Origin: Hespellia sp.
Lineage (GTDB): Bacteria; Bacillota; Clostridia; Lachnospirales; Lachnospiraceae
DNA length: 64,000 nt
Direction: 5' to 3'
Assembly: GCA_028689735.1 (NCBI GenBank)
Contig: JAQVCP010000005.1
Span: 1-64,000 of the forward strand
Under the pieces are notes generated by a model. That model was not told the DNA's origin, searched no databases, and worked only from the letters and a program-made list of their open reading frames with translations. The position numbers and the translations under genes are program-made. Below are positions 1 through 64,000 of the stretch, in pieces (positions within the stretch are counted from its first letter, which is position 1; the number at the start of each line of letters is the position of its first letter).

Positions 1-127
1 GGCCTCCAGACAGATGTCAATCCTGCTAAGCAGCGGCTGACTGATTTTTCCCAGATAATTTTCGATCTGAGACGCCGTACAAGTACACTTTTCATAATCC
101 GGATAATATCCGCAGGGACAGGGATTC
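1..127 (-). pseudogene. comM: comM (YifB family ATPase), displaced 3' fragment
   Basis: Read on the minus strand, this piece encodes [14 protein letters not shown] followed by LLSRID, the conserved part of ComM just after the AAMNPCPCG motif. It runs off the left edge of the window. The matching N-terminal part is at 58627-59748. ComM is an AAA+ hexameric helicase involved in branch migration during natural transformation in some bacteria. The fragment has no visible start codon or ribosome site of its own across the junction, so it is probably not translated while the prophage is present. Excision would restore the gene exactly. Confidence 0.93.
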
Positions 128-184
128 CAAAGTATATAGTAGTTGATACAAAATAACGATGAACCCTCTTTTTGAACCCTCTTA
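120..184. other. Left attachment junction of the prophage
   Basis: Core TTC lies at 125-127. Inside the element, GATACAAAATAACGAT (145-160) is the mirror of ATCGTTGACTTGTATC at the right end, with 13 of 16 positions matching as an inverted repeat. It starts 17 bp from the core, against 18 bp at the other end. This is the layout of a large serine integrase attP site cut in half. A direct repeat TGAACCCTCTT follows at 160-170 and 174-184; its role is unknown. Confidence 0.8.
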
Positions 185-358
185 TTTATTATAGGAAGAA
201 AGTCATTTTTTCATCAAACAATTATCTGTATGTGATATGCCCTTTACATATGTTCATATCCTGACAACAACTTTTTTGTTATTATGCTTCAGACCGCAAA
301 TAAACGCATATTAGCTGCAGTCAAATTTTCAAATATTTATACAAAGGAGAAATTAGTA

Positions 359-1351
359 ATGAAAGGTGAAATTATTGACATTGTAAAATCAGAGATGTTG
401 AACTATCTCAACGCTCAACAAATGGACAGACTAGACAAAGTACTAGAACACGTTCTATGGGACGTGGAAGTATCAAAAGAAAGCAAGGCTCCTCTTTTAT
501 CAATTTATTCAAACAAGGAACTTTTGTCCATCTTCTTAGCATCTAAGCAACTGGAAGGATGCAGCCCCAAAACCATCAAGTATTACAGAGGAACAATTAG
601 TAAAATGTTCTCTTGCATCAACAAATCAGCTGTCGCTATTACAACGGAAGATATACGAAAATATCTATCTGACTATCAAAAAATCAATGATTGCAGCAAA
701 TCCAACTTAGATAACATCCGCCGTATTCTCTCCAGCTTCTTTATGTGGCTGGAAAATGAAAATTATATCCTTAAAAGCCCTGTTCGTCGGATACATAAAA
801 TTCGCACCACAAAACCCGTCAAAGAAACAATCGCAGATGAATCTATGGAGATTATGCGTGATAATGTTTCACACCCTAGGGATTTAGCTATTATTGATAT
901 GCTGGCATCTACAGGAATAAGAGTTGGAGAACTTTGTAAACTCAATCGAAATGATATTGATTTTGAAAATCAGGAATGCATAGTATTAGGAAAAGGCGAT
1001 AAAGAACGTGTTGTTTATTTCGATGCTCGTGCTAAGGTCCATCTGCGAAATTATCTCGACAGTAGAGATGATGATAATCCGGCACTTTTTGTTTCTTTGC
1101 TCAAACCGCACAAACGATTAGAAATTTCCGGGGTAGAATCTCGACTTCGTATATTAGGAAGGGAATTAAATATTAACAAGATACACCCTCATAAGTTCCG
1201 TAGAACTCTGGCCACGAAAGCTATTGATAAGGGTATGCCTGTTGAACAGCTTCAGACTTTACTCGGACATTCCCAGATCAACACAACAATGGAATATGCT
1301 ATTGTCAATCAGACGAACGTCAAAACCTCACATAAAAAATACATTGCATAA
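359..1351 (+). CDS. Tyrosine recombinase (XerC/XerD-like integrase)
   Basis: This is a 330-residue phage-integrase-family protein. The start at 359 was chosen because AAAGGAGAA lies just upstream; the ORF-track start at 284 has no such site. The N-terminal SAM-like core-binding domain covers roughly residues 60-160. The catalytic domain shows the Arg in TGIRVGEL, HPHKFRRT (HxxR), the GH of LLGHSQI and a C-terminal Tyr in MEYAIV. These proteins cut and rejoin DNA through a phosphotyrosine. It sits between the left att junction and the resistance cassette, pointing inwards. Because the att structure fits a serine integrase, this enzyme is probably cargo of a nested or earlier element rather than the integrase of the prophage. 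Confidence 0.9.
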   Translation: MKGEIIDIVKSEMLNYLNAQQMDRLDKVLEHVLWDVEVSKESKAPLLSIYSNKELLSIFLASKQLEGCSPKTIKYYRGTISKMFSCINKSAVAITTEDIRKYLSDYQKINDCSKSNLDNIRRILSSFFMWLENENYILKSPVRRIHKIRTTKPVKETIADESMEIMRDNVSHPRDLAIIDMLASTGIRVGELCKLNRNDIDFENQECIVLGKGDKERVVYFDARAKVHLRNYLDSRDDDNPALFVSLLKPHKRLEISGVESRLRILGRELNINKIHPHKFRRTLATKAIDKGMPVEQLQTLLGHSQINTTMEYAIVNQTNVKTSHKKYIA

Positions 1352-1378
1352 AAAAGCAGGGGTACGCTATGTACCCCT
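1350..1378 (-). terminator. Intrinsic terminator after the resistance operon
   Basis: An 8-bp perfect stem (AGGGGTAC / GTACCCCT) with a 5-nt loop is followed, on the minus strand, by six T residues. It lies between the convergent GNAT and tyrosine recombinase genes. Confidence 0.75.
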
Positions 1379-1414
1379 ACGCTATTACCATCTCTTAGAT
1401 AAATTGGAATTTGT

Positions 1415-1843
1415 CTATCGGCTCCAAGCCATAACCAACTCTTTTTCGTTGGTATTATCATCCGTGTTTTCTGATTGAACTACAAATTGTTCTCTCTGAT
1501 AAAATTGAATTGCACGGATATTCTTATTATAAACGCTCAAATACATATTGGATTTAATGCCTTTTGCATAATTCAATAGTTGTTTCCCAATGCCTTTCGA
1601 CTGCATATCTTCTTTTACGAATAATCCCGCAATATAATTATCTGTCAATCCAATAAAGCCTTCTATTTCTTTTGTGCCATTGTTTTCATACACATATATT
1701 TCTGCTTGTGGAAGAATCTTTTTTACCATATCATAATTATCCATCCAATAGTGCTTTGATATGAAACTATGTGCTTTAATGTTTATATCAAGCCATATCT
1801 GCATAACAGCAGATAAATCATTTTCCTTGACTGCTCTTATCAT
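1415..1843 (-). CDS. GNAT family N-acetyltransferase
   Basis: The 142-residue protein has the GNAT fold. The acetyl-CoA binding loop is seen as MQSKGIGKQLL (motif A, about residue 80-91), followed by the typical LSVYNKNIRAIQFYQREQF helix and strand near the C terminus. The substrate is not evident. It is the last gene of a three-gene minus-strand run after the ABC-F and lincosamide transferase genes, 30 bp after the latter. GAGGTTATATT precedes the ATG. Such acetyltransferases can modify small molecules, including antibiotics, or protein N termini; co-location with two resistance-type genes suggests but does not show a drug-related role. Confidence 0.85.
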   Translation of the reverse strand: MIRAVKENDLSAVMQIWLDINIKAHSFISKHYWMDNYDMVKKILPQAEIYVYENNGTKEIEGFIGLTDNYIAGLFVKEDMQSKGIGKQLLNYAKGIKSNMYLSVYNKNIRAIQFYQREQFVVQSENTDDNTNEKELVMAWSR

Positions 1844-1873
1844 AATATAACCTCTACAAATTTGAATTTACAG

Positions 1874-2368
1874 TTATCTATACTCATTTGGAATTTCGAT
1901 ATGAAATGTCTCACACAATAGCTTCACATCATGTACATCATTTTCATCAAATTCATATCCCAAATGGAACATTACTTGACTATATGGTTCAATACAAGAA
2001 ACCTCTATCTCCTCAATTTTTCCTTTACCAGAAAAAGTTTCTACCGGAAAGTTATCCCCCTCATAAAGAATTTCACCTTCGCCCGTATATTCAAAACAAT
2101 GCAAATCAACAATCCTGTTTTTCGCATCTTTCCATACAGTATGGTTCAATGTTGTATATTCCATCTTAATCTCATAAAAGTCATTATCTTTCATTATCTC
2201 TATAAAGTTCTGATAATCTTTCTTTTCTACAAAAATATCAATATCGTTATGGACTCTTGACTGATGTCCAAGCAACGCATCTACCCCCCAGCCACCATCA
2301 AGAAAGACTTTAATCTCGGCATCTATCGCGAGTTGAAGAATCTGTTTTACATCTGTAATATTGACCAT
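1874..2368 (-). CDS. lnu(C)-like: Lincosamide nucleotidyltransferase, Lnu(A)/Lnu(C) type
   Basis: The enzyme transfers a nucleotide to a hydroxyl of lincomycin or clindamycin, inactivating it. From ATG at 2368 (GGAGG 5 nt upstream) the protein is 164 residues, the length I recall for Lnu(C). Nucleotidyltransferase motifs are intact: GGWGVDALLG (residues 25-34) followed by the metal-binding pair in HNDIDIF (Asp42, Asp44), with Asp in VDLHCF further on. The overall text is very close to what I remember of Lnu(C), but the exact allele was not checked. The gene starts 15 bp after the ABC-F stop and is almost certainly cotranscribed with it. Confidence 0.9.
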   Translation of the reverse strand: MVNITDVKQILQLAIDAEIKVFLDGGWGVDALLGHQSRVHNDIDIFVEKKDYQNFIEIMKDNDFYEIKMEYTTLNHTVWKDAKNRIVDLHCFEYTGEGEILYEGDNFPVETFSGKGKIEEIEVSCIEPYSQVMFHLGYEFDENDVHDVKLLCETFHIEIPNEYR

Positions 2369-2383
2369 CTTATCCTCCATTCA

Positions 2384-3922
2384 TTACAAATTTCTTAATC
2401 CACTATAATCTAACTCGTATATTTTATCACATACCTCATCAATATACTTTCTATCGTGAGAAATACTGATAATAGCTCCCGGGAACTCTCTAAGCATTTT
2501 TCTGATTACAGGTCCCGATAAGGGCGAAAAGTTTCTTGTTGGTTCATCTAAAATAAGTACATTTGCTCCGCTCAAACTCATACTTAAAAGAAGCACCTTG
2601 GCCTTTTGCCCTCCGGACAGTTCCCTTATAGGATGTTCCATTTCATCCGCAGTATATTTAAGGGAACCAAGATATGTTCTAATTCTTGTTCTTTCTTCCT
2701 TGTCTCCGGATTTATCAAGAAAATCAACAGGAGTCATATCCAAATCAAGTATCTCTTCATAGTTTTGCGGCATATACTCTGCCTTAATATCATCTCGCTG
2801 CGAAAGTTCTTCCGCTATTTTTCTTAAAAGAGTCGTTTTTCCCACTCCATTAGCGCCAATAATACATATTTTCTCCGAGCCTCTTATTTTCAAGTTAATG
2901 TCTTCAGCCAAAACCCTTTCCTCATCCTTAGTCGTAAGTTTTGCAAGAGTATACTCTATAACTGTTTTTCCTGCCGGAATAGATGAATCTTTGTCTCCCA
3001 GTTTAAAGAAAATAGCCTCCTCCTGTTCCGGCATCTCCGTCATGTTTTCATCTTCCTTTTCAAATCTTCGTTCCATAGACTTAACTGCGTGCATTTTATC
3101 TTTTAAGTTTTTGGCTTCGGCTGGTGACTGTCTGGAACAGTTCCCTAATGCGTTCTGAACACTTTGCATGATTTTTCTGTATTTTTCATCACGAATCTTT
3201 TTTTCTTTTCGATCATTTAATGCTTGTCTTTCCTGGCTCTCAAATTTATGAAATCTTTCTTCTAAATATTTTCTGTAAGGAATTTTTGCGACTGTATATC
3301 TGGTCTTTGTTTTTCGCACAATCTGTTCAATATGAATTACCATATTCGCTGTATTTTCTATCAAAGTTTCATCATGAGAAATGAAAAGTACTATGTGCTC
3401 CCAGTCATTTATTATTTTTTCAAGGATTTCCAGCGTATTGATATCTATATCATTTGAAGGTTCATCCAACAAAAGCACAGTCACATCCTGAATAATAAGT
3501 CTCATTAGGTGTGCCTTAACTTTTTCTCCACCCGAAAGACTTCCCATTTTCTGGTCACTATAGAAAAATTCACTTGTCATTCCGAATTTTCCGGTAATTT
3601 CAGATAACTCTTTCGGTGTTCTATTCCAAAACATTTCTTCTGCAGAAAAGAACTCATAAATAGTTTTTTCTTTATCTTCTTCAGATATTTCCTGTGGAAG
3701 ATAACCGAGTATTTCTTTTCCGACCAACCTTTCTCCTTCAGCTTCTATATAATTATCAATAAGTAATGGATTGTAAATCCACTTCATCAATGTTGATTTT
3801 CCATTTCCTTCTTCACCAATGATTACCGCCTTATCACCTTTATTTAGTACAAGGTTAAATTCACTAAGTATGACTCTTAAATCCTTTTTATGTGTTAAAT
3901 TTAAATTTTTTATCTGTAACAT
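2384..3922 (-). CDS. ABC-F family ribosomal protection protein (antibiotic resistance type)
   Basis: A 512-residue cytosolic protein with two ABC ATPase domains and no membrane segments. Domain 1 has Walker A GEEGNGKST (residues 36-44), signature LSGGEK and Walker B LLLDEPSND. A charged interdomain linker of about 90 residues follows. Domain 2 has GANGVGKTT, LSGGQK and LILDEPTRN. Both catalytic Glu residues are present. Length and layout fit the antibiotic-resistance ABC-F group (Lsa, Vga, Msr, Sal types), which bind the ribosomal E site and dislodge drugs such as lincosamides, pleuromutilins and streptogramins. AAGGAGG precedes the ATG at 3922; an in-frame upstream extension (to 3982) probably belongs to the leader. 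Housekeeping ABC-F is the alternative, but the downstream lnu gene and attenuator favour resistance. Confidence 0.85.
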   Translation of the reverse strand: MLQIKNLNLTHKKDLRVILSEFNLVLNKGDKAVIIGEEGNGKSTLMKWIYNPLLIDNYIEAEGERLVGKEILGYLPQEISEEDKEKTIYEFFSAEEMFWNRTPKELSEITGKFGMTSEFFYSDQKMGSLSGGEKVKAHLMRLIIQDVTVLLLDEPSNDIDINTLEILEKIINDWEHIVLFISHDETLIENTANMVIHIEQIVRKTKTRYTVAKIPYRKYLEERFHKFESQERQALNDRKEKKIRDEKYRKIMQSVQNALGNCSRQSPAEAKNLKDKMHAVKSMERRFEKEDENMTEMPEQEEAIFFKLGDKDSSIPAGKTVIEYTLAKLTTKDEERVLAEDINLKIRGSEKICIIGANGVGKTTLLRKIAEELSQRDDIKAEYMPQNYEEILDLDMTPVDFLDKSGDKEERTRIRTYLGSLKYTADEMEHPIRELSGGQKAKVLLLSMSLSGANVLILDEPTRNFSPLSGPVIRKMLREFPGAIISISHDRKYIDEVCDKIYELDYSGLRNL

Positions 3923-4342
3923 ATTGGTTCCTCCTTTCGCCTGTGTGCAAAAGTAAAAAACGAGCCTTTTTTGCATACACAAAAAGACCCGCCAAATAAA
4001 CCTTTATATATTCTCACAAATGAAAACAAAGGAAAATCTCTTGCGATAATCTAATTCAAGCGTACACAAAAACAAGCCTGTGTACCACAGGGCTTAAATC
4101 ATATATGTCTTGCTCAAACCAAATTATCTGTTATACATCTCCTCACCTTTCACTTCATGTGCCTTTCTTTTTTCTGTTAATCATACTAACACATTGTTAC
4201 GTAATTGTATATAGTTTTTATTATCCACCTCTGCAAGCCTATCTGCAGTATAAGAAATCATTGTCTAATATAATTCATTTATCTCACCGCCAAATTCAAG
4301 TTTTTCTAATTCTATTATATCATACGAAATTCAAATTTTCAC
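3923..4342 (-). promoter_or_regulatory. Long leader with attenuator-like terminator upstream of ABC-F
   Basis: On the minus strand, AAGCCCTGTG pairs with CACAGGCTT (4074-4095, one bulge) and is followed by TTTTT (4072-4068): an intrinsic terminator about 145 nt before the ABC-F start. A candidate promoter, GTGAAA (4342-4337), 17 bp, TATAAT (4319-4314), lies further upstream. A tiny ORF beginning MYNR with a purine-rich GGTGAGG just ahead lies near 4135, and an in-frame ORF beginning MQKRLVFYF overlaps the ABC-F ribosome site. Antibiotic-induced readthrough of such a leader is known for several resistance ABC-F genes; here it is inferred. Confidence 0.6.
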
Positions 4343-4343
4343 C

Positions 4344-4973
4344 TTATATGCTCATAATTGGCTTTCTTTTCATACCATCAACGATTTGTTTGACTGCCAA
4401 CTCATAATCCGATTTTATTTTCTGAATCTCACTATATTCCAATGAAATACTATACTTTGCATCTTCTGGCAAATCAAAGTGTTCACTACTTTCAATCTTA
4501 CCATCCGGGAAACTAAGTGTACCTATCGTAAGGCTTTTAAGTTCAAAAGTACGCTCTTCGTATTCACAAGCCATCATATAAACTGTGCATCTAATAATCT
4601 TCTCTACTAATTCATCAGGAAAATATTGCAGAAAGGCAGCAATCAACAAATTCCCTTCAAAAACAATTCCATGACATTCTACATTACAGTCATTTAACTT
4701 TTTAGTCTTTGTCTGAAGGCGCAATTTGATTATAAATGGAAGATTAAATTCCTCCTTATACTTATCAATCATTTTACTAACCTTCTTACGGAAGGCTTCC
4801 TTTGCGTTCTTCTGTTTATCATGTGCCGTGGTACCAAGACCCATTATATGCTTAATAATCTCCTTATCATCACAGTTCTTTGGTGCCACTACTTCCAAGA
4901 GACCACTCTCATTCTGTGATGAACTCATTTCTTGGCAATCTTCTTTTATTACACTAAAAAATAAGCTATCCAT
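4344..4973 (-). CDS. Hypothetical protein, 209 aa
   Basis: I do not recognise this protein. It is soluble, highly charged and Lys/Glu-rich, with no signal peptide or clear membrane segment. A stretch of mixed helix (AFRKKVSKMIDKYKEEF) precedes a strand-rich middle. The text is AT-rich like the neighbouring cargo. No strong ribosome site is visible in front of the ATG at 4973, so a later Met (residue 16) is possible. It stands alone between the ABC-F leader and the small genes at 5.0-5.5 kb. Confidence 0.6.
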   Translation of the reverse strand: MDSLFFSVIKEDCQEMSSSQNESGLLEVVAPKNCDDKEIIKHIMGLGTTAHDKQKNAKEAFRKKVSKMIDKYKEEFNLPFIIKLRLQTKTKKLNDCNVECHGIVFEGNLLIAAFLQYFPDELVEKIIRCTVYMMACEYEERTFELKSLTIGTLSFPDGKIESSEHFDLPEDAKYSISLEYSEIQKIKSDYELAVKQIVDGMKRKPIMSI

Positions 4974-5020
4974 AAAAACAACCCCATTCTTATCTAATCA
5001 ATTACATTATACCACATTCA

Positions 5021-5224
5021 TTATTTCCCGGATACAAGATATTCGTGATATGCCTGCTCAAATTCCTCGGCGCTAAGATTATCTAATGCCTCCTGACATT
5101 CAAAAAACACCTCGGCTTTTCTGTGTTTATTATAGCCGCAGTTTTGAAGTGCTACTGTAACAACACCCATCACGATTCGATTGAAACTTCCGGTATCAAA
5201 AATTGCATTAATATCTTTTCCCAT
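5021..5224 (-). CDS. Small hypothetical protein, 67 aa
   Basis: No family recognised. The start at 5224 (MGKDINAIFD) was preferred to the ORF-track start because TAAGGAGAAAAG precedes it. The C-terminal half (CQEALDNLSAEEFEQAYHEYL) looks like an amphipathic helix pair. It begins 10 bp after the stop of the 88-residue gene upstream, so the two are probably cotranscribed. Small paired genes next to resistance cargo can be toxin-antitoxin or anti-defence genes, but nothing here shows that. Confidence 0.6.
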   Translation of the reverse strand: MGKDINAIFDTGSFNRIVMGVVTVALQNCGYNKHRKAEVFFECQEALDNLSAEEFEQAYHEYLVSGK

Positions 5225-5234
5225 ACTTTTCTCC

Positions 5235-5501
5235 TTAAATAAAAATCCTATCATCTAAAATATTCATTACAAAGTTTTTCTCTTCAATCGACCATGATTC
5301 ATAGGTTTCTTCTATTATCTGACTTTCTTCCCATCTAATTTCATGAACCAACCCTTTATGCATATAATAATAGCTACCATATCTTTTTCCGAAGAGTGTG
5401 ATGTCATTCTCGGATTCCAGTTGTTTCAAATATTCATTTACGAAATCATCGTACTTTTCCTTTCCTATATTATCTGCAATTATCTTCATTTCCTTAGCCA
5501 T
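5235..5501 (-). CDS. Small hypothetical protein, 88 aa
   Basis: Not recognised. It is acidic, predicted mostly helical, with a YGSYYYMHKGLVHEIRW segment in the middle and no Cys or membrane span. GGGAGAGTG lies a short distance before the ATG at 5501. It is the first gene of a two-gene unit with the 67-residue gene, and lies just beyond the terminator of the recombinase operon. Confidence 0.6.
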   Translation of the reverse strand: MAKEMKIIADNIGKEKYDDFVNEYLKQLESENDITLFGKRYGSYYYMHKGLVHEIRWEESQIIEETYESWSIEEKNFVMNILDDRIFI

Positions 5502-5567
5502 CTTAACACTCTCCCTTCTGTGCTAATAATTTTTCATCATTTTAACACCTAACAGTTGTTATGTAAA

Positions 5568-5597
5568 CCAAAAACCGACTGGATCCACTCCAGCCGG
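5568..5597 (-). terminator. Intrinsic terminator of the recombinase operon
   Basis: The minus strand has CCGGCTGGA, a short loop, then TCCAGTCGG and TTTTTGG. The stem is 9 bp with one mismatch and is followed by a T run, 15 bp past the stop of the second serine recombinase. Confidence 0.85.
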
Positions 5598-5611
5598 CTG
5601 CACAGTCTCTT

Positions 5612-7189
5612 CTACGCTGGTACTTCCGTTCCATCCTTAAAGGTTACTCTTACATCTCCTTTGGCATAAACTGTGATGAAATCTACCAATCCATTCCATA
5701 GGCCGCTGTCGAATTCCGTCAACACTTCGTCCTGTTCTGCCAAGCGTTCAATGTAGGCTTTGATTACACCACCCTTTAAAGTTCTCTCCTCAATCAGTTC
5801 TTTGAGATTGCCTTCTTCCTCTCTTAAGGTTTCATAGCGTTCAACCATACTATCGTATCGTGTTTTATACTCAGTTTGGTCTAATTCCTCATGGGCATTC
5901 TGGCTTACCAGTTCTTGTGTCATTTGAATTACAAGCGTGATTTCGTTCTGGACCTCGGCTAATTTCTGCTCAAGTTCTGTGGTATCACAGGCCGTCTGAA
6001 TGATGATATCCATGTTATCAACCAACTCGTCTTTTTCCTCCATCACTTGATTAAAAGCGGAGATAAATGCATCTTGAATCTGCTTTTCATAAAGGTGGGG
6101 TGTCTTGCAACGGTAGTCCTTTTTAAACTTGTTATTGCATTGGTACACGATTCTGCGGTACTTATCGTTGGAATGCCATACCTTTGCCCCGTAGATGCCG
6201 CCACAATTCCCACATCGAATTTTAGCGTAATATATGCCGCTGCCTTTATAATTCGTACCAAGGTTCTTTCTTCTGATGATTTCTGCCTTTACCAAATCGA
6301 ATGTTTCCGGCGAGATAATTGCTTCGTGATGACCTTCCACATAATACTGTGGAATTTCTCCCTGATTCTTCTTTTTCTTTTTTGTTAAAAAGTCCGTGGT
6401 GTACTCTTTCTGCAAAAGTGCATCCCCTTTATACTTTTCATTCGTAAGGATATTAAGAACCGTACTGCACCACCATTTATCCTTCCCCATCGGGGTCGGT
6501 ATTCCAAGTTCGGTCAGTTTCTTTGCTATTACAAAGTGTGAATCCCCTTCAAGGAACCATTTGTAAATCATTTTCACAACCTTTGCCTGCTCCTCGTTTA
6601 TAACAAATTCCCCATTAGGTCCTTTATCGTAGCCAAGGAAGTTTGAATAAGCCAAGCTGACTTTCCCATCTGCAAAGGCTTTTCTCTTACCCCAAGTGGT
6701 GTTCTCCGAAATGCTGCGTGACTCTTCCTGTGCCAAGGAACTCATAATCGTAATGAGCAGTTCCCCTTTGGCATCCAATGTCCAAATATTCTCTTTTTCA
6801 AAATATATCTCTACACCGATTTCTTTCAATTTACGCACCGTCACAAGAGAATCCACCGTATTTCTCGCAAATCGGCTGACCGACTTTGTGATGATGAGGT
6901 CTATCTTTCCATCAAGTGCATCCTGCACCATCTCGTTAAAACCGTCTCGCCTGTTCGTGTTTGTTGCTGATATACCTTCGTCCGTGTAAACCTTTACAAA
7001 TTCCCAATCTTCACGGCTTTTTATGTAGGTGGTGTAGTAATCCACCTGCGCCTCGTAGCTTGTTGCCTGTTCTTCTGTATCCGTTGAAACACGAGCATAT
7101 CCTGCAACTCTTCGTCTTCTGATTGATGCTATCGGCTGAAAATCAAAACGATTGATAGTTGCAGGAATCACCGTTACTTTCTTTGCCAT
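5612..7189 (-). CDS. Large serine recombinase (second of pair)
   Basis: A 525-residue site-specific recombinase. The N-terminal resolvase domain (about residues 28-175) has the nucleophile Ser in AGYARVSTD, the Arg-rich NRRDGFNEM, and SRFARN. A recombinase domain follows, then a zinc ribbon (CGNCG ... CNNKF ... C, about residues 325-375), a long coiled-coil stretch (about 400-470) and a C-terminal tail. Enzymes of this type integrate and excise phages by a phosphoserine intermediate with a 2-bp crossover. The start overlaps the upstream recombinase by 16 bp, so the two are translationally linked. It is not clear from sequence which of the two acts on comM, or whether both are needed as with CcrA/CcrB. 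Confidence 0.92.
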   Translation of the reverse strand: MAKKVTVIPATINRFDFQPIASIRRRRVAGYARVSTDTEEQATSYEAQVDYYTTYIKSREDWEFVKVYTDEGISATNTNRRDGFNEMVQDALDGKIDLIITKSVSRFARNTVDSLVTVRKLKEIGVEIYFEKENIWTLDAKGELLITIMSSLAQEESRSISENTTWGKRKAFADGKVSLAYSNFLGYDKGPNGEFVINEEQAKVVKMIYKWFLEGDSHFVIAKKLTELGIPTPMGKDKWWCSTVLNILTNEKYKGDALLQKEYTTDFLTKKKKKNQGEIPQYYVEGHHEAIISPETFDLVKAEIIRRKNLGTNYKGSGIYYAKIRCGNCGGIYGAKVWHSNDKYRRIVYQCNNKFKKDYRCKTPHLYEKQIQDAFISAFNQVMEEKDELVDNMDIIIQTACDTTELEQKLAEVQNEITLVIQMTQELVSQNAHEELDQTEYKTRYDSMVERYETLREEEGNLKELIEERTLKGGVIKAYIERLAEQDEVLTEFDSGLWNGLVDFITVYAKGDVRVTFKDGTEVPA

Positions 7190-8679
7190 ACGCTCTTTTT
7201 CCTTTCTTTGTCGTTGAATTCAAATCTGTCATCAAAAACCACCATGTCATCAATGGTGCCTGCAAATAGAGGTTCGTAATCCTTACTTTGCAAAATCTCC
7301 TGTGCTGCCAGTCTCACTTCATCATCCAAGACCCTTTTGGCAGAACAGCCCTTGCAGTTCCAAACCTTTACCTTTTCTTTCTGCCCGGCAGGTCCCATTT
7401 TCCAAGTATCGCTCTCCAACTTACTGCCACAACAACCGCAGGTCAGTTTTCCTGAAAAACCGCTGTAGCCTTTCTTGTAGGCTCGCATAACCTTTTTCAC
7501 ACTTCCGTTGTTTAATAGAAACTCAATCCTGTCCAAATGAATGGTTATCTGCTCCACCTTTCTGCTGACTTCATCATCGTTAAAGGTTTCTACTTCCAAA
7601 GCGGTCACGGCAGCATCCATAAGTTCTGTCTCATAGATTGGTCGAAGTTCACACACGCCTTTGCCCTTACGCTCTCTGGTGTTGCAGTTCCACTTCTTTC
7701 CGTACTTGGTGGTTCTTCTGCTTACGGAACACCCACAACAACCGCATTTGACCATTCTTGAAAAGGCTGTTTTCTTGTAGTCCTTATTGGGCATTGACTC
7801 TGCCCTCTCTTCTTTTATCTGTTGTGCCTTTATAAATTCCTCCACGGTCACCAAAGGTTCGAACATCTCTTCAACCGCATATTGTGGCAACTCACCCTTG
7901 TTGTACTTTCTTACATGGTTTTCATTGATGTAGTTTTTCTGTAAAATCATTGTTCCCGTGTAAGAAAAACTCGTTAGGATATTCTTAATTGTGGAATCAT
8001 CCATCGGAACTCCGCTTTGCCCCACCACTCCATCAGCCGCTAATCCTTTGGCTATGGAATATGCAGGCTCACCTGCCAAGTAACGTCTGTAGATGTCCTT
8101 TACCACTTTTCCTTGTTCAGAAATGATGCGGAACATCTCTCCATCCCACTTGTAGCCGTATGGAGCCTTATGACCGTTTGGAATTCCTTGTTGGAAACGC
8201 TTGCGAATTGCCCATTTGATATTCTCTGAAATACTGCGTGACTCTTCCTGTGCAAAGGAAGCAAGAAGTGTAAGAAGAAGCTCACCCTCATCTGACATGG
8301 AGTGGATTCGCTCTCTCTCAAAATAAACATCGATGCCTAATTCCTTAAGACGTCTTGTTACCTGCAAGGTATCAACGGTGTCTCTTGCAAATCGGCTGAT
8401 GGACTTTACAAGCACCAGATCTATAAGTCCGGCTTCGCAATCTTCCACCAGTCGGTTGAAGTCATCACGCTTTTTTCTGCTTGTACCTGTGATGGCTTCA
8501 TCTGCATAAACACCTGCATATTCCCATTCTGGATTGCTTTGAATATAGGAACTAAAGTAACTGACCTGTGCCGATAAAGAATGTAATAATTCATCGTCCG
8601 AAACACGGGCATAAGCAGCAACTCTTAATCTTCTTTTTACACTTGGCAATGTCGCATGAATCCTCGTAATTACTGGCAT
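7174..8679 (-). CDS. Large serine recombinase (first of pair)
   Basis: From ATG at 8679 (AAGGAGGG upstream) the product is about 501 residues. The catalytic domain carries Ser in AAYARVSDD, KKRDDFNRL and SRFARD, then QEESRSISENI. Two separate zinc ribbons are visible: CGCCGCSVSRR ... CNTRERKGKGVC and CGCCGSKLES ... CKGC. It differs from its partner, which has one ribbon and a coiled coil. The start at 8679 rather than 8697 is supported by the promoter-like element at 8703-8731, whose predicted transcript start falls near 8696. The pair belongs to one operon with the SHOCT and HTH/zinc proteins upstream. Confidence 0.92.
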   Translation of the reverse strand: MPVITRIHATLPSVKRRLRVAAYARVSDDELLHSLSAQVSYFSSYIQSNPEWEYAGVYADEAITGTSRKKRDDFNRLVEDCEAGLIDLVLVKSISRFARDTVDTLQVTRRLKELGIDVYFERERIHSMSDEGELLLTLLASFAQEESRSISENIKWAIRKRFQQGIPNGHKAPYGYKWDGEMFRIISEQGKVVKDIYRRYLAGEPAYSIAKGLAADGVVGQSGVPMDDSTIKNILTSFSYTGTMILQKNYINENHVRKYNKGELPQYAVEEMFEPLVTVEEFIKAQQIKEERAESMPNKDYKKTAFSRMVKCGCCGCSVSRRTTKYGKKWNCNTRERKGKGVCELRPIYETELMDAAVTALEVETFNDDEVSRKVEQITIHLDRIEFLLNNGSVKKVMRAYKKGYSGFSGKLTCGCCGSKLESDTWKMGPAGQKEKVKVWNCKGCSAKRVLDDEVRLAAQEILQSKDYEPLFAGTIDDMVVFDDRFEFNDKERKKSVWQRK

Positions 8680-8702
8680 ATTGACCCTCCTTTCCATGTG
8701 AC

Positions 8703-8731
8703 ATATTCCCGTACTATTCGGTTTGTATCAA
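8703..8731 (-). promoter_or_regulatory. Element-specific promoter copy 1 (before serine recombinase)
   Basis: On the minus strand: TTGATA, 17-bp spacer ending in ATAGTACGG, then GAATAT. The same arrangement occurs at 28392-28420, 30210-30238 and 31224-31252. It overlaps the 3' end of the SHOCT-like gene and lies 24 bp upstream of the recombinase start. Confidence 0.65.
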
Positions 8732-8899
8732 GTCAATGTCGAACAATAAACTACCCAAAATCGGGTGGTATTTATTGCGAAAAATTGTATCAATTTGCCC
8801 ATACTCTTCTTTGCTGATAATCCCTTGATTTAAGAGGTTTTTCACTCTGCTCATTGTGGTCTGATAAAGCCTTTCGTTTCTAAACTGCTCCTTAGTCAT
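8714..8899 (-). CDS. SHOCT-like domain protein, 61 aa
   Basis: The real start is ATG at 8899, overlapping the stop of the upstream gene as ATGACTAA. The short helical motif LLNQGIISKEEYGQIDTIF near the middle is typical of SHOCT-type (short C-terminal) domains: a GIIS/GIIT turn between two helices. Small SHOCT proteins commonly lie next to large serine recombinases in Firmicutes prophages; their role is unknown, possibly as a recombination directionality or oligomerisation factor (inference). The ORF-track version starting at 9004 is an artificial extension. Confidence 0.75.
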   Translation of the reverse strand: MTKEQFRNERLYQTTMSRVKNLLNQGIISKEEYGQIDTIFRNKYHPILGSLLFDIDLIQTE

Positions 8900-9308
8900 C
8901 AATGCCACCTCCAAATCTGTCTGCGATATAGCATTCGTGGCTGCAATACTTACGATTTGCATTGCCGTATGCCGTGAATGGCTTTTTACAATATGGACAC
9001 TCAAATTCGTACACCGCTTTACGATTAACCTTATCCAAGTGAGCGTTCCACCATTTGTTTCTGCATTTATCCGAACAGAACTTCTTTTTCTTTCTTCCGG
9101 GGTTCTGCTTTACGGCCACACCACAACACAGGCACACATCCTTATCAGCAACTCCCTGCTGTGCCAAATTTCCACCAAGTCCGTGTCTGCGACAATATGT
9201 TTTGACGGTGTTCTCCGACAACTCCATCTGTTCTGCGATTTTCTTATATCCCAATCCGGCTTCTCTTAAATTTCCAATCTGAATCTTCTGTGCGTCTGTC
9301 ATAGCCAC
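8892..9308 (-). CDS. HTH and zinc-finger DNA-binding protein, 138 aa
   Basis: The N-terminal 40 residues form a sigma-region-4-like helix-turn-helix (LGYKKIAEQMELSENTVKTY). Two Cys clusters follow: CLCCG ... CSDKC, and CPYCK ... CSHEC, consistent with treble-clef zinc sites. It is the first gene of the recombination operon and may control it or assist the recombinases. A 49-bp copy of the repeat found at 42.2-42.6 kb lies just upstream in the same orientation, making that repeat a likely control site. GTGGAGGTGTGG precedes the ATG. Confidence 0.8.
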   Translation of the reverse strand: MAMTDAQKIQIGNLREAGLGYKKIAEQMELSENTVKTYCRRHGLGGNLAQQGVADKDVCLCCGVAVKQNPGRKKKKFCSDKCRNKWWNAHLDKVNRKAVYEFECPYCKKPFTAYGNANRKYCSHECYIADRFGGGIDD

Positions 9309-9355
9309 ACCTCCACAAGTTATTGAAGGAACGTGCCATCGTTACGAAGTTTTCC

Positions 9356-9404
9356 CTTCACTATCCTTGGGTCACGAAAATCCATTTTGAACGGATTTAT
9401 TTTT
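9356..9404 (-). repeat. Dispersed repeat copy (CGTTCAAA...TGACCCAAGGATAGTG)
   Basis: On the minus strand this reads AAATCCGTTCAAAATGGATT then TGACCCAAGGATAGTGAAGG. The same core occurs five more times at 42205-42626. ATCC and GGAT flank the TTCAAA to make a small hairpin. It lies 48 bp upstream of the HTH/zinc gene. Confidence 0.8.
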
Positions 9405-9454
9405 ATCCTTCTAGTGGCTATGTAAACGAAACGCCCCTTTTTCCCCTTTTTGAG

Positions 9455-9495
9455 CAAAAAAATAAGCCTGCAGACTCCAAACGGAATCCACAGGC
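9455..9495 (-). terminator. Late-operon terminator after endolysin
   Basis: The minus strand has a 13-bp stem, GCCTGTGGATTCC with GGAGTCTGCAGGC including three G-U pairs, a 4-nt loop, then TTATTTTTTT. It closes the long structural operon. Confidence 0.85.
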
Positions 9496-9507
9496 CTACT
9501 GTGTCAC

Positions 9508-10974
9508 TTATACTCTTTTTACATAATCAAGGGAAATCCATCCTGCACCGGACTTTAATTTACCCCATTTGGTTGCACCCTTACCATCGGACTCTTCCAC
9601 AATGGTATATACTCCCTTTGGAATATACTTCGTTCTTGCATAGTTCGTTCCTGGACCCTTACGGATATTAAGGTCAGAGATGCTGACCTTTACAAGATAA
9701 GGTTCAAATGCTGTGTTTGAATACACCACTTTCCCGGACTCATCAAACACGGAATAACCCTTATTCTTATCAGCACACTTCTTTGCATATTCCAAATTGT
9801 GATATGCCCCCTTCTGTGATGCCGCATCCGCCCATGTCTTACGCACACGATACCATACTTCTTTTTCTTCTACAGGCTTTTCAACCTTAGTACCGATAAT
9901 GGCATTAAGGATAGTAAGAATCTTACCACCATAGCCTTTACCTGTTGCCCAGCCTTTTCCGTTCGGATTTTCCTTTTGACCGAGCCAATCCACATATTCT
10001 GCACTTCCTCTTGTAACATATTTGAATCGTGGGTCTACACATTCATTCACAAGAGCATCTGCACAGGCATAAGCCTTTAAGTGCTGAATCTGTGCCCTGA
10101 TACCAAGCTGTGCTGTATCAAAAGAATTTCCCGTTTTACCTTTAGAAGTTACACCCATACCACAGAAGTTGTTCTGTGTAAGTGTTACGGCAGTCCCTTC
10201 AAATTTGAAATTACCTGTTTCAAGACAAGACTGTGCAAATGCAATATCTCCTCTTACTCCCTCTGCCTTTCCTTCTGATAAATAAAGCGGAATCATATCA
10301 ATTACCGATTGAGCCACAGATGGGTTCTTTGCTTTAATGTAAGATGCCATCTGCTCTGCTGTTGCAACTGCTGTTCCCATAATCTTCGTATAGGAACTTG
10401 TATCCTCTGTAACCATTGCAGCTTTTACATCCTTACGGAATCCATCCATTGTGTAGCCCATGCCAAGCTGAGTCCACAAATGCTCTGGGTCTGCATGGTT
10501 ACTTGCCACACCACAAGCATGACCTTCCTTATGGCTTATAATGACACCATCTGCTGTTGGGTCTAAGCAATACTCTGTACAGAGCATTGCAAACAACTCC
10601 ACAGCCGCCTCATAGGTTCTCTTGGCTACAGCTTTTGCCTCTTCCACGTTAGAACAGGTAAATGAAGAACCGCCTGTGTACTTGATGCAGGCAGGCTCAC
10701 ACATTTCTACACCAATATGGGTATTATTACTTGAGCCGCCACCGTGCCACCCTCTGTGATTCCAAGGAAGTGTCTGATACACCGTTCCATCATTACCATC
10801 AATAAATGCGTGGACACAGGCTCTGTCATAAGAAGATTTGTTCCACGAATTAATAAAGGCTAATGCCTTCGGTTGGGAACACCCAACCGAATGAAGCATC
10901 AGCCCTAAGACAGTAATTTTCTTCCCTGCCTTATAGCAGGGATTGTTTGTCATAATAGATTCAATTAACTTCAT
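9508..10974 (-). CDS. Endolysin: N-acetylmuramoyl-L-alanine amidase with glucosaminidase and SH3 domains
   Basis: The 488-residue lysin breaks host peptidoglycan at the end of infection. Residues about 15-170 form an Amidase_2/PGRP-like domain with zinc ligands suggested by LMLHSVG, GWHGGG and SHKEGHACG. Residues about 200-345 form a glucosaminidase domain (GVRGDIAFAQSCLETGNF, NNFCGMG). The C terminus has an SPOR-like stretch and a bacterial SH3 domain (LNIRKGPGTNY). GAGGAG precedes ATG at 10974. No signal peptide is seen, so export relies on the adjacent holin. Two distinct catalytic domains in one lysin are common in Clostridia phages. Confidence 0.9.
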   Translation of the reverse strand: MKLIESIMTNNPCYKAGKKITVLGLMLHSVGCSQPKALAFINSWNKSSYDRACVHAFIDGNDGTVYQTLPWNHRGWHGGGSSNNTHIGVEMCEPACIKYTGGSSFTCSNVEEAKAVAKRTYEAAVELFAMLCTEYCLDPTADGVIISHKEGHACGVASNHADPEHLWTQLGMGYTMDGFRKDVKAAMVTEDTSSYTKIMGTAVATAEQMASYIKAKNPSVAQSVIDMIPLYLSEGKAEGVRGDIAFAQSCLETGNFKFEGTAVTLTQNNFCGMGVTSKGKTGNSFDTAQLGIRAQIQHLKAYACADALVNECVDPRFKYVTRGSAEYVDWLGQKENPNGKGWATGKGYGGKILTILNAIIGTKVEKPVEEKEVWYRVRKTWADAASQKGAYHNLEYAKKCADKNKGYSVFDESGKVVYSNTAFEPYLVKVSISDLNIRKGPGTNYARTKYIPKGVYTIVEESDGKGATKWGKLKSGAGWISLDYVKRV

Positions 10975-10975
10975 G

Positions 10976-11386
10976 CTACTCCTCGCTTTCTGCATCTTCA
11001 TGCAACTGCTTCAATACAAGTTTCAGTTTTTCAGGAATTGGCAGACCTAAAATCCCGGCATTCTCTAAAAGTGATACACCTTCGTTAGAAAGGTAAAAGA
11101 AAATGACCGCTGTTCTAAGTACGCTGCCTGTCCCAATCACCTGCACATCCAGAATGTTTGACATTCCCACAAGGATGAATATCAACACCTTACGGCAGAT
11201 ACCTCTGAAACCTACTTCGCTAGAGAGTGTTTTGTTGGAAATTGCACACATCACACCAGTCACATAATCAGCGACCACAAACACGACAAGTGCAATCAAC
11301 AGTCCGTCACAACCTCCAAGGAAGTATCCGAGCCATCCACCAATGACCGTAATTACAGCCTGAATTCCATTCCAAAATGCTTTCAT
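10976..11386 (-). CDS. Phage holin (TcdE/Cph1-like family)
   Basis: A 136-residue membrane protein with three hydrophobic segments (ITVIGGWLGYFLGG, LLIALVVFVVADYVTGVMCAI and VLIFILVGMSNIL) and a charged C-terminal tail (KQLHEDAESEE). The DYVTGVMCA signature is typical of the Phage_holin_4 group. It makes membrane lesions that release the endolysin. AAAGGAGG precedes ATG at 11386, and the stop abuts the endolysin ribosome site. Confidence 0.9.
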   Translation of the reverse strand: MKAFWNGIQAVITVIGGWLGYFLGGCDGLLIALVVFVVADYVTGVMCAISNKTLSSEVGFRGICRKVLIFILVGMSNILDVQVIGTGSVLRTAVIFFYLSNEGVSLLENAGILGLPIPEKLKLVLKQLHEDAESEE

Positions 11387-11459
11387 GGTTTTGTCCTCCT
11401 TTAAATTTTTGTATAAAAAAAGCAACCACCCTTCCGAGCAATTGCTAATTTCCATATAC

Positions 11460-13931
11460 CTATATCTGCTTTGGTAACCATTCCCACAGTCTCATATCTT
11501 CCTGTCCTAAAGACCACATACAAGTGCCTCTTAACTTCCACCGATATGCTGCTTGGTTAATCCAATACACAAGACTGTCCACATCTTGGTAATACAGAAT
11601 AGAAAAACCATCTGCATCTCCAAGGAAAAGCCTTGAAATCCATATATTTATATCCTTGGGGATAATCTTAACTGAGTAATCATTCCCACAGGATAACGAC
11701 TCCATCGTATGTGAATGGTAAAAATCATATTCAAGTGATATTTCCTCACTTCGTGTAGCAGATTCCTCCACATCACTTGTAAGCGTAAATACTTGAAACT
11801 CATCATTCCATACACAGTTCGTTCTTGTAATTCTGCCAAAGGATGATGTCTTACCATCCGGCATAACCACATCAAAGCGTTCATACGGCTCGTAAGTCCA
11901 TGCATCACCCAAACGTAGCAATTCGCAAATGGATGTGTTGTCAGAACGATACCCTGCATAACCTCCCGTAAATCCGCTCACGTTTGCCGTAAAACGAAGA
12001 ACAGAAGAAGAACCGGAATAAACCCTTACCTTTCCATTTCTGATTCGCATTTCTACGGTATAAACGCTTGGATCCGTTCGTAAGGATGCATCCGTATTTC
12101 TTGCAATCTCCGTAGCATAACTTCCAATCAATGTCGAACCATTGTACAGTTCTACTGCCTGATTAGAGATATTAAGACAACAATATAGACTGCCACAAAA
12201 TACACCAGCTCTGCCACTACCGTTCTTTGGAAAACCAAGTCGCGCTCTAATGTGTATGTCCTTAAAGCCTGAATAGTCCCACATAAGGTCTCCATATCCT
12301 TCAATCTGCGAGTAGACTCTTTCTGTCGAATACTCATCTTCTCGCCATATACTCCATTTCCCATTATCGGTTTTCCAGAACCCTGTTTCAAGCACACCAC
12401 TATCTCTGAAATCTTCATACCAAACAAGTGCCGAGTCTGGCTTTCTTCTAAGCATTTCAAGTGTCAGCTTAAAACCTTTGTCGGGTCCAACCATATTGCC
12501 ATCCACATCTTTAAACTTTCTCGGAGCAACCACATAGGTGGCATCTCCTGCTGATGGATACTCATTGAATGATGAGCAGACCCTAAAGCCATAAAACTGT
12601 ACCCCTTTTACATCAACAGATACTTTTATCGTATGTGTTCCCGCAGACAAAGCCACACCTTTTACAAGTGTTTTCCAGAAGGTTGTTCTCCAATACGGCC
12701 ACCACAATCGGCTCTCATAGAAATGTACTTCTGCCCCATCAATGCTTATATAAACACCGTTCTTATCCCAAAACGGATAACACAGCCTTACTGCAATATC
12801 ATAAGTACCGGACGATGCAACCGTAAAGTTGTATGTTGCCGTTCCTTCATCACCTAAAGAAACCATGCTGTCTGATACCGAAACAACACCTGTGTATTTG
12901 TCAGGAGTACCGCCACCCCGGTCAACATAGATAGTTCCAAACTCTGCCTTCTGCTCTTTACTATAGGCTGTCAGATACTTTCTTCCGTTATAGGAACTCG
13001 CTATCTGTGGCTGTGATCGGGAAATGGCATCCTGCCCCTCCATGTAGTCATACACCTGTGGCAATGCCCACGGTACTTTATTGTCATCATCCCAATAAGA
13101 TAAAATCGGAATAAAAGGCTGTGGTGGAGCATCTCCCGTGAAGTTATACTTCCCTTTCATCCAGTTCTGTGCAGCATAATAAGTATTGGAAGTACCTCTG
13201 TATGTCTTTCCGATATTTGCCGGGTCATCGTAAATCTGCCAGTTCCATCCATAAGTCGGCATTCCAAGAAACACCTTCTTTGGATTCATAACCTTAGAGG
13301 CATAATCATAAATTCCCTCAAGCCAACTCCTCGGAGATACGGGTCCAGGAGCAGAACCTGCCCACGCCATACCATAACTCATGATGGATGCTGTATCGCA
13401 GTATTTATCCAAATCGGCATACACGCACCAGTTCTCTCCACCAACCGAACCATTCACGGAAGTCATGCCCGGCAGACAGATATTCATGTGTTTGGATGAA
13501 TCATATCCCTTTACTGTGTTATAAATATTGGCAAACATCTGTGTAGATGCCTTGTGAGTGGAATATCCGTCTCCTTTTTCCAAGTCAATGTCAATTCCGT
13601 CACACCAAGAATATTTTTTCATAATTCTTACAATCTCAGAAAGAAACATATCCTGTGCACCATCTGTATTATCCCTAAGTGCTTTAAAAATACTGTTGCT
13701 ACCATCGTTTGCTACTGTAAGCAGCCACTTGATATGAGGCCACTTGTTGATGTAGGTAAGCATATTGGAAATGGCAACACCAGACTCATAAATCTCTCCC
13801 GTTGCTTTTACCTTAAAAGAAAAAAGACCAATCTGACTGATTCGGTCTCCATAATCCCTAAGTGCCTGATACATTCGGGTATTTCCCATGAATGTCCACA
13901 CCATTACTTGTCTTCCTTCAAGCGTATTCAT
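11460..13931 (-). CDS. Tail-associated glycoside hydrolase family 18 protein
   Basis: An 823-residue protein. Residues about 8-330 form a GH18 TIM barrel with the catalytic signature DGIDIDLE (DxxDxDxE); the final Glu is the acid/base. The downstream conserved MSYGMAW and GMPTYGWNW strands are also present. Residues about 340-460 look like a beta-sandwich carbohydrate-binding module (TYDIAVRLCYP, HTIKVSVDVKG). A second beta-rich region (about 490-680) and a conserved tail domain follow. GH18 enzymes cut beta-1,4 GlcNAc linkages (chitinases, endo-beta-N-acetylglucosaminidases). Between tail genes and holin, it is probably a tail tip or fibre enzyme that trims a surface glycan or peptidoglycan. 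It shares its ATG with the stop region of the upstream gene. Confidence 0.88.
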   Translation of the reverse strand: MNTLEGRQVMVWTFMGNTRMYQALRDYGDRISQIGLFSFKVKATGEIYESGVAISNMLTYINKWPHIKWLLTVANDGSNSIFKALRDNTDGAQDMFLSEIVRIMKKYSWCDGIDIDLEKGDGYSTHKASTQMFANIYNTVKGYDSSKHMNICLPGMTSVNGSVGGENWCVYADLDKYCDTASIMSYGMAWAGSAPGPVSPRSWLEGIYDYASKVMNPKKVFLGMPTYGWNWQIYDDPANIGKTYRGTSNTYYAAQNWMKGKYNFTGDAPPQPFIPILSYWDDDNKVPWALPQVYDYMEGQDAISRSQPQIASSYNGRKYLTAYSKEQKAEFGTIYVDRGGGTPDKYTGVVSVSDSMVSLGDEGTATYNFTVASSGTYDIAVRLCYPFWDKNGVYISIDGAEVHFYESRLWWPYWRTTFWKTLVKGVALSAGTHTIKVSVDVKGVQFYGFRVCSSFNEYPSAGDATYVVAPRKFKDVDGNMVGPDKGFKLTLEMLRRKPDSALVWYEDFRDSGVLETGFWKTDNGKWSIWREDEYSTERVYSQIEGYGDLMWDYSGFKDIHIRARLGFPKNGSGRAGVFCGSLYCCLNISNQAVELYNGSTLIGSYATEIARNTDASLRTDPSVYTVEMRIRNGKVRVYSGSSSVLRFTANVSGFTGGYAGYRSDNTSICELLRLGDAWTYEPYERFDVVMPDGKTSSFGRITRTNCVWNDEFQVFTLTSDVEESATRSEEISLEYDFYHSHTMESLSCGNDYSVKIIPKDINIWISRLFLGDADGFSILYYQDVDSLVYWINQAAYRWKLRGTCMWSLGQEDMRLWEWLPKQI

Positions 13932-14536
13932 TACAAAAGCTCACCTCCATCTTCCATTTCCTGCAGTTCAAACAGTACCCTTGCCGATTTTCCTTTTTCC
14001 ACCTTTACGATGTGTTTGGAATCCCACGCTGCACTATACTGATAAAAGCCTTCTTTCTTTTCCGCTGCTCCATTTTTAAGGCACTCCCTTGTGGATGCCA
14101 AAAGCTGTATTTCATCGTCCGCTTTCATCGCAGATGGAAACCTTACCCTTTGACCTCCGACACCTTGTGCCAGTTCTATGGAATCAGATGCCATATCTGA
14201 CTTTGGATATACACTGATATCCAGTCCAGCCGATGTGCCACCAAGGTTGCATACAATAACTGTTTCCTTGGAACGAACCACTCCATTAAACCAAACTGGC
14301 TCTCTATCCACTCCATCATCTTGGCTTTTTGCCAGCAATTTTTCTGTATGTGGTGCATAGCCTGTAAGTGCCGAACCTTCCTGTAGCTGAAGGTCTGTAA
14401 AATAAATCGTGCCGGAGCAATCGGAAATGATAGGACTGACCGATATGCTTGTGACACGCTTATCCTGTTTCTTATTGATGACCTCTGCAAGTCGAATAAA
14501 TGCAACATTACCCATCTTGCGACCACTTAATCTCAC
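13931..14536 (-). CDS. Phage tail protein, about 201 aa
   Basis: Not assigned to a named family. The first 70 residues contain SISVSPIISDCSGTIYFTDL followed by LQLQEGSALTGY, closely matching the small protein encoded just upstream. The remainder is beta-rich with ARVLFELQEMEDGGE at the end. It starts at GTG 14536 or ATG 14515, overlapping the upstream gene, and ends at the GH18 start. Position suggests a tail tip or fibre adaptor component. Confidence 0.7.
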   Translation of the reverse strand: MRLSGRKMGNVAFIRLAEVINKKQDKRVTSISVSPIISDCSGTIYFTDLQLQEGSALTGYAPHTEKLLAKSQDDGVDREPVWFNGVVRSKETVIVCNLGGTSAGLDISVYPKSDMASDSIELAQGVGGQRVRFPSAMKADDEIQLLASTRECLKNGAAEKKEGFYQYSAAWDSKHIVKVEKGKSARVLFELQEMEDGGELL

Positions 14537-14705
14537 ATGGGTGTCCTATCCACCCCGTTGCTACCGAGCCACCCTGCAAAAGTAAATCCGTTACATACAA
14601 AGTTCCTGTACAATTCGTAATGCACACCCTTACAGTAATGGACTTTACTCGCTCTCCATAGTTTTTTGGTGTGACCCTAGCAGATGTTGCGGAAAAATAT
14701 GCCAC
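14508..14705 (-). CDS. Small tail protein, 65 aa
   Basis: GTG start at 14705 with GGAGG 7 nt upstream. The sequence CITNCTGTLYVTDLLLQGGS resembles the N-terminal part of the next gene, so this is likely a duplicated beta-sandwich strand module split into its own gene. It starts 15 bp after the large tail protein gene and overlaps the following gene by 29 bp. Confidence 0.65.
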   Translation of the reverse strand: MAYFSATSARVTPKNYGERVKSITVRVCITNCTGTLYVTDLLLQGGSVATGWIGHPCEIKWSQDG

Positions 14706-14719
14706 TTCTCACACCTCCA

Positions 14720-17245
14720 TCAATATAAATCAATAAACCTTGTTTCTGTCGTTCCATCTTCATACTCAATGACAACCTCAATCCCTACCTGCGAAGAATC
14801 GGATAGTTTCTTAAGGTTCTCCGAGCCAATCTGTGCCGACAGCGTATAACTGGAACGATTCGCAGGATACACGGTCTGTGAAAGACTCTTTGTCATTCCA
14901 CTTACACCTTCTGCTTTAAAAGATGCTGTACCACTCGCTCCGTTCTCTCCGTCAGCTTCAAAACCGGAACTAACCCAATATGCCAGTCCGTCATCGGCTC
15001 TTGAATTTCGCAGCAGATTAAATGGAACCATTTCACGAATATCATCGTTAGTGACCATGCTCGTTCCTTCGAGTGTGTCAGCCACGCTATCCCATTGTGT
15101 TGCTGATGAGCCTAAGTTCTTTAATGTGGTCGATAACTCAAGCACCGTATTCCAAGGCTCCTGCAAGTTATACTCTCTTCGGATAATTCTTGTTGTGATG
15201 GAAAGACCAAGTTCCCTATCTTCCACTCTTACATAATCACCAAGTTCCCAAGCCTCATGCTCGTAACCTGTCAGCACCGATAAGTCCATAGCATTCAGCA
15301 CATAGGAAATGGACGGTTTACAGTATTCTGCCAATCTCATATTGGTGTACTCAAGCATCTGGTACGGATTGGTAAATGAAGAACAGTCAAGTGTGGTAAT
15401 GCGGACATCCTTTGTAAAAGAGAAATCTTCTACATAAGGTTTCCCACCATTGATGTCTGCAAAGGTTAATCCTTCTGCACCTACCGCATAAAGCCTCGTT
15501 ACAAGACTTCTGGTATCCACCACTCGTTTAATACTTTTCATGTTCTTTTTATACGCAAACAAGGCTCCGCTGTCCTTGCCATTAACTGTAAGTAAATGAA
15601 CCAGTCGGTTCGGACAGTCAAATACCAGATCACCGCCATGCAGGTCTGCGATATTACGAAGAATGGAAAGAGCATTTTTTTCTTTACTCGTCCATGTTCG
15701 TTTTGTCTTTACTTCTACCGTTCCGACACTCCACTCCGTATCAGCAAGTGCATACTGCATTGCCACTTCCGGGAGTTCTGCATCAAAGGTACGTTCCTCT
15801 TTTCTTACGGAAAAGGTCAAATCATAGAACTCTGCCTCTGCATACACTTCCGTAACTGTTGTACCATCGGTAGCCTTTGTATCTGTAACGGTTCTGACCT
15901 TATAGACATCATCTACAATCTGTATTTTCTTCTCGCTGTCTACATATTTTCGTTTTGCATCTCTGTATGGAATTTTGAATGTCAGCGTATCTTCTCCGTT
16001 GATTTCTCCCGTAACAATAATGTCATAGGCATTTTCAAGTACAGACTCCCACGCTCCATTCTCATCCAAAACAACAGGACGGGCATATCCAATCTTCCCG
16101 TATGGTGCTTTCGGAATATCATACAGTCTGATATCCACCACCTTCGGTGTTTTGGAAGTATCCGTTGTAGAAAGTGTCATTCTAAAACGAATGTACTCCC
16201 TGTTCGGAGACTGCAATTTGCCATCTGTGGAGATTGCCACCCAATCGCTCCACTCCACCAAATCATCACTTGTGGATGTTTCAATGTTAGAAACAGAGGT
16301 CGTACCAACCACATATTCACTTGTGACAGATACTTTTCCTGTTCCTGAAAGATTGCACTTTGCTGCAGCAGAGGTAAAGACAGCTTCTGTCGGATACACA
16401 CCGCTTGTAGCACGGAGAGTAACAACTCCCGGACTTGTCGTTCCGTCTATGTCACCCGTTGTATCTCCACCATTTGCCAAACAGGCCGAATGAAAATAAT
16501 CAACCAAATCCTCTGTTGTAAGTTCACTATCACAATCCAAAAACCAATCATCGAAACCACCTGCATACCAATAAGACATGGAGTGCATCCCCCAGATAAG
16601 GTCTGCTGTACAAGAGGTGTTCAAAACACCCGTAATACTCAAATCTTCGGAAATCCACGCTTCTCCTGTGGATTTATCCCCTACCACAATCCATGCTTTC
16701 TTATTGGATGGCTCAATAACTGCCGCTATAAAATACCAACTACCATTAGAAAAAGAAATGGTCGGTGACACGGACTTATCTAAAATCAATGTCCCCGAAG
16801 AGTTATACAGCATCAGTCTTGGCTTTCCTCTAATCAAAGAAAGATAAAAAATCGGCTGTCCCGGACCATAGCGGGTATTAAGGATTGGTGTATATGTATT
16901 CCCGATGGAATACGTTGTCGGCTGCATCCACCCGCCACATATAATTCTCTCTCCGATATTTGCAAAAAGAGAACCATCATTTGTTACCTTAAGGTAGGTC
17001 TGCTCTGTGGCTGGGTTGTTTATGTTCATTCGAAAATAATTGCCGAAGATACCTGCTCGAAGTGATGCCGTAGTTCCCGACCACTTATTGATATACGCAT
17101 TTCTTCCCATGCCGGATGAATCAGCTAATTCCGTATTTCCATCTGGAGCAGACTCACTAAAACGCCACAATCCGTCTTTAGCATATTCTGATGGAAACTC
17201 GCCTGTAAAATCTGTCTGCTTATTCAAAACTGTTTTTAATGACAT
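14720..17245 (-). CDS. Tail-tip structural protein with N-terminal LamG-like domain
   Basis: An 841-residue protein. Residues about 30-260 resemble a concanavalin/LamG-like fold (GWMQPTTYSIG, GSWYFIAAVIEP, GGFDDWFLDC), suggesting glycan binding. Residues about 390-720 match the phage minor structural/tail endopeptidase-like region (YDIIVTGEINGEDTLTFKIP, LSILRNIADLHGGDLVFD, YKKNMKSIKR). This region usually forms the tail hub of Gram-positive siphoviruses. It lies directly after the distal tail protein gene, the normal place for the tail-associated Tal-type protein. A protease active site is not evident. Confidence 0.82.
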   Translation of the reverse strand: MSLKTVLNKQTDFTGEFPSEYAKDGLWRFSESAPDGNTELADSSGMGRNAYINKWSGTTASLRAGIFGNYFRMNINNPATEQTYLKVTNDGSLFANIGERIICGGWMQPTTYSIGNTYTPILNTRYGPGQPIFYLSLIRGKPRLMLYNSSGTLILDKSVSPTISFSNGSWYFIAAVIEPSNKKAWIVVGDKSTGEAWISEDLSITGVLNTSCTADLIWGMHSMSYWYAGGFDDWFLDCDSELTTEDLVDYFHSACLANGGDTTGDIDGTTSPGVVTLRATSGVYPTEAVFTSAAAKCNLSGTGKVSVTSEYVVGTTSVSNIETSTSDDLVEWSDWVAISTDGKLQSPNREYIRFRMTLSTTDTSKTPKVVDIRLYDIPKAPYGKIGYARPVVLDENGAWESVLENAYDIIVTGEINGEDTLTFKIPYRDAKRKYVDSEKKIQIVDDVYKVRTVTDTKATDGTTVTEVYAEAEFYDLTFSVRKEERTFDAELPEVAMQYALADTEWSVGTVEVKTKRTWTSKEKNALSILRNIADLHGGDLVFDCPNRLVHLLTVNGKDSGALFAYKKNMKSIKRVVDTRSLVTRLYAVGAEGLTFADINGGKPYVEDFSFTKDVRITTLDCSSFTNPYQMLEYTNMRLAEYCKPSISYVLNAMDLSVLTGYEHEAWELGDYVRVEDRELGLSITTRIIRREYNLQEPWNTVLELSTTLKNLGSSATQWDSVADTLEGTSMVTNDDIREMVPFNLLRNSRADDGLAYWVSSGFEADGENGASGTASFKAEGVSGMTKSLSQTVYPANRSSYTLSAQIGSENLKKLSDSSQVGIEVVIEYEDGTTETRFIDLY

Positions 17246-17248
17246 ATC

Positions 17249-18025
17249 CTACCTCCATCTGCTTTTTGCCTGAATACCAAGGCTCGTAAAAGTGGCATTC
17301 TTTACCGATACGGAAATGCTGTTCTTTCCTACATAGAGGGATGGGAAATTTAACTCCTGTAAATAAGGAAGTCCGTTTCTAACAATCACTCCATTCTCAT
17401 CCTCCACATAGGCTGTCATCTTATCCGTATCTACAACAAGTGTTTCTCCCTCTGAAAGTGTAGCATTCACAACCTTAAGTTCCTGTCCGTTAGTCGTTAT
17501 GCTGATATAATTACTTACACTTGGAGACAACACTCCTTTTATTTTATAAATGGGATTTGAATCCACATTTCCTTTTTCTCTTTTAATCTCATGTGTTCCT
17601 TCTGCATCAATGAAAAAAGTCTCATCATTGATTGCGTATCCGAATGGATCTGGGCAGAAAAACTTCAAAGAAAAATGCCCCGCAGAACGGAGCAATCTCT
17701 CACAATCAACCTTTTCGTCAATTCTTGCCATAAAGTATCGGTCTGGTACATCATCAAGAATTAACTCGCCCAATCCATCGGTTGGGTCAAGCCAGAGTGC
17801 AATGTCATCCAAAGCTAGGATTAACTCCCCAAAACTGCCTTTTGGAAAAATACTGCACTCCAGTTTAATCTCCCTTGCATCAAGGTCAGCACCGAAATCT
17901 GCTACTCCGTATTTCCCCGGAACTGTAGTTGTGTAGTTTCTAAGCTGACCGCTTACCTGCCATGAAGTAAGCCTTGCCCTCATACCCATACTTTTTGATG
18001 TAACACTATTGAATATAAAACCCAC
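17249..18025 (-). CDS. Distal tail protein (Dit family)
   Basis: A 258-residue protein with the N-terminal Dit signature GFIFNSVTSKSMGMRAR and a C-terminal galectin-like half containing SFPSLYVGKNSISV. Dit forms the hexameric ring joining the tail tube to the tip. Conserved position between tape measure and tail-hub genes supports the call. It is separated from its neighbours by only 3 and 12 bp. Confidence 0.85.
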   Translation of the reverse strand: MGFIFNSVTSKSMGMRARLTSWQVSGQLRNYTTTVPGKYGVADFGADLDAREIKLECSIFPKGSFGELILALDDIALWLDPTDGLGELILDDVPDRYFMARIDEKVDCERLLRSAGHFSLKFFCPDPFGYAINDETFFIDAEGTHEIKREKGNVDSNPIYKIKGVLSPSVSNYISITTNGQELKVVNATLSEGETLVVDTDKMTAYVEDENGVIVRNGLPYLQELNFPSLYVGKNSISVSVKNATFTSLGIQAKSRWR

Positions 18026-18037
18026 ACAACCACCTCC

Positions 18038-20650
18038 TTATGCTGTAGAAAAACGTCCCTGTGCACGGGAACCTGTCTGAATCAAATTGTATAATTCCTG
18101 TGAAATCTTACGGATGTCCTCTTCACTTCTGACAATCATCTGTGAAATGGAAATAAGTGAACCATAAGAAGCTCCACTTCCTACTCCGTTCATTCCACTT
18201 GCAACCGAAGCTACTGTTGCATTTGCATCAAGATTAAAGTTCGTAGGAACAGCCGACTTCATATCTCCGGCTAGTCCATTCATTACATCCATAATGCCTG
18301 CATTCATATCCTCTGCCGCTGTAATTGCAGATTTGGCTGTATCTCCAATACCTCCTGCCAAACCTTCTGTAAGCATTTCTCCGACCCAAGCCATCTCTCG
18401 TGATGGAGAATGGATACCAAAGAAATCCTTAATCTTGCCCATTAAATTAGAACAAAAACCGCTGACTTTATTCCAAAGCCATGATGCAGCATCTCCAATA
18501 CCATTCCAGATACCTTTGATAAGGTTAAGGCCTATAGATGCCATCTGAGATACACCACCAGCAAAGCCTTTCACGATTGCAGAAATAATCTGTGGTACTG
18601 CTTTTACAATCGACACGATAATCTGTGGCAGGTTCTTAATCAATGCAACTAAAAGCTGAACACCGACCATAATAATCTTGTCGATATTTCCAATCAGGGC
18701 ATTTACAATGCTTGTAATAATCTTTGGAATGGCATCCACAATCGTTGTAATAATTGTCGGAAGGCTCTCCACCAAAGAAATCAGTAACTTAATTCCTGCA
18801 TCAATGATAAGAGGAATGGACTCAATAACTGCCGTAATAATTCCATCAATAATCTGTGGAATCACAGTTACAATCGTTGTAATGATTTGTGGCAATGCCG
18901 TAACGAGTGATGATAAAAGCTGTATGCCTGCCTCGATAATCTGCGGGATTGCTGCCACAATAAACTCCACGATGGAAATGATTATCTGTGGCAATGCCTC
19001 AAGAAGCACAGGAATGGCTGCAATAATGCCTTGTGCCAATCCCATCACAAGCTGTAGGGCTGCATCAAGGAGCATTGGCAGATTGTCAATCAAACTCTGC
19101 ACAATCGTCACAAGTGCCTGTACTGCGGCAGGAATTAAAGTAGGCAGAGCCTCTGCAATTCCCTGTACCAAAGTTGAAATCATTTGAATGGCTGCGTTAA
19201 TAAGCAAAGGCAGATTTTCTATAATCGCATTCACGATTGTAATGACTGCTTGTACTGCCGCAGGAATCAGCGTTGGAATCAACTGTAAGATGGTATTTAA
19301 TACTTGTGAAAAAAGGTCTGTTACTGTTTGAAGTAAAGTAGGAAGTAACTGTGCAAATGCCTCAAGCAATGCACCCGTTACCGTTGGAAGAGCCGACACA
19401 ATATTCTCTATAACAGGAGTAATGTTTCTAACCACATCTTGGAATGCATCCACCACGTTATTACAGAGCATCGTCATGTCTGCATCCGCGTTTCCGAAAC
19501 CTACCACTAAGTTCTGCAACGCAGCCTGCATGGAGTTAATGGATCCAGAAATCGTGTTCTCTGCTTCTGCTGCCGTTGCTCCGGCAATTCCCATGTTTTC
19601 CTGAATAACATGGATTGCAGCCACCACATCGGCATAGGAAGAAATATCGTACTCAATACCGGAAATAGCCTGTGCATCTGCAAGCAGTCGTTCCATTTCC
19701 GTTTTTGTACCACCATAACCAAGTTTTAAGTTATCAAGCATCGTGTAGTTCTGCTTTGCAAAACCCTGATATGCGTTTTGGATAAGAGACATATCTGTAC
19801 CCATCTTATTGGCGTTATCAGACATATCCGTAATAGCCATATCCGCATACTCCACAGCTTTTTCTGTATCTCCACCCAAAGATGAAATCAGTGATGCAGA
19901 AAAGCCTGTGACGGTTTCCATATAATCATTTGCAGACATACCTGCTGTTTTATAAGCATTGGAAGCATAAGTTTGTAACTTGCCCGATGATTCCTTAAAT
20001 AAGGTGTCTACACCACCGACAAGCTGTTCATAGTCTGCATACGCAGACACCACTTCTTTGCCAAGGCTGATGGCTGCAGCCCCTGCCGCCGCCACTACGG
20101 TTCCCATAGCAACACCGATACCTTTTAGCGTACTTCCAAGAGCCTTAAACTTATCCTCGGATTTGTCCGCCTCGTCCCCGGCTTCCTTGATTTCATCACC
20201 CATATCATCTGCCGAGTCGGAAACCTCATCCATTCTACGGTCCATATCCTTAAGAGAATCTTCCGCATCATCATAATTGGCATTCGCTGTTTCAAGTGCA
20301 GTATTATTTGCTTTGAGTTCCTTCTCCATAGCAATAAGTGCTGCCTCTGCATTGTTAAGCTGAATCTGCCAGCTTTGTGTACGTCTGTCCGTTTCTCCAA
20401 AGGATGTGGATGCGTTCTGGAGGGCAGACCTTAAGGTTTCAATCTTGCTCTTCTGTGCATCGATTTCCTTGTTTAAGACTTTATTTCTTGCAGACAAAGC
20501 CTCAACCGAATTATCGTTTTTGTCGAATTGTGCCGATACCAGTTTCATTTCCGAACCCAATACCTTAAACGACTGATTGATATCTGCTAGTGCTTTCTTA
20601 AACTCTTTCTCACCTTCAACACCAATCTTCAGACCAAAATTATCAGCCAT
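18038..20650 (-). CDS. Tail tape measure protein
   Basis: An 870-residue protein. The N terminus is a coiled coil (about residues 30-160), then a TP901-type core (SAYADYEQLVGGVDTLF). It has a long hydrophobic region (about 410-720) made of repeats of the form LPQIITTIV and AGIQLLSSLV, then a helical C terminus (FFGIHSPSREMAW). Tape measure proteins set tail length and enter the cell envelope during DNA delivery. GGAAAGGAGG precedes the ATG. It follows the frameshifted chaperone gene, as in nearly all siphoviruses. Confidence 0.93.
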   Translation of the reverse strand: MADNFGLKIGVEGEKEFKKALADINQSFKVLGSEMKLVSAQFDKNDNSVEALSARNKVLNKEIDAQKSKIETLRSALQNASTSFGETDRRTQSWQIQLNNAEAALIAMEKELKANNTALETANANYDDAEDSLKDMDRRMDEVSDSADDMGDEIKEAGDEADKSEDKFKALGSTLKGIGVAMGTVVAAAGAAAISLGKEVVSAYADYEQLVGGVDTLFKESSGKLQTYASNAYKTAGMSANDYMETVTGFSASLISSLGGDTEKAVEYADMAITDMSDNANKMGTDMSLIQNAYQGFAKQNYTMLDNLKLGYGGTKTEMERLLADAQAISGIEYDISSYADVVAAIHVIQENMGIAGATAAEAENTISGSINSMQAALQNLVVGFGNADADMTMLCNNVVDAFQDVVRNITPVIENIVSALPTVTGALLEAFAQLLPTLLQTVTDLFSQVLNTILQLIPTLIPAAVQAVITIVNAIIENLPLLINAAIQMISTLVQGIAEALPTLIPAAVQALVTIVQSLIDNLPMLLDAALQLVMGLAQGIIAAIPVLLEALPQIIISIVEFIVAAIPQIIEAGIQLLSSLVTALPQIITTIVTVIPQIIDGIITAVIESIPLIIDAGIKLLISLVESLPTIITTIVDAIPKIITSIVNALIGNIDKIIMVGVQLLVALIKNLPQIIVSIVKAVPQIISAIVKGFAGGVSQMASIGLNLIKGIWNGIGDAASWLWNKVSGFCSNLMGKIKDFFGIHSPSREMAWVGEMLTEGLAGGIGDTAKSAITAAEDMNAGIMDVMNGLAGDMKSAVPTNFNLDANATVASVASGMNGVGSGASYGSLISISQMIVRSEEDIRKISQELYNLIQTGSRAQGRFSTA

Positions 20651-20670
20651 GTGTCTATACCTCCTTTCCG

Positions 20671-20880
20671 CTAAATTCCATAAGGAATTACATCATCAAT
20701 GGATAATTCCTGCTTTGGCTTGGAAATGCCGTTGTACTGTTTGTGGCACTCCCATAAATCCATAAATAAACCAAAAGGCATCAGCCAGAACTCATCCTGT
20801 GACAGATGAAGCTGACCGATGCCGTAATACAAAAGCCGGGTAAACAACTCATCATCGCTTACTCGGCCACTATGTTTTTT
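20671..20880 (-). CDS. Tail assembly chaperone, -1 frameshift extension
   Basis: This frame has no start codon and is missing from the ORF track. In the -1 frame relative to the upstream chaperone gene it encodes 67 residues, including GRVSDDELFTRL and DEFWLMPFGLFMDLWECHK. The last motif is typical of gpT-type extensions. A perfect slippery heptamer, A AAA AAC (20880-20874), lies in frame 0 four codons before the chaperone stop. Shifting there joins the two frames without interruption. The GT-type fusion protein helps wrap the tape measure protein during tail assembly. Confidence 0.88.
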   Translation of the reverse strand, partial: KKHSGRVSDDELFTRLLYYGIGQLHLSQDEFWLMPFGLFMDLWECHKQYNGISKPKQELSIDDVIPYGI

Positions 20881-21239
20881 CCTTCTGATTCACTTTCCAC
20901 GTTACGCTTTGTACCTTTATACATCGCATCCATGATTGCATCCTTATAATCCGTAAGTTCCATTGGTGAAGTAAGAAGTTCCACCTCATCTGCTGTGAGT
21001 TCCGGTTTCTTCTCATTTGGATTTTTAAGGTTGTGAATAAGGATAGGCTGATTACACAAAAGGGTAATAAGCCAGATAATCTCATCAAGAGCCATCTCGA
21101 AGTTCTCAGACTTCATGAGTTTCTCTCCGAGGTTCTCCAAACCGCCGTATCGTCCTGCGATTTCCTTTGTCGCACGGGTAGTAAGGAGCATTTCATACTC
21201 TGTACCACCAATATTTACAACTGCTGTTCTTTCATCCAT
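20859..21239 (-). CDS. Tail assembly chaperone (gpG-like)
   Basis: A 126-residue protein between the major tail protein and tape measure genes. TTRATKEIAGRYGGLENL is characteristic of Gram-positive phage tail chaperones. Its 3' end carries the A AAA AAC slippery site, GGA AAA AAC ATA, giving a minor longer product. Like lambda gpG/gpGT, it is an assembly factor absent from the finished virion. Confidence 0.87.
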   Translation of the reverse strand: MDERTAVVNIGGTEYEMLLTTRATKEIAGRYGGLENLGEKLMKSENFEMALDEIIWLITLLCNQPILIHNLKNPNEKKPELTADEVELLTSPMELTDYKDAIMDAMYKGTKRNVESESEGKNIVAE

Positions 21240-21258
21240 ATCTGATATCCTCCACTAA

Positions 21259-21858
21259 TTATTCTGTAGTGCCTGTAGTTGTATATGTTGGCTCATATAC
21301 ATCGTCATACCAATTCTTGATAACTGTAGCACTAACGCCTGTATCATCTTCGGACACTTCTGCTTTCCAAGGATGCTTGCCAAGACCGTCCACCTTGTTT
21401 CTACGAAGAACCGTTCCTTCGATAGATGGGGTTGAAAACTCAATGCTCTCTCCCTTTGTGGTAAGGTTTGTCGCAGGAATACCAAATTTTACACGGTATA
21501 ACCAGAAGTAACGGTATTTTCCGTTTGCTTTCTTTGCACGGAATCCAATCGCAACAGGTGTACCACCATCTTCGGATGTTGAAATCAACACATGGTTCTT
21601 ATCAATGGTTGCTCCTGTAAGGTCACCCGCTACAGATGCACCAATGTCATCAATACCAAGTGTAAGTGTTCCGCTCTGAAACTCTTTTACGATTTCAGCA
21701 GCACCGTCATCGGCATACAGCGTAGCCTCTGCCAGTTCCACGGATAATTCCGCAGACATAGCCTTTGCCAAAGACACAGGAGTTGCGTAGGTTTCGTTTC
21801 CGTCTGCATCTTCTGTGATTTTCGAATAAAATAATTTATCAAGACCAATCGTAGCCAT
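21259..21858 (-). CDS. Major tail protein (tail tube)
   Basis: A 199-residue protein of the phi13-type major tail family. The start MATIGLDKLFYSKITEDADG and the central FGIDDIGASV-like strands fit the family. LRRNKVDGLGKHPWKAEV is near the C terminus. It polymerises into the tail tube. The TTTGTTE end is Thr-rich. Its place between the tail completion proteins and the chaperone is standard. Confidence 0.85.
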   Translation of the reverse strand: MATIGLDKLFYSKITEDADGNETYATPVSLAKAMSAELSVELAEATLYADDGAAEIVKEFQSGTLTLGIDDIGASVAGDLTGATIDKNHVLISTSEDGGTPVAIGFRAKKANGKYRYFWLYRVKFGIPATNLTTKGESIEFSTPSIEGTVLRRNKVDGLGKHPWKAEVSEDDTGVSATVIKNWYDDVYEPTYTTTGTTE

Positions 21859-21860
21859 AA

Positions 21861-22202
21861 TTATTCCTCCATTTCATAATGTTTTGCCACATCAATGGCA
21901 TAGTGATGGAAGTCCGTATCGTTCTCGTGACCGATGTATCTTCCATCCGTTATCGTGAAATCCCTATCAAGTAGTTCTTTCATAAGTTTCTTTTTCTGTG
22001 TGGTGTAATTCCCTTTCACAAACAGGGACAGCCTTGCCTCTTCAATCTCATAACCCGGACGGTTATCCGCATGAACTTCCAAGGAATCACCCATAGGTGT
22101 TACCACCACATATTCATTTGGTGCTTTTCCTTTGAACACACCCGTTTCCACAGGCAGACCACAGGATGTAACCACACCTTTAATCTCTGATAGAAAACTC
22201 AT
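21861..22202 (-). CDS. Tail terminator / tail completion-like protein
   Basis: A 113-residue protein in the position of a tail terminator, between the HK97 gp10-like gene (overlap 4 bp) and the major tail protein gene. KAPNEYVVVTPMGDSLEVHAD and EIEEARLSLFVKGNYTTQKK fit the small alpha/beta tail-completion fold. The assignment rests partly on gene order. Confidence 0.7.
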   Translation of the reverse strand: MSFLSEIKGVVTSCGLPVETGVFKGKAPNEYVVVTPMGDSLEVHADNRPGYEIEEARLSLFVKGNYTTQKKKLMKELLDRDFTITDGRYIGHENDTDFHHYAIDVAKHYEMEE

Positions 22203-22630
22203 ACCCTTTTAATCTCCTCTTCCAGTTTTTCTTTCATCGCACTAATGGCGGCTGATTTACTCGCACTTTTCGCAGGTTTCATAAAAGGTTTTGCAGGCTG
22301 ACCACTCTTCCCATACTCAAGAATAGAAGCCAACATCGCATTGCTCTCCCCATCCGGACGTGGTTCAGAAAATCCAACTTTAATGTTAAAATCTCCGTTC
22401 TTATCCTGTAGGGGTTGCGAAGTTCCAAGGGCATCCAAAAGCTGACCCGTACTTCGTGACTTATACTTTGTGTCTTTACCAACCACAGACTGTAAATTGG
22501 AACGTACCTTTGCTTCCACAACCTCTGCCCCTGCTTCAAGCACCTTCGGTAAAATGACATCCGTTTTCTCTCCAAGCCTTGATACCTTCATCAGAAAGTC
22601 ATCCGGCATCTTCCAAGATACTTTAGCCAC
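22199..22630 (-). CDS. HK97 gp10-like tail/neck component
   Basis: A 143-residue protein with KVLEAGAEVVEAKVRSNL near the N terminus and a C-terminal SILEYGKSGQPAKPFMKPA, the signature of the HK97-gp10 putative tail-component family. It overlaps the genes on both sides by a few bases, indicating coupled translation. Confidence 0.85.
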   Translation of the reverse strand: MAKVSWKMPDDFLMKVSRLGEKTDVILPKVLEAGAEVVEAKVRSNLQSVVGKDTKYKSRSTGQLLDALGTSQPLQDKNGDFNIKVGFSEPRPDGESNAMLASILEYGKSGQPAKPFMKPAKSASKSAAISAMKEKLEEEIKRV

Positions 22631-22955
22631 TACTCGTCACCTCCTGCACAAGTGCCTCCAAATACATCCCTCTGCCTTTTACATTCTCAATGGATGTAAT
22701 CTCAAATTCCTGATCACCGCAGATAATCTTCATATCCGTTGTTACAGTTACATTAGGAATCACACGGAAACGGAACAACTCTGTAGCAGTGGAAAACACC
22801 GCCACATTTGCCCATTTCTCACTCCCATGCCTTCCCTCTCTGTATGCCCGGACAGATGCGATAACCACATCTTTTTCAATAGAAAAGCCTTCATCATCCG
22901 TTGTGAGTTGTTTCTCCACAATGTCGATAAAGGCTGTCATCTTTCCAAAACTCAT
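22623..22955 (-). CDS. Head closure / head-tail adaptor protein
   Basis: A 110-residue beta-barrel-like protein (FRVIPNVTVTTDMKIICGDQ, then FEITSIENVKGRGMYLEALV) of the SPP1 gp16-type head closure family. The last segment is the conserved hallmark. It overlaps the gp10-like gene by 8 bp. Confidence 0.85.
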   Translation of the reverse strand: MSFGKMTAFIDIVEKQLTTDDEGFSIEKDVVIASVRAYREGRHGSEKWANVAVFSTATELFRFRVIPNVTVTTDMKIICGDQEFEITSIENVKGRGMYLEALVQEVTSSG

Positions 22956-22956
22956 A

Positions 22957-23268
22957 CTACACCTTCCATTCCCGGTCTAACCTAAGAAGAAGATTGACTG
23001 TGTTCCATACCTGCTGTCCTGCCTGAACATTGTCGGCAAAAAAGCCACCTGTCGAACCATCCCTACTTTCATAGAAATGGCTCGCAAGCATTATGACTGC
23101 CTGCTCTGTTGTGGCAGGCATTGTGTTTTTAGAGTAAAACCCTTCGTCTAAATGTTGGTAGCTTTCAGCATAGGCTGTTGCAGCAGTCAGGAACTGCTCC
23201 AAAAGAGTATCATCTGCGGAATGCTCCAATATCAGATTGGTTTTAACCTTTTCAAGCAATTCACTCAC
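22957..23268 (-). CDS. Head-tail connector (gp6-like)
   Basis: About 103 residues, all helical, of the phage_connect family: LEKVKTNLILEHSADDTLLEQF at the start and AVIMLASHFYESRDG in the middle. The start is GTG at 23268 with GGGGGTG 6 nt upstream, rather than the ORF-track GTG at 23277. It lies just after the major capsid gene. Confidence 0.82.
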   Translation of the reverse strand: MSELLEKVKTNLILEHSADDTLLEQFLTAATAYAESYQHLDEGFYSKNTMPATTEQAVIMLASHFYESRDGSTGGFFADNVQAGQQVWNTVNLLLRLDREWKV

Positions 23269-23285
23269 TATCTGCACCCCCTGTC

Positions 23286-24464
23286 TTATTCAGACTTAAG
23301 TTTCAAAATCTGCACAGCTTCAGGAAGGATTAACTTTCCATCCACACGCTCTTTTGCAACATAACCAATCATACCGTTACCTGCAAAGAGTTCACGAAGT
23401 TCTGCAAATGAACGAGAACCTCTGTCACCGATGTTGTAATAGCTGTAGTCACCGAATGCAATCGCATCTTCCGGTGCATATGCAGATGTGTGTACCGCAT
23501 AACCCAACAATCTATCAGGCTCTCCCGCCTGATAAGAAGGCTGCCAGATATAAGCACCGTTGTTGTCCTTCAACTTTCTAAGAACAGCAAGGTTCTTGTC
23601 GTTGATAATGAAAGAAGCATTCTTTCTATATGGACGCTTAAGGGCATACACAAGATTGATGATGTCATCTGCCTTGATTGCTGCTGTAAGTGTTTCAGCT
23701 ACAGTACCACCACCGTTTTCTGCAAACAAACCGAGTGGTCTGCCTACACCATCACCATTAAGGAAAGCATCCTCTTCTGCATTAGCAAGTGCCTTACCAA
23801 ACTGTTCGATGATGTATTTCTCAAGGTTGAATGCACTGTCATATAACAACTCTTCTGTTACCTTAATAGCAACATGAAGTTTGTGTGCATCCAAAAGAAT
23901 CTGAGAGAATGTTGCATCACCAAAAGTTAAAGCGCCACCCTCTTCAATCCAGGATGCCGCCGGTTTGGTTGCTGCAATATTGATTTTATGCTCACCACTT
24001 GTTGTAATGGTGTGTCCGAGTCTTCGCATGATGTTTTCTTCTGTAAGTACATCAATCATTCTGCTGTCGTATTCTTCCGGTACTAAGTAGCCACCGTCTG
24101 CATCGACACCTTCCTGTAACACATTGTTTACACGCTTAAAGTTTGAACGTAATGCATCAAGCATAGCGTCCTTATACTCATTGGATGCCTTGCCAGTCTT
24201 TTTCTCTTCTGCACCCATCTTTGCCATTCCCGGCTTAGTTGTAAGAGGTGTGTTTACTGGCTTATTAAGTTCTGCCTCCATCTGTTCCTGACGTTCCAAA
24301 CGTCTGATTTCATTACTTAATGCGTTGATTTCCTCTTCCATACGATTGTATGTAGCATCGTCTTCTGCATTAAGGGTACCTTTATCGGTACGATGTGATT
24401 CTAAAAATGCCTTTGCAGCATTCCACGCAGTATTGCGTTTTTCTCTTAACTCCTGAATAGTCAT
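23286..24464 (-). CDS. Major capsid protein, HK97 fold
   Basis: A 392-residue protein. Residues 1-110 are a coiled-coil delta domain acting as scaffold (RMEEEINALSNEIRRLERQ), normally removed by the protease encoded upstream. The mature part begins near VDADGGYLVPEEY, with LYDSAFNLEKYI, ALANAEEDAFLNGDG and FIINDKNLAVLRKLKD as typical HK97-family motifs. Confidence 0.93.
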   Translation of the reverse strand: MTIQELREKRNTAWNAAKAFLESHRTDKGTLNAEDDATYNRMEEEINALSNEIRRLERQEQMEAELNKPVNTPLTTKPGMAKMGAEEKKTGKASNEYKDAMLDALRSNFKRVNNVLQEGVDADGGYLVPEEYDSRMIDVLTEENIMRRLGHTITTSGEHKINIAATKPAASWIEEGGALTFGDATFSQILLDAHKLHVAIKVTEELLYDSAFNLEKYIIEQFGKALANAEEDAFLNGDGVGRPLGLFAENGGGTVAETLTAAIKADDIINLVYALKRPYRKNASFIINDKNLAVLRKLKDNNGAYIWQPSYQAGEPDRLLGYAVHTSAYAPEDAIAFGDYSYYNIGDRGSRSFAELRELFAGNGMIGYVAKERVDGKLILPEAVQILKLKSE

Positions 24465-24476
24465 GATTAAATCCTC

Positions 24477-25250
24477 CTAAATATGATTTTTGATAATGTC
24501 CAAACGCTCCAAAAGGGCATCCACATTTCGTTCATTGGTTTCCGGTGCAGGGATTTCTGACTGTTGCACCACAGTCTGTTTCTGCTTGCCATACTTGGCA
24601 GAAATCTTATTCTGCAAAGCGTTATTCACGGCTCTGCTTGAAAACATCACCGCTTCCACAGCATCTTCCATGTTGCTGTTTTCTGCCCCACCATTATCAC
24701 GGGTAAGCGTTCCATCGGCGAATCCAAGTTCTACCGCCTTATTGGCATTCATCCATGTTTCAGAATCCATAAGGTGTGACAGCTTGGCTCTTGAAAGACC
24801 CGTCTTTAACACGTAAGCGTTGATAATGGACTCTTTGACTTCGGCAAGCATATCAATGGCTTTCTGCATTTCTGCATGGTCACCCATTGCGATGGTCATA
24901 GGGTTATGAATCATAAGCATGGAAACAGGTGACATAAGCACTTCTTTTCCTGCCATAGCAATCACCGATGCCGCACTTGCTGCAATACCATCAATCTTGA
25001 CTGTGACCTTGCCTTTGTAATTGGAAAGCATATTGTAGATTTGTGCCGCAGCTACACAATCACCACCGGGACTGTTAATCCACACCGTGATATCGCCTTC
25101 CCCTGCATTGAGTTCATCTTTGAAAAGCTGTGGTGTGACATCGTCATCGAACCAGCTTTCCTCTGCGATTGTTCCGTTCAGAAACAGCGTTCTCTCCGCC
25201 GGACTGTTCTCCGTCTGAGCCTGATTCTTCCAATTCCAGAACTTCTTCAT
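24477..25250 (-). CDS. ClpP-like prohead (capsid maturation) protease
   Basis: About 257 residues from ATG at 25250 (GAGGAAAACC upstream). Serine protease motifs of the ClpP/S14 fold are visible: WINSPGGDC (oxyanion loop), GIAASAASVIAMAG (nucleophile Ser) and MIHNP (catalytic His). It cleaves the capsid delta domain after assembly. The start lies about 107 bp inside the portal gene, an unusually long overlap. A later start would remove the conserved first strand (RTLFLNGTIA), so at least part of the overlap is real. Confidence 0.9.
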   Translation of the reverse strand: MKKFWNWKNQAQTENSPAERTLFLNGTIAEESWFDDDVTPQLFKDELNAGEGDITVWINSPGGDCVAAAQIYNMLSNYKGKVTVKIDGIAASAASVIAMAGKEVLMSPVSMLMIHNPMTIAMGDHAEMQKAIDMLAEVKESIINAYVLKTGLSRAKLSHLMDSETWMNANKAVELGFADGTLTRDNGGAENSNMEDAVEAVMFSSRAVNNALQNKISAKYGKQKQTVVQQSEIPAPETNERNVDALLERLDIIKNHI

Positions 25251-26505
25251 GGTTTTCCTCCTCTCCACCTTCCGAGCCTTTCGCAAAAAGACCTGCATCC
25301 TGTAACTTGGTCATGTTTCCATTGATGAGATACAAATCTCCACCAAGTTCAGCAGGAATTTTGTCGAGGTTTTCTAACTCACGGATATCGTTTGCACTCA
25401 TCCAACCGTTCTGTCTGCCAATGGCATAACCATTCATACGGCTCTGGTAGTCACCTCGAAGAAGCCCGTCCATGTTAAATTTTATAAAATACTTCTTTTT
25501 TTCTTGAGCCGTCAGTAAGGAACGCACCATAGCCTGCTCCCACCTTGAAATCCAAGGGTCAAGCGTGTATTTCACGAACTCCAATGACTGTTGCTCAATA
25601 TTAGAAAAGCTCGACTTCTCAAGGTCCCCTACCATATGTGGTGGGACTCTGAAAATTCGAGCAATTTCATTGATTTGGAACTTCCTCGTTTCGAGGAATT
25701 GTGCCTGTTCTGGGCTGATGGAAATCGGTGTGTACTTCATTCCTTCTTCCAAAACAGCTACTTTATTTGCGTTGGAACTTCCACCAAAGGTCTGTGTCCA
25801 ACTCTCCCTTACCCTAGACGGGTCTTTAATAGTGCCGGGATGTTCAAGTACACCACTTGGTGCAGCACCGTTAGCAAAGAACTTGGCTCCATACTCCTCA
25901 CAGGCAATTGCCATGCCGATAGCATTTTTAGCCATAGCAATCGGACTGTATCCTACAAGTCCGTCAAAGCCTAATCCCGGAATATGAAGTACATCTGTTG
26001 CTGCAAGGGTTACCCATTTTCCTTGATTGGTTGGTGCATCATCTACCGTCATGTAATACTGGTAGTAGATTTTTCCCTTATCATCTCTGTCCACGGTCAT
26101 GCGATCAGGCATAAGCGGATACAGAGCAACAACCTCTCCCTTACCATTTCTGATAATCTGTGCATAAGCATTGCCCCACAGCAAAAGGTGGGTCATAAGC
26201 ACTTCACGAAAGGTATAGGATGACATCTCCGGATTTGGTTCATCATGCAATAAAAAATACAGTGGATGGTCGGTAGCTTTTGCTTTGCTGCCGTCTCCCC
26301 TGTACTCATAAAAATGAAGTGGCAGGCTTGCTACCGCTTCTGATAAAATCCTCACGCACGAATAGACTGCTGTCATCTGCATCGCACTTCGTTCATTTAC
26401 CTTTTTACCGCTTGTTGAACTTCCCAAGAAAAATCCATATGCGCTTCCTGCTGTTCTGTTTGTAGGTTTATCCCTCGACTTGAATATTCCTGACAAAATA
26501 CCCAT
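25144..26505 (-). CDS. Portal protein
   Basis: A 453-residue protein of the HK97-type portal family: VYSCVRILSEAVASLPLHFYE and LLWGNAYAQIIRNGKG near the N terminus, FRVPPHMVGDLEKSSFSNIEQQ in the stem region. It forms the dodecameric DNA gate. The acidic/Ser-rich C-terminal tail (EEENHEEVLELEESG) is encoded in the part that overlaps the protease gene. Confidence 0.92.
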   Translation of the reverse strand: MGILSGIFKSRDKPTNRTAGSAYGFFLGSSTSGKKVNERSAMQMTAVYSCVRILSEAVASLPLHFYEYRGDGSKAKATDHPLYFLLHDEPNPEMSSYTFREVLMTHLLLWGNAYAQIIRNGKGEVVALYPLMPDRMTVDRDDKGKIYYQYYMTVDDAPTNQGKWVTLAATDVLHIPGLGFDGLVGYSPIAMAKNAIGMAIACEEYGAKFFANGAAPSGVLEHPGTIKDPSRVRESWTQTFGGSSNANKVAVLEEGMKYTPISISPEQAQFLETRKFQINEIARIFRVPPHMVGDLEKSSFSNIEQQSLEFVKYTLDPWISRWEQAMVRSLLTAQEKKKYFIKFNMDGLLRGDYQSRMNGYAIGRQNGWMSANDIRELENLDKIPAELGGDLYLINGNMTKLQDAGLFAKGSEGGEEENHEEVLELEESGSDGEQSGGENAVSERNNRRGKLVR

Positions 26506-26523
26506 TTTCTAATCCTCACTTTC

Positions 26524-28125
26524 TTAAAAAACAAGCAACCCTCGTGTATCGTAGACACTTTCACTCGTGTCATTACCACATCGGATTGCCCTGTCAAGTG
26601 CCATGATTGTTGCAATAGCACCGTCAATCTTTTCTGTTGATTTTGCTTTATCGGCCTTAATGTTTCCCGCCGGGTCGTTTCGGATATAAATGTTATCCAT
26701 GTTCCAACGGAGAACCGGATGCCCATTATGAGCCAGTTTCTTTTCCAAGGTCAGTTTCATAAGTTCCTTTGTTGGAGGAGACATGGATGCAAATCCCTGT
26801 CCCATAGGAACAACCGTAAATCCCATACCCTCTAAGTTCTGTACCATCTGTACTGCTCCCCATCGGTCAAATGCAATTTCACGGATGTTGTATTTCTCCC
26901 CAAGCTGCTCGATGAACTTCTCTATAAAGCCGTAGTGAACCACGTTACCTTCCGTGGTCTGCAAATAACCATCTCTCTCCCAAATGTCATAGGGGACATG
27001 GTCTCTTCGCACTCGAAGGTCAAGTGTGTCCTCTGGAACCCAAAAATACGGAAGAACTATATACTTGTCATCCGCATCGAGTGGTGGAAATACAAGCACG
27101 AAGGATGTAAGGTCGGTGGTGCTTGATAAGTCTAAGCCACCATAACAAACTCTTCCTTCCAGATCTTCTTCCCGTATGGTTTCTGCACACGCATCCCATT
27201 TGTCCATTGGCATCCAACGGACTGCCTGTTTTACCCATTGGTTCAAACGAAGCTGTCGAAAGGCATTCTCTTCTCCCGGATTCTGCTTTGCACTATCACA
27301 GGCGGCTTGCACCTTATCAATGCCAATCGTAATATCCAAACTCGGATTTGCTTTTCTCCAAACTTCCGGGTCTGTCCAGTCATCCTCTTGGTCTGCACCA
27401 TAAATGACAGGGTAAAATGTAGGGTCAACCTTTCTGCCCTCTAAAATATCCACAGCCTTCTGATGCAACTCATAGCAGATGCTGTTCGTATCATTTCCCG
27501 CTGTTGTGATAATAAAGTGCAGAGGATTTCTTCTTGCATCCGATGTACCCTTTGTCATCATGTCAAAGAACTTACGGTCTTTCTGAACCCACAATTCATC
27601 AAACACAAGGCAACTTACGTTTACACCGGATTTACCTGCAACATCTGCTGACAATGCCTTATAGGAACTGTTTGTGGGACCGAAACCGATAGTCTTTCTA
27701 CTTGGTCTTAAGTCACATCTTTTCATAAGAGCCGGACTAAGACGAACCATGTCACACGCCACATCAAATACAAGCGAGGCTTGGTCTCTGTCAGCAGCAC
27801 AACCGTACACTTCGGCTCTCTGCTCCCCATCGGCACAAAGCATATATAGTGCAATGGCAGCCGCAAGTTCCGACTTTCCACATTTCTTCGGTACTTCGAT
27901 GTACGCTGTCGTAAATTGTCGATACCCGTCGGGTTTTAATGTTCCAAAAATATCTCTGATTATCTGTTCCTGCCAATCTATAAGTTCGAATGGCTGATTA
28001 TAGAACTCGCCCTTTGTATGTTTAAGCTGTTCAATAAAGGCAACCACAAAATCAGCCGCCTCCTTGTCATAGATGGAGTCCTTGGCTTTAAACTTGGTAG
28101 GAACATACTTTTTTAGTTTTCTCAA
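26524..28125 (-). CDS. terL: Terminase large subunit
   Basis: An ATPase-nuclease motor that packages DNA. Walker A-like EVPKKCGKSELAAA (about residue 75) and Walker B-like VNVSCLVFDEL fit the large terminase fold, followed by a nuclease domain (GGLDLSSTTDLTSF). The start is drawn at TTG 28125 because GGAGGTGG lies just upstream; the ORF-track ATG at 28152 would add nine residues. The small subunit gene lies about 8 kb upstream, with methylation and amidoligase genes in between. Confidence 0.93.
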   Translation of the reverse strand: MRKLKKYVPTKFKAKDSIYDKEAADFVVAFIEQLKHTKGEFYNQPFELIDWQEQIIRDIFGTLKPDGYRQFTTAYIEVPKKCGKSELAAAIALYMLCADGEQRAEVYGCAADRDQASLVFDVACDMVRLSPALMKRCDLRPSRKTIGFGPTNSSYKALSADVAGKSGVNVSCLVFDELWVQKDRKFFDMMTKGTSDARRNPLHFIITTAGNDTNSICYELHQKAVDILEGRKVDPTFYPVIYGADQEDDWTDPEVWRKANPSLDITIGIDKVQAACDSAKQNPGEENAFRQLRLNQWVKQAVRWMPMDKWDACAETIREEDLEGRVCYGGLDLSSTTDLTSFVLVFPPLDADDKYIVLPYFWVPEDTLDLRVRRDHVPYDIWERDGYLQTTEGNVVHYGFIEKFIEQLGEKYNIREIAFDRWGAVQMVQNLEGMGFTVVPMGQGFASMSPPTKELMKLTLEKKLAHNGHPVLRWNMDNIYIRNDPAGNIKADKAKSTEKIDGAIATIMALDRAIRCGNDTSESVYDTRGLLVF

Positions 28126-28150
28126 TTCTCCACCTCCAAAAATGGACAGC

Positions 28151-28174
28151 AAAAAAGACCCCTTTCGGAGTCTT
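28151..28174 (-). terminator. Intrinsic terminator before terL
   Basis: The minus strand has AAGACTCC, GAAA loop, GGGGTCTT and TTTT. The stem is 8 bp with one G-U pair. It follows the 56-residue gene and would separate the accessory cluster from the large terminase unless read through. Confidence 0.75.
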
Positions 28175-28189
28175 CTGCAAAATTTACTT

Positions 28190-28360
28190 TTATTCTTTGA
28201 TGGCTACAAATCCAAACTGGTCAAATAAGGCATGAGGGTCGATTTGGTAAATCTTCCAACCATCCATCTCTCCAATGTATCTCTCTCCCCCAAGAAGTGC
28301 TGCAACCTTTAATGCGTGGCATCTTGTTTTGTTGTAGGAAAAAATAATCTCGTTTGTCAT
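28190..28360 (-). CDS. Small protein, 56 aa (not in ORF track)
   Basis: A 57-codon frame starting MTNEIIFSYNKTRCHALK and ending with FGFVAIKE. GAAGGAGG lies 8 nt before the ATG at 28360. Family not recognised. It has its own copy of the element-specific promoter (28392-28420) and its own terminator, so it is a single-gene transcription unit inside the amidoligase cluster. The control shared with the amidoligase suggests a linked function. Confidence 0.75.
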   Translation of the reverse strand: MTNEIIFSYNKTRCHALKVAALLGGERYIGEMDGWKIYQIDPHALFDQFGFVAIKE

Positions 28361-28391
28361 GGCGTTTGCCTCCTTCGTTTTCGTTATGTGT

Positions 28392-28420
28392 ACATTACCG
28401 TACTATCACACATATTGGAA
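28392..28420 (-). promoter_or_regulatory. Element-specific promoter copy 2
   Basis: Minus strand TTCCAA, 17-bp spacer ending ATAGTACGG, TAATGT. It is the most diverged of the four copies. A TAGTCGTATT block upstream is shared with the amidoligase copy. It ends 32 bp upstream of the 56-residue gene. Confidence 0.6.
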
Positions 28421-28461
28421 TACGACTATCCACCAGAGTTGTTGCCACATAATTGTGTATA

Positions 28462-28671
28462 TTATAATCCGCGCTGTTCGCACTGATGTATTGTCTGAAT
28501 TATGGAATCCTGTTCTTCTTTGGAAACCCCTATGCTTTCAAGTGCCTCTCTCGTTCCACAGTCGGGGCAAATCGGCGTTTTACCATCCTTCCTCGAAGTA
28601 GCAGGCACTCCTCGGTATGAATTGCCACAGAAGGGGCAAATTTGAATTCTTGCAATGTTGTTTGTTTTCAT
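28462..28671 (-). CDS. Zinc-ribbon small protein, 69 aa
   Basis: CPFCG (residues 12-16) and CPDCG (34-38) form a four-Cys zinc ribbon; the C-terminal half is helical (VSKEEQDSIIQTIHQCEQ). The ATG shares one base with the stop of the gamma-glutamylcyclotransferase gene (TAATG), so translation is coupled. It is probably an accessory part of the amidoligase cluster; its function is unknown. Confidence 0.75.
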   Translation of the reverse strand: MKTNNIARIQICPFCGNSYRGVPATSRKDGKTPICPDCGTREALESIGVSKEEQDSIIQTIHQCEQRGL

Positions 28672-29135
28672 TATATTCCAAGCTCCTTTCTGCTTTTTCT
28701 GATTGCGTTCATCAGAAGGCTTTGGTCGAATTTAAAGGTGTTATATCCTGTGATGCAGGTCTGCACATAATTCCATGTTGGAATCCCAAATGGTCTGTCC
28801 TCGTGCATGATGTAAACAAAAGCGTCTCTCAATCGTTCTTTTTTACTTTTAATGCCTGTCACCACAATCTGCATTTCCTTTTTATAATAAAAGGTTGGGA
28901 ATCCTTCGTATCGGTCAAGTGCAGCCTCATCCTCTTCTTCCACCGACCAAACTGCAACAGGTACTTTCGCACCTTCCTTTGGTTCAATCGTAAGGTAAGA
29001 ACCGGACTTGCTACCCTTAAATAAAAGTTCGTAATCCTCGATTACTGCTGTTCCAACCACCCTTGCTGTTGGGCATCGAAATCGCATCTGTGTTACATTC
29101 AAGTTGCTGCCGTAGGCTAAATAATATCGTTTCAT
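28671..29135 (-). CDS. Gamma-glutamylcyclotransferase-like (AIG2/GGCT fold) protein
   Basis: About 154 residues from ATG at 29135 (AAGGAAGGAAAG upstream). YLAYGSNLN at the N terminus is the GGCT substrate loop, and ALDRYEGFPTFY carries the conserved acidic residue. GGCT enzymes cyclise gamma-glutamyl amines to release 5-oxoproline. Next to an amidoligase, it probably removes or edits gamma-glutamyl or related isopeptide links made by that enzyme (inference). The same frame stays open upstream to 29315 and overlaps the amidoligase end; a longer product cannot be excluded. Confidence 0.85.
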   Translation of the reverse strand: MKRYYLAYGSNLNVTQMRFRCPTARVVGTAVIEDYELLFKGSKSGSYLTIEPKEGAKVPVAVWSVEEEDEAALDRYEGFPTFYYKKEMQIVVTGIKSKKERLRDAFVYIMHEDRPFGIPTWNYVQTCITGYNTFKFDQSLLMNAIRKSRKELGI

Positions 29136-29220
29136 CCGCTTTCCTTCCTTTCTAGGGCTATACCCTTCTACCACCTTAAGACCGCCGTGGCGGTCAAAGG
29201 CAGGCCTGTGGCTATTCTCT

Positions 29221-30168
29221 TCAAGCCACTCGACCTCTTCGGAAAGCTGTGTCTCCGTCAAGTCTCTTCGTATAAAGGTCTCTTGCTGTTTTGAACTCAT
29301 CCCCAATGAATCCAAGGCGAAGGAGCCAAGTTCTCATTGCGTATTTTGGATTTTCGGTCTGCTGTGGCTTTGCACTTGCTGACCTTACTTCCTTTGCCAA
29401 TTGGCTAAGTGCGAGGCAAAGCTGAATGTAGGCTTTAAGCTGTCCTGCGTGTAAGCCGTTCTGCTTTCCGTTTGCAGGTGCTTCGAATTGGAAAAGTCTG
29501 AATTCAACCGTTCCCTTTGTGAAAGTTGCGTGAAGGTTTAACATATGGTATCGGCTGTCGTTGTAATGGTGGTTTCTGCCGTAACCTGCGTTTTGGCTGT
29601 TGTACCAAATGTCTGCCAATGCAGACATGGTTTTTGGTTTTCTTCTGTTAAGCTGTTCCAAAAATCGTGGGTCAACCGTTCTGCAATATCTGTTCATTCT
29701 GCCTCGGTCAAGTTTTAAGGCATCTGCTAAAAGGCTTTCGTGGCTCGCCATAATGTTTGCCAAGTTTCTAAGGCTCTGTGGTGTGTGTCCGTTTGCTCCG
29801 ATGTGGATGTGAACTCCGCATCCTCTTGTGGCATCGCTCTTTGCTCCAGCCTTTCTTAAAATTCGGATGAGTTCCTGCAATTTTTCAATGTCTGCGTAGG
29901 TAAGGATTGGCGTTACCAATTCGCATTTCTCGCTGTCTGCTCCTGCAATGCTTACGTCTCTTTGGAATTTCCATTCTCTTCCCTGCTCGTCCCAAGCTGA
30001 CCAAGTGTAGTATCCGTTTCTGCCATCTGTGTATTCGAATCGGTTGGTTCCGAAAAATCCGGCTGCAAGTTTTGCTGCCTTTTCTCTTTTAATGCTGTTC
30101 ATCTCAACCTCAACCCCGATGGTCTGTTTTTTCATTTCTTCAATCTGCTTTGCAATTTTTTCGTTCAT
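29221..30168 (-). CDS. Phage amidoligase (COOH-NH2 ligase, glutamine synthetase-like fold)
   Basis: A 315-residue member of the Amidoligase_2 group. The metal/ATP site is indicated by VEVEMNSI near residue 20, EKCELVTPIL, GVHIHIGANG (HxH) and GTVEFRLFQ. These enzymes are ATP-dependent ligases predicted to form amide bonds on peptides or proteins; substrates are mostly unknown. It begins a unit with the GGCT-like and zinc-ribbon genes and has its own element-specific promoter at 30210-30238. Its C-terminal 40 residues (LLRLGFIGDEF) closely match the end of the neighbouring 226-residue protein. Confidence 0.87.
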   Translation of the reverse strand: MNEKIAKQIEEMKKQTIGVEVEMNSIKREKAAKLAAGFFGTNRFEYTDGRNGYYTWSAWDEQGREWKFQRDVSIAGADSEKCELVTPILTYADIEKLQELIRILRKAGAKSDATRGCGVHIHIGANGHTPQSLRNLANIMASHESLLADALKLDRGRMNRYCRTVDPRFLEQLNRRKPKTMSALADIWYNSQNAGYGRNHHYNDSRYHMLNLHATFTKGTVEFRLFQFEAPANGKQNGLHAGQLKAYIQLCLALSQLAKEVRSASAKPQQTENPKYAMRTWLLRLGFIGDEFKTARDLYTKRLDGDTAFRRGRVA

Positions 30169-30209
30169 TGTCTGCCTCCGTTTTATGCGTTTTCCCTTTC
30201 GGTGTACAC

Positions 30210-30238
30210 ATATTCCCGTACTATGCAGATATTATCAA
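30210..30238 (-). promoter_or_regulatory. Element-specific promoter copy 3 (amidoligase)
   Basis: Minus strand TTGATA, 17-bp spacer ending ATAGTACGG, GAATAT. An AT-rich inverted repeat (ACACAATTTAATGTGT) lies just upstream. The -10-like hexamer is 42 bp from the amidoligase start. Confidence 0.65.
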
Positions 30239-30289
30239 TACGACTACTACACAAAGATACACACATTAAATTGTGTACATTATGGCATC

Positions 30290-30514
30290 TTATTCCTCGA
30301 TTTTTCTGCAGGAATCCTCACCATAAACCACATTCAATCTGCTACCGTTATCCCAAGAAACCATAATGGATGCCGTATCATCGACACCCCTTACCGTTCC
30401 CTTCGTTCCAATCGGTGGTGCTTGGAAATCATCCATCTGCACCAGCTCCACTCTTGTACCTACTGGATATTCTTTTCTAACCTGTTCTACAATTTCTCTG
30501 CTTGGAAATCTCAT
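30290..30514 (-). CDS. DUF4314-type small protein, 74 aa
   Basis: A beta-rich domain: VGTRVELVQMDDFQAPPIGT then GTVRGVDDTASIMVSWDNGS, typical of DUF4314, an SH3/KOW-like barrel common in Clostridia phages and plasmids. Its role is unknown. It overlaps the 226-residue gene by 4 bp (ATGA) and is cotranscribed with it from the promoter at 31224-31252. Confidence 0.82.
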   Translation of the reverse strand: MRFPSREIVEQVRKEYPVGTRVELVQMDDFQAPPIGTKGTVRGVDDTASIMVSWDNGSRLNVVYGEDSCRKIEE

Positions 30515-31191
30515 GCTTCCTGCTCCTCCTTTTTCGTTTTGAATGCTGATGAACCGTCGAGGTTCTCAAGTAAAATTTTCCTGTCTGCCTTAAATTCATC
30601 ACCGATGAATCCAAGTCTCAAAAGGAAACAGCGGAATGCGTATTTCTCGTTTTCATCTTCTCTTGGTTTTGCCGTGATTCTCTTTTGATTCTTTGCCATC
30701 TCACAAATGGCTGTAATGAACTTTGTGTATGTCTCCACCTTTTGCGGATCCAATTCCGAAAACCAAGGAAACTCTATTTTGTCATCCATTACATGAATCA
30801 TGAGGCTCTGCTTTTTGAATGCACTGCTGAACAATCTTCCCTTGCTCTCAAGGATTCTAAAAAGATTGTCGATTGCCTCCTCCGTAAAACCATCCTTCGA
30901 AACTGAAATCGTAAGGGCATCCGTTTCTTGGTTTTCATCCCACTCTGTAGGGGAGTTGCCTGTTTCCATCACACAAGCATCAACCACTCTGCTGCTCTTT
31001 TCAATTCCGGCTGGGTCTGCATCGTTTAAGTCTTCCCATGAAAGTGTGCCGTCCTTTTCGACTGTAAAAATGTCGATTTGGTATGCACAAGATGGAACTC
31101 CAAGATACTTGGCTTTGACACCCAGTTCTTTTTCAATGGCTTTGACCATTTTCTTGCGGGCATCCCCGCTTACATTAAAATATAATACCAT
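30511..31191 (-). CDS. Unknown protein sharing a C-terminal module with the amidoligase, 226 aa
   Basis: The N terminus (VLYFNVSGDARKKMVKAIEK, then LGVPSCAYQIDIFTVEKDG) resembles proteins often labelled virulence-associated in Clostridia, without known activity. The last 45 residues (EKYAFRCFLLRLGFIGDEFK) match the amidoligase C terminus (PKYAMRTWLLRLGFIGDEFK) at most positions. This suggests both dock on the same partner or act on the same substrate. AGGAGGTACGCAAC precedes the ATG; the shared promoter lies 33 bp upstream. Confidence 0.75.
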   Translation of the reverse strand: MVLYFNVSGDARKKMVKAIEKELGVKAKYLGVPSCAYQIDIFTVEKDGTLSWEDLNDADPAGIEKSSRVVDACVMETGNSPTEWDENQETDALTISVSKDGFTEEAIDNLFRILESKGRLFSSAFKKQSLMIHVMDDKIEFPWFSELDPQKVETYTKFITAICEMAKNQKRITAKPREDENEKYAFRCFLLRLGFIGDEFKADRKILLENLDGSSAFKTKKEEQEA

Positions 31192-31223
31192 GTTGCGTAC
31201 CTCCTATTCTTTTGGTAGTACAC

Positions 31224-31252
31224 ATATTCCCGTACTATCGGTGTAATAGCAA
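31224..31252 (-). promoter_or_regulatory. Element-specific promoter copy 4
   Basis: Minus strand TTGCTA, 17-bp spacer ending ATAGTACGG, GAATAT. A related but interrupted copy (ATAGTACATAGGGAATATG) lies on the opposite strand at 31314-31332. The spacing to the 31191 start matches the other copies. Confidence 0.65.
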
Positions 31253-31332
31253 CGTATATTTCAGATAAAACGTGTAGAATACCACACGAATAATTCCTAC
31301 ACTATTTGTGCATAGTACATAGGGAATATGTG

Positions 31333-31361
31333 AAAAACGGAAGTGGAAAACTCCACTCCCG
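31333..31361 (-). terminator. Intrinsic terminator after the 182-aa gene
   Basis: The minus strand has CGGGAGTGGA, GTTT loop, TCCACTTCCG and TTTTT. The stem is about 10 bp with one mismatch, 17 bp after the stop of the gene at 31378. Confidence 0.85.
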
Positions 31362-31377
31362 TCTACTCATTTAAGGC

Positions 31378-31926
31378 TTACGCTTTTCTTAAAAGAATGC
31401 TACCAACATTTACCCATCTGCCGCCGTAGGTTAAGTCGATGAAACCACAGCCCTGGAAAGTATAAGTCTTTCCTGCTTTGGTCTGAACCTTCTCTACAGC
31501 ACAGTAGTTCTTGTTGCTCTGTCCTCTTGTACAGTTTGATGTTAACCATACATAAGAACCTGCTGGTAAGTCACAGCACTTAGAACCGTCAGCATAATAT
31601 GCTCTTGTCGCATACTGTACTTTACGCTTTCTTGTGCTTACAGCCACCCAAGAAGTACCATTAGAAGCGTAGTCTGCAAAATCACCAAACTCACATCCCC
31701 AATACTCTTCTGGGAAAACACCCATAACCATATTGTGATTAGCGTCAAGAATTACTGCTGGAGCATCGACGCCTTCCCATCCTGTTCCCGGAACTGTACC
31801 TTCCACGAAACATTCATTCTTTGTAATATTTCCAATCTTTGTAGAACTACAACTTCCGTTATCGTTCATTTTATAAATTGGAATCTTCTGTCCAGACAGG
31901 TTTACCTGCCATCCACTAACTGCCAT
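31378..31926 (-). CDS. Hypothetical Cys-rich beta protein, 182 aa
   Basis: Not recognised. From ATG at 31926 (GGAGGAAAAG upstream) it encodes a beta-rich protein with eight Cys residues (in SCSST, WGCEF, KCCDL, NCTRG, YCAV, GCGF) and no signal peptide or membrane segment. It lies between the methyltransferases and the amidoligase cluster and has a terminator behind it. A virion decoration or carbohydrate-binding protein is possible but unsupported. Confidence 0.7.
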   Translation of the reverse strand: MAVSGWQVNLSGQKIPIYKMNDNGSCSSTKIGNITKNECFVEGTVPGTGWEGVDAPAVILDANHNMVMGVFPEEYWGCEFGDFADYASNGTSWVAVSTRKRKVQYATRAYYADGSKCCDLPAGSYVWLTSNCTRGQSNKNYCAVEKVQTKAGKTYTFQGCGFIDLTYGGRWVNVGSILLRKA

Positions 31927-31956
31927 TTTCTTTTCCTCCATAATAAATTATTTTTC

Positions 31957-33693
31957 CTACTCACATTTGGCATAATAATTTATGCCCGACAAAACGAATA
32001 CCACATTCGGCAGGGCTACACCGTTACCCCACATCTTATATTCCGCAGAATCGGAATGTGGATTCTTAAGCCATTTGATAATCTGGCTGTCTGTTTTCGG
32101 TTTTATCTTCTTGCCCATTGCTTTCGCATGAACAGAAAATACATTCTTCCACCAAGCAATCTCCTCTTTAGTCGGATTCTCTGTTTCCAGATCATCGCAC
32201 CACCAATCAGGAAATCCTTGTAATCTCGCACACTCTGTTGGAGTGAGCCTTCTGACAATATACTCAGGCTCAACGATATGATAGTCACCGCTGAAAGCCT
32301 CTTGATTGCCGAGCCATTGTTTCTCTCCCATACTCGCAGCAAGGGTTCCAAATACATCCTTGCCCGATGCCGTTTTGACATCATTTATAATCGGCGGGTC
32401 TTTATAATCTGTAGCCACTAATGTGTTTGCCAGCTCTTCCTCTGCATTCGTAAAGAATGATGCTTTACTTGAACTAAAGGTAGGAACTGCTACTGCACTT
32501 GGTCCCTGTGCATTTAATGTGGAATTAATCCCATCATCCGTAATGCCCGGAACTCTTGCAAAATTCTGACCACAGTTAAAAGCCTCTCTGTCAATGGCAT
32601 AAACAACTGCGTGTTTATCAACTGTATTTAATGTGAATGAGACATCCTCACTGATTCCATCACCCTGTGGACCGTTCTCATCCTTCCTTCCAATCATGGA
32701 GCCCTGTAATGAAACCACAGCCATACCACCTTGATTGCACGATGGATTTCCTCCATTGGCATCCAAGCAACGTGCTGTATCAGCTTCATAAAATCCACTG
32801 TTCGGATTATTCGATTTCATGGAATTACTCTCTTTGGCACAGATGCCATACACCTTTGGTGTCTCAACCACAAATGGCTGATTATTACCACCAGTTCCAT
32901 AAGTAGACGAAACTGTCTGTGCTACTTCCAAGGGACCGGTGTATCTCGTGTCCTGACTGTGATTCTCAAACATCAAGCGGTCTGTGCCTGTTTCTCCAAT
33001 GCCTTCTGAAGTATCTCCGGCAGCTTTTTCCCACGGCTTTCTGCTCTTCGCAGAATACCCAGACACGCTTTCTGACTCAAATAGTATTTTTCCTGCACAC
33101 CCACCTGCAAAATCTGCGACAAGGTAGATACGCTTTCTTCGTTGGGGTACTCCCCAAAACTGTGCATCGAATAATCTCCATGCGACTGAGTAACCATCTC
33201 CCAAGATTTCTCCTGCGTTTTCCCACTTTGAAGGTCTAGGAACAGACACTTGCTCGTCTTTGACTTTGCAGATTTCTTCGAGGACTGCACGGAAGTCATC
33301 TCCTTTGTTACTGGAGAATGCTCCTGGGACATTTTCCCAGACGATAAATCTTGGATATTTTCCATTGGTTGCCTCCCTCATTTCTTTAATGATTCTGATT
33401 GCTTCATAAAAAAGACTTGAGCGTGAACCACCCAAGCCGTCTCTTTTCCCTGCCACGGACATATCCTGACATGGGCTTCCAAAAGTTATAATATCTACGG
33501 GAGCAAGGGTACTACCATTTAAGGTAGTAATGTCTCCCAAATGTTCCACCTGTGGCAGTCTCTTTGTTGTGACACGAACAGGAAAAGGCTCAATCTCCGA
33601 TGCCCACAAAGGGGTAATACCGGAAATCAAGCCTCCTAAAGGAAATCCCGCCGAGCCATCAAAAAGACTGCCAAGCGTTAAAGTTCTACTCAT
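31957..33693 (-). CDS. DNA (cytosine-5) methyltransferase with central insertion
   Basis: A 578-residue m5C methyltransferase. SAM-binding LFDGSAGFPLGG, the catalytic Cys in FGSPCQDMSVAGKR and ENV in WENVPGAFSS lie in the first 130 residues. RRLTPTECARLQGFPDWW and GNGVALP close the domain near the C terminus. An insertion of about 200 residues rich in Asn, Gly and Ser sits between, as in many phage enzymes, and may hold the recognition region. It overlaps the upstream ParB-methyltransferase gene by 8 bp. It probably protects phage DNA from host restriction. Confidence 0.92.
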   Translation of the reverse strand: MSRTLTLGSLFDGSAGFPLGGLISGITPLWASEIEPFPVRVTTKRLPQVEHLGDITTLNGSTLAPVDIITFGSPCQDMSVAGKRDGLGGSRSSLFYEAIRIIKEMREATNGKYPRFIVWENVPGAFSSNKGDDFRAVLEEICKVKDEQVSVPRPSKWENAGEILGDGYSVAWRLFDAQFWGVPQRRKRIYLVADFAGGCAGKILFESESVSGYSAKSRKPWEKAAGDTSEGIGETGTDRLMFENHSQDTRYTGPLEVAQTVSSTYGTGGNNQPFVVETPKVYGICAKESNSMKSNNPNSGFYEADTARCLDANGGNPSCNQGGMAVVSLQGSMIGRKDENGPQGDGISEDVSFTLNTVDKHAVVYAIDREAFNCGQNFARVPGITDDGINSTLNAQGPSAVAVPTFSSSKASFFTNAEEELANTLVATDYKDPPIINDVKTASGKDVFGTLAASMGEKQWLGNQEAFSGDYHIVEPEYIVRRLTPTECARLQGFPDWWCDDLETENPTKEEIAWWKNVFSVHAKAMGKKIKPKTDSQIIKWLKNPHSDSAEYKMWGNGVALPNVVFVLSGINYYAKCE

Positions 33694-34942
33694 TGTTGCC
33701 CTCCACTTCTACTACCAATGCAGAATATGGAATCTGCTCTCCATCTCGAATGACATACACATTGTCTGCATCTCCTGTGTCCTCCACATATCTGCGGAGA
33801 ATAACAGATGCGTACTTTTCATCCAGTTCCATCGTATGACAGATACGATTTGTCTGCTCACAAGCCATAAGCGTTGAACCACTACCCCCAAAGGTATCTA
33901 CTACAATTCCATTTGCCTGACTCGAATTACCAATAGGGTATGCAAGCAAATCAAGTGGTTTTGAAGTAGGATGGTTTTTATTTCTCTTTGGCTTATCGAA
34001 GTTCCAAATGGTTGTCTGCGAACGGTCGGAATACCACGGATGTTTACCATTCTGTAAAAATCCGTAAAGCACAGGTTCGTGCTGCCATTGATAATCAGAA
34101 CGCCCAAGAACTAAGGAGTTCTTAACCCAAATGCAACAGCCTGCCAAATGAAATCCTGCATCCTGAAATGCCCTACGGAAATTCAAGCCTTCTGTATCTG
34201 CGTGAAAAATATAAGCAGCTCCACCTTTTTCAAGATGTGCTGCCATGTTCTTAAATGCCTGTAACAGGAAGTTATAAAATTCCTCGCCTTTGATACTGTC
34301 GTTCTGAATAGTAAGGCCATCGGAACTTTGGAAAGATACACCGTATGGTGGGTCTGATACGATAAGGTTTGCTTTCTTACCATCCATCAGCGTTGCCACA
34401 TCTTCCTCACTTGTGGCATCTCCACACATGAGTCTGTGTCTGCCAACCTGCCAGACATCTCCTCTTTTTACGAAGGCAGCCTTTTCAAGTGCATCGTTTA
34501 AATCGAAATCATCATCTTCGACTTTGTCATCTTCCGTACCAAAAAGGTCTGCAATTTCCTGTTCCTCAAAACCTGTAAGTCCGATATCGAAAGCCTCTGC
34601 CTGTAAGGCTTCAATTTCAATACGCAAGAGTTCTTCATCCCAGCCTGCATCCTGTGCCATTCTGTTGTCGGCAATGATATATGCTTTCTTCTGTGCCGGG
34701 GTAAGATGGTCAGCTAAAACACACGGAACTTCCTCAATATGCTCCTCTTTGGCTGCCATCACTCTTCCGTGACCTGCAATAATATTGTAATCCCCATCAA
34801 TGATGACAGGGTTGATGAACCCGAACTCACGGAGCGAAGCACGAAGTTTATTTATCTGCTCTGCATTATGGGTACGGGCATTATTCACATAAGGTATCAA
34901 TTTGTCAATTGATACAAGTTTCATTTCTGTTGTAGTCTGCAT
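33686..34942 (-). CDS. ParB-like and DNA (N4/N6) methyltransferase fusion
   Basis: A 418-residue protein. Residues 1-130 are a ParB/sulfiredoxin-like domain (IDKLIPYVNNARTHN, IAGHGRVMAAKE). Residues about 165-400 are an amino methyltransferase with SDPPYGVSF (catalytic DPPY) and TFGGSGSTLMAC (SAM site). The DPPY form favours adenine N6 methylation. Such fusions are frequent in the packaging region of Firmicutes phages. Translation is coupled to the m5C enzyme downstream, and a SAM synthetase gene lies 10 bp upstream. Confidence 0.92.
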   Translation of the reverse strand: MQTTTEMKLVSIDKLIPYVNNARTHNAEQINKLRASLREFGFINPVIIDGDYNIIAGHGRVMAAKEEHIEEVPCVLADHLTPAQKKAYIIADNRMAQDAGWDEELLRIEIEALQAEAFDIGLTGFEEQEIADLFGTEDDKVEDDDFDLNDALEKAAFVKRGDVWQVGRHRLMCGDATSEEDVATLMDGKKANLIVSDPPYGVSFQSSDGLTIQNDSIKGEEFYNFLLQAFKNMAAHLEKGGAAYIFHADTEGLNFRRAFQDAGFHLAGCCIWVKNSLVLGRSDYQWQHEPVLYGFLQNGKHPWYSDRSQTTIWNFDKPKRNKNHPTSKPLDLLAYPIGNSSQANGIVVDTFGGSGSTLMACEQTNRICHTMELDEKYASVILRRYVEDTGDADNVYVIRDGEQIPYSALVVEVEGNNE

Positions 34943-34951
34943 ACTCCACCT

Positions 34952-35734
34952 CTAATACAATCCCCATTCGGCAAACTTCTCAAAGCCACCGATGGAACGA
35001 ATAAATGCTCTCGCTTCTTCTACGATTTCTGCATAAGGAATGCCGCCAATCATCACATCACCAATTGCACAGCAGATTTCCACAGGCTTTCCCGTTTTCT
35101 GTGCTTTCAAGAATGCATGAATGTTTAAAGACACATCTGCTTTCGACAAATCCTTACCATGTAAACCACCACCCGTTACTGCATCAGCCATATCAGAGCC
35201 TAGCTTTCGATTGGTAGCACCTGTATCTACATCCGTACCACCAGTCCAATCACCGATAGGGTTTACTTCGGCAAATCCGTATTTCTGTTCTAATGCTTTT
35301 CTGTCTGCATTACTCTGACAGATAATAAGTCTGCTGCCATCAAGGATGTATTTACCATCGGTCGGATACTCCTCATAAACCTCACGGGCAATTTCAGACA
35401 GAGTTCTCTGTTCCTTTGTAAGAGGCATTCCTTTGAAGATACCATTATCTCCACAACGAACCTCTACCGACTGATTATGTGAAAGATGCACATCCTGTGG
35501 AACAATCACAATATCCGTTTTCATTTCTCCTGCAATACGCTTGATTGCCTGTTTCACTACTTCCTCATCAATATGAGCAGAGGTTTCGATAATCGCATGG
35601 CACACACCATGTCCAATTAAGACCTCAACTGCAATCTTAGGATTTTCTTCTGTTTCATAAGCCAAATCAACAATGGCTCCTGCTATTCTGTCAGCCACCT
35701 TGTCCGGATGGCTTGGATTTACTTTTTCAATCAT
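34952..35734 (-). CDS. metK-like: Short S-adenosylmethionine synthetase (MetK-like)
   Basis: A 260-residue protein against about 380-400 for cellular MetK. The start (SHPDKVADRIAGAIVD), the middle (GDNGIFKGMPLT) and the phosphate-binding region (VTGGGLHGKDLSKADVS) match the family, so the shortening is by internal loss rather than a broken end. It makes SAM from ATP and methionine. Placed directly before two methyltransferases, it presumably supplies or channels methyl donor during infection. It starts 1 bp after the small terminase stop. Confidence 0.88.
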   Translation of the reverse strand: MIEKVNPSHPDKVADRIAGAIVDLAYETEENPKIAVEVLIGHGVCHAIIETSAHIDEEVVKQAIKRIAGEMKTDIVIVPQDVHLSHNQSVEVRCGDNGIFKGMPLTKEQRTLSEIAREVYEEYPTDGKYILDGSRLIICQSNADRKALEQKYGFAEVNPIGDWTGGTDVDTGATNRKLGSDMADAVTGGGLHGKDLSKADVSLNIHAFLKAQKTGKPVEICCAIGDVMIGGIPYAEIVEEARAFIRSIGGFEKFAEWGLY

Positions 35735-35735
35735 G

Positions 35736-36275
35736 TTATATTCCTTTCCGTGTACGAAGGAGTCTTTCCATCACATCGTCCTGTGGTGTTGCCCCGGAAA
35801 ATTCCACCGAGCAGTTCTCCTTTACCACTTGAAAAATCTGATACCAAATCTGGTTCACTTGTTTCATGTACTGCTGCGACATCGCAACATACGGACTGGC
35901 TATGGCATTTCCGGTAGTTGGGTGCTTTGCAAGGAAGCCAAATTCACTTATGCATTCCTCACATTGGATCCAACGGGACACGCTCATCGCATACTGTTCT
36001 ATAAGCTGTATGTTGACGAGTCTTTCACAGCCTCTCTCTTTCAGCCAGTTCCAAGTTTCCTTATACACCTCTGCTGCACAGAGGTCTTTGCCAGCTTTCT
36101 GTTTGGATGTTAAATAATCTTTGATTGGCGGAACATCCTCGCCTGTGAATGTAGGCGGGTCTGGTAATGAAATAACGGTAGCTGACTGTCCATCGTTCAT
36201 TTTGTCGACCAAAGCCTTGGACTTTCGACCTGCTCCTACACGGGCACCGCCACGGTTTGTTCCGTCTTTTGCCAT
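35736..36275 (-). CDS. terS: Terminase small subunit (P27 family)
   Basis: About 179 residues from ATG at 36275 (GAGGAAAAT upstream). The N terminus NRGGARVGAGRKSKAL is the typical basic P27-type start; PPIKDYLTSKQKAGKDLCA and the helical C terminus fit small terminases. It recognises the packaging site and recruits the large subunit. A neighbouring HNH gene, at the usual cos-type position, suggests cohesive-end packaging (inference). Confidence 0.85.
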   Translation of the reverse strand: MAKDGTNRGGARVGAGRKSKALVDKMNDGQSATVISLPDPPTFTGEDVPPIKDYLTSKQKAGKDLCAAEVYKETWNWLKERGCERLVNIQLIEQYAMSVSRWIQCEECISEFGFLAKHPTTGNAIASPYVAMSQQYMKQVNQIWYQIFQVVKENCSVEFSGATPQDDVMERLLRTRKGI

Positions 36276-36390
36276 ATTTTCCTCACTTTCTAACGATTGG
36301 GGGTTTAATACCCTGTTTGATTTCCATAAAATGCGCGTGTGACCCCCACCCCGTTGCACGATATATTAGCTGTAGAGATTTGCACCGCCC

Positions 36391-36759
36391 CTACCCGCTG
36401 TTCTTATGCCAACGGTCTCCTCGTTCTGCGTGGATTCTTGAATGGCAAGACTTACATAAAGAAATAAGGTTACTTCTGTCATGTGTTCCACCTTCTGCCA
36501 AAGGTTTGATGTGGTGTACTTCTTCCACAGGAACGTACAATCCTTTCTCCAAACACTTCTCACACATTGGGTGGCTCTTCACATAAGAGTCCCTTATCCT
36601 TTTCCACACTCGTCCGTACCTACGGTTTACAGCAGCCTTGTCTCTGTCGTAAGTCTCGTAGCGTTTGTTCTCTTCCTTTTGATGTTGCTCACAGAACCTT
36701 CCGTATGTAAGGTTGGGACATCCCGGCTTGGAACACGGACGCTTTGGCTTCTTGGGCAT
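36391..36759 (-). CDS. HNH endonuclease
   Basis: About 122 residues from ATG at 36759 (AGGAGG 8 nt upstream; the GTG at 36768 is too close). Zinc-binding CEKC and CKSC frame the HNH site (VEEVHHIKPLAEGG, RSNLISLCKSCHSRIH). HNH proteins next to terminase genes assist cos cleavage in several siphoviruses. It is the first gene of the late operon. Confidence 0.9.
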   Translation of the reverse strand: MPKKPKRPCSKPGCPNLTYGRFCEQHQKEENKRYETYDRDKAAVNRRYGRVWKRIRDSYVKSHPMCEKCLEKGLYVPVEEVHHIKPLAEGGTHDRSNLISLCKSCHSRIHAERGDRWHKNSG

Positions 36760-36784
36760 CCTACTCACCTCCTATTTTTAGGCA

Positions 36785-36809
36785 TAAAGAAAGCCCTCAC
36801 AGTGGGGCT
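36785..36809 (-). terminator. Hairpin after the ArpU-like gene
   Basis: Minus strand AGCCC, 8-nt loop, GGGCT, then TTTCTTT. The stem is short (5 bp), so this is a weak terminator or attenuator between the regulator and the late operon. Confidence 0.5.
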
Positions 36810-36870
36810 GCCACCATGAAGGCTGTTCTGTTATCCATTTTGCTATGATAACAATATCACATATGGGAGT

Positions 36871-36906
36871 CGGACATTGCTGGACATTTACGGACATTTA
36901 CGGACA
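36871..36906 (-). repeat. Four TGTCC decamer direct repeats ahead of the late operon
   Basis: On the minus strand: TGTCCGTAAA, TGTCCGTAAA, TGTCCAGCAA, TGTCCG, in exact 10-bp steps. One helical turn per repeat indicates a protein-binding array on one DNA face. It starts at the very end of the ArpU-like gene and precedes the HNH-terminase operon. Confidence 0.75.
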
Positions 36907-37305
36907 ACTTATTTTATTTATTGCCCTATCGTGCCATCTTCTAATGGTTCTTTCATCAGCGTGAAGGACATCCCCAATCTGCGACCACGTATAATTCTTG
37001 ATATAACGGTAGGTCAGAACTATCTGTTCATCGTGGTTCTCCAATGTACCGATAACCTCCATGATTTCCTTCTTCGTAACAAGGAGGCTTTCCAACTTCT
37101 CCATATACTCCCTTTCGTACTCATCAATCTTAAGCAGGGTCTTGATATATGGGGCATCTGTATTTTTAGTCGCATTATAATGTTCTTCAAGACCAGGACT
37201 TCCAACCGATGATGCCAGTTCTCTTAATGTATCAATCTCCTCTTTCAAAAGAGCGATTCTTTGTTCCAAACGATAGGCTTGGCTTAAATATTCTCTTACT
37301 GTCAT
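36898..37305 (-). CDS. ArpU/DUF1492-like late transcription regulator, 135 aa
   Basis: N-terminal coiled coil (about residues 5-85), then a sigma-70 region-4-like HTH at the C terminus (YTWSQIGDVLHADERTIRRW). Such proteins activate late phage genes. It is the last early gene before the late operon, and the decamer array immediately after it is a plausible target. It overlaps the upstream 78-residue gene by 4 bp. Confidence 0.82.
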   Translation of the reverse strand: MTVREYLSQAYRLEQRIALLKEEIDTLRELASSVGSPGLEEHYNATKNTDAPYIKTLLKIDEYEREYMEKLESLLVTKKEIMEVIGTLENHDEQIVLTYRYIKNYTWSQIGDVLHADERTIRRWHDRAINKISCP

Positions 37306-37538
37306 GCTCCAACCTCCTCATCCAATTTGCGAATCAGCATTTCGGGGTCGATTTCTGTAAGAACACCAAACCAATCGGAACGAAAGAAGTTTAATATTTC
37401 CTGTTTCTTTATTTCCGCATCTTTGTTTGCCCTTCCACGGGATAATTTCTTAAGGGCATCTCTGTAATCCTTCACAGCCTGCAATATAATCGCATTCGCA
37501 AGTCCTGTGTATGGATCCTCTGTTTTACTTCCTTGCAT
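37302..37538 (-). CDS. Small phage protein, 78 aa
   Basis: Family not named. AIILQAVKDYRDALKKL and KKQEILNFFRSDWFGVLTEIDP are typical of a short helical protein often found next to ArpU-like regulators in Clostridia phages. The latter motif suggests a WFG-containing protein-protein surface. It starts about 60 bp after the helicase gene and overlaps the regulator gene. Confidence 0.75.
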   Translation of the reverse strand: MQGSKTEDPYTGLANAIILQAVKDYRDALKKLSRGRANKDAEIKKQEILNFFRSDWFGVLTEIDPEMLIRKLDEEVGA

Positions 37539-37597
37539 TCATCAATACCTCCGAAAATTTTTATTTCCCTTGGATTGACTCTGATTGTCTTTGATTG

Positions 37598-38968
37598 TCA
37601 TTGATTTAGGTCAGCTTTAACCGCATCGATTAAAGCCGCCTGTGTATTGTCTTTATCAGACAACGCTTTTACGATTCGTTCATCTATCGTACCCTTGGAT
37701 ATAAGGTGGATGATTTTTACACAACTTGCCGTCTGACCTTGTCTATACAGACGGGCATTTGTCTGTTGGTATAATTCCAACGACCATGTGATTCCGAACC
37801 ACACAAGAGTTGAACCACCACTTTGTAGATTAAGGCCGTGCCCTGCTGATGCCGGATGCACAAGTGCCACAGGAAGTTCTCCCCTGTTCCATTTTTCAAT
37901 GGATGCATCTGTATCCAACTTCTGATACTTCACTCCTAAAGCATCCAGTCTTTTTTCAATTCTGGTAAAGTCGTGCTTGTACCAATAGGCAACCATAAGT
38001 GGCTGTCCGTTTGCCGCTTCGATAATATCTTCCAAAGCATCGAGCTTCTTATCATGGAATTCGATGTAGCTTTCATCATCTGTATAAACTGCACCGTTAG
38101 CCATCTGCGACAGCTTTCCTGAAAGTGATGCAGCATTGGATGCTGTAATTTCTCCTCCCGGAAGATTTAAGACAAGGTCTTTTTTCATTTCTTCGTATGT
38201 ATCCAGTTCACTTGCACTAAGGTACACTGGATATTCCGTACTGATAAGTTCTGGCATTTCCAAGTAGTCAGTTGCTTTCATGGAAATTGTGATGTCATCA
38301 ATCTTCTCATAAATCTGCTGCTCGGCTCCCGGTAACAGCTTGTAGGAATACACAATAGGTCCATTAACCCTGTCCGGCTTAAAGTAGTTAAGCCTGTACT
38401 GACCTATGAATCTTCCAAGTCTTGCTCCCATATCAAGCACCTTATATTCTGCAAACAAGTCCATCATGCCATTGGATGATGGTGTTCCGGTAAGACCAAC
38501 CATTCTCTTAACCATCGGTCTTACTTTCATAAGGGAACGGAATCGTTTGGACTGCCAGTTCTTAAAAGAAGAAAGTTCATCAATTACAACCATGTCATAA
38601 TCAAATGGCATTCCACTTTGCTCAATCAGCCACGGTACATTTTCACGGTTGATGATGTAAACATCTGCATCCTTCTGTAATGCTTTCTTTCGTTGTGCTA
38701 CTGTTCCAACCACTATGGAATAACGTAATCCTTTGAGATGTTCCCACTTCTCTATCTCTCCGCTCCATGTATGCTTTGCTACACGAAGGGGTGCAATGAT
38801 GAGAACCTTGGAAACCTCAAAGCTGTCATACATTAGTTCCATGATGGCAGTAAGGGTAATACTGCTCTTTCCCATACCCATATCAAGCAGGATTGCTGCT
38901 ATGGGATTTTTCTTTATAAACTCAATCGCATACTCTTGGTACGCATGAGGCTTATAGCATAATCTCAT
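37598..38968 (-). CDS. SNF2-type DEAD/DEAH helicase
   Basis: A 456-residue superfamily 2 helicase. Walker A LDMGMGKSS (about residue 30), DELSSF (motif II), TGTPSSNG (motif III), then HPASAGHGLNLQSGGSTLVW and ARLYRQGQ (motifs V and VI). It probably remodels DNA during phage replication or recombination. Its start overlaps the VRR-NUC gene by 17 bp, so the two may act together. Confidence 0.92.
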   Translation of the reverse strand: MRLCYKPHAYQEYAIEFIKKNPIAAILLDMGMGKSSITLTAIMELMYDSFEVSKVLIIAPLRVAKHTWSGEIEKWEHLKGLRYSIVVGTVAQRKKALQKDADVYIINRENVPWLIEQSGMPFDYDMVVIDELSSFKNWQSKRFRSLMKVRPMVKRMVGLTGTPSSNGMMDLFAEYKVLDMGARLGRFIGQYRLNYFKPDRVNGPIVYSYKLLPGAEQQIYEKIDDITISMKATDYLEMPELISTEYPVYLSASELDTYEEMKKDLVLNLPGGEITASNAASLSGKLSQMANGAVYTDDESYIEFHDKKLDALEDIIEAANGQPLMVAYWYKHDFTRIEKRLDALGVKYQKLDTDASIEKWNRGELPVALVHPASAGHGLNLQSGGSTLVWFGITWSLELYQQTNARLYRQGQTASCVKIIHLISKGTIDERIVKALSDKDNTQAALIDAVKADLNQ

Positions 38969-39230
38969 CTAATATTCCTCCAATCTGGCTCATCTCGTCC
39001 AACACATACACACGGAAACCTAATCTGCGTAGCAACTTGTGTCTTGAAACCTGTAAGGGTCTTGGCTTTTCCCCCGGAGCCTTAACTTCCACAAAGGCAA
39101 ACTTCCCACGAGGTAATAAGACAATGCGGTCTGGAACCCCATCAAATCCTGGGGACACCCACTTAGGACAAATGCCACCACGCTTTTTCACTTCCGTGAT
39201 TAACTTCTTTTCTATCTGTTTTTCTCGCAT
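38952..39230 (-). CDS. VRR-NUC domain nuclease, 92 aa
   Basis: A minimal PD-(D/E)XK fold: GVPDRIVLLPRGKFAFVEVK holds the catalytic Asp and the E-x-K, followed by RPLQVSRHKLLRRLGF. VRR-NUC proteins cut structured DNA such as Holliday junctions. It pairs with the overlapping SNF2 helicase gene, a common early-phage combination. Confidence 0.9.
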   Translation of the reverse strand: MREKQIEKKLITEVKKRGGICPKWVSPGFDGVPDRIVLLPRGKFAFVEVKAPGEKPRPLQVSRHKLLRRLGFRVYVLDEMSQIGGILDEIML

Positions 39231-39256
39231 CGCATTCCTCCATCAAATTTTGAAAA

Positions 39257-39492
39257 GTGAAGGTCGGTGACGGTCATTGTATAAACTCTTCCTATACGCA
39301 TTTTTTGACCTTATTTTTGCTATAGAATAGTTTTATATAGAGAGGTTCACCGACCTGCACTTTCCCATAAAATAAGGGTTTGTAGGACTTCTCTCTTTTC
39401 AAGAAAAGTTTAGGAATTGACCTTCACTGACCTGCACCTTGGCTTTTAATCTTGAAAAAGTTTAGGAAAAGACCTACACCGACCTGCACCTT
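39257..39492 (-). repeat. GACCT-type iteron cluster between VRR-NUC and primase
   Basis: This intergenic stretch of 260 bp holds four related sites: GTGAAGGTCGGTGA (39257), GTTCACCGACCTGCAC (39345), GACCTTCACTGACCTGCACC (39419) and GACCTACACCGACCTGCACC (39471). The last two sit in 45-bp direct repeats that also share AAGTTTAGGAA; the first is inverted. No ORF is supported here. It could be a replication origin or operator. Confidence 0.7.
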
Positions 39493-41758
39493 AGTCCAAG
39501 AAGTCTGAACCTGCTTTAAGCTGCAAGCCACGAACAATGACACCCTTATTGGATTTCTTTCTTTCATACCCAGCCTTCTCCATAGCGGAGTAAAAGTCTG
39601 TGGTACTTCTTGTGTACTCTCCGTTCTGAATGCAGTACGCACGATACTGCTGATAGATTTCCCCGGACTTCTCCGTATAGGTAGGGTCTGTTTCACAGCA
39701 TTCTGCAATGAAGTGACCAAGCCAGTCGTTATCCTCGCGGTAGGCCTGAATCGCATCTGACACACACTTTGGAAGTGGAGTCTTAAATCCTGCATCAATT
39801 GCTTTCTTGGCTCCTTCAATAATCCATGTGAGGATTGCCCCACCTGCATTTTCAAATAAGTAATCCGTGTAGTTCTTAATATCCGAACTTCCCGTAATGT
39901 GGGCATTAAACGGAATTACAATCAGACGTCTCCACGTTCCATCATCATTGGCTGACACACGAGGGAGATGGTTCGTATAAAGAACCAAGGTATGGCTCGG
40001 AATAAATTTGAATGGATCCTTGTACTTCTTCTCCGCAAAAACCTCATCAGTCGAGCAAAGCTGTTTTACAACTGCTGTGTTTAAACGCATCCCTTCTTCC
40101 ATCTCCGATGCAATGATTAAGCGTTTTCCCTTAAGTTCCGCCATCTCTGGTTTTACATTTCTCTTGCACCCAACCGTCAAAGTCTCAGCTGACAACTTAC
40201 CGCTGTATGTACCGAGAACTCTTGAGATAGTGTTCCAAAACGTAGACTTACCGTTGGCACCGCCACCATAAGCAATGATCAGGTGTTCCTGATACACTTT
40301 TCCGATTGCAGCCATTCCGACTACCATCTGTACATAATTGATGAGGTCTGCATCACCACAGAAGAAAAGCTGTAAGGCATCTTCCCAAATCTGCATACCG
40401 TCCTGTGATGGGGAGCATTCCGTAATTTTGGTAATAAGGTCTCTTGGGTCATGTGGTTGTTCTCCTGCAATGCCAAGCGTCAGATTGTAGGTAGCGTATG
40501 GTGTATTCAGCAGGTTCTCGTTCTTATCAAGGTCGTTTACATCTGCCGACAGCATTGGTTTTGCTGCATTAAGAGCAGAAGTTACATATTTCATGTCTCT
40601 GCGTTTCATAACAAAGGCAAAATACTGCTGTGCCGCCAAGAGCATATAAAAGGCCGGCAACTGGTCTCCCGTTACTTCCTTTTCAATCTTCTTTGCACCA
40701 CCCTTTACTACTTCTTCTGGAACACCCTTTGCTACGAGTAGTTTCTTAGCACGTTCAATCTCATCCGTGGCATCCTGCAACTGTAAATCCAAGAACTCTT
40801 CCATTGCTCCAACCGCTAACTGCTTATTTTCAATCCACACCTCACCATCGAAACGAAGGTAATCTGTAGCATTGGTAAAAAGCAGTTCATCTCCATACTC
40901 ACGGGTCAGCACCTTTGCCTGTCCGATGTCAGAGTAATCAGAAGGTTTTAAGGATTTATCCTCGCCCCCGAAATCGTCGTTGTAATCATCCGGCGGAACA
41001 TATCCATCCTGCCCCTGTATCTTCTTTGCAAATTTCACAGCACTGTACCAGATGGTCTTAAGTTCCTCATCTGATAATGGCGGGTCACACTTTTCAGCTT
41101 CTTCGAGAAAAATCTCGTGTGCTTTGTCTGTGGCGCCGTAGCGTTTCACTACTCTGCCTGCAAAACGGGAAAGGGTATTGTTTCTTGTACCCGCTTGGAT
41201 AACTCCACCTGTGGATGTATCCTCTTCCTCATCTGCGATTTCCACTTCTTCATCAATGTTTACCCAGCCTTCATGCCACACAATCTCTGTGCAATCGGCA
41301 CCATAGATAAAGCGAGCAGCATCTAATGCGTTTCCATCGAATACCGGAAATGCTTTGTGGATGGCTCTCTTTAATGCTGCGTAATCCTCTGCGTTGGTAC
41401 ACACACTAATTGGGAAGTAAGCGTGGTACTTCGGTCTTGGGGTCTGACCGTCTTTTGCCAACATATGATGGCGGCTAGGTGCCAAAGCATAGGAAATGTC
41501 TGGCATCATCTCGTCCAACATATCTGCCATAACCCAATCAGCAGGATTATCTGAATGGTCGTTATCCAAATCCATGACCACTACATCCGACTGAATGAAG
41601 TTACTGACATTTCTGTAGTTCTTCTGATATTCAGCACAAACGTGGTCGAACTTTACTGCATCAATCAACTCCTCTGCACTCGTTACCACGCATTTCTGTG
41701 GGTAAGTGCAGTTCTTGGCATTGCCGACACAGGCTGCGTTAAAAATCGTTAACTGCAT
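39491..41758 (-). CDS. D5-type primase-helicase
   Basis: About 755 residues from ATG at 41758 (AAAGGAGGAAG upstream). The N terminus carries a primase-polymerase-like site (VVVMDLDNDHSDN). A D5_N-type domain lies near residue 400, then an SF3 ATPase: AYGGGANGKSTFW (Walker A, about 515), and KRLIIASEMEEG (Walker B). The C-terminal DNA-binding part follows. It likely unwinds and primes the phage origin, perhaps at the iterons just downstream. Confidence 0.92.
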   Translation of the reverse strand: MQLTIFNAACVGNAKNCTYPQKCVVTSAEELIDAVKFDHVCAEYQKNYRNVSNFIQSDVVVMDLDNDHSDNPADWVMADMLDEMMPDISYALAPSRHHMLAKDGQTPRPKYHAYFPISVCTNAEDYAALKRAIHKAFPVFDGNALDAARFIYGADCTEIVWHEGWVNIDEEVEIADEEEDTSTGGVIQAGTRNNTLSRFAGRVVKRYGATDKAHEIFLEEAEKCDPPLSDEELKTIWYSAVKFAKKIQGQDGYVPPDDYNDDFGGEDKSLKPSDYSDIGQAKVLTREYGDELLFTNATDYLRFDGEVWIENKQLAVGAMEEFLDLQLQDATDEIERAKKLLVAKGVPEEVVKGGAKKIEKEVTGDQLPAFYMLLAAQQYFAFVMKRRDMKYVTSALNAAKPMLSADVNDLDKNENLLNTPYATYNLTLGIAGEQPHDPRDLITKITECSPSQDGMQIWEDALQLFFCGDADLINYVQMVVGMAAIGKVYQEHLIIAYGGGANGKSTFWNTISRVLGTYSGKLSAETLTVGCKRNVKPEMAELKGKRLIIASEMEEGMRLNTAVVKQLCSTDEVFAEKKYKDPFKFIPSHTLVLYTNHLPRVSANDDGTWRRLIVIPFNAHITGSSDIKNYTDYLFENAGGAILTWIIEGAKKAIDAGFKTPLPKCVSDAIQAYREDNDWLGHFIAECCETDPTYTEKSGEIYQQYRAYCIQNGEYTRSTTDFYSAMEKAGYERKKSNKGVIVRGLQLKAGSDFLD

Positions 41759-42174
41759 CTTTCTTCCTCCTTTAAATTCTCCGTGAAATAACGGATTTTC
41801 ATTCTTTTCTGTTTTGCTCTCGCAATTTCTGCTTCCATTCCTTCTGAAATAAAAGAACCGAATACCCAAATTTCTAAACAATGTGCAAGCAGAATCATGT
41901 CCATCTGCATTGCAAGGTCTCTTTCTGTCTTTTCATCCATGTATTGAGGAAGTAATAAATGCGGTGCTATCGGAATTGCACCTTGGTCTACAGCAAATCT
42001 GCTGTACTTTCGAGCCTTCATCGTGTTTCCATCTATGTCCCCGGAATATGGGGAGCAGATGTATACGATTGGACGAAACTTCTTCTCTTCCTTTTCCATA
42101 TTGGCTATTGCCTGAAAAGGTACTGGGTCGCTGTAGCCCTCTGCGTTTGTATAAGCTATCCCATCTGGTCTCAC
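41749..42174 (-). CDS. Nucleoside deoxyribosyltransferase-like protein (DUF4406 type)
   Basis: About 141 residues, with GTG at 42174 taken as start (VRPDGIAYTNAEGY). YICSPYSGDIDGN and IPIAPHLLLPQY are typical of the 2-deoxyribosyltransferase-like DUF4406 fold; EIWVFGSFISEGMEAEI carries the conserved Glu. It may act on nucleotides or sense them. The ORF-track extension to 42378 runs into the repeat array and is not real. It overlaps the primase start by 10 bp. Confidence 0.8.
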   Translation of the reverse strand: MRPDGIAYTNAEGYSDPVPFQAIANMEKEEKKFRPIVYICSPYSGDIDGNTMKARKYSRFAVDQGAIPIAPHLLLPQYMDEKTERDLAMQMDMILLAHCLEIWVFGSFISEGMEAEIARAKQKRMKIRYFTENLKEEERCS

Positions 42175-42204
42175 CCCTTTCGTTAAAAAATAATGAATTT
42201 TTCT

Positions 42205-42253
42205 CTTCACTATCCTTGGGTCACGAAACTGTGATTTGAACGGAATTATTTTT
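42205..42253 (-). repeat. Inverted copy of the dispersed repeat
   Basis: Read on the minus strand it has TCCGTTCAAA and TGACCCAAGGATAGTGAAG, like the copy at 9356-9404. It lies 31 bp upstream of the minus-strand GTG at 42174, in the direction of that gene. Confidence 0.8.
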
Positions 42254-42326
42254 AGAAAATCGAAAATTTTTGAGTTTCTTCCTTTTATATGCAAAAAACT
42301 GCTATGAAAAATTTTCAAAAAAGTCT

Positions 42327-42626
42327 CGTTCAAAACCGGATTTGCTGACCCAAGGATAGTGAAAGGCAATGAAGCCACAAAAAACTTCCTGAAAAAAAGT
42401 CAAAAAAAAATCCGTTCAAAACCGGATTTACTGACCCAAGGATAGTGAAAGGCAATGAAGCCACAAAAAACTTCCTGAAAAAAAAGTCAAAAATAATCCG
42501 TTCAAAACCGGATTTACTGACCCAAGGATAGTGAAAGGCAATGAAGCCACAAAAAACTTCCTGAAAAAAAAAGTCAAAAATAATCCGTTCAAAACCGGAT
42601 TTACTGACCCAAGGATAGTGAAAGGC
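42327..42626 (+). repeat. Tandem 86-87 bp repeats, three and a half copies
   Basis: The CGTTCAAAAC core recurs at 42328, 42414, 42500 and 42587, each followed by CGGATTT, then TGACCCAAGGATAGTGAAAG. The first three also carry GCCACAAAAAACTTCCTG and an A tract. Copies 2-4 are almost identical, pointing to recent expansion. They lie between divergent genes and point towards the plus-strand genes. Confidence 0.9.
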
Positions 42627-42656
42627 AAAAGAGCTAATCAGAAAGGTGGTGTTGAA

Positions 42657-42818
42657 ATGGCAGCTGATAACAGGGAAACATTCATCGAAGCATCAATTGA
42701 TGAAGAACTCGCAGACGTGCTTATAGCCATCAGCGTAATAACCAAAAGGCTGGCACGAAAAATCACAGAAAATCATATGTCAAAAGGAGAAAAGCAATGC
42801 ACGAAAACAACGGACTAA
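42657..42818 (+). CDS. Small acidic helical protein, 53 aa
   Basis: Starts at ATG 42657 (AAAGGTGGTG upstream). It contains SIDEELADVLIAISVITKRLAR, which looks like one long helix. The ORF-track start within the repeats is not real. It is the first plus-strand replication-region gene and overlaps the next by 22 bp. Function unknown. Confidence 0.7.
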   Translation: MAADNRETFIEASIDEELADVLIAISVITKRLARKITENHMSKGEKQCTKTTD

Positions 42819-43045
42819 AAGGCAAGACAATCAATGTCAAACACAAACACGGTCACACCGATGCGTACCCTTGGAATGGAATCGCTGTTCCGGTTCTTAT
42901 TACGGAAGAACACACAAACTTCTATGTTGGTACTGTCCTTCCACATCACGCACCTGGGGGATTTGGAATATCCCAACCTTATAACGTGACTCTGGACAAG
43001 CATGACCTTAAGGTCGGAAATCTCATCATCGTAGGAGGAAAGTAA
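42797..43045 (+). CDS. Hypothetical protein, 82 aa
   Basis: A beta-rich small protein (GIAVPVLITEEHTNFYVGTV, VGNLIIVGGK). No family recognised. AAAAGGAGAAAAGC precedes the ATG. It sits in a plus-strand run of overlapping replication genes. Confidence 0.7.
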   Translation: MHENNGLKGKTINVKHKHGHTDAYPWNGIAVPVLITEEHTNFYVGTVLPHHAPGGFGISQPYNVTLDKHDLKVGNLIIVGGK

Positions 43046-43047
43046 AA

Positions 43048-43452
43048 ATGGGAAAAATGAAGGAACTTTCAGCAATTTTGGACAGCATGGTCGAGTGTGG
43101 CAACGCATTAGTAACATCAGCCAATGCACTCAAAGACTTATGTGAAAACATCGTATCTTGTGGAAACACACTACAGAATGCGGCTAACGCACTTAAAGAT
43201 TTCTACTCTTCTGTTACAGAAGAAGAACCAAAAGCTGCACTTCCTAAAAAGGAAACCGCACCAAAGAAAGAAACTGAAAAGGTATACACCCTTGAGGAAG
43301 TCAGAGCAATCCTCTCAGCTAAATCCAAAGCCGGGTTCAGAGAGCAGGTCAAAGAAATGATTACCAAACGTGGTGTAGATAATCTCACAAAATTGGATCC
43401 ATCAGAGTATCCATCACTCGTAAAAGAAGTGGAGGGACTCACCAATGGCTAA
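43048..43452 (+). CDS. Hypothetical phage protein, 134 aa
   Basis: The N-terminal half has two copies of a short pattern (CGNALVTSANALKDLCENIV and CGNTLQNAANALKDFYSSVT). A Lys/Pro/Glu-rich linker follows (KKETAPKKETEK). The C-terminal part (YTLEEVRAILSAKSKAGFRE) is a helical domain common in Firmicutes phage replication clusters. Its exact role is unknown. GGAGGAAAG precedes the ATG; the end overlaps the DUF2800 gene. Confidence 0.75.
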   Translation: MGKMKELSAILDSMVECGNALVTSANALKDLCENIVSCGNTLQNAANALKDFYSSVTEEEPKAALPKKETAPKKETEKVYTLEEVRAILSAKSKAGFREQVKEMITKRGVDNLTKLDPSEYPSLVKEVEGLTNG

Positions 43453-44587
43453 ACACGCACTCTTATCAGCATCAGCCAGTCATCGTTGGATGAACTGTCC
43501 ACCAAGTGCAAAGCTGTGTGCTGTTGAAGAAAATAAATCCAGTCCATATGCCCAGCAAGGCACGGACGCACACGAACTCTGCCAGTACAAGGTAGAACAC
43601 GCATTAGGAAGAGATGTGTCTGACCCTACTGCAAACCTTGAGTTCTTTGATACGGAAATGGATTACTGCTCCGACCAATACTGCTCCTATGTTATGGAAC
43701 AGTTGGCGGCTGCCAAAGAACTCTGCAACGACCCTGAAATCCTAATCGAGCAACGCTTGGACTTCTCCAAGTGGGTGCCAGAAGGTTTCGGTACTGGAGA
43801 CTGTGTCATCGTAGCCGATAAAGAAATCCATGTAATCGACTACAAGCACGGACTTGGAGTTCTGGTATCGGCAGACAACAACTCCCAAATGCTGTGCTAT
43901 GCACTTGGAGCCTTGGAGTTGTTCGACGGAATCTATGATATTCAAACAGTTAAAATGACCATCTTCCAACCTCGTAGGGATAACGTAAGTACATACGAAA
44001 TCTCCAAGGAAGAATTACTAAAATGGGCAGATGAGGTTCTTGCCCCTACCGCACAGCTTGCCTTTAATGGCGAGGGAGAATTTAGTGCGGGAGAACATTG
44101 CCAGTTCTGTCGTGTCAAAGCGACCTGCCGTAAACGTGCAGAGGAAAACTTGAAACTGGCTCAGTATGATTTCGAGATGCCTATTAACCTTAATGATACA
44201 GAAATTGCCGCTATCCTTTCACAGGTGGACGAGCTGGTATCGTGGGCTAATGACATTAAAGAATATGCACTTCAACAGGCCTTAAGCGGAACAGAATATG
44301 AAGGCTTTAAGGTAGTCGAAGGAAGGTCAATCCGTAAGTACACCGATGAGGATGCTGTGGCTTTCATCGTAAAAGACCACGGATTTGACCCTTACGAGAA
44401 GAAACTTCTCGGTATCACAGCAATGACCTCGCTTCTCGGTAAGAAGAAGTTTGAGGAACTCTTAAGTGGACTAATTGCCAAGCCACCGGGCAAACCAACA
44501 CTCGTGCCAATCTCAGACAAACGACAGGCAATGAGTACAGCCAAAGAAGATTTCAAAGAAAATGAAGGAGGACAAGACAATGGCTAA
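43445..44587 (+). CDS. DUF2800 family Cas4/RecB-like nuclease
   Basis: A 380-residue protein. The N terminus SASASHRWMNCPPSAKLC and QGTDAHELCQYKVE are hallmarks of DUF2800. Nuclease motif: GTGDCVIVADKEIHVIDYKHG (GxxD ... DYK). The Cys group CQFCRVKATC may bind Fe-S, as in Cas4 and AddB. It probably processes DNA ends for phage recombination together with the DUF2815 protein encoded next. Confidence 0.88.
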   Translation: MAKHALLSASASHRWMNCPPSAKLCAVEENKSSPYAQQGTDAHELCQYKVEHALGRDVSDPTANLEFFDTEMDYCSDQYCSYVMEQLAAAKELCNDPEILIEQRLDFSKWVPEGFGTGDCVIVADKEIHVIDYKHGLGVLVSADNNSQMLCYALGALELFDGIYDIQTVKMTIFQPRRDNVSTYEISKEELLKWADEVLAPTAQLAFNGEGEFSAGEHCQFCRVKATCRKRAEENLKLAQYDFEMPINLNDTEIAAILSQVDELVSWANDIKEYALQQALSGTEYEGFKVVEGRSIRKYTDEDAVAFIVKDHGFDPYEKKLLGITAMTSLLGKKKFEELLSGLIAKPPGKPTLVPISDKRQAMSTAKEDFKENEGGQDNG

Positions 44588-45143
44588 TATGAGTATTCCT
44601 ACTAAGGTAATCACAGGCGTGAATACCAGATGGTCCTTTGTTAATGCATGGGAACCAAAATCAATCAATGGAGGTGCACCTAAATACAGCGTGTCCCTCA
44701 TCATCCCAAAGGATGATATTGCAACTATCAACAAGATTAAGGCAGCTATTCAGGCGGCTTACGAAGAGGGCGAGTCTAAACTTAAGGGTAATGGAAAGAC
44801 AGTTCCTGCTCTCTCCGTTCTTAAAACTCCACTTCGCGATGGCGATTTGGAACGTCCAGACGATGCGGCATATGCAAATGCATATTTCGTAAATGCTAAT
44901 TCCGCTACTGCTCCTGGTATCGTAGATGCAGACAGACAGCCTATCCTTGAACGTTCAGAGGTTTACTCTGGTGTATATGGTAGAGCATCTATCAACTTCT
45001 ACGCATTCAATTCAAATGGCAATAAAGGTATTGCCTGCGGATTGAATAACTTGCAGAAGATTCGTGACGGAGAGCCTTTAGGCGGCAAGTCTCGTGCAGA
45101 GGATGACTTCGCAACTTCTGATGAGGACGATTTCCTCTCATAA
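44580..45143 (+). CDS. DUF2815 family ssDNA-binding-like protein
   Basis: About 187 residues from ATG at 44580 (GGAGGACAAG upstream), overlapping the DUF2800 gene by 8 bp. VNAWEPKSINGGAPKYSVSL and SGVYGRASINFYAFNSNGNK are typical of this OB-fold family, with a strongly acidic C terminus (DDFATSDEDDFL) as in single-stranded DNA-binding proteins. It likely coats ssDNA in phage recombination or replication. Confidence 0.87.
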   Translation: MANMSIPTKVITGVNTRWSFVNAWEPKSINGGAPKYSVSLIIPKDDIATINKIKAAIQAAYEEGESKLKGNGKTVPALSVLKTPLRDGDLERPDDAAYANAYFVNANSATAPGIVDADRQPILERSEVYSGVYGRASINFYAFNSNGNKGIACGLNNLQKIRDGEPLGGKSRAEDDFATSDEDDFLS

Positions 45144-45183
45144 ATAACTCGTAACCAACTGGTGGCACAATTGGTATCCACGT

Positions 45184-45222
45184 GGTGGCAAGGCAAACCG
45201 CCTTGCTGCCACTATTTTTTTA
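45184..45222 (+). terminator. Intrinsic terminator upstream of polymerase gene
   Basis: GTGGCAAGGC, 5-nt loop, GCCTTGCTGCCAC and TATTTTTTT. The stem has one bulge of two or three bases. Polymerase transcription may depend on partial readthrough. Confidence 0.75.
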
Positions 45223-45238
45223 CAAGGAAGGTGACAAA

Positions 45239-47230
45239 ATGCGTAAAATTGGGACTTTATCGATTGATATTGAAACTTATTCAAGTATAGATCTGGCAAA
45301 ATGTGGTGTATATAAATACAGTGAATCCTCGGATTCTGAGGTTTTACTCTTTGCATATTCTGTTGATGGCGGACCCGTTATTGTAATTGATGTAGCAAAC
45401 GGAGAATCCATACCGGATGAAATATTACAAGCACTTGTTGATGATTCCGTTATCAAATGGGCGTTCAATGCTGCATTCGAGAGAGTGTTCCTCTCCATTT
45501 GGCTAAAACGTAACTACCCGGAACTCTTCTGCTCTTACAGTATCCCGGAAGATTCCGTTGGAAACTATCTCGACCCATCTGCTTGGAGATGTTCCATGAT
45601 CTGGTCAGCATATATGGGACTCCCACTTTCGTTGGAAGGTGTCGGTGCTGTTCTTGGCTTAGAAGAACAGAAACTAAAGGAAGGCAAAGACCTCATTCGT
45701 TACTTCTGCAAGCCTTGTGCAGCAACCAAGGTCAATGGCGGCAGAACCCGTAATCTACCGGAACACGCACCCGATAAATGGGAATTATTCAAAGCGTATA
45801 ATAAAAGGGATGTTGAGGTTGAAATGAATATACAGAAGAAACTCTCCCACTATCCTGTTCCTGAGTTTGTATGGGAAGAATACCACCTCGACCAAGAAAT
45901 CAATGACAGAGGCATTGCTCTTGATATGGATGTTGTAGAAAATGCTATTAAGATTGATGCCATCAGCAAAGCAACTTTAATGGCTACAATGCAGGATTTA
46001 ACAGACCTTGAGAATCCAAACTCCGTAGCACAAATGAAAAGTTGGCTTGCTGCAAAAGGCATTGATACCGACTCTCTTGATAAAAAGGCTGTTGTAGAAT
46101 TACTTAAAACCGTACCAACCGATGTGGCTGATGTTCTTACACTTCGTCAGCAGCTCGCCAAATCATCTGTAAAGAAATACCAAGCCATGCAGAATGCTGT
46201 GTGTGATGATGGACGAGCAAGAGGTATGTTCCAGTTCTATGGTGCGAATAGATCAGGACGATGGGCAGGTCGTATCATTCAGTTACAGAACTTACCACAG
46301 AACCACATGGAAGATTTGGATGTTGCCCGTGAGCTGGTAAAAGATGGAGATTACGAAATCCTCAATATGTTCTATGACAATGTTCCGGGAGTTCTTTCCG
46401 AACTCATCCGTACAGCATTTATTCCAAGAGACGGGTATAAATTTGCAGTAGCAGACTTTAGTGCTATTGAAGCAAGAGTCCTCTCCCACCTTGCCAAAGA
46501 AAAATGGCGTTCAAAGGTCTTTGCAGACAATGGGGATATTTATTGTGCATCTGCATCTGCGATGTTCGGAGTTCCGGTAGAAAAACACGGCCAGAACTCT
46601 CATCTGCGTCAGAAAGGTAAAATCGCAGAATTAGCATTAGGTTACGGTGGCTCTGTCGGAGCATTGACCGCTATGGGAGCATTGGATATGGGAATTGCTG
46701 AAGAAGAACTCCAACCTCTTGTTGATGCTTGGAGAGCTGCCAACCCAAACATCGTACAGTTTTGGTGGGATGTTGACAATGCAGTAAAACGTGCTATTAA
46801 GGAGCGTACTGCTACAGAGACCCACGGCATCCGCTTCATCTACAAAAGTGCCATGCTCTTCATCGTTCTTCCATCCGGCAGACGATTGGCTTATGTGAAA
46901 CCTCGCATCGGAGAGAATAAGTTCGGCGGTGAGTCAGTCACTTACGAAGGTGTCGGCACAAATAAAAAATGGGAACGCATCGAATCATACGGTCCCAAAT
47001 TTGTCGAGAATATCGTGCAGGCAATCAGCCGTGACATTCTCTGCTATGCACTTCGCACCTTAAGTCATTGTTTCATTGTAGGTCATGTACACGATGAAGT
47101 TATCATCGAATGCAGACAGGATGCATCCTTGGAGGCTATCTGCGAACAGATGGGACGTGTTCCAGAATGGATTGAAGGCTTACTGCTCCGCGCTGATGGC
47201 TATGAAACACAATTTTATAAAAAGGATTAA
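45239..47230 (+). CDS. Phage DNA polymerase A with 3'-5' exonuclease
   Basis: About 663 residues from ATG at 45239 (CAAGGAAGGTG upstream). Exonuclease motif LSIDIETYSSIDL at the N terminus. Polymerase motif A VADFSAIEARVLSHLA, the finger helix (LGYGGSVGALTAMGA) and motif C VHDEVIIE are present. It replicates the phage genome. The stop is followed by a shared terminator facing the convergent sigma-like gene. Confidence 0.93.
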   Translation: MRKIGTLSIDIETYSSIDLAKCGVYKYSESSDSEVLLFAYSVDGGPVIVIDVANGESIPDEILQALVDDSVIKWAFNAAFERVFLSIWLKRNYPELFCSYSIPEDSVGNYLDPSAWRCSMIWSAYMGLPLSLEGVGAVLGLEEQKLKEGKDLIRYFCKPCAATKVNGGRTRNLPEHAPDKWELFKAYNKRDVEVEMNIQKKLSHYPVPEFVWEEYHLDQEINDRGIALDMDVVENAIKIDAISKATLMATMQDLTDLENPNSVAQMKSWLAAKGIDTDSLDKKAVVELLKTVPTDVADVLTLRQQLAKSSVKKYQAMQNAVCDDGRARGMFQFYGANRSGRWAGRIIQLQNLPQNHMEDLDVARELVKDGDYEILNMFYDNVPGVLSELIRTAFIPRDGYKFAVADFSAIEARVLSHLAKEKWRSKVFADNGDIYCASASAMFGVPVEKHGQNSHLRQKGKIAELALGYGGSVGALTAMGALDMGIAEEELQPLVDAWRAANPNIVQFWWDVDNAVKRAIKERTATETHGIRFIYKSAMLFIVLPSGRRLAYVKPRIGENKFGGESVTYEGVGTNKKWERIESYGPKFVENIVQAISRDILCYALRTLSHCFIVGHVHDEVIIECRQDASLEAICEQMGRVPEWIEGLLLRADGYETQFYKKD

Positions 47231-47236
47231 AGCAAA

Positions 47237-47261
47237 AGCCGGGCATCATACCCGGCTATCC
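47237..47261. terminator. Bidirectional terminator
   Basis: AGCCGGG, CATCATA loop, CCCGGCT, with AAAA on the left and ATCCTTTT on the right. It lies between the convergent polymerase and sigma-like genes. Confidence 0.8.
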
Positions 47262-47263
47262 TT

Positions 47264-47779
47264 TTAATCTAATTTCTTTTTCAATTCCTTAAGCAGCTTG
47301 TCCTTTCTGCCATGCAAAGTTGTCTGTGGAATTCCAAACTCTGCTGCCATCTCACGTTCCGTCTTTTCCTCTGCAATTCCCTTACAGATACGCTTCTTTT
47401 CATCTGTTAATTTCTCACATTCTGCAAGTAAATCTTTAACCAACATAAGGTCTGAAACTACATTAGCTGGGTCGTTTTCATCTGTTGCAGCATCATAGCC
47501 TTCTTCTACAAGTGCATCATAAGAAGTTTCATTTTCATTCTGTCTCTGCATCGCACGGATGTCTTTTCGTGCCATAGCACACAATCCATCTGTCATACGC
47601 TTAGCTTCACTCTGTGAGTCCCCTTCCATAATCGCATAATAACGACCTACACCGTGCATCACAATCCAACGAACTGGAATCCCTAGATTTTCATAATACT
47701 GAATTGTTCCGTAGTCTTCCTCAAGAATTGGAATGTAGATTGGATTGTTAATAGTTACTAAATTAGCCTTCTTTGTCAT
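47264..47779 (-). CDS. Sigma-factor-like regulator, 171 aa
   Basis: Starts at ATG 47779 (GAGGACAAGC upstream). The N-terminal half (YGTIQYYENLGIPVRWIV) has no clear family; the C-terminal 60 residues hold a sigma-70 region-4-like HTH (TEREMAAEFGIPQTTLHGRK). Proteins of this kind are common beside phage polymerases. It is a candidate for reading the unusual element-specific promoters, but no evidence ties them. Confidence 0.75.
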   Translation of the reverse strand: MTKKANLVTINNPIYIPILEEDYGTIQYYENLGIPVRWIVMHGVGRYYAIMEGDSQSEAKRMTDGLCAMARKDIRAMQRQNENETSYDALVEEGYDAATDENDPANVVSDLMLVKDLLAECEKLTDEKKRICKGIAEEKTEREMAAEFGIPQTTLHGRKDKLLKELKKKLD

Positions 47780-48100
47780 TGCTTGTCCTCTTTCCGCCCT
47801 GGCTACGCCACCAGACGAGGACACAAACAACCGCACGACAATTAAGCGGGGATTTATCAAACTCTACAAAGACCTTATGTCTTGTAGAATTCAATATGTA
47901 TCCTCGCCCGACGTCGCGCGCCGCTAGGCTATAAATATTTTTTATTTGAGCAAATGCTCAGTTCGACCATCACTTCGTGATGATTCAACTCAGAACTTGC
48001 TAAAATTCTTCTGGTATAATTCTAAAAAAAGTTGTATGATATAAGCAAAACTCATATTGTAATAGTTTTTCACATTTCATATACGGAAAGGGTATGTATT
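47780..48100. promoter_or_regulatory. Divergent control region with structured leader and promoter
   Basis: About 320 bp without a gene. Next to the sigma-like gene, the minus strand holds TGGTGGCGTAGCCAGGGC, able to form a small stem. In the middle, a GC-rich patch (CGACGTCGCGCGCC, about 47909-47927) stands out in AT-rich surroundings. On the right, GAGCAAATGCTC and ATCACTTCGTGAT are short hairpins. TGGTATAAT (48012-48020) is an extended -10 box for the XRE gene. Confidence 0.55.
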
Positions 48101-48727
48101 ATGAGTAATCTGAATATTGATATATTGAATCAAAATATCCAAACCTTAATGGAACAAGAAGGTCTTACTCAACAACAACTGGCAGTAAAGATTGATATGT
48201 CGCAGCCAAACTTTAGTCGTGCTTTCAACAATAAAGGTGGACAACGATTTACCTTAGAACAAATCTGCAAAATTGCTGACCATTTTCATGTTTCCGTAGA
48301 TTTTCTTCTTGGTTTTGAAAAGCCTACAAACAAACTATCCGAAAAAGAAATATGTACACTATTTACTTCTCTTTTGGAGCAACGTAAACTTGTAAAATTT
48401 GATATTTCTCGTGAAGAAGAAATCTATACACCGTACAAAACATTTGATGGTTATCCAGATTGTGATACTGAAAAAAAATGCATACAGTACAACGGCTTTC
48501 TTTTTCCTAGTTACTTTGACATTGGTCCTACTGACCGATACACTGAAGACCAGTTGGATGATTTTCAATCTGACATCCTCTATGGCGGAAACAGTGATGA
48601 ATCCAATAAACGTATAAATGCATTCTTTGATAGGTACTTCCAAATCTACGATATGTATTTGCATAATCAAATCACTAAAGAATTCTTCCACGAAATAGTT
48701 GATAAGTTCCTTGCCGACCTATCATAA
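48101..48727 (+). CDS. XRE-type HTH regulator, 208 aa
   Basis: Starts at ATG 48101. Residues about 8-65 are a Cro/C1-type HTH (MEQEGLTQQQLAVKIDMSQP, LEQICKIADHFHVSVDFLLG). The rest is unlike classical repressors and has no recognised domain (FFDRYFQIYDMYLHNQITKE). It could be the lysogeny repressor or a regulator of the adjacent defence operon. It stands alone and is convergent with that operon. Confidence 0.83.
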   Translation: MSNLNIDILNQNIQTLMEQEGLTQQQLAVKIDMSQPNFSRAFNNKGGQRFTLEQICKIADHFHVSVDFLLGFEKPTNKLSEKEICTLFTSLLEQRKLVKFDISREEEIYTPYKTFDGYPDCDTEKKCIQYNGFLFPSYFDIGPTDRYTEDQLDDFQSDILYGGNSDESNKRINAFFDRYFQIYDMYLHNQITKEFFHEIVDKFLADLS

Positions 48728-48769
48728 TTATCTTTTTATTTTTATTATCGCACCGATTTTTCATTTGCC

Positions 48770-48788
48770 CATTAAGTGCCACTTAATG
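48770..48788. repeat. 19-bp palindrome, copy 1
   Basis: CATTAAGTGCCACTTAATG is a perfect palindrome apart from the centre. A near copy lies at 48871-48889. They flank the shared terminator between two convergent genes. Confidence 0.7.
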
Positions 48789-48802
48789 CTAAAGAACCGC
48801 AT

Positions 48803-48860
48803 AAAAAAAAGGACTTCTGCGATTATCTACCTTAGTAGTAATCACGGAAGTCCGTATTTT
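48803..48860. terminator. Bidirectional terminator
   Basis: AAAAAAAA, GGACTTC, an inner GATTA/TAATC pair, GAAGTCC, then GTATTTT. It ends both the XRE gene and the seven-gene restriction operon. Confidence 0.82.
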
Positions 48861-48870
48861 ATATATATAT

Positions 48871-48889
48871 CATTAAGTGCTACTTAACG
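48871..48889. repeat. 19-bp palindrome, copy 2
   Basis: CATTAAGTGCTACTTAACG, 17 of 19 bases identical to copy 1. It is located 25 bp past the stop of the ImmA/IrrE-HTH gene. The spacing between copies is 101 bp. Confidence 0.7.
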
Positions 48890-48914
48890 AAAAAATTTAT
48901 TTTTTTTATTTATT

Positions 48915-50825
48915 TTATGCACAACCCGGAAGTTTGATTTTAATATTGGCATCTGTCAGCTTATCTTGCCATTGTTGTAAGGTATCATCTGGATGTTCAT
49001 CAATTACCCATCCTATCATAAAATTCTGCATACTTGGTACGCTTAAGTCATATCCTGCCTTTTTCATAAGGTCATGACTATAATGTTTCTCTAATTTTAA
49101 CCCGTTACATAATGCTACTGCTCTCTCTATTGTAATTTTAGGAGTAAGCGTATTTCTATATTCGCTAATAGACACCGTACTAATATTAGTTCTATATGAC
49201 AGTTCCTCATTTGTAATACCTTTACGATTCATGTGATAGTTTAAGGTACCAGAAAAACCACTTGGTATTTCAGTAGCTAATCTTCTCACTATGTCAGTCA
49301 CAGATTCCGATATTCTCTCTATCTCCTCTTTTCGTTGACTCTTGCTTTGGTTATCCTTATGATTAGGGTCATACTTTGCCTCGATAAAGGTTACTGAACT
49401 TACATCTCTACACAAGAAACACCTTCTGTAGAAAGAATCACTATATGTATCACTAGCATTAATCTTACGCTCAAACACATAACAACATTCGTGTACGTGC
49501 TCTAATGCATAATTTGTCAATATCGGAAGCCCTGTTTCGCTCTTCGTCACATACTTTGGAGCATTGATACATACCATACTGTTAGCGAATATCAATCTAC
49601 CCTCAAAATACATCGAGCGAAGTTCTTCCGACATAAAAATCTGAATCATGGCACTCTTTTCATCAATTACAAAAGTCTGATTAGGCTTTAACGTCCCTCT
49701 TGGGAAAGAGAACGGTGGAAGATATTTTCCATCTGAAAACACCTGCACACCATGTGCCTCATCATACCCCAATTCAATTACACGAATTTTAGCTGCAATC
49801 GCAGATACCATAAAGAAAGAAGCCAACTCTCCCACAGCTTGTTCCATCAATTCAGCATTTCGCATCATCGGATACTCAGCATGAAGTCTTCGCAAACATT
49901 CATCTAATTTTCTTTTGGTCATTTCTGCTGGCATAAGAATACGAGGTGCAAGCTGATTTGCCTGCCACTCCATCCACTTCAATGCAGGTGCATCCTCTGG
50001 AATTCCATCGTACACTTCCACTATTTCACATGAAATATGATTACATTCTCCTTGCAGAAGTTTTTGCAATTCAAACGGTTTACGATGTCTATCCCAATGT
50101 ACACACTCATGAATAATCGTGTTATTTGCTGTGCCAATATTATACATAAAATAGACATTTGGATTTATCAGCATTGTTCCAGGTTCTGTCACTATTTCGC
50201 AAGTTTCCTTGCGTAAAATATTAGTATATACAATGACCTTCTCGAATCCAAAATAAGTCTTACCAAATACACCTTCTTCCAATGGAGCAAAATATAGTTT
50301 CATCCCCATAGAAGATACAATCTCTTCTACAGGTAATGCCATTGGCTGCATAAGTGCCTTCGGATAATGTCTACGTAAGAAATCCTCTGCATGACGTTCT
50401 ACATCTTCTTCATACATATAAGGTACAAGATTTTGGCTAAGACTTCTATCTCGTTCATAACGACTTACATCATACTCTGAAACATTTGTAATTCTCACAT
50501 TATGAAGTCCGTTTTCTAATAATGCTCGGAAGAATATATTATAGCACTTGCAATCCTCAAATGTTTCATGTCCATATCTAGTTTTGCCTGCTACTTCTAT
50601 ATCAGCATCGACTGTGGCACGAATCTCCAGTTCATCATTTCCCATATCTTTAAAGGTAACTCCAGATACATGAATATCTTGTAAACTTACCCAAGTAACA
50701 TATGAAATTGCATCATTTTCAAAGCTATCCTTCGATTGCGTTGCAATATAGGAAGATAGCTTTGCCATCATATCATCTATAAAATTATCCTCTAGAAATG
50801 CTTTGAACGATTCGTATTTTGCCAA
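48915..50825 (-). CDS. ImmA/IrrE-type metallopeptidase with C-terminal HTH, 636 aa
   Basis: Zinc peptidase motif IIHECVHWDRHRK (HExxH, about residue 238). A metal-ligand Glu is likely in WMEWQANQLAPRILMP, which is typical of ImmA/IrrE. A C-terminal XRE HTH lies at about 540-600 (GITNEELSYRTNISTVSISE). The usual order is HTH first, so this one is reversed and enlarged; the N-terminal 170 residues are unassigned. ImmA/IrrE peptidases cleave repressors on a stress signal. As last gene of the restriction operon, it may couple it to infection or DNA damage (inference). Confidence 0.82.
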   Translation of the reverse strand: MAKYESFKAFLEDNFIDDMMAKLSSYIATQSKDSFENDAISYVTWVSLQDIHVSGVTFKDMGNDELEIRATVDADIEVAGKTRYGHETFEDCKCYNIFFRALLENGLHNVRITNVSEYDVSRYERDRSLSQNLVPYMYEEDVERHAEDFLRRHYPKALMQPMALPVEEIVSSMGMKLYFAPLEEGVFGKTYFGFEKVIVYTNILRKETCEIVTEPGTMLINPNVYFMYNIGTANNTIIHECVHWDRHRKPFELQKLLQGECNHISCEIVEVYDGIPEDAPALKWMEWQANQLAPRILMPAEMTKRKLDECLRRLHAEYPMMRNAELMEQAVGELASFFMVSAIAAKIRVIELGYDEAHGVQVFSDGKYLPPFSFPRGTLKPNQTFVIDEKSAMIQIFMSEELRSMYFEGRLIFANSMVCINAPKYVTKSETGLPILTNYALEHVHECCYVFERKINASDTYSDSFYRRCFLCRDVSSVTFIEAKYDPNHKDNQSKSQRKEEIERISESVTDIVRRLATEIPSGFSGTLNYHMNRKGITNEELSYRTNISTVSISEYRNTLTPKITIERAVALCNGLKLEKHYSHDLMKKAGYDLSVPSMQNFMIGWVIDEHPDDTLQQWQDKLTDANIKIKLPGCA

Positions 50826-50843
50826 TATGTAGTCCTCCTTACA

Positions 50844-52082
50844 CTATGTCAACACCTTCTTAAATTCAGCCAGAAAATTCTTCCATTTCAACATAAGCAT
50901 CAAATCGATGGTACGAATACTAAGCGGTCTCTTCCTTCCACTCAAATCTATAAAGCTATAATCATCTACAATGCTTTCCTTTGAAACAAGTGGATATAAT
51001 AATATTATCCTCTCCACATTCTTAATACTGGATGAATAAGCATTCATCTGATATGTATCAGCTTCCTTTGCGAAATTTTTAGGAATCTTCCACTTTGTAT
51101 CGATAATGTCCATCATACCTGAAGCTTTTTTTATTGTTATATCCGGTCTTAAGCCAACATACCTTTTTGCGTCAGAATCTCTCTCCAATAAATAATTACC
51201 CTTCATCTGATAAATAGCATTATTTCCAAAAACCATCTTCGATACACGGTATATAAACAATTCATACAAATCATTCATATTAAACAGCATCATACTTATT
51301 GAGGTGTTTCCGGCACTTAGTGTACTAAAAATATTATTCAAAAATAAGACACCGTACCTGTACGCTTCTTCTGCTCTATGATTTGTAGAATTGAAAACTA
51401 TAGGCTTTGAGAGCGCTTTTTCCTTTGTAACAGTGGCAATATCATCAAAGACAGGTAACAAATATTTGATACGTCTCTTATTTTGATTGTCATTACTTAC
51501 CTTATACATCTGAATAAGGCACAACTTCATAAATCTATTAATCTCGTTATCTGCCGTAAACTTTGAAAAACGGCACCAGAATTTTGTCGGATCCAGCACA
51601 TTTCTCGAAAACTGTTTTCCAAATAAAATCCTACCTTTTACTCGATTAATATTATGGTCTATCTTCTTATAAGAATGCTGCAATCCCTCTTTTATATACT
51701 TTTCTAACGAATTCAAAAAAGTATCAATCAACATCTCTATCAAAGAATTTTTTTGCATCTGTGCCATGCCGGGCATTTCACGAACAGATGGATTTTGATG
51801 TGAAACCGTTATCATTCTCATCAATACCATCCTTAAATCCTCGGTCGATACATATCCATACAACTTTGGCAATATCTCAATATTAAGGTCCTTTAAAGAA
51901 ATAGTTCCAACCCAATGTTGTGCAACCAATTTCTTATATCCCCACTTAAAAACCGGCTCATCATCCATAATTACCGTTTGAAGAGCCAATGCATCTTCTT
52001 TGGAGATTACATTACGTGAAACATCTCTTTTATCTCTTATATGAAGTTGGTCGAATTCTTTTACAATAATTGTATCTATCAT
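50844..52082 (-). CDS. mcrC-like: McrC-like restriction subunit (PD-(D/E)XK nuclease)
   Basis: A 412-residue McrC family protein. The N terminus has GTISLKDLNIEILPK, typical of McrC, and the nuclease motif is RPDITI ... DIIDTKWK (about residues 310-330). It is the DNA-cutting subunit that works with the McrB NTPase. It overlaps the McrB gene by 4 bp. Confidence 0.9.
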   Translation of the reverse strand: MIDTIIVKEFDQLHIRDKRDVSRNVISKEDALALQTVIMDDEPVFKWGYKKLVAQHWVGTISLKDLNIEILPKLYGYVSTEDLRMVLMRMITVSHQNPSVREMPGMAQMQKNSLIEMLIDTFLNSLEKYIKEGLQHSYKKIDHNINRVKGRILFGKQFSRNVLDPTKFWCRFSKFTADNEINRFMKLCLIQMYKVSNDNQNKRRIKYLLPVFDDIATVTKEKALSKPIVFNSTNHRAEEAYRYGVLFLNNIFSTLSAGNTSISMMLFNMNDLYELFIYRVSKMVFGNNAIYQMKGNYLLERDSDAKRYVGLRPDITIKKASGMMDIIDTKWKIPKNFAKEADTYQMNAYSSSIKNVERIILLYPLVSKESIVDDYSFIDLSGRKRPLSIRTIDLMLMLKWKNFLAEFKKVLT

Positions 52083-53341
52083 ACGTATATCTGCTCTAAT
52101 GAATCTTTTGTAATATTCTCTGATACAGAAAAATGTTTCTTATCATCAATCATGTAATCCCCTGTATAAGAGAAATAGTCATCTGCCACTAAATCTGTAT
52201 GTTTGTATATAGCTGTTATACGCAAATCGCCATTATCATCCAAATCATTGAAAACCATCTGAATCTTTTGTACATCATCATAGAAATATTCTTCTAAAAG
52301 AGGTACTACTGAATTTCTAATTACATTTGCTATATCATCCAATGTTTTACAACCAATAAACAAAGCGTGTCCAAGCAAATGCTGTGAATCCAGTAAAATC
52401 TCGATTCTAGCATTCAAAGCATTAAACAATTTTATTAAATCAATACCACCAATATTATGCGCATCAATTCCCTGCAAATCCAATTCTTCCTCTATAACTT
52501 TTGCACTTGGCAACATTGGTCTGAATTTAAAACGTCTTCTCAATGCAATATCTATCTGGTCGATGGAACGGTCAGCAGTATTCATTGTTCCGTATACATT
52601 GATATTTGAAGGTACCGAGAAAGGTGTCTTTGAATAAGGCAGAACCACAGACAATGCACCCGTTTCTCCTTCTCTTTTATCAATTTCAATTAAACTTATT
52701 AACTCTCCAAAAATCTCTGATATATTTCCACGGTTTATTTCATCAATAAAAATTGCATAAGGCTTTTCCTTATGTCCAGCAGCCCTATCACACAGAGATT
52801 TGAAAACACCATCCTTTGGCGAATAATCAATACTCTTTGTTGCTGAAATATATTCTGGCCTGATTCCTTCTATAAAGTTTTCATAAGAGTATGATTGATG
52901 AAAAGTAACGAAATCATATCTTTTTGTTACCCCTGCTGTACTCAAAAACTTCTTGAAGAAATCTGCTCTTGCTTGTTGCACTCTGATTAAATCCACATAC
53001 CATTCACCTGGGTTTGTTGTAAAAAATATTCTTGGTTGTTCTCTTGTAACCCCTGGAATAGGTGGCTGTTCAATATTATGCTTATCTAACACAGCAGCGA
53101 CATTAATAGTTACTCCCAATCCTAAACTATCAACCTTGGTCTGAATATCCTTAGTCGGCATCTTACCTTGATTCTGCAAAAGCACCATAGTTATCAAAAT
53201 CCAGTCCTTTGATTCCAATGTGTAGGCACTACGAAGTTGTGCATCATTGATATCATAATCAATGTAATCGTTCATAAGTGACTGTAACAGATAAGTCTTT
53301 CCTGTTCCTGGAGGTCCATAAAAAATAATATTCTCTGCCAT
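52079..53341 (-). CDS. mcrB-like: McrB-like AAA+ GTPase subunit
   Basis: A 420-residue protein. Walker A YGPPGTGKTY is at residues 8-17, so there is no N-terminal DNA-recognition domain. About 110 residues inserted after Walker A include a winged-helix-like part (ITMVLLQNQGKMPTKDIQTK). Then FHQSYSYENFIEGIRP, Walker B FIDEINRGNISEIFGE and MNTADRSIDQIDIALRRRF, all McrB hallmarks. It powers DNA translocation and activates McrC. Recognition is probably supplied by another subunit, such as the LAGLIDADG-like protein. Confidence 0.9.
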   Translation of the reverse strand: MAENIIFYGPPGTGKTYLLQSLMNDYIDYDINDAQLRSAYTLESKDWILITMVLLQNQGKMPTKDIQTKVDSLGLGVTINVAAVLDKHNIEQPPIPGVTREQPRIFFTTNPGEWYVDLIRVQQARADFFKKFLSTAGVTKRYDFVTFHQSYSYENFIEGIRPEYISATKSIDYSPKDGVFKSLCDRAAGHKEKPYAIFIDEINRGNISEIFGELISLIEIDKREGETGALSVVLPYSKTPFSVPSNINVYGTMNTADRSIDQIDIALRRRFKFRPMLPSAKVIEEELDLQGIDAHNIGGIDLIKLFNALNARIEILLDSQHLLGHALFIGCKTLDDIANVIRNSVVPLLEEYFYDDVQKIQMVFNDLDDNGDLRITAIYKHTDLVADDYFSYTGDYMIDDKKHFSVSENITKDSLEQIYV

Positions 53342-53346
53342 GTGTT

Positions 53347-54099
53347 TTATCCTTTCAAATATTTTAATCCTGCTAAAAATGCACTACCACTTGTAATAGT
53401 TGAATGACCATATTTTGCATCATACACCTGCTTAAGTTTACGAACCTTTGCTGGAGAAATATATCCTAAATGCTCCATATAATACTCAACATCTTTAATT
53501 CTCAACTGTGGCTTTCTAGGGTTTCCACCTTCTAAACGGTCTCGAGCAGTATTGTAATTTACATCCAATCCATAATGTATCATAACGTCAGATAGGAAAC
53601 TTCCTATGCTATTATTAGGACAATCTAAAGATAGATATCGAATCACCTGTTTAGCTGCACTAGCATCCGGTGTGCCCCTTCCATCAATTACACCAATAAT
53701 AAATGCTTTCTGAACATCCCGTGAAGAAGAAAAAAGTGCTGTTTTCAAATCTGGTATTTCTGCAAGCAAATCTACTAAACCTGTCGATTCAAAAAATGTG
53801 CTAAATCCCGGAAGTCTATTTTTGCCAGAATCAAGCGAGGTTCCTTTTATATTATCTTTCATTACTGTATAGCCATTGACTTTTGCAGAAATAGTACTTA
53901 CAAAATCAAAATGCTCTGCTGTCTCTGTGGATGTCGAATATGTAGGGTTGTACCTTACTGGTGCTGCCCAATATGTCTTTCCACTACTTATAACTTTCTC
54001 ATCGGCTGCATATATCCCACCAAGGAAGTAAGCAACCTCTTCTGTTAAATATCTAGTACCCGTGTTAATCTTTGCATCATAAACTACATATGTTGGCAT
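53347..54099 (-). CDS. LAGLIDADG-like protein of the restriction operon, 250 aa
   Basis: From ATG at 54099 (AAAGGAC upstream). Two motifs resemble LAGLIDADG helices: VAYFLGGIYAADE (about residue 25) and KAFIIGVIDGRGT (about 130). The spacing of about 105 residues fits a monomeric homing-endonuclease fold with two pseudo-repeats. The acidic residue of the second motif is displaced or replaced (GRG rather than DG), so nuclease activity is doubtful. Placed directly before mcrB with 5 bp between, it is a good candidate for the sequence-recognition subunit (inference); a role like YdiR of BsuMI is possible. Confidence 0.7.
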   Translation of the reverse strand: MPTYVVYDAKINTGTRYLTEEVAYFLGGIYAADEKVISSGKTYWAAPVRYNPTYSTSTETAEHFDFVSTISAKVNGYTVMKDNIKGTSLDSGKNRLPGFSTFFESTGLVDLLAEIPDLKTALFSSSRDVQKAFIIGVIDGRGTPDASAAKQVIRYLSLDCPNNSIGSFLSDVMIHYGLDVNYNTARDRLEGGNPRKPQLRIKDVEYYMEHLGYISPAKVRKLKQVYDAKYGHSTITSGSAFLAGLKYLKG

Positions 54100-54176
54100 A
54101 TTTTTGTCCTTTCTATACCAGCACAAGGCAAGGATACCCTTGCCCGGCTACTGATAGTTTGTCTTATTTTGTCATT

Positions 54177-55238
54177 TTATTTACTCATATCTTCAAGAAT
54201 TGCATCTGCAACTGCTTTTGCAAGTAAAGGTGGTACTGCATTCCCAACCTGTTTCATTTGTGATGTCTTGGTTCCAAAGAAATGAAATGAATCAGGAAAT
54301 GATTGTATTCTAGCGGCTTCTCTCACAGTGATAGCCCTATTCAAATACGGATGTGTAAATTTACCAGATGAAGGCGTATCAAATCGTGTTGTTATCGTAA
54401 CCGAAATATCCTCAGCATCCATTCTTTCCCATGTTCCGCTGTAAATGGATTTTGTTAAATGCTCTGGTGGAAGATACTCTTTTCCTCCTTTTGGAGGAAT
54501 CATTTCCAATCTTTCAAGTGCCACCTTCGAATGTTTCGTAGCAATGTGATTATAAACTTTGTCACTAGCACCTCTCATCATTCTTTGATAATCCGATTCC
54601 GGCTCTTTAATATAATCCGAAATTTCAGCACCTTCCCCCGAATTCAAATAAGCCAAATCACTAATTGCTTCCCAAATGGTTGTCCTTTTTTCTTTTTTCT
54701 TCGGCATTTCAACTTGAGTAACACCACGTTTGCCAATAATAAATGCTCTATGTCTATTCTGCGGCACTCCGTAATCTGCTGCACACAAAACCTGTGCATT
54801 AATCGTATATCCTAATTCTGTAAACATTTTTTCTAATTCCTGCTTAAAAAATCCTTTTTCAGCAGTTAGAAGATTAGGTACATTTTCCATTACAAAGTAC
54901 TCTGGCTGAACTTCTTTTACCACTTCCACAAAATATCTGAAGAGAAAATTTCTTGGGTCGTTAATTGTTTTCCTTTGACCTTTTTGAGAGTAGCCTTGGC
55001 AAGGTGGACCACCCACTACCAATGTGACTTGCCCCTTGAATTTTCCAAAAGTTTCATGAATTGGAAGTTTGGTAATATCATCAACAACCATATTTGCTCC
55101 TATACGGTTTTTTATATAGGCTTCCGCTATTGATGCATCATACTCATTTGCAATTAATGTTTCAAAACCAGCTTGTTCAAATCCTAATGAAAGTCCACCG
55201 ACACCTGCAAATAAGTCAATCATTTTCAATTTATTCAT
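54177..55238 (-). CDS. DNA (cytosine-5) methyltransferase of the restriction operon
   Basis: A 353-residue Dcm-type enzyme: DLFAGVGGLSLGFEQAG, catalytic VGGPPCQGYSQKG, MENVPNLLTA, QNRHRAFIIGKR and TVREAARIQSFPDSF, all intact. It is shorter than the phage packaging-region enzyme at 31957 and distinct from it. It overlaps the upstream methyltransferase gene by 8 bp (ATGAATAA). It presumably protects host and prophage DNA from the McrBC-like nuclease. Confidence 0.93.
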   Translation of the reverse strand: MNKLKMIDLFAGVGGLSLGFEQAGFETLIANEYDASIAEAYIKNRIGANMVVDDITKLPIHETFGKFKGQVTLVVGGPPCQGYSQKGQRKTINDPRNFLFRYFVEVVKEVQPEYFVMENVPNLLTAEKGFFKQELEKMFTELGYTINAQVLCAADYGVPQNRHRAFIIGKRGVTQVEMPKKKEKRTTIWEAISDLAYLNSGEGAEISDYIKEPESDYQRMMRGASDKVYNHIATKHSKVALERLEMIPPKGGKEYLPPEHLTKSIYSGTWERMDAEDISVTITTRFDTPSSGKFTHPYLNRAITVREAARIQSFPDSFHFFGTKTSQMKQVGNAVPPLLAKAVADAILEDMSK

Positions 55239-55965
55239 CTTTAATCACACTATCAAGCCTTTCTTTAGAATTTTGATAATATTCTTTGTCAATTTCTGAA
55301 CCGACAAATTTCCGGTTATGCATCAAAGCTGCAACTCCAGAACTTCCACTTCCTGAGAAAGGGTCAAAAATTACATCATTTTCATTTGTTAATATTGTCA
55401 CAAAATGTTCCAATAATTGTATAGGCTTTTGAGTCGGATGCTTTCCAAATGTTTTTTCACTCCCCGGCGTTACCGAAGTTTCAACAAAATCATGTATCGC
55501 TTTTCCACCATTATTAAATGTACCTGTGTGTGATTTATATGTAAAATAAATCCACGCTTCAGTAGAATTAATGAAATGTAAATTCATGTTTCTTGGCATT
55601 GGATTTCTTTTATGCCAAATCCCTGTGGTCTTATAATAAAATCCATGTTTCTCAGCCAGTTTGATTATTGATTCAACCTTAATAATTGACATAAACATTA
55701 TAACAGAACCTCTAGTTTTAATTACTCTTGCGAGTTCTGAAAACATTTCATCCATGTCTCTTTCCCATTCATCAAACTCCAAGTCATCCCATCCGGCAGC
55801 ACCGAAAAAATTATCACGCATTGCCTTAAGATTAGTTGCTCTATTCTTCATAAATAGTCCTAAGTTATATGGTGGATCCGTCAGAACTAAGTCTATCGAA
55901 TCATCAGCCATCTTTTTCATTGCATCCATACAACTTTCATTATACAGACAGTATTTTTCGTCCAT
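55231..55965 (-). CDS. DNA (adenine-N6 type) methyltransferase of the restriction operon
   Basis: A 244-residue beta-class amino methyltransferase: catalytic LTDPPYNLG at about residue 31 precedes the SAM site DPFSGSGSSG near residue 208. DPPY favours adenine. A second modification enzyme next to an m5C methyltransferase suggests an asymmetric site, with each strand modified by a different enzyme (inference). Confidence 0.9.
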   Translation of the reverse strand: MDEKYCLYNESCMDAMKKMADDSIDLVLTDPPYNLGLFMKNRATNLKAMRDNFFGAAGWDDLEFDEWERDMDEMFSELARVIKTRGSVIMFMSIIKVESIIKLAEKHGFYYKTTGIWHKRNPMPRNMNLHFINSTEAWIYFTYKSHTGTFNNGGKAIHDFVETSVTPGSEKTFGKHPTQKPIQLLEHFVTILTNENDVIFDPFSGSGSSGVAALMHNRKFVGSEIDKEYYQNSKERLDSVIKDE

Positions 55966-55993
55966 TGAGTTCCTCCATCTAAAATGCTCTTAA

Positions 55994-56188
55994 TTAATCT
56001 ATTGCACTTCTACCACTTTTTACCCATGCGTCAAGTTCAGAGCATTTGAATTTCCACTGTTTCCCGATTTTATGAGCAGGTATACCATTTCCCTTTCTTA
56101 TCCAATCACGGACAGTTCCTGGCTTAACACCTAAATAATCGGCAGCTTCATCTATGTTAATCCATTTTTCAACATTTAATGAGTCCAT
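55994..56188 (-). CDS. Excisionase-type HTH protein, 64 aa
   Basis: From ATG at 56188 (GGAGGAACAAAC upstream). MerR/Xis-like winged HTH: NIDEAADYLGVKPGTVRDWI then GIPAHKIGKQWKFKCSELDAW. In restriction operons such proteins often act as a control (C-like) protein. It is the first gene of the operon, and decamer repeats abut the promoter. Confidence 0.85.
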   Translation of the reverse strand: MDSLNVEKWINIDEAADYLGVKPGTVRDWIRKGNGIPAHKIGKQWKFKCSELDAWVKSGRSAID

Positions 56189-56234
56189 GTTTGTTCCTCC
56201 ACGTTTCTCTATAAACAATAATCCCTCGAATAGC

Positions 56235-56300
56235 ATTATACAACAAATCAAGTATATTATCAATCCGTTTGTTACGGTTTGTTATGGTTTGTTATGGTTT
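56235..56300 (-). promoter_or_regulatory. Promoter of the restriction operon with decamer repeats
   Basis: On the minus strand: TTGATA (56263-56258), 17-bp spacer, TATAAT (56240-56235). Directly upstream are three decamers reading GGTTTGTTA on the plus strand with one variable flank (56265-56294), plus a partial fourth. In-phase 10-bp spacing suggests cooperative binding by the HTH protein or a host factor. Confidence 0.8.
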
Positions 56301-56504
56301 TTCAATGTGCATTTCAACATCCTCTTTAACCTTTATTTTAAGGCCTTCAAATAAAAAAAGTGAGAGTTATAAACTACTAGCTCCCACTTTTCAATGCTAT
56401 TTTTTATGCAAGGATTTTAACTTTTTTTTCTTGGCTACTCATAACTTCTTTATTTCAGCTTACTTATGTGATATACTTCATTTATCTATATTCGGAGGTT
56501 TTCT

Positions 56505-56804
56505 ATGCAACTTGAATTAGGATTATTTGATAAGGCTATCTATCTAATAGCTTTACAACTCAATCAGCCTTTCACCATTGATGAGTGGACTTCTGCTGTT
56601 CAAATAGAACACCCAACATGGACACAAAAAAACATTAAGGGGCGTACAAAAGAAATGCTACGTCAGAATATTCTTTCCAAACATTCACAGGGATTTAAAT
56701 GCTACTACTCCTGTTTGGTAAGCCGTGAAGATTTCCTTGCAGCAGAGTTTGTTTCTAACGGTTCATTTGATACACACAATAACCCATTCATATGCGGCAT
56801 GTAA
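56505..56804 (+). CDS. Small winged-helix-like protein, 99 aa
   Basis: The C-terminal half (KNIKGRTKEMLRQNILSKHS, YYSCLVSREDFLAAEF) recalls BlaI/MecI-type winged-helix repressors, although weakly. CGGAGG precedes the ATG. It is convergent with the nuclease gene at 56820 and may regulate it, or form an immunity or toxin-antitoxin pair with it (speculative). Confidence 0.65.
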   Translation: MQLELGLFDKAIYLIALQLNQPFTIDEWTSAVQIEHPTWTQKNIKGRTKEMLRQNILSKHSQGFKCYYSCLVSREDFLAAEFVSNGSFDTHNNPFICGM

Positions 56805-56819
56805 CTTTATGCCGAAATC

Positions 56820-57800
56820 TTATTCCCTTGCATATGAAATATCTCGTGCCTCTGAAATCGTATCAGATGTAAGTAAAGTATCAAGCATCGCCCATACCCT
56901 TCCTGTCGGATACAACTTACCTGTTTTAACTATATGTGCAGGTTTAATCGCAGGTCCCAATTTATAAACAAAGTGGTCCATATCACACTCCACATCTGGC
57001 ATTTCCTCAAATTCCTCATGCAAATTACGAGTTACGATATAATCTTCAATATGATGAATAGACTGTAACTGTCCATAATACCTAAAACCTATGTAGTTTG
57101 GTGGTGTTTTAGGCCATCCTTTTCTTCCTCCCCCGATAGGATGAAAATATCTTCCGCGTTTTTCTACAAAATCTATCCATGTCAACTCACAGTTATCTGG
57201 ATGTCCTGTACCAACTGATACCACATATACCCAATTTGAATCTTTTGACTGCATTGTCATTATTCCTCCTAAGTATTCCATCAATTCTTTCAGTAAGTTC
57301 CGTTGTGCTATACTCGAACCTACTCTTGACTCATTTGCTAAATCATATATACGCGCCCATGACAAATGCAGCACAGGTATTCCATTCACTTCATGAAAAG
57401 GAAGATAGGATTTCGCATACTCTTTACTGCACTCTGACATAGATACAATGGCTTTCTGCTTTGCTCCACTTTGCACAATTGCTTTTCTTTCCGAATAAAG
57501 TGTCAGCTGCTCGGCATAGGGCAATATCCACCCTCTCTTTGCTTCAACTATGATGAAAAATGATTCATCATCAGTAATCTCTAAATCAGTTATTCCTTTG
57601 TCTTTTTCAAATTCCTGATAACCAATTCTTACCATTTCCGGATTAATATCAATATTCAAAACTTCTGCTATTATCTTTTTCATAAATACCGGACATTTGC
57701 ACAAAGCCCATGCAATACTCTTTGTAATATCGTTTTCGAGCGTTCCTATCAACTGAAATACGCTTGTAACTTCACTACCATGCGACATTAATTCACTCAT
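56820..57800 (-). CDS. PD-(D/E)XK nuclease-like protein, 326 aa
   Basis: A nuclease core is suggested by GITDLEITDDESFFIIVEAK (Asp ... Glu-x-Lys, about residues 75-92), followed by EQLTLYSERKAIVQ. The N terminus (ENDITKSIAWALCKCPVFMK) is often seen in uncharacterised phage-defence nucleases. The C-terminal part is unassigned. It is an independent gene between the restriction operon and the right end, and may be a solitary restriction or defence effector. Confidence 0.7.
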   Translation of the reverse strand: MSELMSHGSEVTSVFQLIGTLENDITKSIAWALCKCPVFMKKIIAEVLNIDINPEMVRIGYQEFEKDKGITDLEITDDESFFIIVEAKRGWILPYAEQLTLYSERKAIVQSGAKQKAIVSMSECSKEYAKSYLPFHEVNGIPVLHLSWARIYDLANESRVGSSIAQRNLLKELMEYLGGIMTMQSKDSNWVYVVSVGTGHPDNCELTWIDFVEKRGRYFHPIGGGRKGWPKTPPNYIGFRYYGQLQSIHHIEDYIVTRNLHEEFEEMPDVECDMDHFVYKLGPAIKPAHIVKTGKLYPTGRVWAMLDTLLTSDTISEARDISYARE

Positions 57801-57983
57801 GTGACATCTCCATTCTTTTTTTTACTATTCCAATTATATCACATATATGTCTCTTTTTCTTCTAAATAAATTCTATCATCCTTGTTGTACCAAAAATGGA
57901 TCCAAACAGGCAATCTTGACTTTCTTCATTTTCCATGATATATTTCTATCGAACATTTGTTTGCATCTTCAAAGGAGGTATTT

Positions 57984-58250
57984 ATGGCTGCAATAATCTC
58001 ACACGGTCTACATGACTGTACACATTTAAAGATTGTATCCGTCATTTCATCATTTGACTGTGAAGGAAACATAATGCCCCTCTATGTACGAATCGGTGAA
58101 GAATCACTTAAAATCTATAATGCATACCAATCTGAGTCCACCTTTAATCTTCTCCACTTCAAATGCGAGGTCATGGACTGTGATCGGGTCAAACCAATCA
58201 AGCTGACATACCACATCAACGACCACAAATGGAGTATGCCTGTAAAATAA
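57984..58250 (+). CDS. Hypothetical protein, 88 aa
   Basis: Starts at ATG 57984 (AAAGGAGG upstream). A beta-rich protein (LKIVSVISSFDCEGNIMPLY) with Cys in FDCEG, HDCTH, FKCEVMDCD. Not recognised. It faces the SymE-like gene across a shared terminator. The 180 bp upstream holds no other gene. Confidence 0.7.
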   Translation: MAAIISHGLHDCTHLKIVSVISSFDCEGNIMPLYVRIGEESLKIYNAYQSESTFNLLHFKCEVMDCDRVKPIKLTYHINDHKWSMPVK

Positions 58251-58254
58251 AACT

Positions 58255-58281
58255 GTTCCACAGTCGCAATGACCGTGGAAC
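58255..58281. terminator. Bidirectional terminator
   Basis: GTTCCACAGTC, GCAAT loop, GACCGTGGAAC (11-bp stem, one mismatch), then TTTCCTTTTT on the plus strand. Confidence 0.85.
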
Positions 58282-58289
58282 TTTCCTTT

Positions 58290-58484
58290 TTATTCCGCTG
58301 AAGCAAAAACTTCATCACGCTTGGTTATTATAAGTCTACCGCCTTCGCATTTAACCGTGATGGGTGTCCCCGGAAGAAACTCTAACTCACGCAGCCACTT
58401 CCCCTGTAATCGAATTTCAGGAACAACCTCCTGTTGTGCGTACTTCTCGTATACTTTCAAATCTCTATAATCCTTAAAAGCCAT
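58290..58484 (-). CDS. SymE-like (AbrB/MazE-fold) protein, 64 aa
   Basis: VPEIRLQGKWLRELEFLPGT then ITVKCEGGRLIITKR is the typical SymE toxin-family signature, built on an AbrB-like beta fold. In E. coli SymE is an SOS-induced, RNA-regulated toxin; in Firmicutes elements its role is less clear. AAAGGAG precedes the ATG. It is the last gene before the right attachment site, a place often held by stabilisation modules. Confidence 0.8.
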   Translation of the reverse strand: MAFKDYRDLKVYEKYAQQEVVPEIRLQGKWLRELEFLPGTPITVKCEGGRLIITKRDEVFASAE

Positions 58485-58517
58485 AAAACTCCTTTCGTAC
58501 CTTTTAACCTTTACTTG

Positions 58518-58700
58518 CTATCGTTAATAGGGTATTCACTTTCCCCTTTATTCTTTGCCCCTGTGTTGCGTTATCAGGAATCATACAGGCATAATTCCAC
58601 GTTTGAAAGCCTGAAAACGCCTTATTTTAAGCCACTTTTACACGAACCCTATCGTTGACTTGTATCGGCACTAACGTCCTTTTGTTCATAGCTGCAAACA
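58518..58700. other. Right attachment junction of the prophage
   Basis: Core TTC lies at 58685-58687. ATCGTTGACTTGTATC (58651-58666) is the inverted partner of 145-160. ATCGTTAATAGGGT, further inside (about 58516-58530), repeats part of the arm. To the right is the comM sequence ending Ala-Ala-Met-Asn. No gene is seen between the SymE-like gene and the junction. Confidence 0.8.
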
Positions 58701-59748
58701 ATAGAAAATCTGCTGGAAACCGGTAGGTTCCTCTCGTCCGGATAATCTGTATCTCTCTCTCCTCCAGCGGCTGGCGCAGAACCTCCAGCACTGTCTTTGG
58801 AAATTCTGCCAGCTCGTCCATCATCAGTACCCCACCGTGAGCAAGACTGATTTCTCCAGGCGATGGCACGATTCCGCCTCCGATCAGCGCCGCTTTGGTA
58901 GCCGTGTGGTGAATCTGCCGGAAGGGACGCTGTCTGATTCCCGCCTGTTCTCCCAATAGTCCTGCCACACTGTAAATCTTGGAAATCTCCAGCAGTTCCT
59001 CTTTGGACATCGGCGGAAGAATGGTGGAAATCCGCTTTGCAATCATCGTCTTACTGGCCCCCGGCGTCCCGATCATCAGAATATTATGCTGACCGGATAC
59101 CGCAATTTCTGCCGCTCTCTTTGCTGCATGCTGCCCCTGAATATCCGCAAAATCAGGTATTTCATTCCCACATAGCTGACTGCTTTCGTTTTCCAAACCA
59201 TCACGAATCCGCTGCTTCTGCTCTGCCAGATAAGATTCCTTGTCACTGAGAAAATCAAGGACATCCATCACCTTTCCCACCCCGATAATTTCCATATTAT
59301 CTACCAATTGACCTTCCATTACATTTTCCATCGGTACAAGACAAGCTGTGCACCCTCTGCGTTTTGCTTCCATCACAATCGGCAGAACTCCTGGAACCTT
59401 CAGCACCTCACCGTTGAGTCCAAGTTCTCCCACTGTCATGATGTTTTCCAGTTTTCCCTCCTCCAGATACGAAAATGTCTCCAGCAAGGCCAGCGCGATT
59501 GGCAGATCAAAAGATGACCCTCTCTTTTTCACGGTGGCCGGTGCCAGATTGATAATGATTTTCTTCGGTGGAACCGAAAAGCCAGAATTAATAAGTGCAG
59601 TCTTCACCCGCTCGCCGGCTTCCTTCACCTCCCCCGAGAGATACCCCACCATATGAAACATCGGCAGACCATTACTGACATCTGCCTCCACATGCACCAA
59701 CTCTACATTCATCCCGTCAAGTGCCGCAGATAATACTGTACTAAACAA
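58627..59748 (-). pseudogene. comM: comM (YifB family ATPase), N-terminal part fused to prophage codons
   Basis: Starts at TTG 59748 (AAAGGAGT upstream), giving the family start LFSTVLSAALDGMNVELVHV. The Mg-chelatase-like domain, Walker A IGTPGASKT and Walker B LMMDELAEF are present. The host part stops at FAAMN; the next 19 codons (KRTLVPIQVND ...) come from the prophage before a stop. The truncated product lacks the sensor and C-terminal domain and is probably inactive as a branch-migration helicase. Confidence 0.95.
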
Positions 59749-60132
59749 TAAACAACACTCCTTTCCTGATATCTGATTGATATCTTGTCCGCTGACATTT
59801 TTACAGTTCACATCGCCACGCCGTCTGCTGAGTAAATAAGCCACCCGCCAATGTGTTCCTATGTCATTCTCACAAATTGGAATTCTCTGACTGATCCGCC
59901 AGAATCTTTGATACTCTGATACAATTTCAGGAAAAAGAATCTCCTGAGAAATGTGTAATTACTATAGCACACCATCCATCGATATGCAATTCTTTTTCAA
60001 AAGAATTCATCAGAGAGTTTTGCATATTTTCCGATTACTGTGTTCCATGCCATGCGCTTGCCACACTGGAATGGAGAAGATTCGGTTTTGGGAAAAGCAC
60101 AAAATTCACTGTTGCCACATAGACTATATCAA

Positions 60133-60771
60133 ATGGACTCTGAGGTGCCTTTTTTGAAGTCTTTTCCTCCTCCGCTTACGGAAGCCGAAGAAAAATATTA
60201 CTTGCAAAAGTATACAGAGGGAGATTTAACAGCCAAGCATCTTTTAATAGAGCACAATCTCCGCCTGGTAGCTCACATCATTAAAAAATATCAGAATCTG
60301 GGCGAAGAACAGGATGACTTGATTTCCATTGGCACAATCGGTCTAATCAAGGCAATTATGACATTCAACCCCGAGAAGAAAGTGCGTCTCGGCACCTACG
60401 CCGCGCGATGCATAGAAAATGAAATTCTGATGCTTCTTCGTTCCCGAAAAAAATCTTCCAAAGAAATTTCTCTCTATGAGCCCGTGGGCACAGATCGGGA
60501 GGGAAACGAAATCCGGCTCTATGATATCATGGAGACAAAGGAGGATTCTATTCATGACAAGGTCGACCTCAAGGAAGATATTTTGAAACTCTATCAAAGC
60601 CTTGAGCAAATCCTCTCTCCCAGAGAACGGCTTGTCCTGAAAATGCGTTATGGTCTGTATAATGAAGAAGAATATACGCAGCGGGAGATTGCCAAAGAGC
60701 TTGGGATCTCTCGTTCTTATGTTTCCCGCATAGAAAAAAGTGCGATAGAAAAACTTCGCACTTTCTTTTAA
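60133..60771 (+). CDS. sigK: Sporulation sigma factor, SigK/SigE type
   Basis: About 212 residues from ATG at 60133. Region 2 (GDLTAKHLLIEHNLRLVAHI, DLISIGTIGLIKAI, TYAARCIENEI) and region 4 (REIAKELGISRSYVSRIEK) are intact. FLKSFPPPLTEAEEKYYLQK is typical of SigK. No clear pro-sequence, as in some Clostridia. No strong ribosome site is visible, so the start is uncertain. It directs late mother-cell transcription; its presence indicates a spore-forming lineage. Confidence 0.87.
   Translation: MDSEVPFLKSFPPPLTEAEEKYYLQKYTEGDLTAKHLLIEHNLRLVAHIIKKYQNLGEEQDDLISIGTIGLIKAIMTFNPEKKVRLGTYAARCIENEILMLLRSRKKSSKEISLYEPVGTDREGNEIRLYDIMETKEDSIHDKVDLKEDILKLYQSLEQILSPRERLVLKMRYGLYNEEEYTQREIAKELGISRSYVSRIEKSAIEKLRTFF
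60737..60770 (+). terminator. Terminator overlapping the sigK 3' end
   Basis: AAAGTGCGA pairs with TCGCACTTT and is followed by CTTTT; the stem overlaps the last codons of the gene. Confidence 0.7.
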
Positions 60772-60834
60772 GTATCCCTATGTATTTTCCGGGCGGATAC
60801 CGCCTGTACTTCATGCTCCTCTGACCAGAGCTGC

Positions 60835-62079
60835 TTAAAGACATTCCTCTGCATTTTCTTCTCTTCTCCGGAGAATATCGTACTGGCTTGCCGGAGCATC
60901 CAGCTCAACCAGAAGTTTCTGCTTCGGATGGGGTGCGCTCTCCTGCGCTGCTCCATCTTCGTCGTAGATTGCCTTTACTGTGACCGGCGTATTTTCCCCG
61001 TCCGGCTTCATGATTTCAATCTGCTCACCCACTGAAAATTTATTGCGCTGTTCAATCTGATAAAGGCCATTCTGCTCAGCCTCAATGATTCCAAGATAAG
61101 TGTACCCCTTCACATAGGTATTGTTGTCATAAATCTGTGTCGTCTCATCCGGTTTTCCAAAGAAGAAACCTGTGGTAAACTGACGATAGGTACAGCTTGC
61201 AATCTGTTCCAGATACCATGGCATATTCTGCTCGTAGAGCTTCGGATCCTTCCGGTAATCATCGATTGCCTTACGATAGGTTCTTGCCACCGTTGCAACA
61301 TAGAGCGCCGTTTTCATCCGTCCCTCAATTTTCAGACTGTCAATCCCCGTATCTAGAAGCTCCGGAATATGCTCAATCATACAAAGGTCCTTGGAATTAA
61401 AGATGTAAGTTCCTCTCTCATTCTCATAGACTGGCATATATTCGCCCGGCCTGGTCTCCTCCACTACTGCGTACTTCCAGCGGCACGGATGCGTACAGGC
61501 TCCCTGGTTGGCATCCCGTCCGGTAAAGTAATTGCTCAGCAGGCATCTTCCCGAATAGGAAATGCACATGGCACCATGGACAAAGGTCTCAATTTCCAGA
61601 TCTGCCGGAATGTTCGCACGCAGCTCCTTTAACTCTGCCATCGAGAGCTCTCTTGCCGAAACCACACGGGAGGCGCCCTGCTTATACCAGAAATTATAGG
61701 TAGCATAATTCGTATTATTTGCCTGTGTACTCACATGGCGCTCAATTTCAGGGCAGATTTCCTTTGCAATCTCAAACACCCCAGGGTCGGCAATAATCAG
61801 TGCATCCGGTCCAATTTCCTTTAATTCGGTGAAATACTCGCGTACCCCCTCCAAATCATCGTTATGAGCCAGAATATTCGCTGTCACGTACACTTGCACA
61901 CCATGTGCATGGGCAAATGCGATTCCAGCCTTCATATCCTCCATAGAAAAGTTCTTTGCCTTTGCGCGAAGTCCAAAAGCCTCACCGCCAATATATACCG
62001 CATCGGCGCCAAATATAACTGCAGTCTTGAGCACCTCCAGGCTGCTTGCTGGAATTAATAATTCTGGATGTCTTGTCAT
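60835..62079 (-). CDS. trhP-like: Peptidase U32 family tRNA U34 hydroxylase (TrhP-like)
   Basis: A 414-residue protein: PELLIPASSLEVLKTAVIFG and the signature ETFVHGAMCISYSGRCLLSN with GRDANQGACTHPCRW, including the conserved Cys residues. In B. subtilis, TrhP1/TrhP2 (YrrN/YrrO) perform prephenate-dependent hydroxylation of uridine 34 in tRNA. It is encoded next to a TrmR-type methyltransferase, as in B. subtilis, supporting the tRNA role over proteolysis. Confidence 0.88.
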   Translation of the reverse strand: MTRHPELLIPASSLEVLKTAVIFGADAVYIGGEAFGLRAKAKNFSMEDMKAGIAFAHAHGVQVYVTANILAHNDDLEGVREYFTELKEIGPDALIIADPGVFEIAKEICPEIERHVSTQANNTNYATYNFWYKQGASRVVSARELSMAELKELRANIPADLEIETFVHGAMCISYSGRCLLSNYFTGRDANQGACTHPCRWKYAVVEETRPGEYMPVYENERGTYIFNSKDLCMIEHIPELLDTGIDSLKIEGRMKTALYVATVARTYRKAIDDYRKDPKLYEQNMPWYLEQIASCTYRQFTTGFFFGKPDETTQIYDNNTYVKGYTYLGIIEAEQNGLYQIEQRNKFSVGEQIEIMKPDGENTPVTVKAIYDEDGAAQESAPHPKQKLLVELDAPASQYDILRRREENAEECL

Positions 62080-62100
62080 TTTTTTATTTCCCTTTCATTT

Positions 62101-62742
62101 CTACTTTTTCACACTGACTGCCACGCCATCTCCAAGCGGAATCACCGAAGTCACAAGGCTCTCTTCATGCTTCAGCTCGTAGAGATATGCTCTCATACGG
62201 CGATGAATGGTCCGATTTCTCCGCTCCACTGCAAACCGTGACTCTATGATATCTCCATCCTGCAGTACATTGTCAGAGACGAGTACGCCCCCATGCTCCA
62301 GAAGACGAAGTACCTCCGGCATGTAATAGATATACTGTGCCTTTGCGGCATCCATAAAGATAAAATCATAAGAACCGGTAAGGCTCTTTAAAGTCTCCAG
62401 TGCATCGCCTTCTAAAAGCTCAATCTGCTCTTCTTTTCCGGCACGCCTGAAATTCTCCCTTGCAATAGGGATTCGTTTTTCATATTTTTCTATTGTTGTA
62501 ATCTTACAACCCTCAGAAACATTTTCACTCATCAATAACGCAGAGAAACCTACGGCAGTCCCGACTTCCAGGACGCGCATAGGTTTTTTCATGGCTAGGA
62601 GAACCTTCAGAAAGCTCTGCATCTCCTTGCGGATAATCGGCACATAATCTGCCAGAGCTTCCTGTTCTATGGTCTCAAGTACCTCACTGTTCTCTGTTTC
62701 TAAGGAGTTGATGAAGGTTACGATTCTTTCATCTACAATCAT
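62101..62742 (-). CDS. trmR: O-methyltransferase, TrmR-like
   Basis: A 213-residue SAM-dependent enzyme of the methyltransf_3 family: RVLEVGTAVGFSALLMSE (SAM site), YDFIFMDAAKAQYIYY and SDNVLQDGDI. TrmR (YrrM) methylates 5-hydroxyuridine in tRNA to 5-methoxyuridine, the step after TrhP. Gene order RNase J, trmR, trhP on the minus strand suggests one unit. Confidence 0.87.
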   Translation of the reverse strand: MIVDERIVTFINSLETENSEVLETIEQEALADYVPIIRKEMQSFLKVLLAMKKPMRVLEVGTAVGFSALLMSENVSEGCKITTIEKYEKRIPIARENFRRAGKEEQIELLEGDALETLKSLTGSYDFIFMDAAKAQYIYYMPEVLRLLEHGGVLVSDNVLQDGDIIESRFAVERRNRTIHRRMRAYLYELKHEESLVTSVIPLGDGVAVSVKK

Positions 62743-62745
62743 ATC

Positions 62746-64000
62746 CTACACATCCATAATAATCGGAATTATCATCGGTCTCCTCTTTGTCTTTTTCCAA
62801 ATATAGTCATTCATGGTATCTCTGACAACTACTTTAATCTTATTCCAGTCCGCATTCTTATTCGCAAGACACTTATCGAGAGCTTCTGTCATGACTCTCT
62901 TTGCTTCATCCATCAGCACTTCTGACTCTCTCACATATACGAATCCTCTCGATACAATATCCGGACCTGCAAGCAGCTGATTGGTTCCCTTCTGAAGGGT
63001 GAGCACTACGATCAAGATACCGTCCTCCGCAAGATGCTGACGGTCACGAAGCACGATATTGCCCACATCACCGACACCAAGTCCATCCACCAGGATGCTT
63101 CCTGTATGAACCTTATCAACCACCTTCGCACTGTCATTATCCAGCTCCAGAACATCCCCTGTCTGCATCAGGAAAATATTTTCCTTTGGAATTCCGAGGT
63201 TCGCTGCAATGGCCGCATTCGCTTTGAGATGCTTATATTCTCCATGCACCGGCATCGCATACTTTGGCTTCACCAGTGAATAGATTAGTTTTAATTCTTC
63301 CTGGCAGGCATGTCCAGATACGTGGGTATCCTGGAAAATCACATCTGCGCCAAGGAAAGACAGTTCGTTGATAATCTTAGAGACTGACTTTTCATTTCCT
63401 GGAATCGGGCTGGAACTGAAAATAACCGTATCGGTAGGCTGAATCGTAATTTTACGATGAACTCCGGCTGCCATTCTAGAAAGAGCTGCCATGGACTCAC
63501 CCTGACTTCCTGTCGTAATCAGAACTGTCTTTTCCGGCGGATAATTCTTCAATTGGTCAATTTCAATCAGGGTGTTCTCTGGAATATCCAGACATCCAAG
63601 TTCCGAAGCGATTCCGATGATATTGACCATGCTTCGACCTTCCACGACTACCTTACGTCCATATTTGTAAGCAGAATTGATGATCTGCTGTACACGGTCT
63701 ACGTTGGATGCGAAGGTCGCGATAATCATCCTCGTATTCTGATGCTCTGCGAAAATGTGGTCAAATGTGATACCGACCGTCTTCTCCGACTGGGTGAATC
63801 CCGGACGTTCCGCGTTGGTACTGTCGGACATCAGGCACATAACACCTTTCTTTCCAATCTCTGCAAATCTCTGCAGATCAATGGCATCTCCGAATACGGG
63901 TGTGTAATCTACCTTAAAGTCTCCTGTGTGCACCACGATTCCTGCCGGTGAATAAATTGCAAGGGCAGAAGCATCCTGAATACTATGATTCGTCTTAATG
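62746..64000 (-). CDS. rnj: Ribonuclease J (partial, runs off right edge)
   Basis: The frame is open to the window edge; upstream of the ORF-track start it encodes TNHSIQDASALAI and VVHTGDFK, conserved metallo-beta-lactamase/beta-CASP motifs. ITTGSQGESMAALSRMA, SSSPIPGNEKSV and MPVHGEYKHL follow. RNase J has endo- and 5'-exonuclease activity in mRNA decay and rRNA processing. About 140 N-terminal residues lie outside the window. Confidence 0.93.
   Translation of the reverse strand, partial: IKTNHSIQDASALAIYSPAGIVVHTGDFKVDYTPVFGDAIDLQRFAEIGKKGVMCLMSDSTNAERPGFTQSEKTVGITFDHIFAEHQNTRMIIATFASNVDRVQQIINSAYKYGRKVVVEGRSMVNIIGIASELGCLDIPENTLIEIDQLKNYPPEKTVLITTGSQGESMAALSRMAAGVHRKITIQPTDTVIFSSSPIPGNEKSVSKIINELSFLGADVIFQDTHVSGHACQEELKLIYSLVKPKYAMPVHGEYKHLKANAAIAANLGIPKENIFLMQTGDVLELDNDSAKVVDKVHTGSILVDGLGVGDVGNIVLRDRQHLAEDGILIVVLTLQKGTNQLLAGPDIVSRGFVYVRESEVLMDEAKRVMTEALDKCLANKNADWNKIKVVVRDTMNDYIWKKTKRRPMIIPIIMDV

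Follow-up and report, generated by a model that had tools for sequence, protein, structure and literature searches.

Genes and repeats in the window

The window (the whole stretch of 64,000 nucleotides that was analysed) contains a prophage with two divergent replication operons. The polymerase operon begins with a 53-aa ORF (phrog_3280; 42657-42818, +) and an 82-aa ORF that is kept in relatives (42797-43045, +), and continues with a DUF2800/PD-(D/E)XK nuclease-like gene (43445-44587, +), the gene of an Enc34-type ssDNA-binding protein (44562-45143, +) and that of a family A DNA polymerase (45182-47230, +; start codon uncertain). The leftward operon starts with a DUF7768 gene (41749-42210, -; start codon uncertain) and includes a D5/VirE-type primase-helicase gene (39491-41758, -), the start of which was inferred from sequence. 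An SNF2-type helicase (37598-38968, -) and a DUF1492/ArpU-type regulator (phrog_36; 36898-37305, -) are encoded further along the same strand. Beyond the polymerase gene lies the gene of a 171-aa sigma-like protein with a region-4-like C-terminus (phrog_13787; 47264-47779, -), and divergent from it the gene of an XRE/Cro-CI-type protein (48101-48727, +), the probable lysogeny repressor. A distant module on the minus strand encodes an HTH-zinc protein (phrog_2308; 8892-9302, -) and two large serine recombinases (7174-8697, - and 5612-7189, -). Two public phage records label members of the HTH-zinc family as RNA polymerase subunit sigma-70.

A Lnu(C)-type lincosamide nucleotidyltransferase gene (1874-2380, -; above the NCBIfam cut-off) and a gene for a ribosomal-protection ABC-F protein (2384-3982, -; below cut-offs) stand beside the serine recombinases, so that resistance genes adjoin the prophage end. 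Just past the XRE gene, McrBC-type restriction genes were found, together with a gene whose 636-aa HTH product weakly matches capP (50844-53341, - and 48915-50825, -).

The window contains the bipartite element CGTTCAAA-N11-TGACCCAAGGATAGTG in six copies. An exact-match count confirmed what the preliminary description had reported, namely four tandem copies, one inverted copy and one copy 33 kb away. The exact 16-mer TGACCCAAGGATAGTG lies on the plus strand at positions 42346, 42432, 42518 and 42605, and on the minus strand it occupies 42208-42223 and 9359-9374; the full bipartite matches cover 42327-42620 (+, tandem), 42242-42208 (-) and 9393-9359 (-). The tandem copies are spaced by 86, 86 and 87 bp. 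In shuffled sequence a mean of 0.62 matches to TGACCCAAGGATAGTG with three or fewer mismatches was obtained and six were never reached, and for CGTTCAAA and TGACCCAAGGATAGTG at the fixed 11-bp spacing six occurrences were observed against 0 expected. No other good copy was present in the 3.69-Mb host assembly, the sole extra match being a 16-mer with two mismatches on another contig. In an alignment of the six copies CGTTCAAA and TGACCCAAGGATAGTGAA were invariant, and the spacer was mostly variable.

All six copies face the gene immediately downstream; the placement upstream of a gene and in its direction, noted in the preliminary description for single copies, holds throughout. With the form TCGTTCAAA-N11-TGACCCAAGGATAGTGAAAGG, the predicted promoters of the tandem array extend over 42326-42366, 42412-42452, 42498-42538 and 42585-42625 (all +). 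The last of these is closest to the polymerase operon, and the Shine-Dalgarno (SD) sequence begins about 16 nt beyond it. The predicted divergent promoter (42203-42243, -) is located 5' of the DUF7768-primase/helicase operon, and the predicted distant promoter (9354-9394, -) 5' of the HTH-zinc gene and the serine recombinases.

Two further features of the array region were observed. The tandem units can be read as overlapping mini-ORFs of the type GTG...TAGTG, and their translation was considered and rejected. It is contradicted by the relative L001, where the copy before DUF7768 reads GTG AAG AGA TAA, so that GTG is not a start codon there. The leader of the DUF7768 gene (about 42150-42185, -) contains, as in the relatives L001 and L003, a conserved SD sequence followed by a two-codon ORF, ATG GGA TAG/TAA, in a frame other than that of the DUF7768 gene.

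The element in related phages

With a pattern of exact bases only near-identical phages were retrieved; diverged relatives were reached by a degenerate pattern and by comparison of each phage with itself. The near-identical phages in IMG/VR have the same arrangement, the tandem copies numbering two or three. Upstream of HTH-zinc homologues a diverged, clearly homologous element, CCGt(t/c)CAAA-N11-TGTCC(a/t)TAGGAAGTTagAgGG, was found. The degenerate search detected the element in many further prophages, among them a second one carried by the host genome (contig C13), in which the variant CCGCCCAAA-N11-TGTCCATAGGAA is present at 4/4 sites. This second prophage (20000-63500 of its contig; loci L127-L129) is of the same kind as that in the window and has a promoter variant and a factor of its own. 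As the two prophages carry different variants, they could be induced independently.

Altogether, records of Clostridia prophages that contain the bipartite element number in the dozens. A weight matrix was applied to 36 phage records (prophages and viral contigs; 1.63 Mb). It gave 73 matches scoring at least 24, while shuffled sequences gave none (top shuffled score 22.8). At a score of at least 19 there were 74 sites, and all were situated at three transcription units and faced the gene. The DUF2800-ssDNA-binding-DNA polymerase operon accounted for 39 of the 74 sites and the DUF7768-primase/helicase operon for 15; at 4 further sites a different gene, judged by eye to be a Rha/KilA-like antirepressor, lies or probably lies ahead of DUF7768. 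In the third unit, the HTH-zinc/serine-recombinase module, the HTH-zinc gene followed 12 sites, and the remaining 4 stood before a serine-recombinase operon in records with no HTH-zinc gene nearby. A tandem doublet with a distance of 71-87 bp precedes the polymerase operon in 18/18 records with paired sites, defined as sites on the same strand within 200 bp. The four-copy array of the window would therefore be an expansion of an ancestral doublet.

In the preliminary description a search for the core in related prophages had been suggested, and absence of the copies from relatives with the same genes was regarded as evidence against a function. This check came out in favour of the element, since the relatives possess it, in some cases in diverged form, at corresponding positions. 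The proposed role, in which a regulator encoded by the element acts at the site and connects replication with recombination operons, is likewise supported by the 74 sites at these operons in the 36 records.

Each phage uses one variant of the element at all of its sites, including the distant recombinase module; for the diverged variants this is based on 2-4 sites per phage and on block boundaries placed by hand. Even phages that share the replication genes but differ in the variant keep to their own at every site, which points to a trans-acting factor encoded by each phage. Ten other records (G158, G159, G161, G162, G167, G168, G169, G173, G174 and G175) each contain a repeated element of their own, which has a similar plan and a different sequence and is located before the HTH-zinc gene and at other places, in most cases a replication operon. 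These elements suggest that many more factor-promoter pairs exist.

The sigma-like protein encoded at 47264-47779

The reader of the sites is probably the sigma-like factor of the same module (47264-47779, -). Homologues were present in 12 of the 13 motif-bearing records first tested, and the exception, G155, has no replication module. With an iterated profile, and a homologue in G175 recognised by eye, the factor was found in all records with a complete polymerase among the 36 except G160. In five phages the factor gene is directly 5' of a site. G160 (loci L208-L210; about 29700-30000 and 34580-37150) has transposase-type genes, IS66-like by eye, after the polymerase gene, which occupy the position of the factor gene in relatives. 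Its replication region contains a different self-consistent repeat, AATAGGAAAAT..TTCCTTACTTACAGATTTAGAAGG, and its HTH-zinc site retains the old form.

The factors of the window and of the C13 prophage are 39-41% identical, compared with 78% for the polymerases; by this comparison the factor is a fast-diverging protein. Among 22 phages the distance between motifs correlated with that between factors (Mantel r=0.61, p=0.0005), and the partial correlation remained significant against each control gene (r=0.41-0.59). SNF2 barely tracked the motif (r=0.24). The linked polymerase (r=0.72) and DUF2800 (r=0.73) genes tracked it as well as the factor did, and the Mantel test therefore singles out the module and not the factor alone. 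The HTH-zinc protein, considered as a binding protein in the preliminary description, did not behave as expected of a reader, as motif distance does not follow its distance (r=0.13, p=0.21); it is regarded as a target gene. In some motif-bearing records the site stands immediately upstream of the serine-recombinase operon, and no HTH-zinc gene intervenes.

In a held-out test, 12 loci were picked by the factor only. The motif was present in 3-4 of the 12; it was clear in L264, L267 and L268, and a weaker, consistent pair was found in L276. Compared with the factors of C13 and G163, those of L264 (Petralouisia muris) and L267 show 63-72% identity, and both loci have four sites each of the C13/G163 motif type (CCGCCCA.., TGTCCATTGGATAGTG), of which 7/8 scored above 23. 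L268 has a divergent pair of sites, and in L276 the first site of the pair comes directly after the factor gene. No convincing site was found at 8 of the 12 loci, which mostly encode distant factors.

The C-terminal part of the factor resembles region 4 of sigma factors, which recognises the -35 element. It matched sigma70-ECF (TIGR02937) in 10 of 12 members, below the cut-off, and when the factor profile was compared with full sigma factors it aligned to region 4 only (97.5%). The fold model superposed on region 4 of sigma-E with -35 DNA (2h27; TM 0.74-0.77 of the target, 1.6 Å), with weak E-values at the library level (0.67). These results support an HTH of the region-4 type; since GerE-type HTHs matched the factor similarly, the assignment is not exclusive. 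In known sigma factors, region 2 opens the -10 region. No region 2 was found in the factor, the match to TIGR02937 beginning at position 64 of 165, and the protein is for this reason termed sigma-like and not a sigma factor. A first model had a mean pLDDT of 65.9 and a poor N-terminus; with 33 sequences the mean rose to 76.1 overall (pTM 0.36) and the N-terminus was modelled as a small alpha/beta domain, for which no confident fold match was obtained.

Candidate promoters, alternative readings and known systems

Among 63 non-redundant sites (51 effective), information was confined to positions 0-8 and 20-40 and to upstream A/T tracts; there was no second conserved -10 element and no conservation further up or down. 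The centres of the two blocks are about 22-23 bp apart, which is the spacing of -35 and -10 elements. In several sites a T-run stops 8-11 nt 5' of block 1, and the SD sequence starts 16-18 nt past block 2; in diverged families it almost abuts block 2. In some sites the T-run belongs, by eye, to a hairpin terminator. As the element in some phages fills the gap between T-run and SD sequence, the start site is expected in or just after the element. A scan for sigma-A promoters over 42100-42700 found none, and upstream of the distant copy there was a weak 9/12 match on the minus strand. The array thus presents two blocks at promoter spacing that face the gene without another core promoter, and on this geometry the copies are considered candidate promoters.

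The preferred reading, with a probability of roughly 0.6, takes the six copies as the core promoters through which the phage's sigma-like factor controls a prophage-specific regulon. Block 1 (CCGTTCAAA) would take the position of a -35 element and block 2 (TGACCCAAGGATAGTGAAGG) would span the -10 region and the start site, their distance being fixed by the 11-bp spacer. Host RNA polymerase and the sigma-like factor (47264-47779, -) would recognise the sites together. Upon induction of the prophage the factor gene, divergent from the gene of the XRE repressor and presumably controlled by it, would probably be expressed first. The factor would then switch on three units: the ssDNA-binding/polymerase operon through its tandem promoters, the primase-helicase operon through the divergent promoter, and the HTH-zinc/serine-recombinase module through the distant one. 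Since all three units would be fired by one factor, it is proposed that replication and excision begin together.

The sites might instead bind a phage activator, either the sigma-like protein or another member of the module, that works with the host sigma-A polymerase. Host sigma would then melt a poor -10 element in block 2, and the factor would replace the -35 contact only; the appropriation of sigma by AsiA and MotA of phage T4 is the model for such a mechanism. A region-4-like domain without a detectable region 2 would suit this role, and by inspection GATAGT in block 2 of the window shares 4/6 bases with TATAAT. Conservation of block 2 over about 20 bp, however, exceeds the needs of a -10 element, and a TATAAT-like hexamer is missing from most variants (GGAAGTTA, GGAACCAG). 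An activator of this kind is considered unlikely.

An iteron-type replication origin, raised in the preliminary description, would agree with an A/T-rich, repeated array between the primase-helicase and polymerase operons. The repeats are, however, not confined to such a region: the element stands singly, at a fixed place, before the recombinase module 33 kb off, in relatives too, and the array often has only two copies, with the strand fixed relative to the operon. Origin function as the main role is thus highly improbable.

Function of the element as RNA in the 5' leader, by antitermination or translation control, was judged equally improbable. The element is oriented with the gene and near the SD sequence, and some copies can form a hairpin. 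The change from ATCCG/CGGAT to AATCC/GGATT in the distant copy, in which the preliminary description saw a hint of RNA or DNA structure, is real, but it does not reflect a general structural feature. Exact hairpin arms of at least 5 bp occurred in 10 of 70 related sites (mean of spacer shuffles 1.3, maximum 5) and were missing from the other 60, including the minus copy of the window (42203-42243). The sites with arms belong to window-like phages or to the pair G149/G151, and with the hairpin in two phage groups only, the covariation expected of a structured cis-regulatory RNA was not found. Comparison with Rfam gave no plausible match, merely low-scoring ones of eukaryotic miRNA/snoRNA type. 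Moreover, the 8-11 nt between T-run and block 1 in several sites leave little space for a separate upstream promoter.

Three reversed copies on the minus strand (42408-42601), which could be counted for an RNA, resemble intrinsic terminators (0.8 expected), with AAATCCGGTTTTGAACGGATTT followed by a T-run, i.e. the A-tract read as T. The A-tract upstream of the copies may thus double as an antisense terminator, and this resemblance on the opposite strand may explain the hairpin arms.

The DUF1492/ArpU/Ltr-type protein (36898-37305) is disfavoured as reader of the sites, and the probability of this role is very small. The protein has a region-4-like HTH and is of a known type of phage activator, the usual late activator of Firmicutes phages. 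In the S. aureus phage phi13 the late promoter governed by an Ltr protein is preceded by direct repeats (PMC13123087). The sites described here are on early replication operons and not on a late operon, and the site variant does not follow the DUF1492 protein. Between the window and G147 this protein is 77% identical and the motif is different, while between the window and G177 it is 56% identical, the motif is identical and the factor is 88% identical. Its Mantel correlation (r=0.34) lost significance after correction for the factor (partial r=0.20, p=0.055), and several motif carriers, e.g. G148 and G149, have no DUF1492 match. A role of the sites as operators for the XRE lysogeny repressor is just as improbable: its gene is divergent from the factor gene and early operons are normal targets of repressors, but the element is non-palindromic and has a single orientation relative to the gene, and clear XRE homologues among motif carriers were restricted to G177 (61%) and G147 (32%).

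If the promoter reading is true, a simple induction rule would apply to a common group of Clostridia prophages, in which one small factor starts excision and both replication operons. The element would also be a DNA signature for detecting and assigning such regulons in phage genomes that lack annotation, matched factor-promoter pairs would be useful for the control of expression in gut anaerobes, and initiation by a protein without recognisable region 2 would become testable. More tentatively, a widespread family of gut-phage factors with a region-4-like part and a new N-terminal domain might direct full core promoters without region 2, as a matched pair in each phage that is orthogonal even between the window and C13 prophages in one cell.

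A phage sigma-like factor with cognate promoters is of an already known kind. In the open literature searched, the factor without a region 2 appears to be undescribed, as do the form of the promoters, the regulon and the variants used by single phages; no description of the motif or the factor family was found in the open-access literature, most subscription journals being outside its scope. Phage-encoded sigma factors include gp28 of SPO1 and Xpf of PBSX. Bacillus phages encode sporulation-like sigma factors (PMC9429907). Like these, the gene described here is a phage gene with sigma homology, the product of which is thought to redirect host RNA polymerase. It differs in having a region-4-like part only, together with an N-terminus without assignment, and its predicted, bipartite promoters depart from the sigma-A consensus and differ among phages.

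The Ltr/ArpU/RinA/DUF1492 late activators are also small phage activators that act on phage operons, and that of the window has a region-4-like HTH; their target is the late operon, whereas the sites described here are on early replication and recombinase operons. The phi13 promoter (PMC13123087) is a canonical sigma-A promoter with upstream repeats, and no such promoter was found at the array. Orf7 of Tn916 was considered as a possible analogue; the paper on it describes an up-regulator of xis/int and gives no evidence of sigma function. A profile search of related genomes also yielded small sigma-70-like proteins that probably belong to mobile elements (loci L149-L167). Their layout resembles that of the factor, with an SLD-like segment between a short N-terminus and a region-4-like HTH at the C-terminus; they differ in that for the more distant ones no cognate DNA sites were identified here. 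The likeness to AsiA/MotA of T4 would lie in the mechanism, in that a phage protein could take over recognition of the -35 element.
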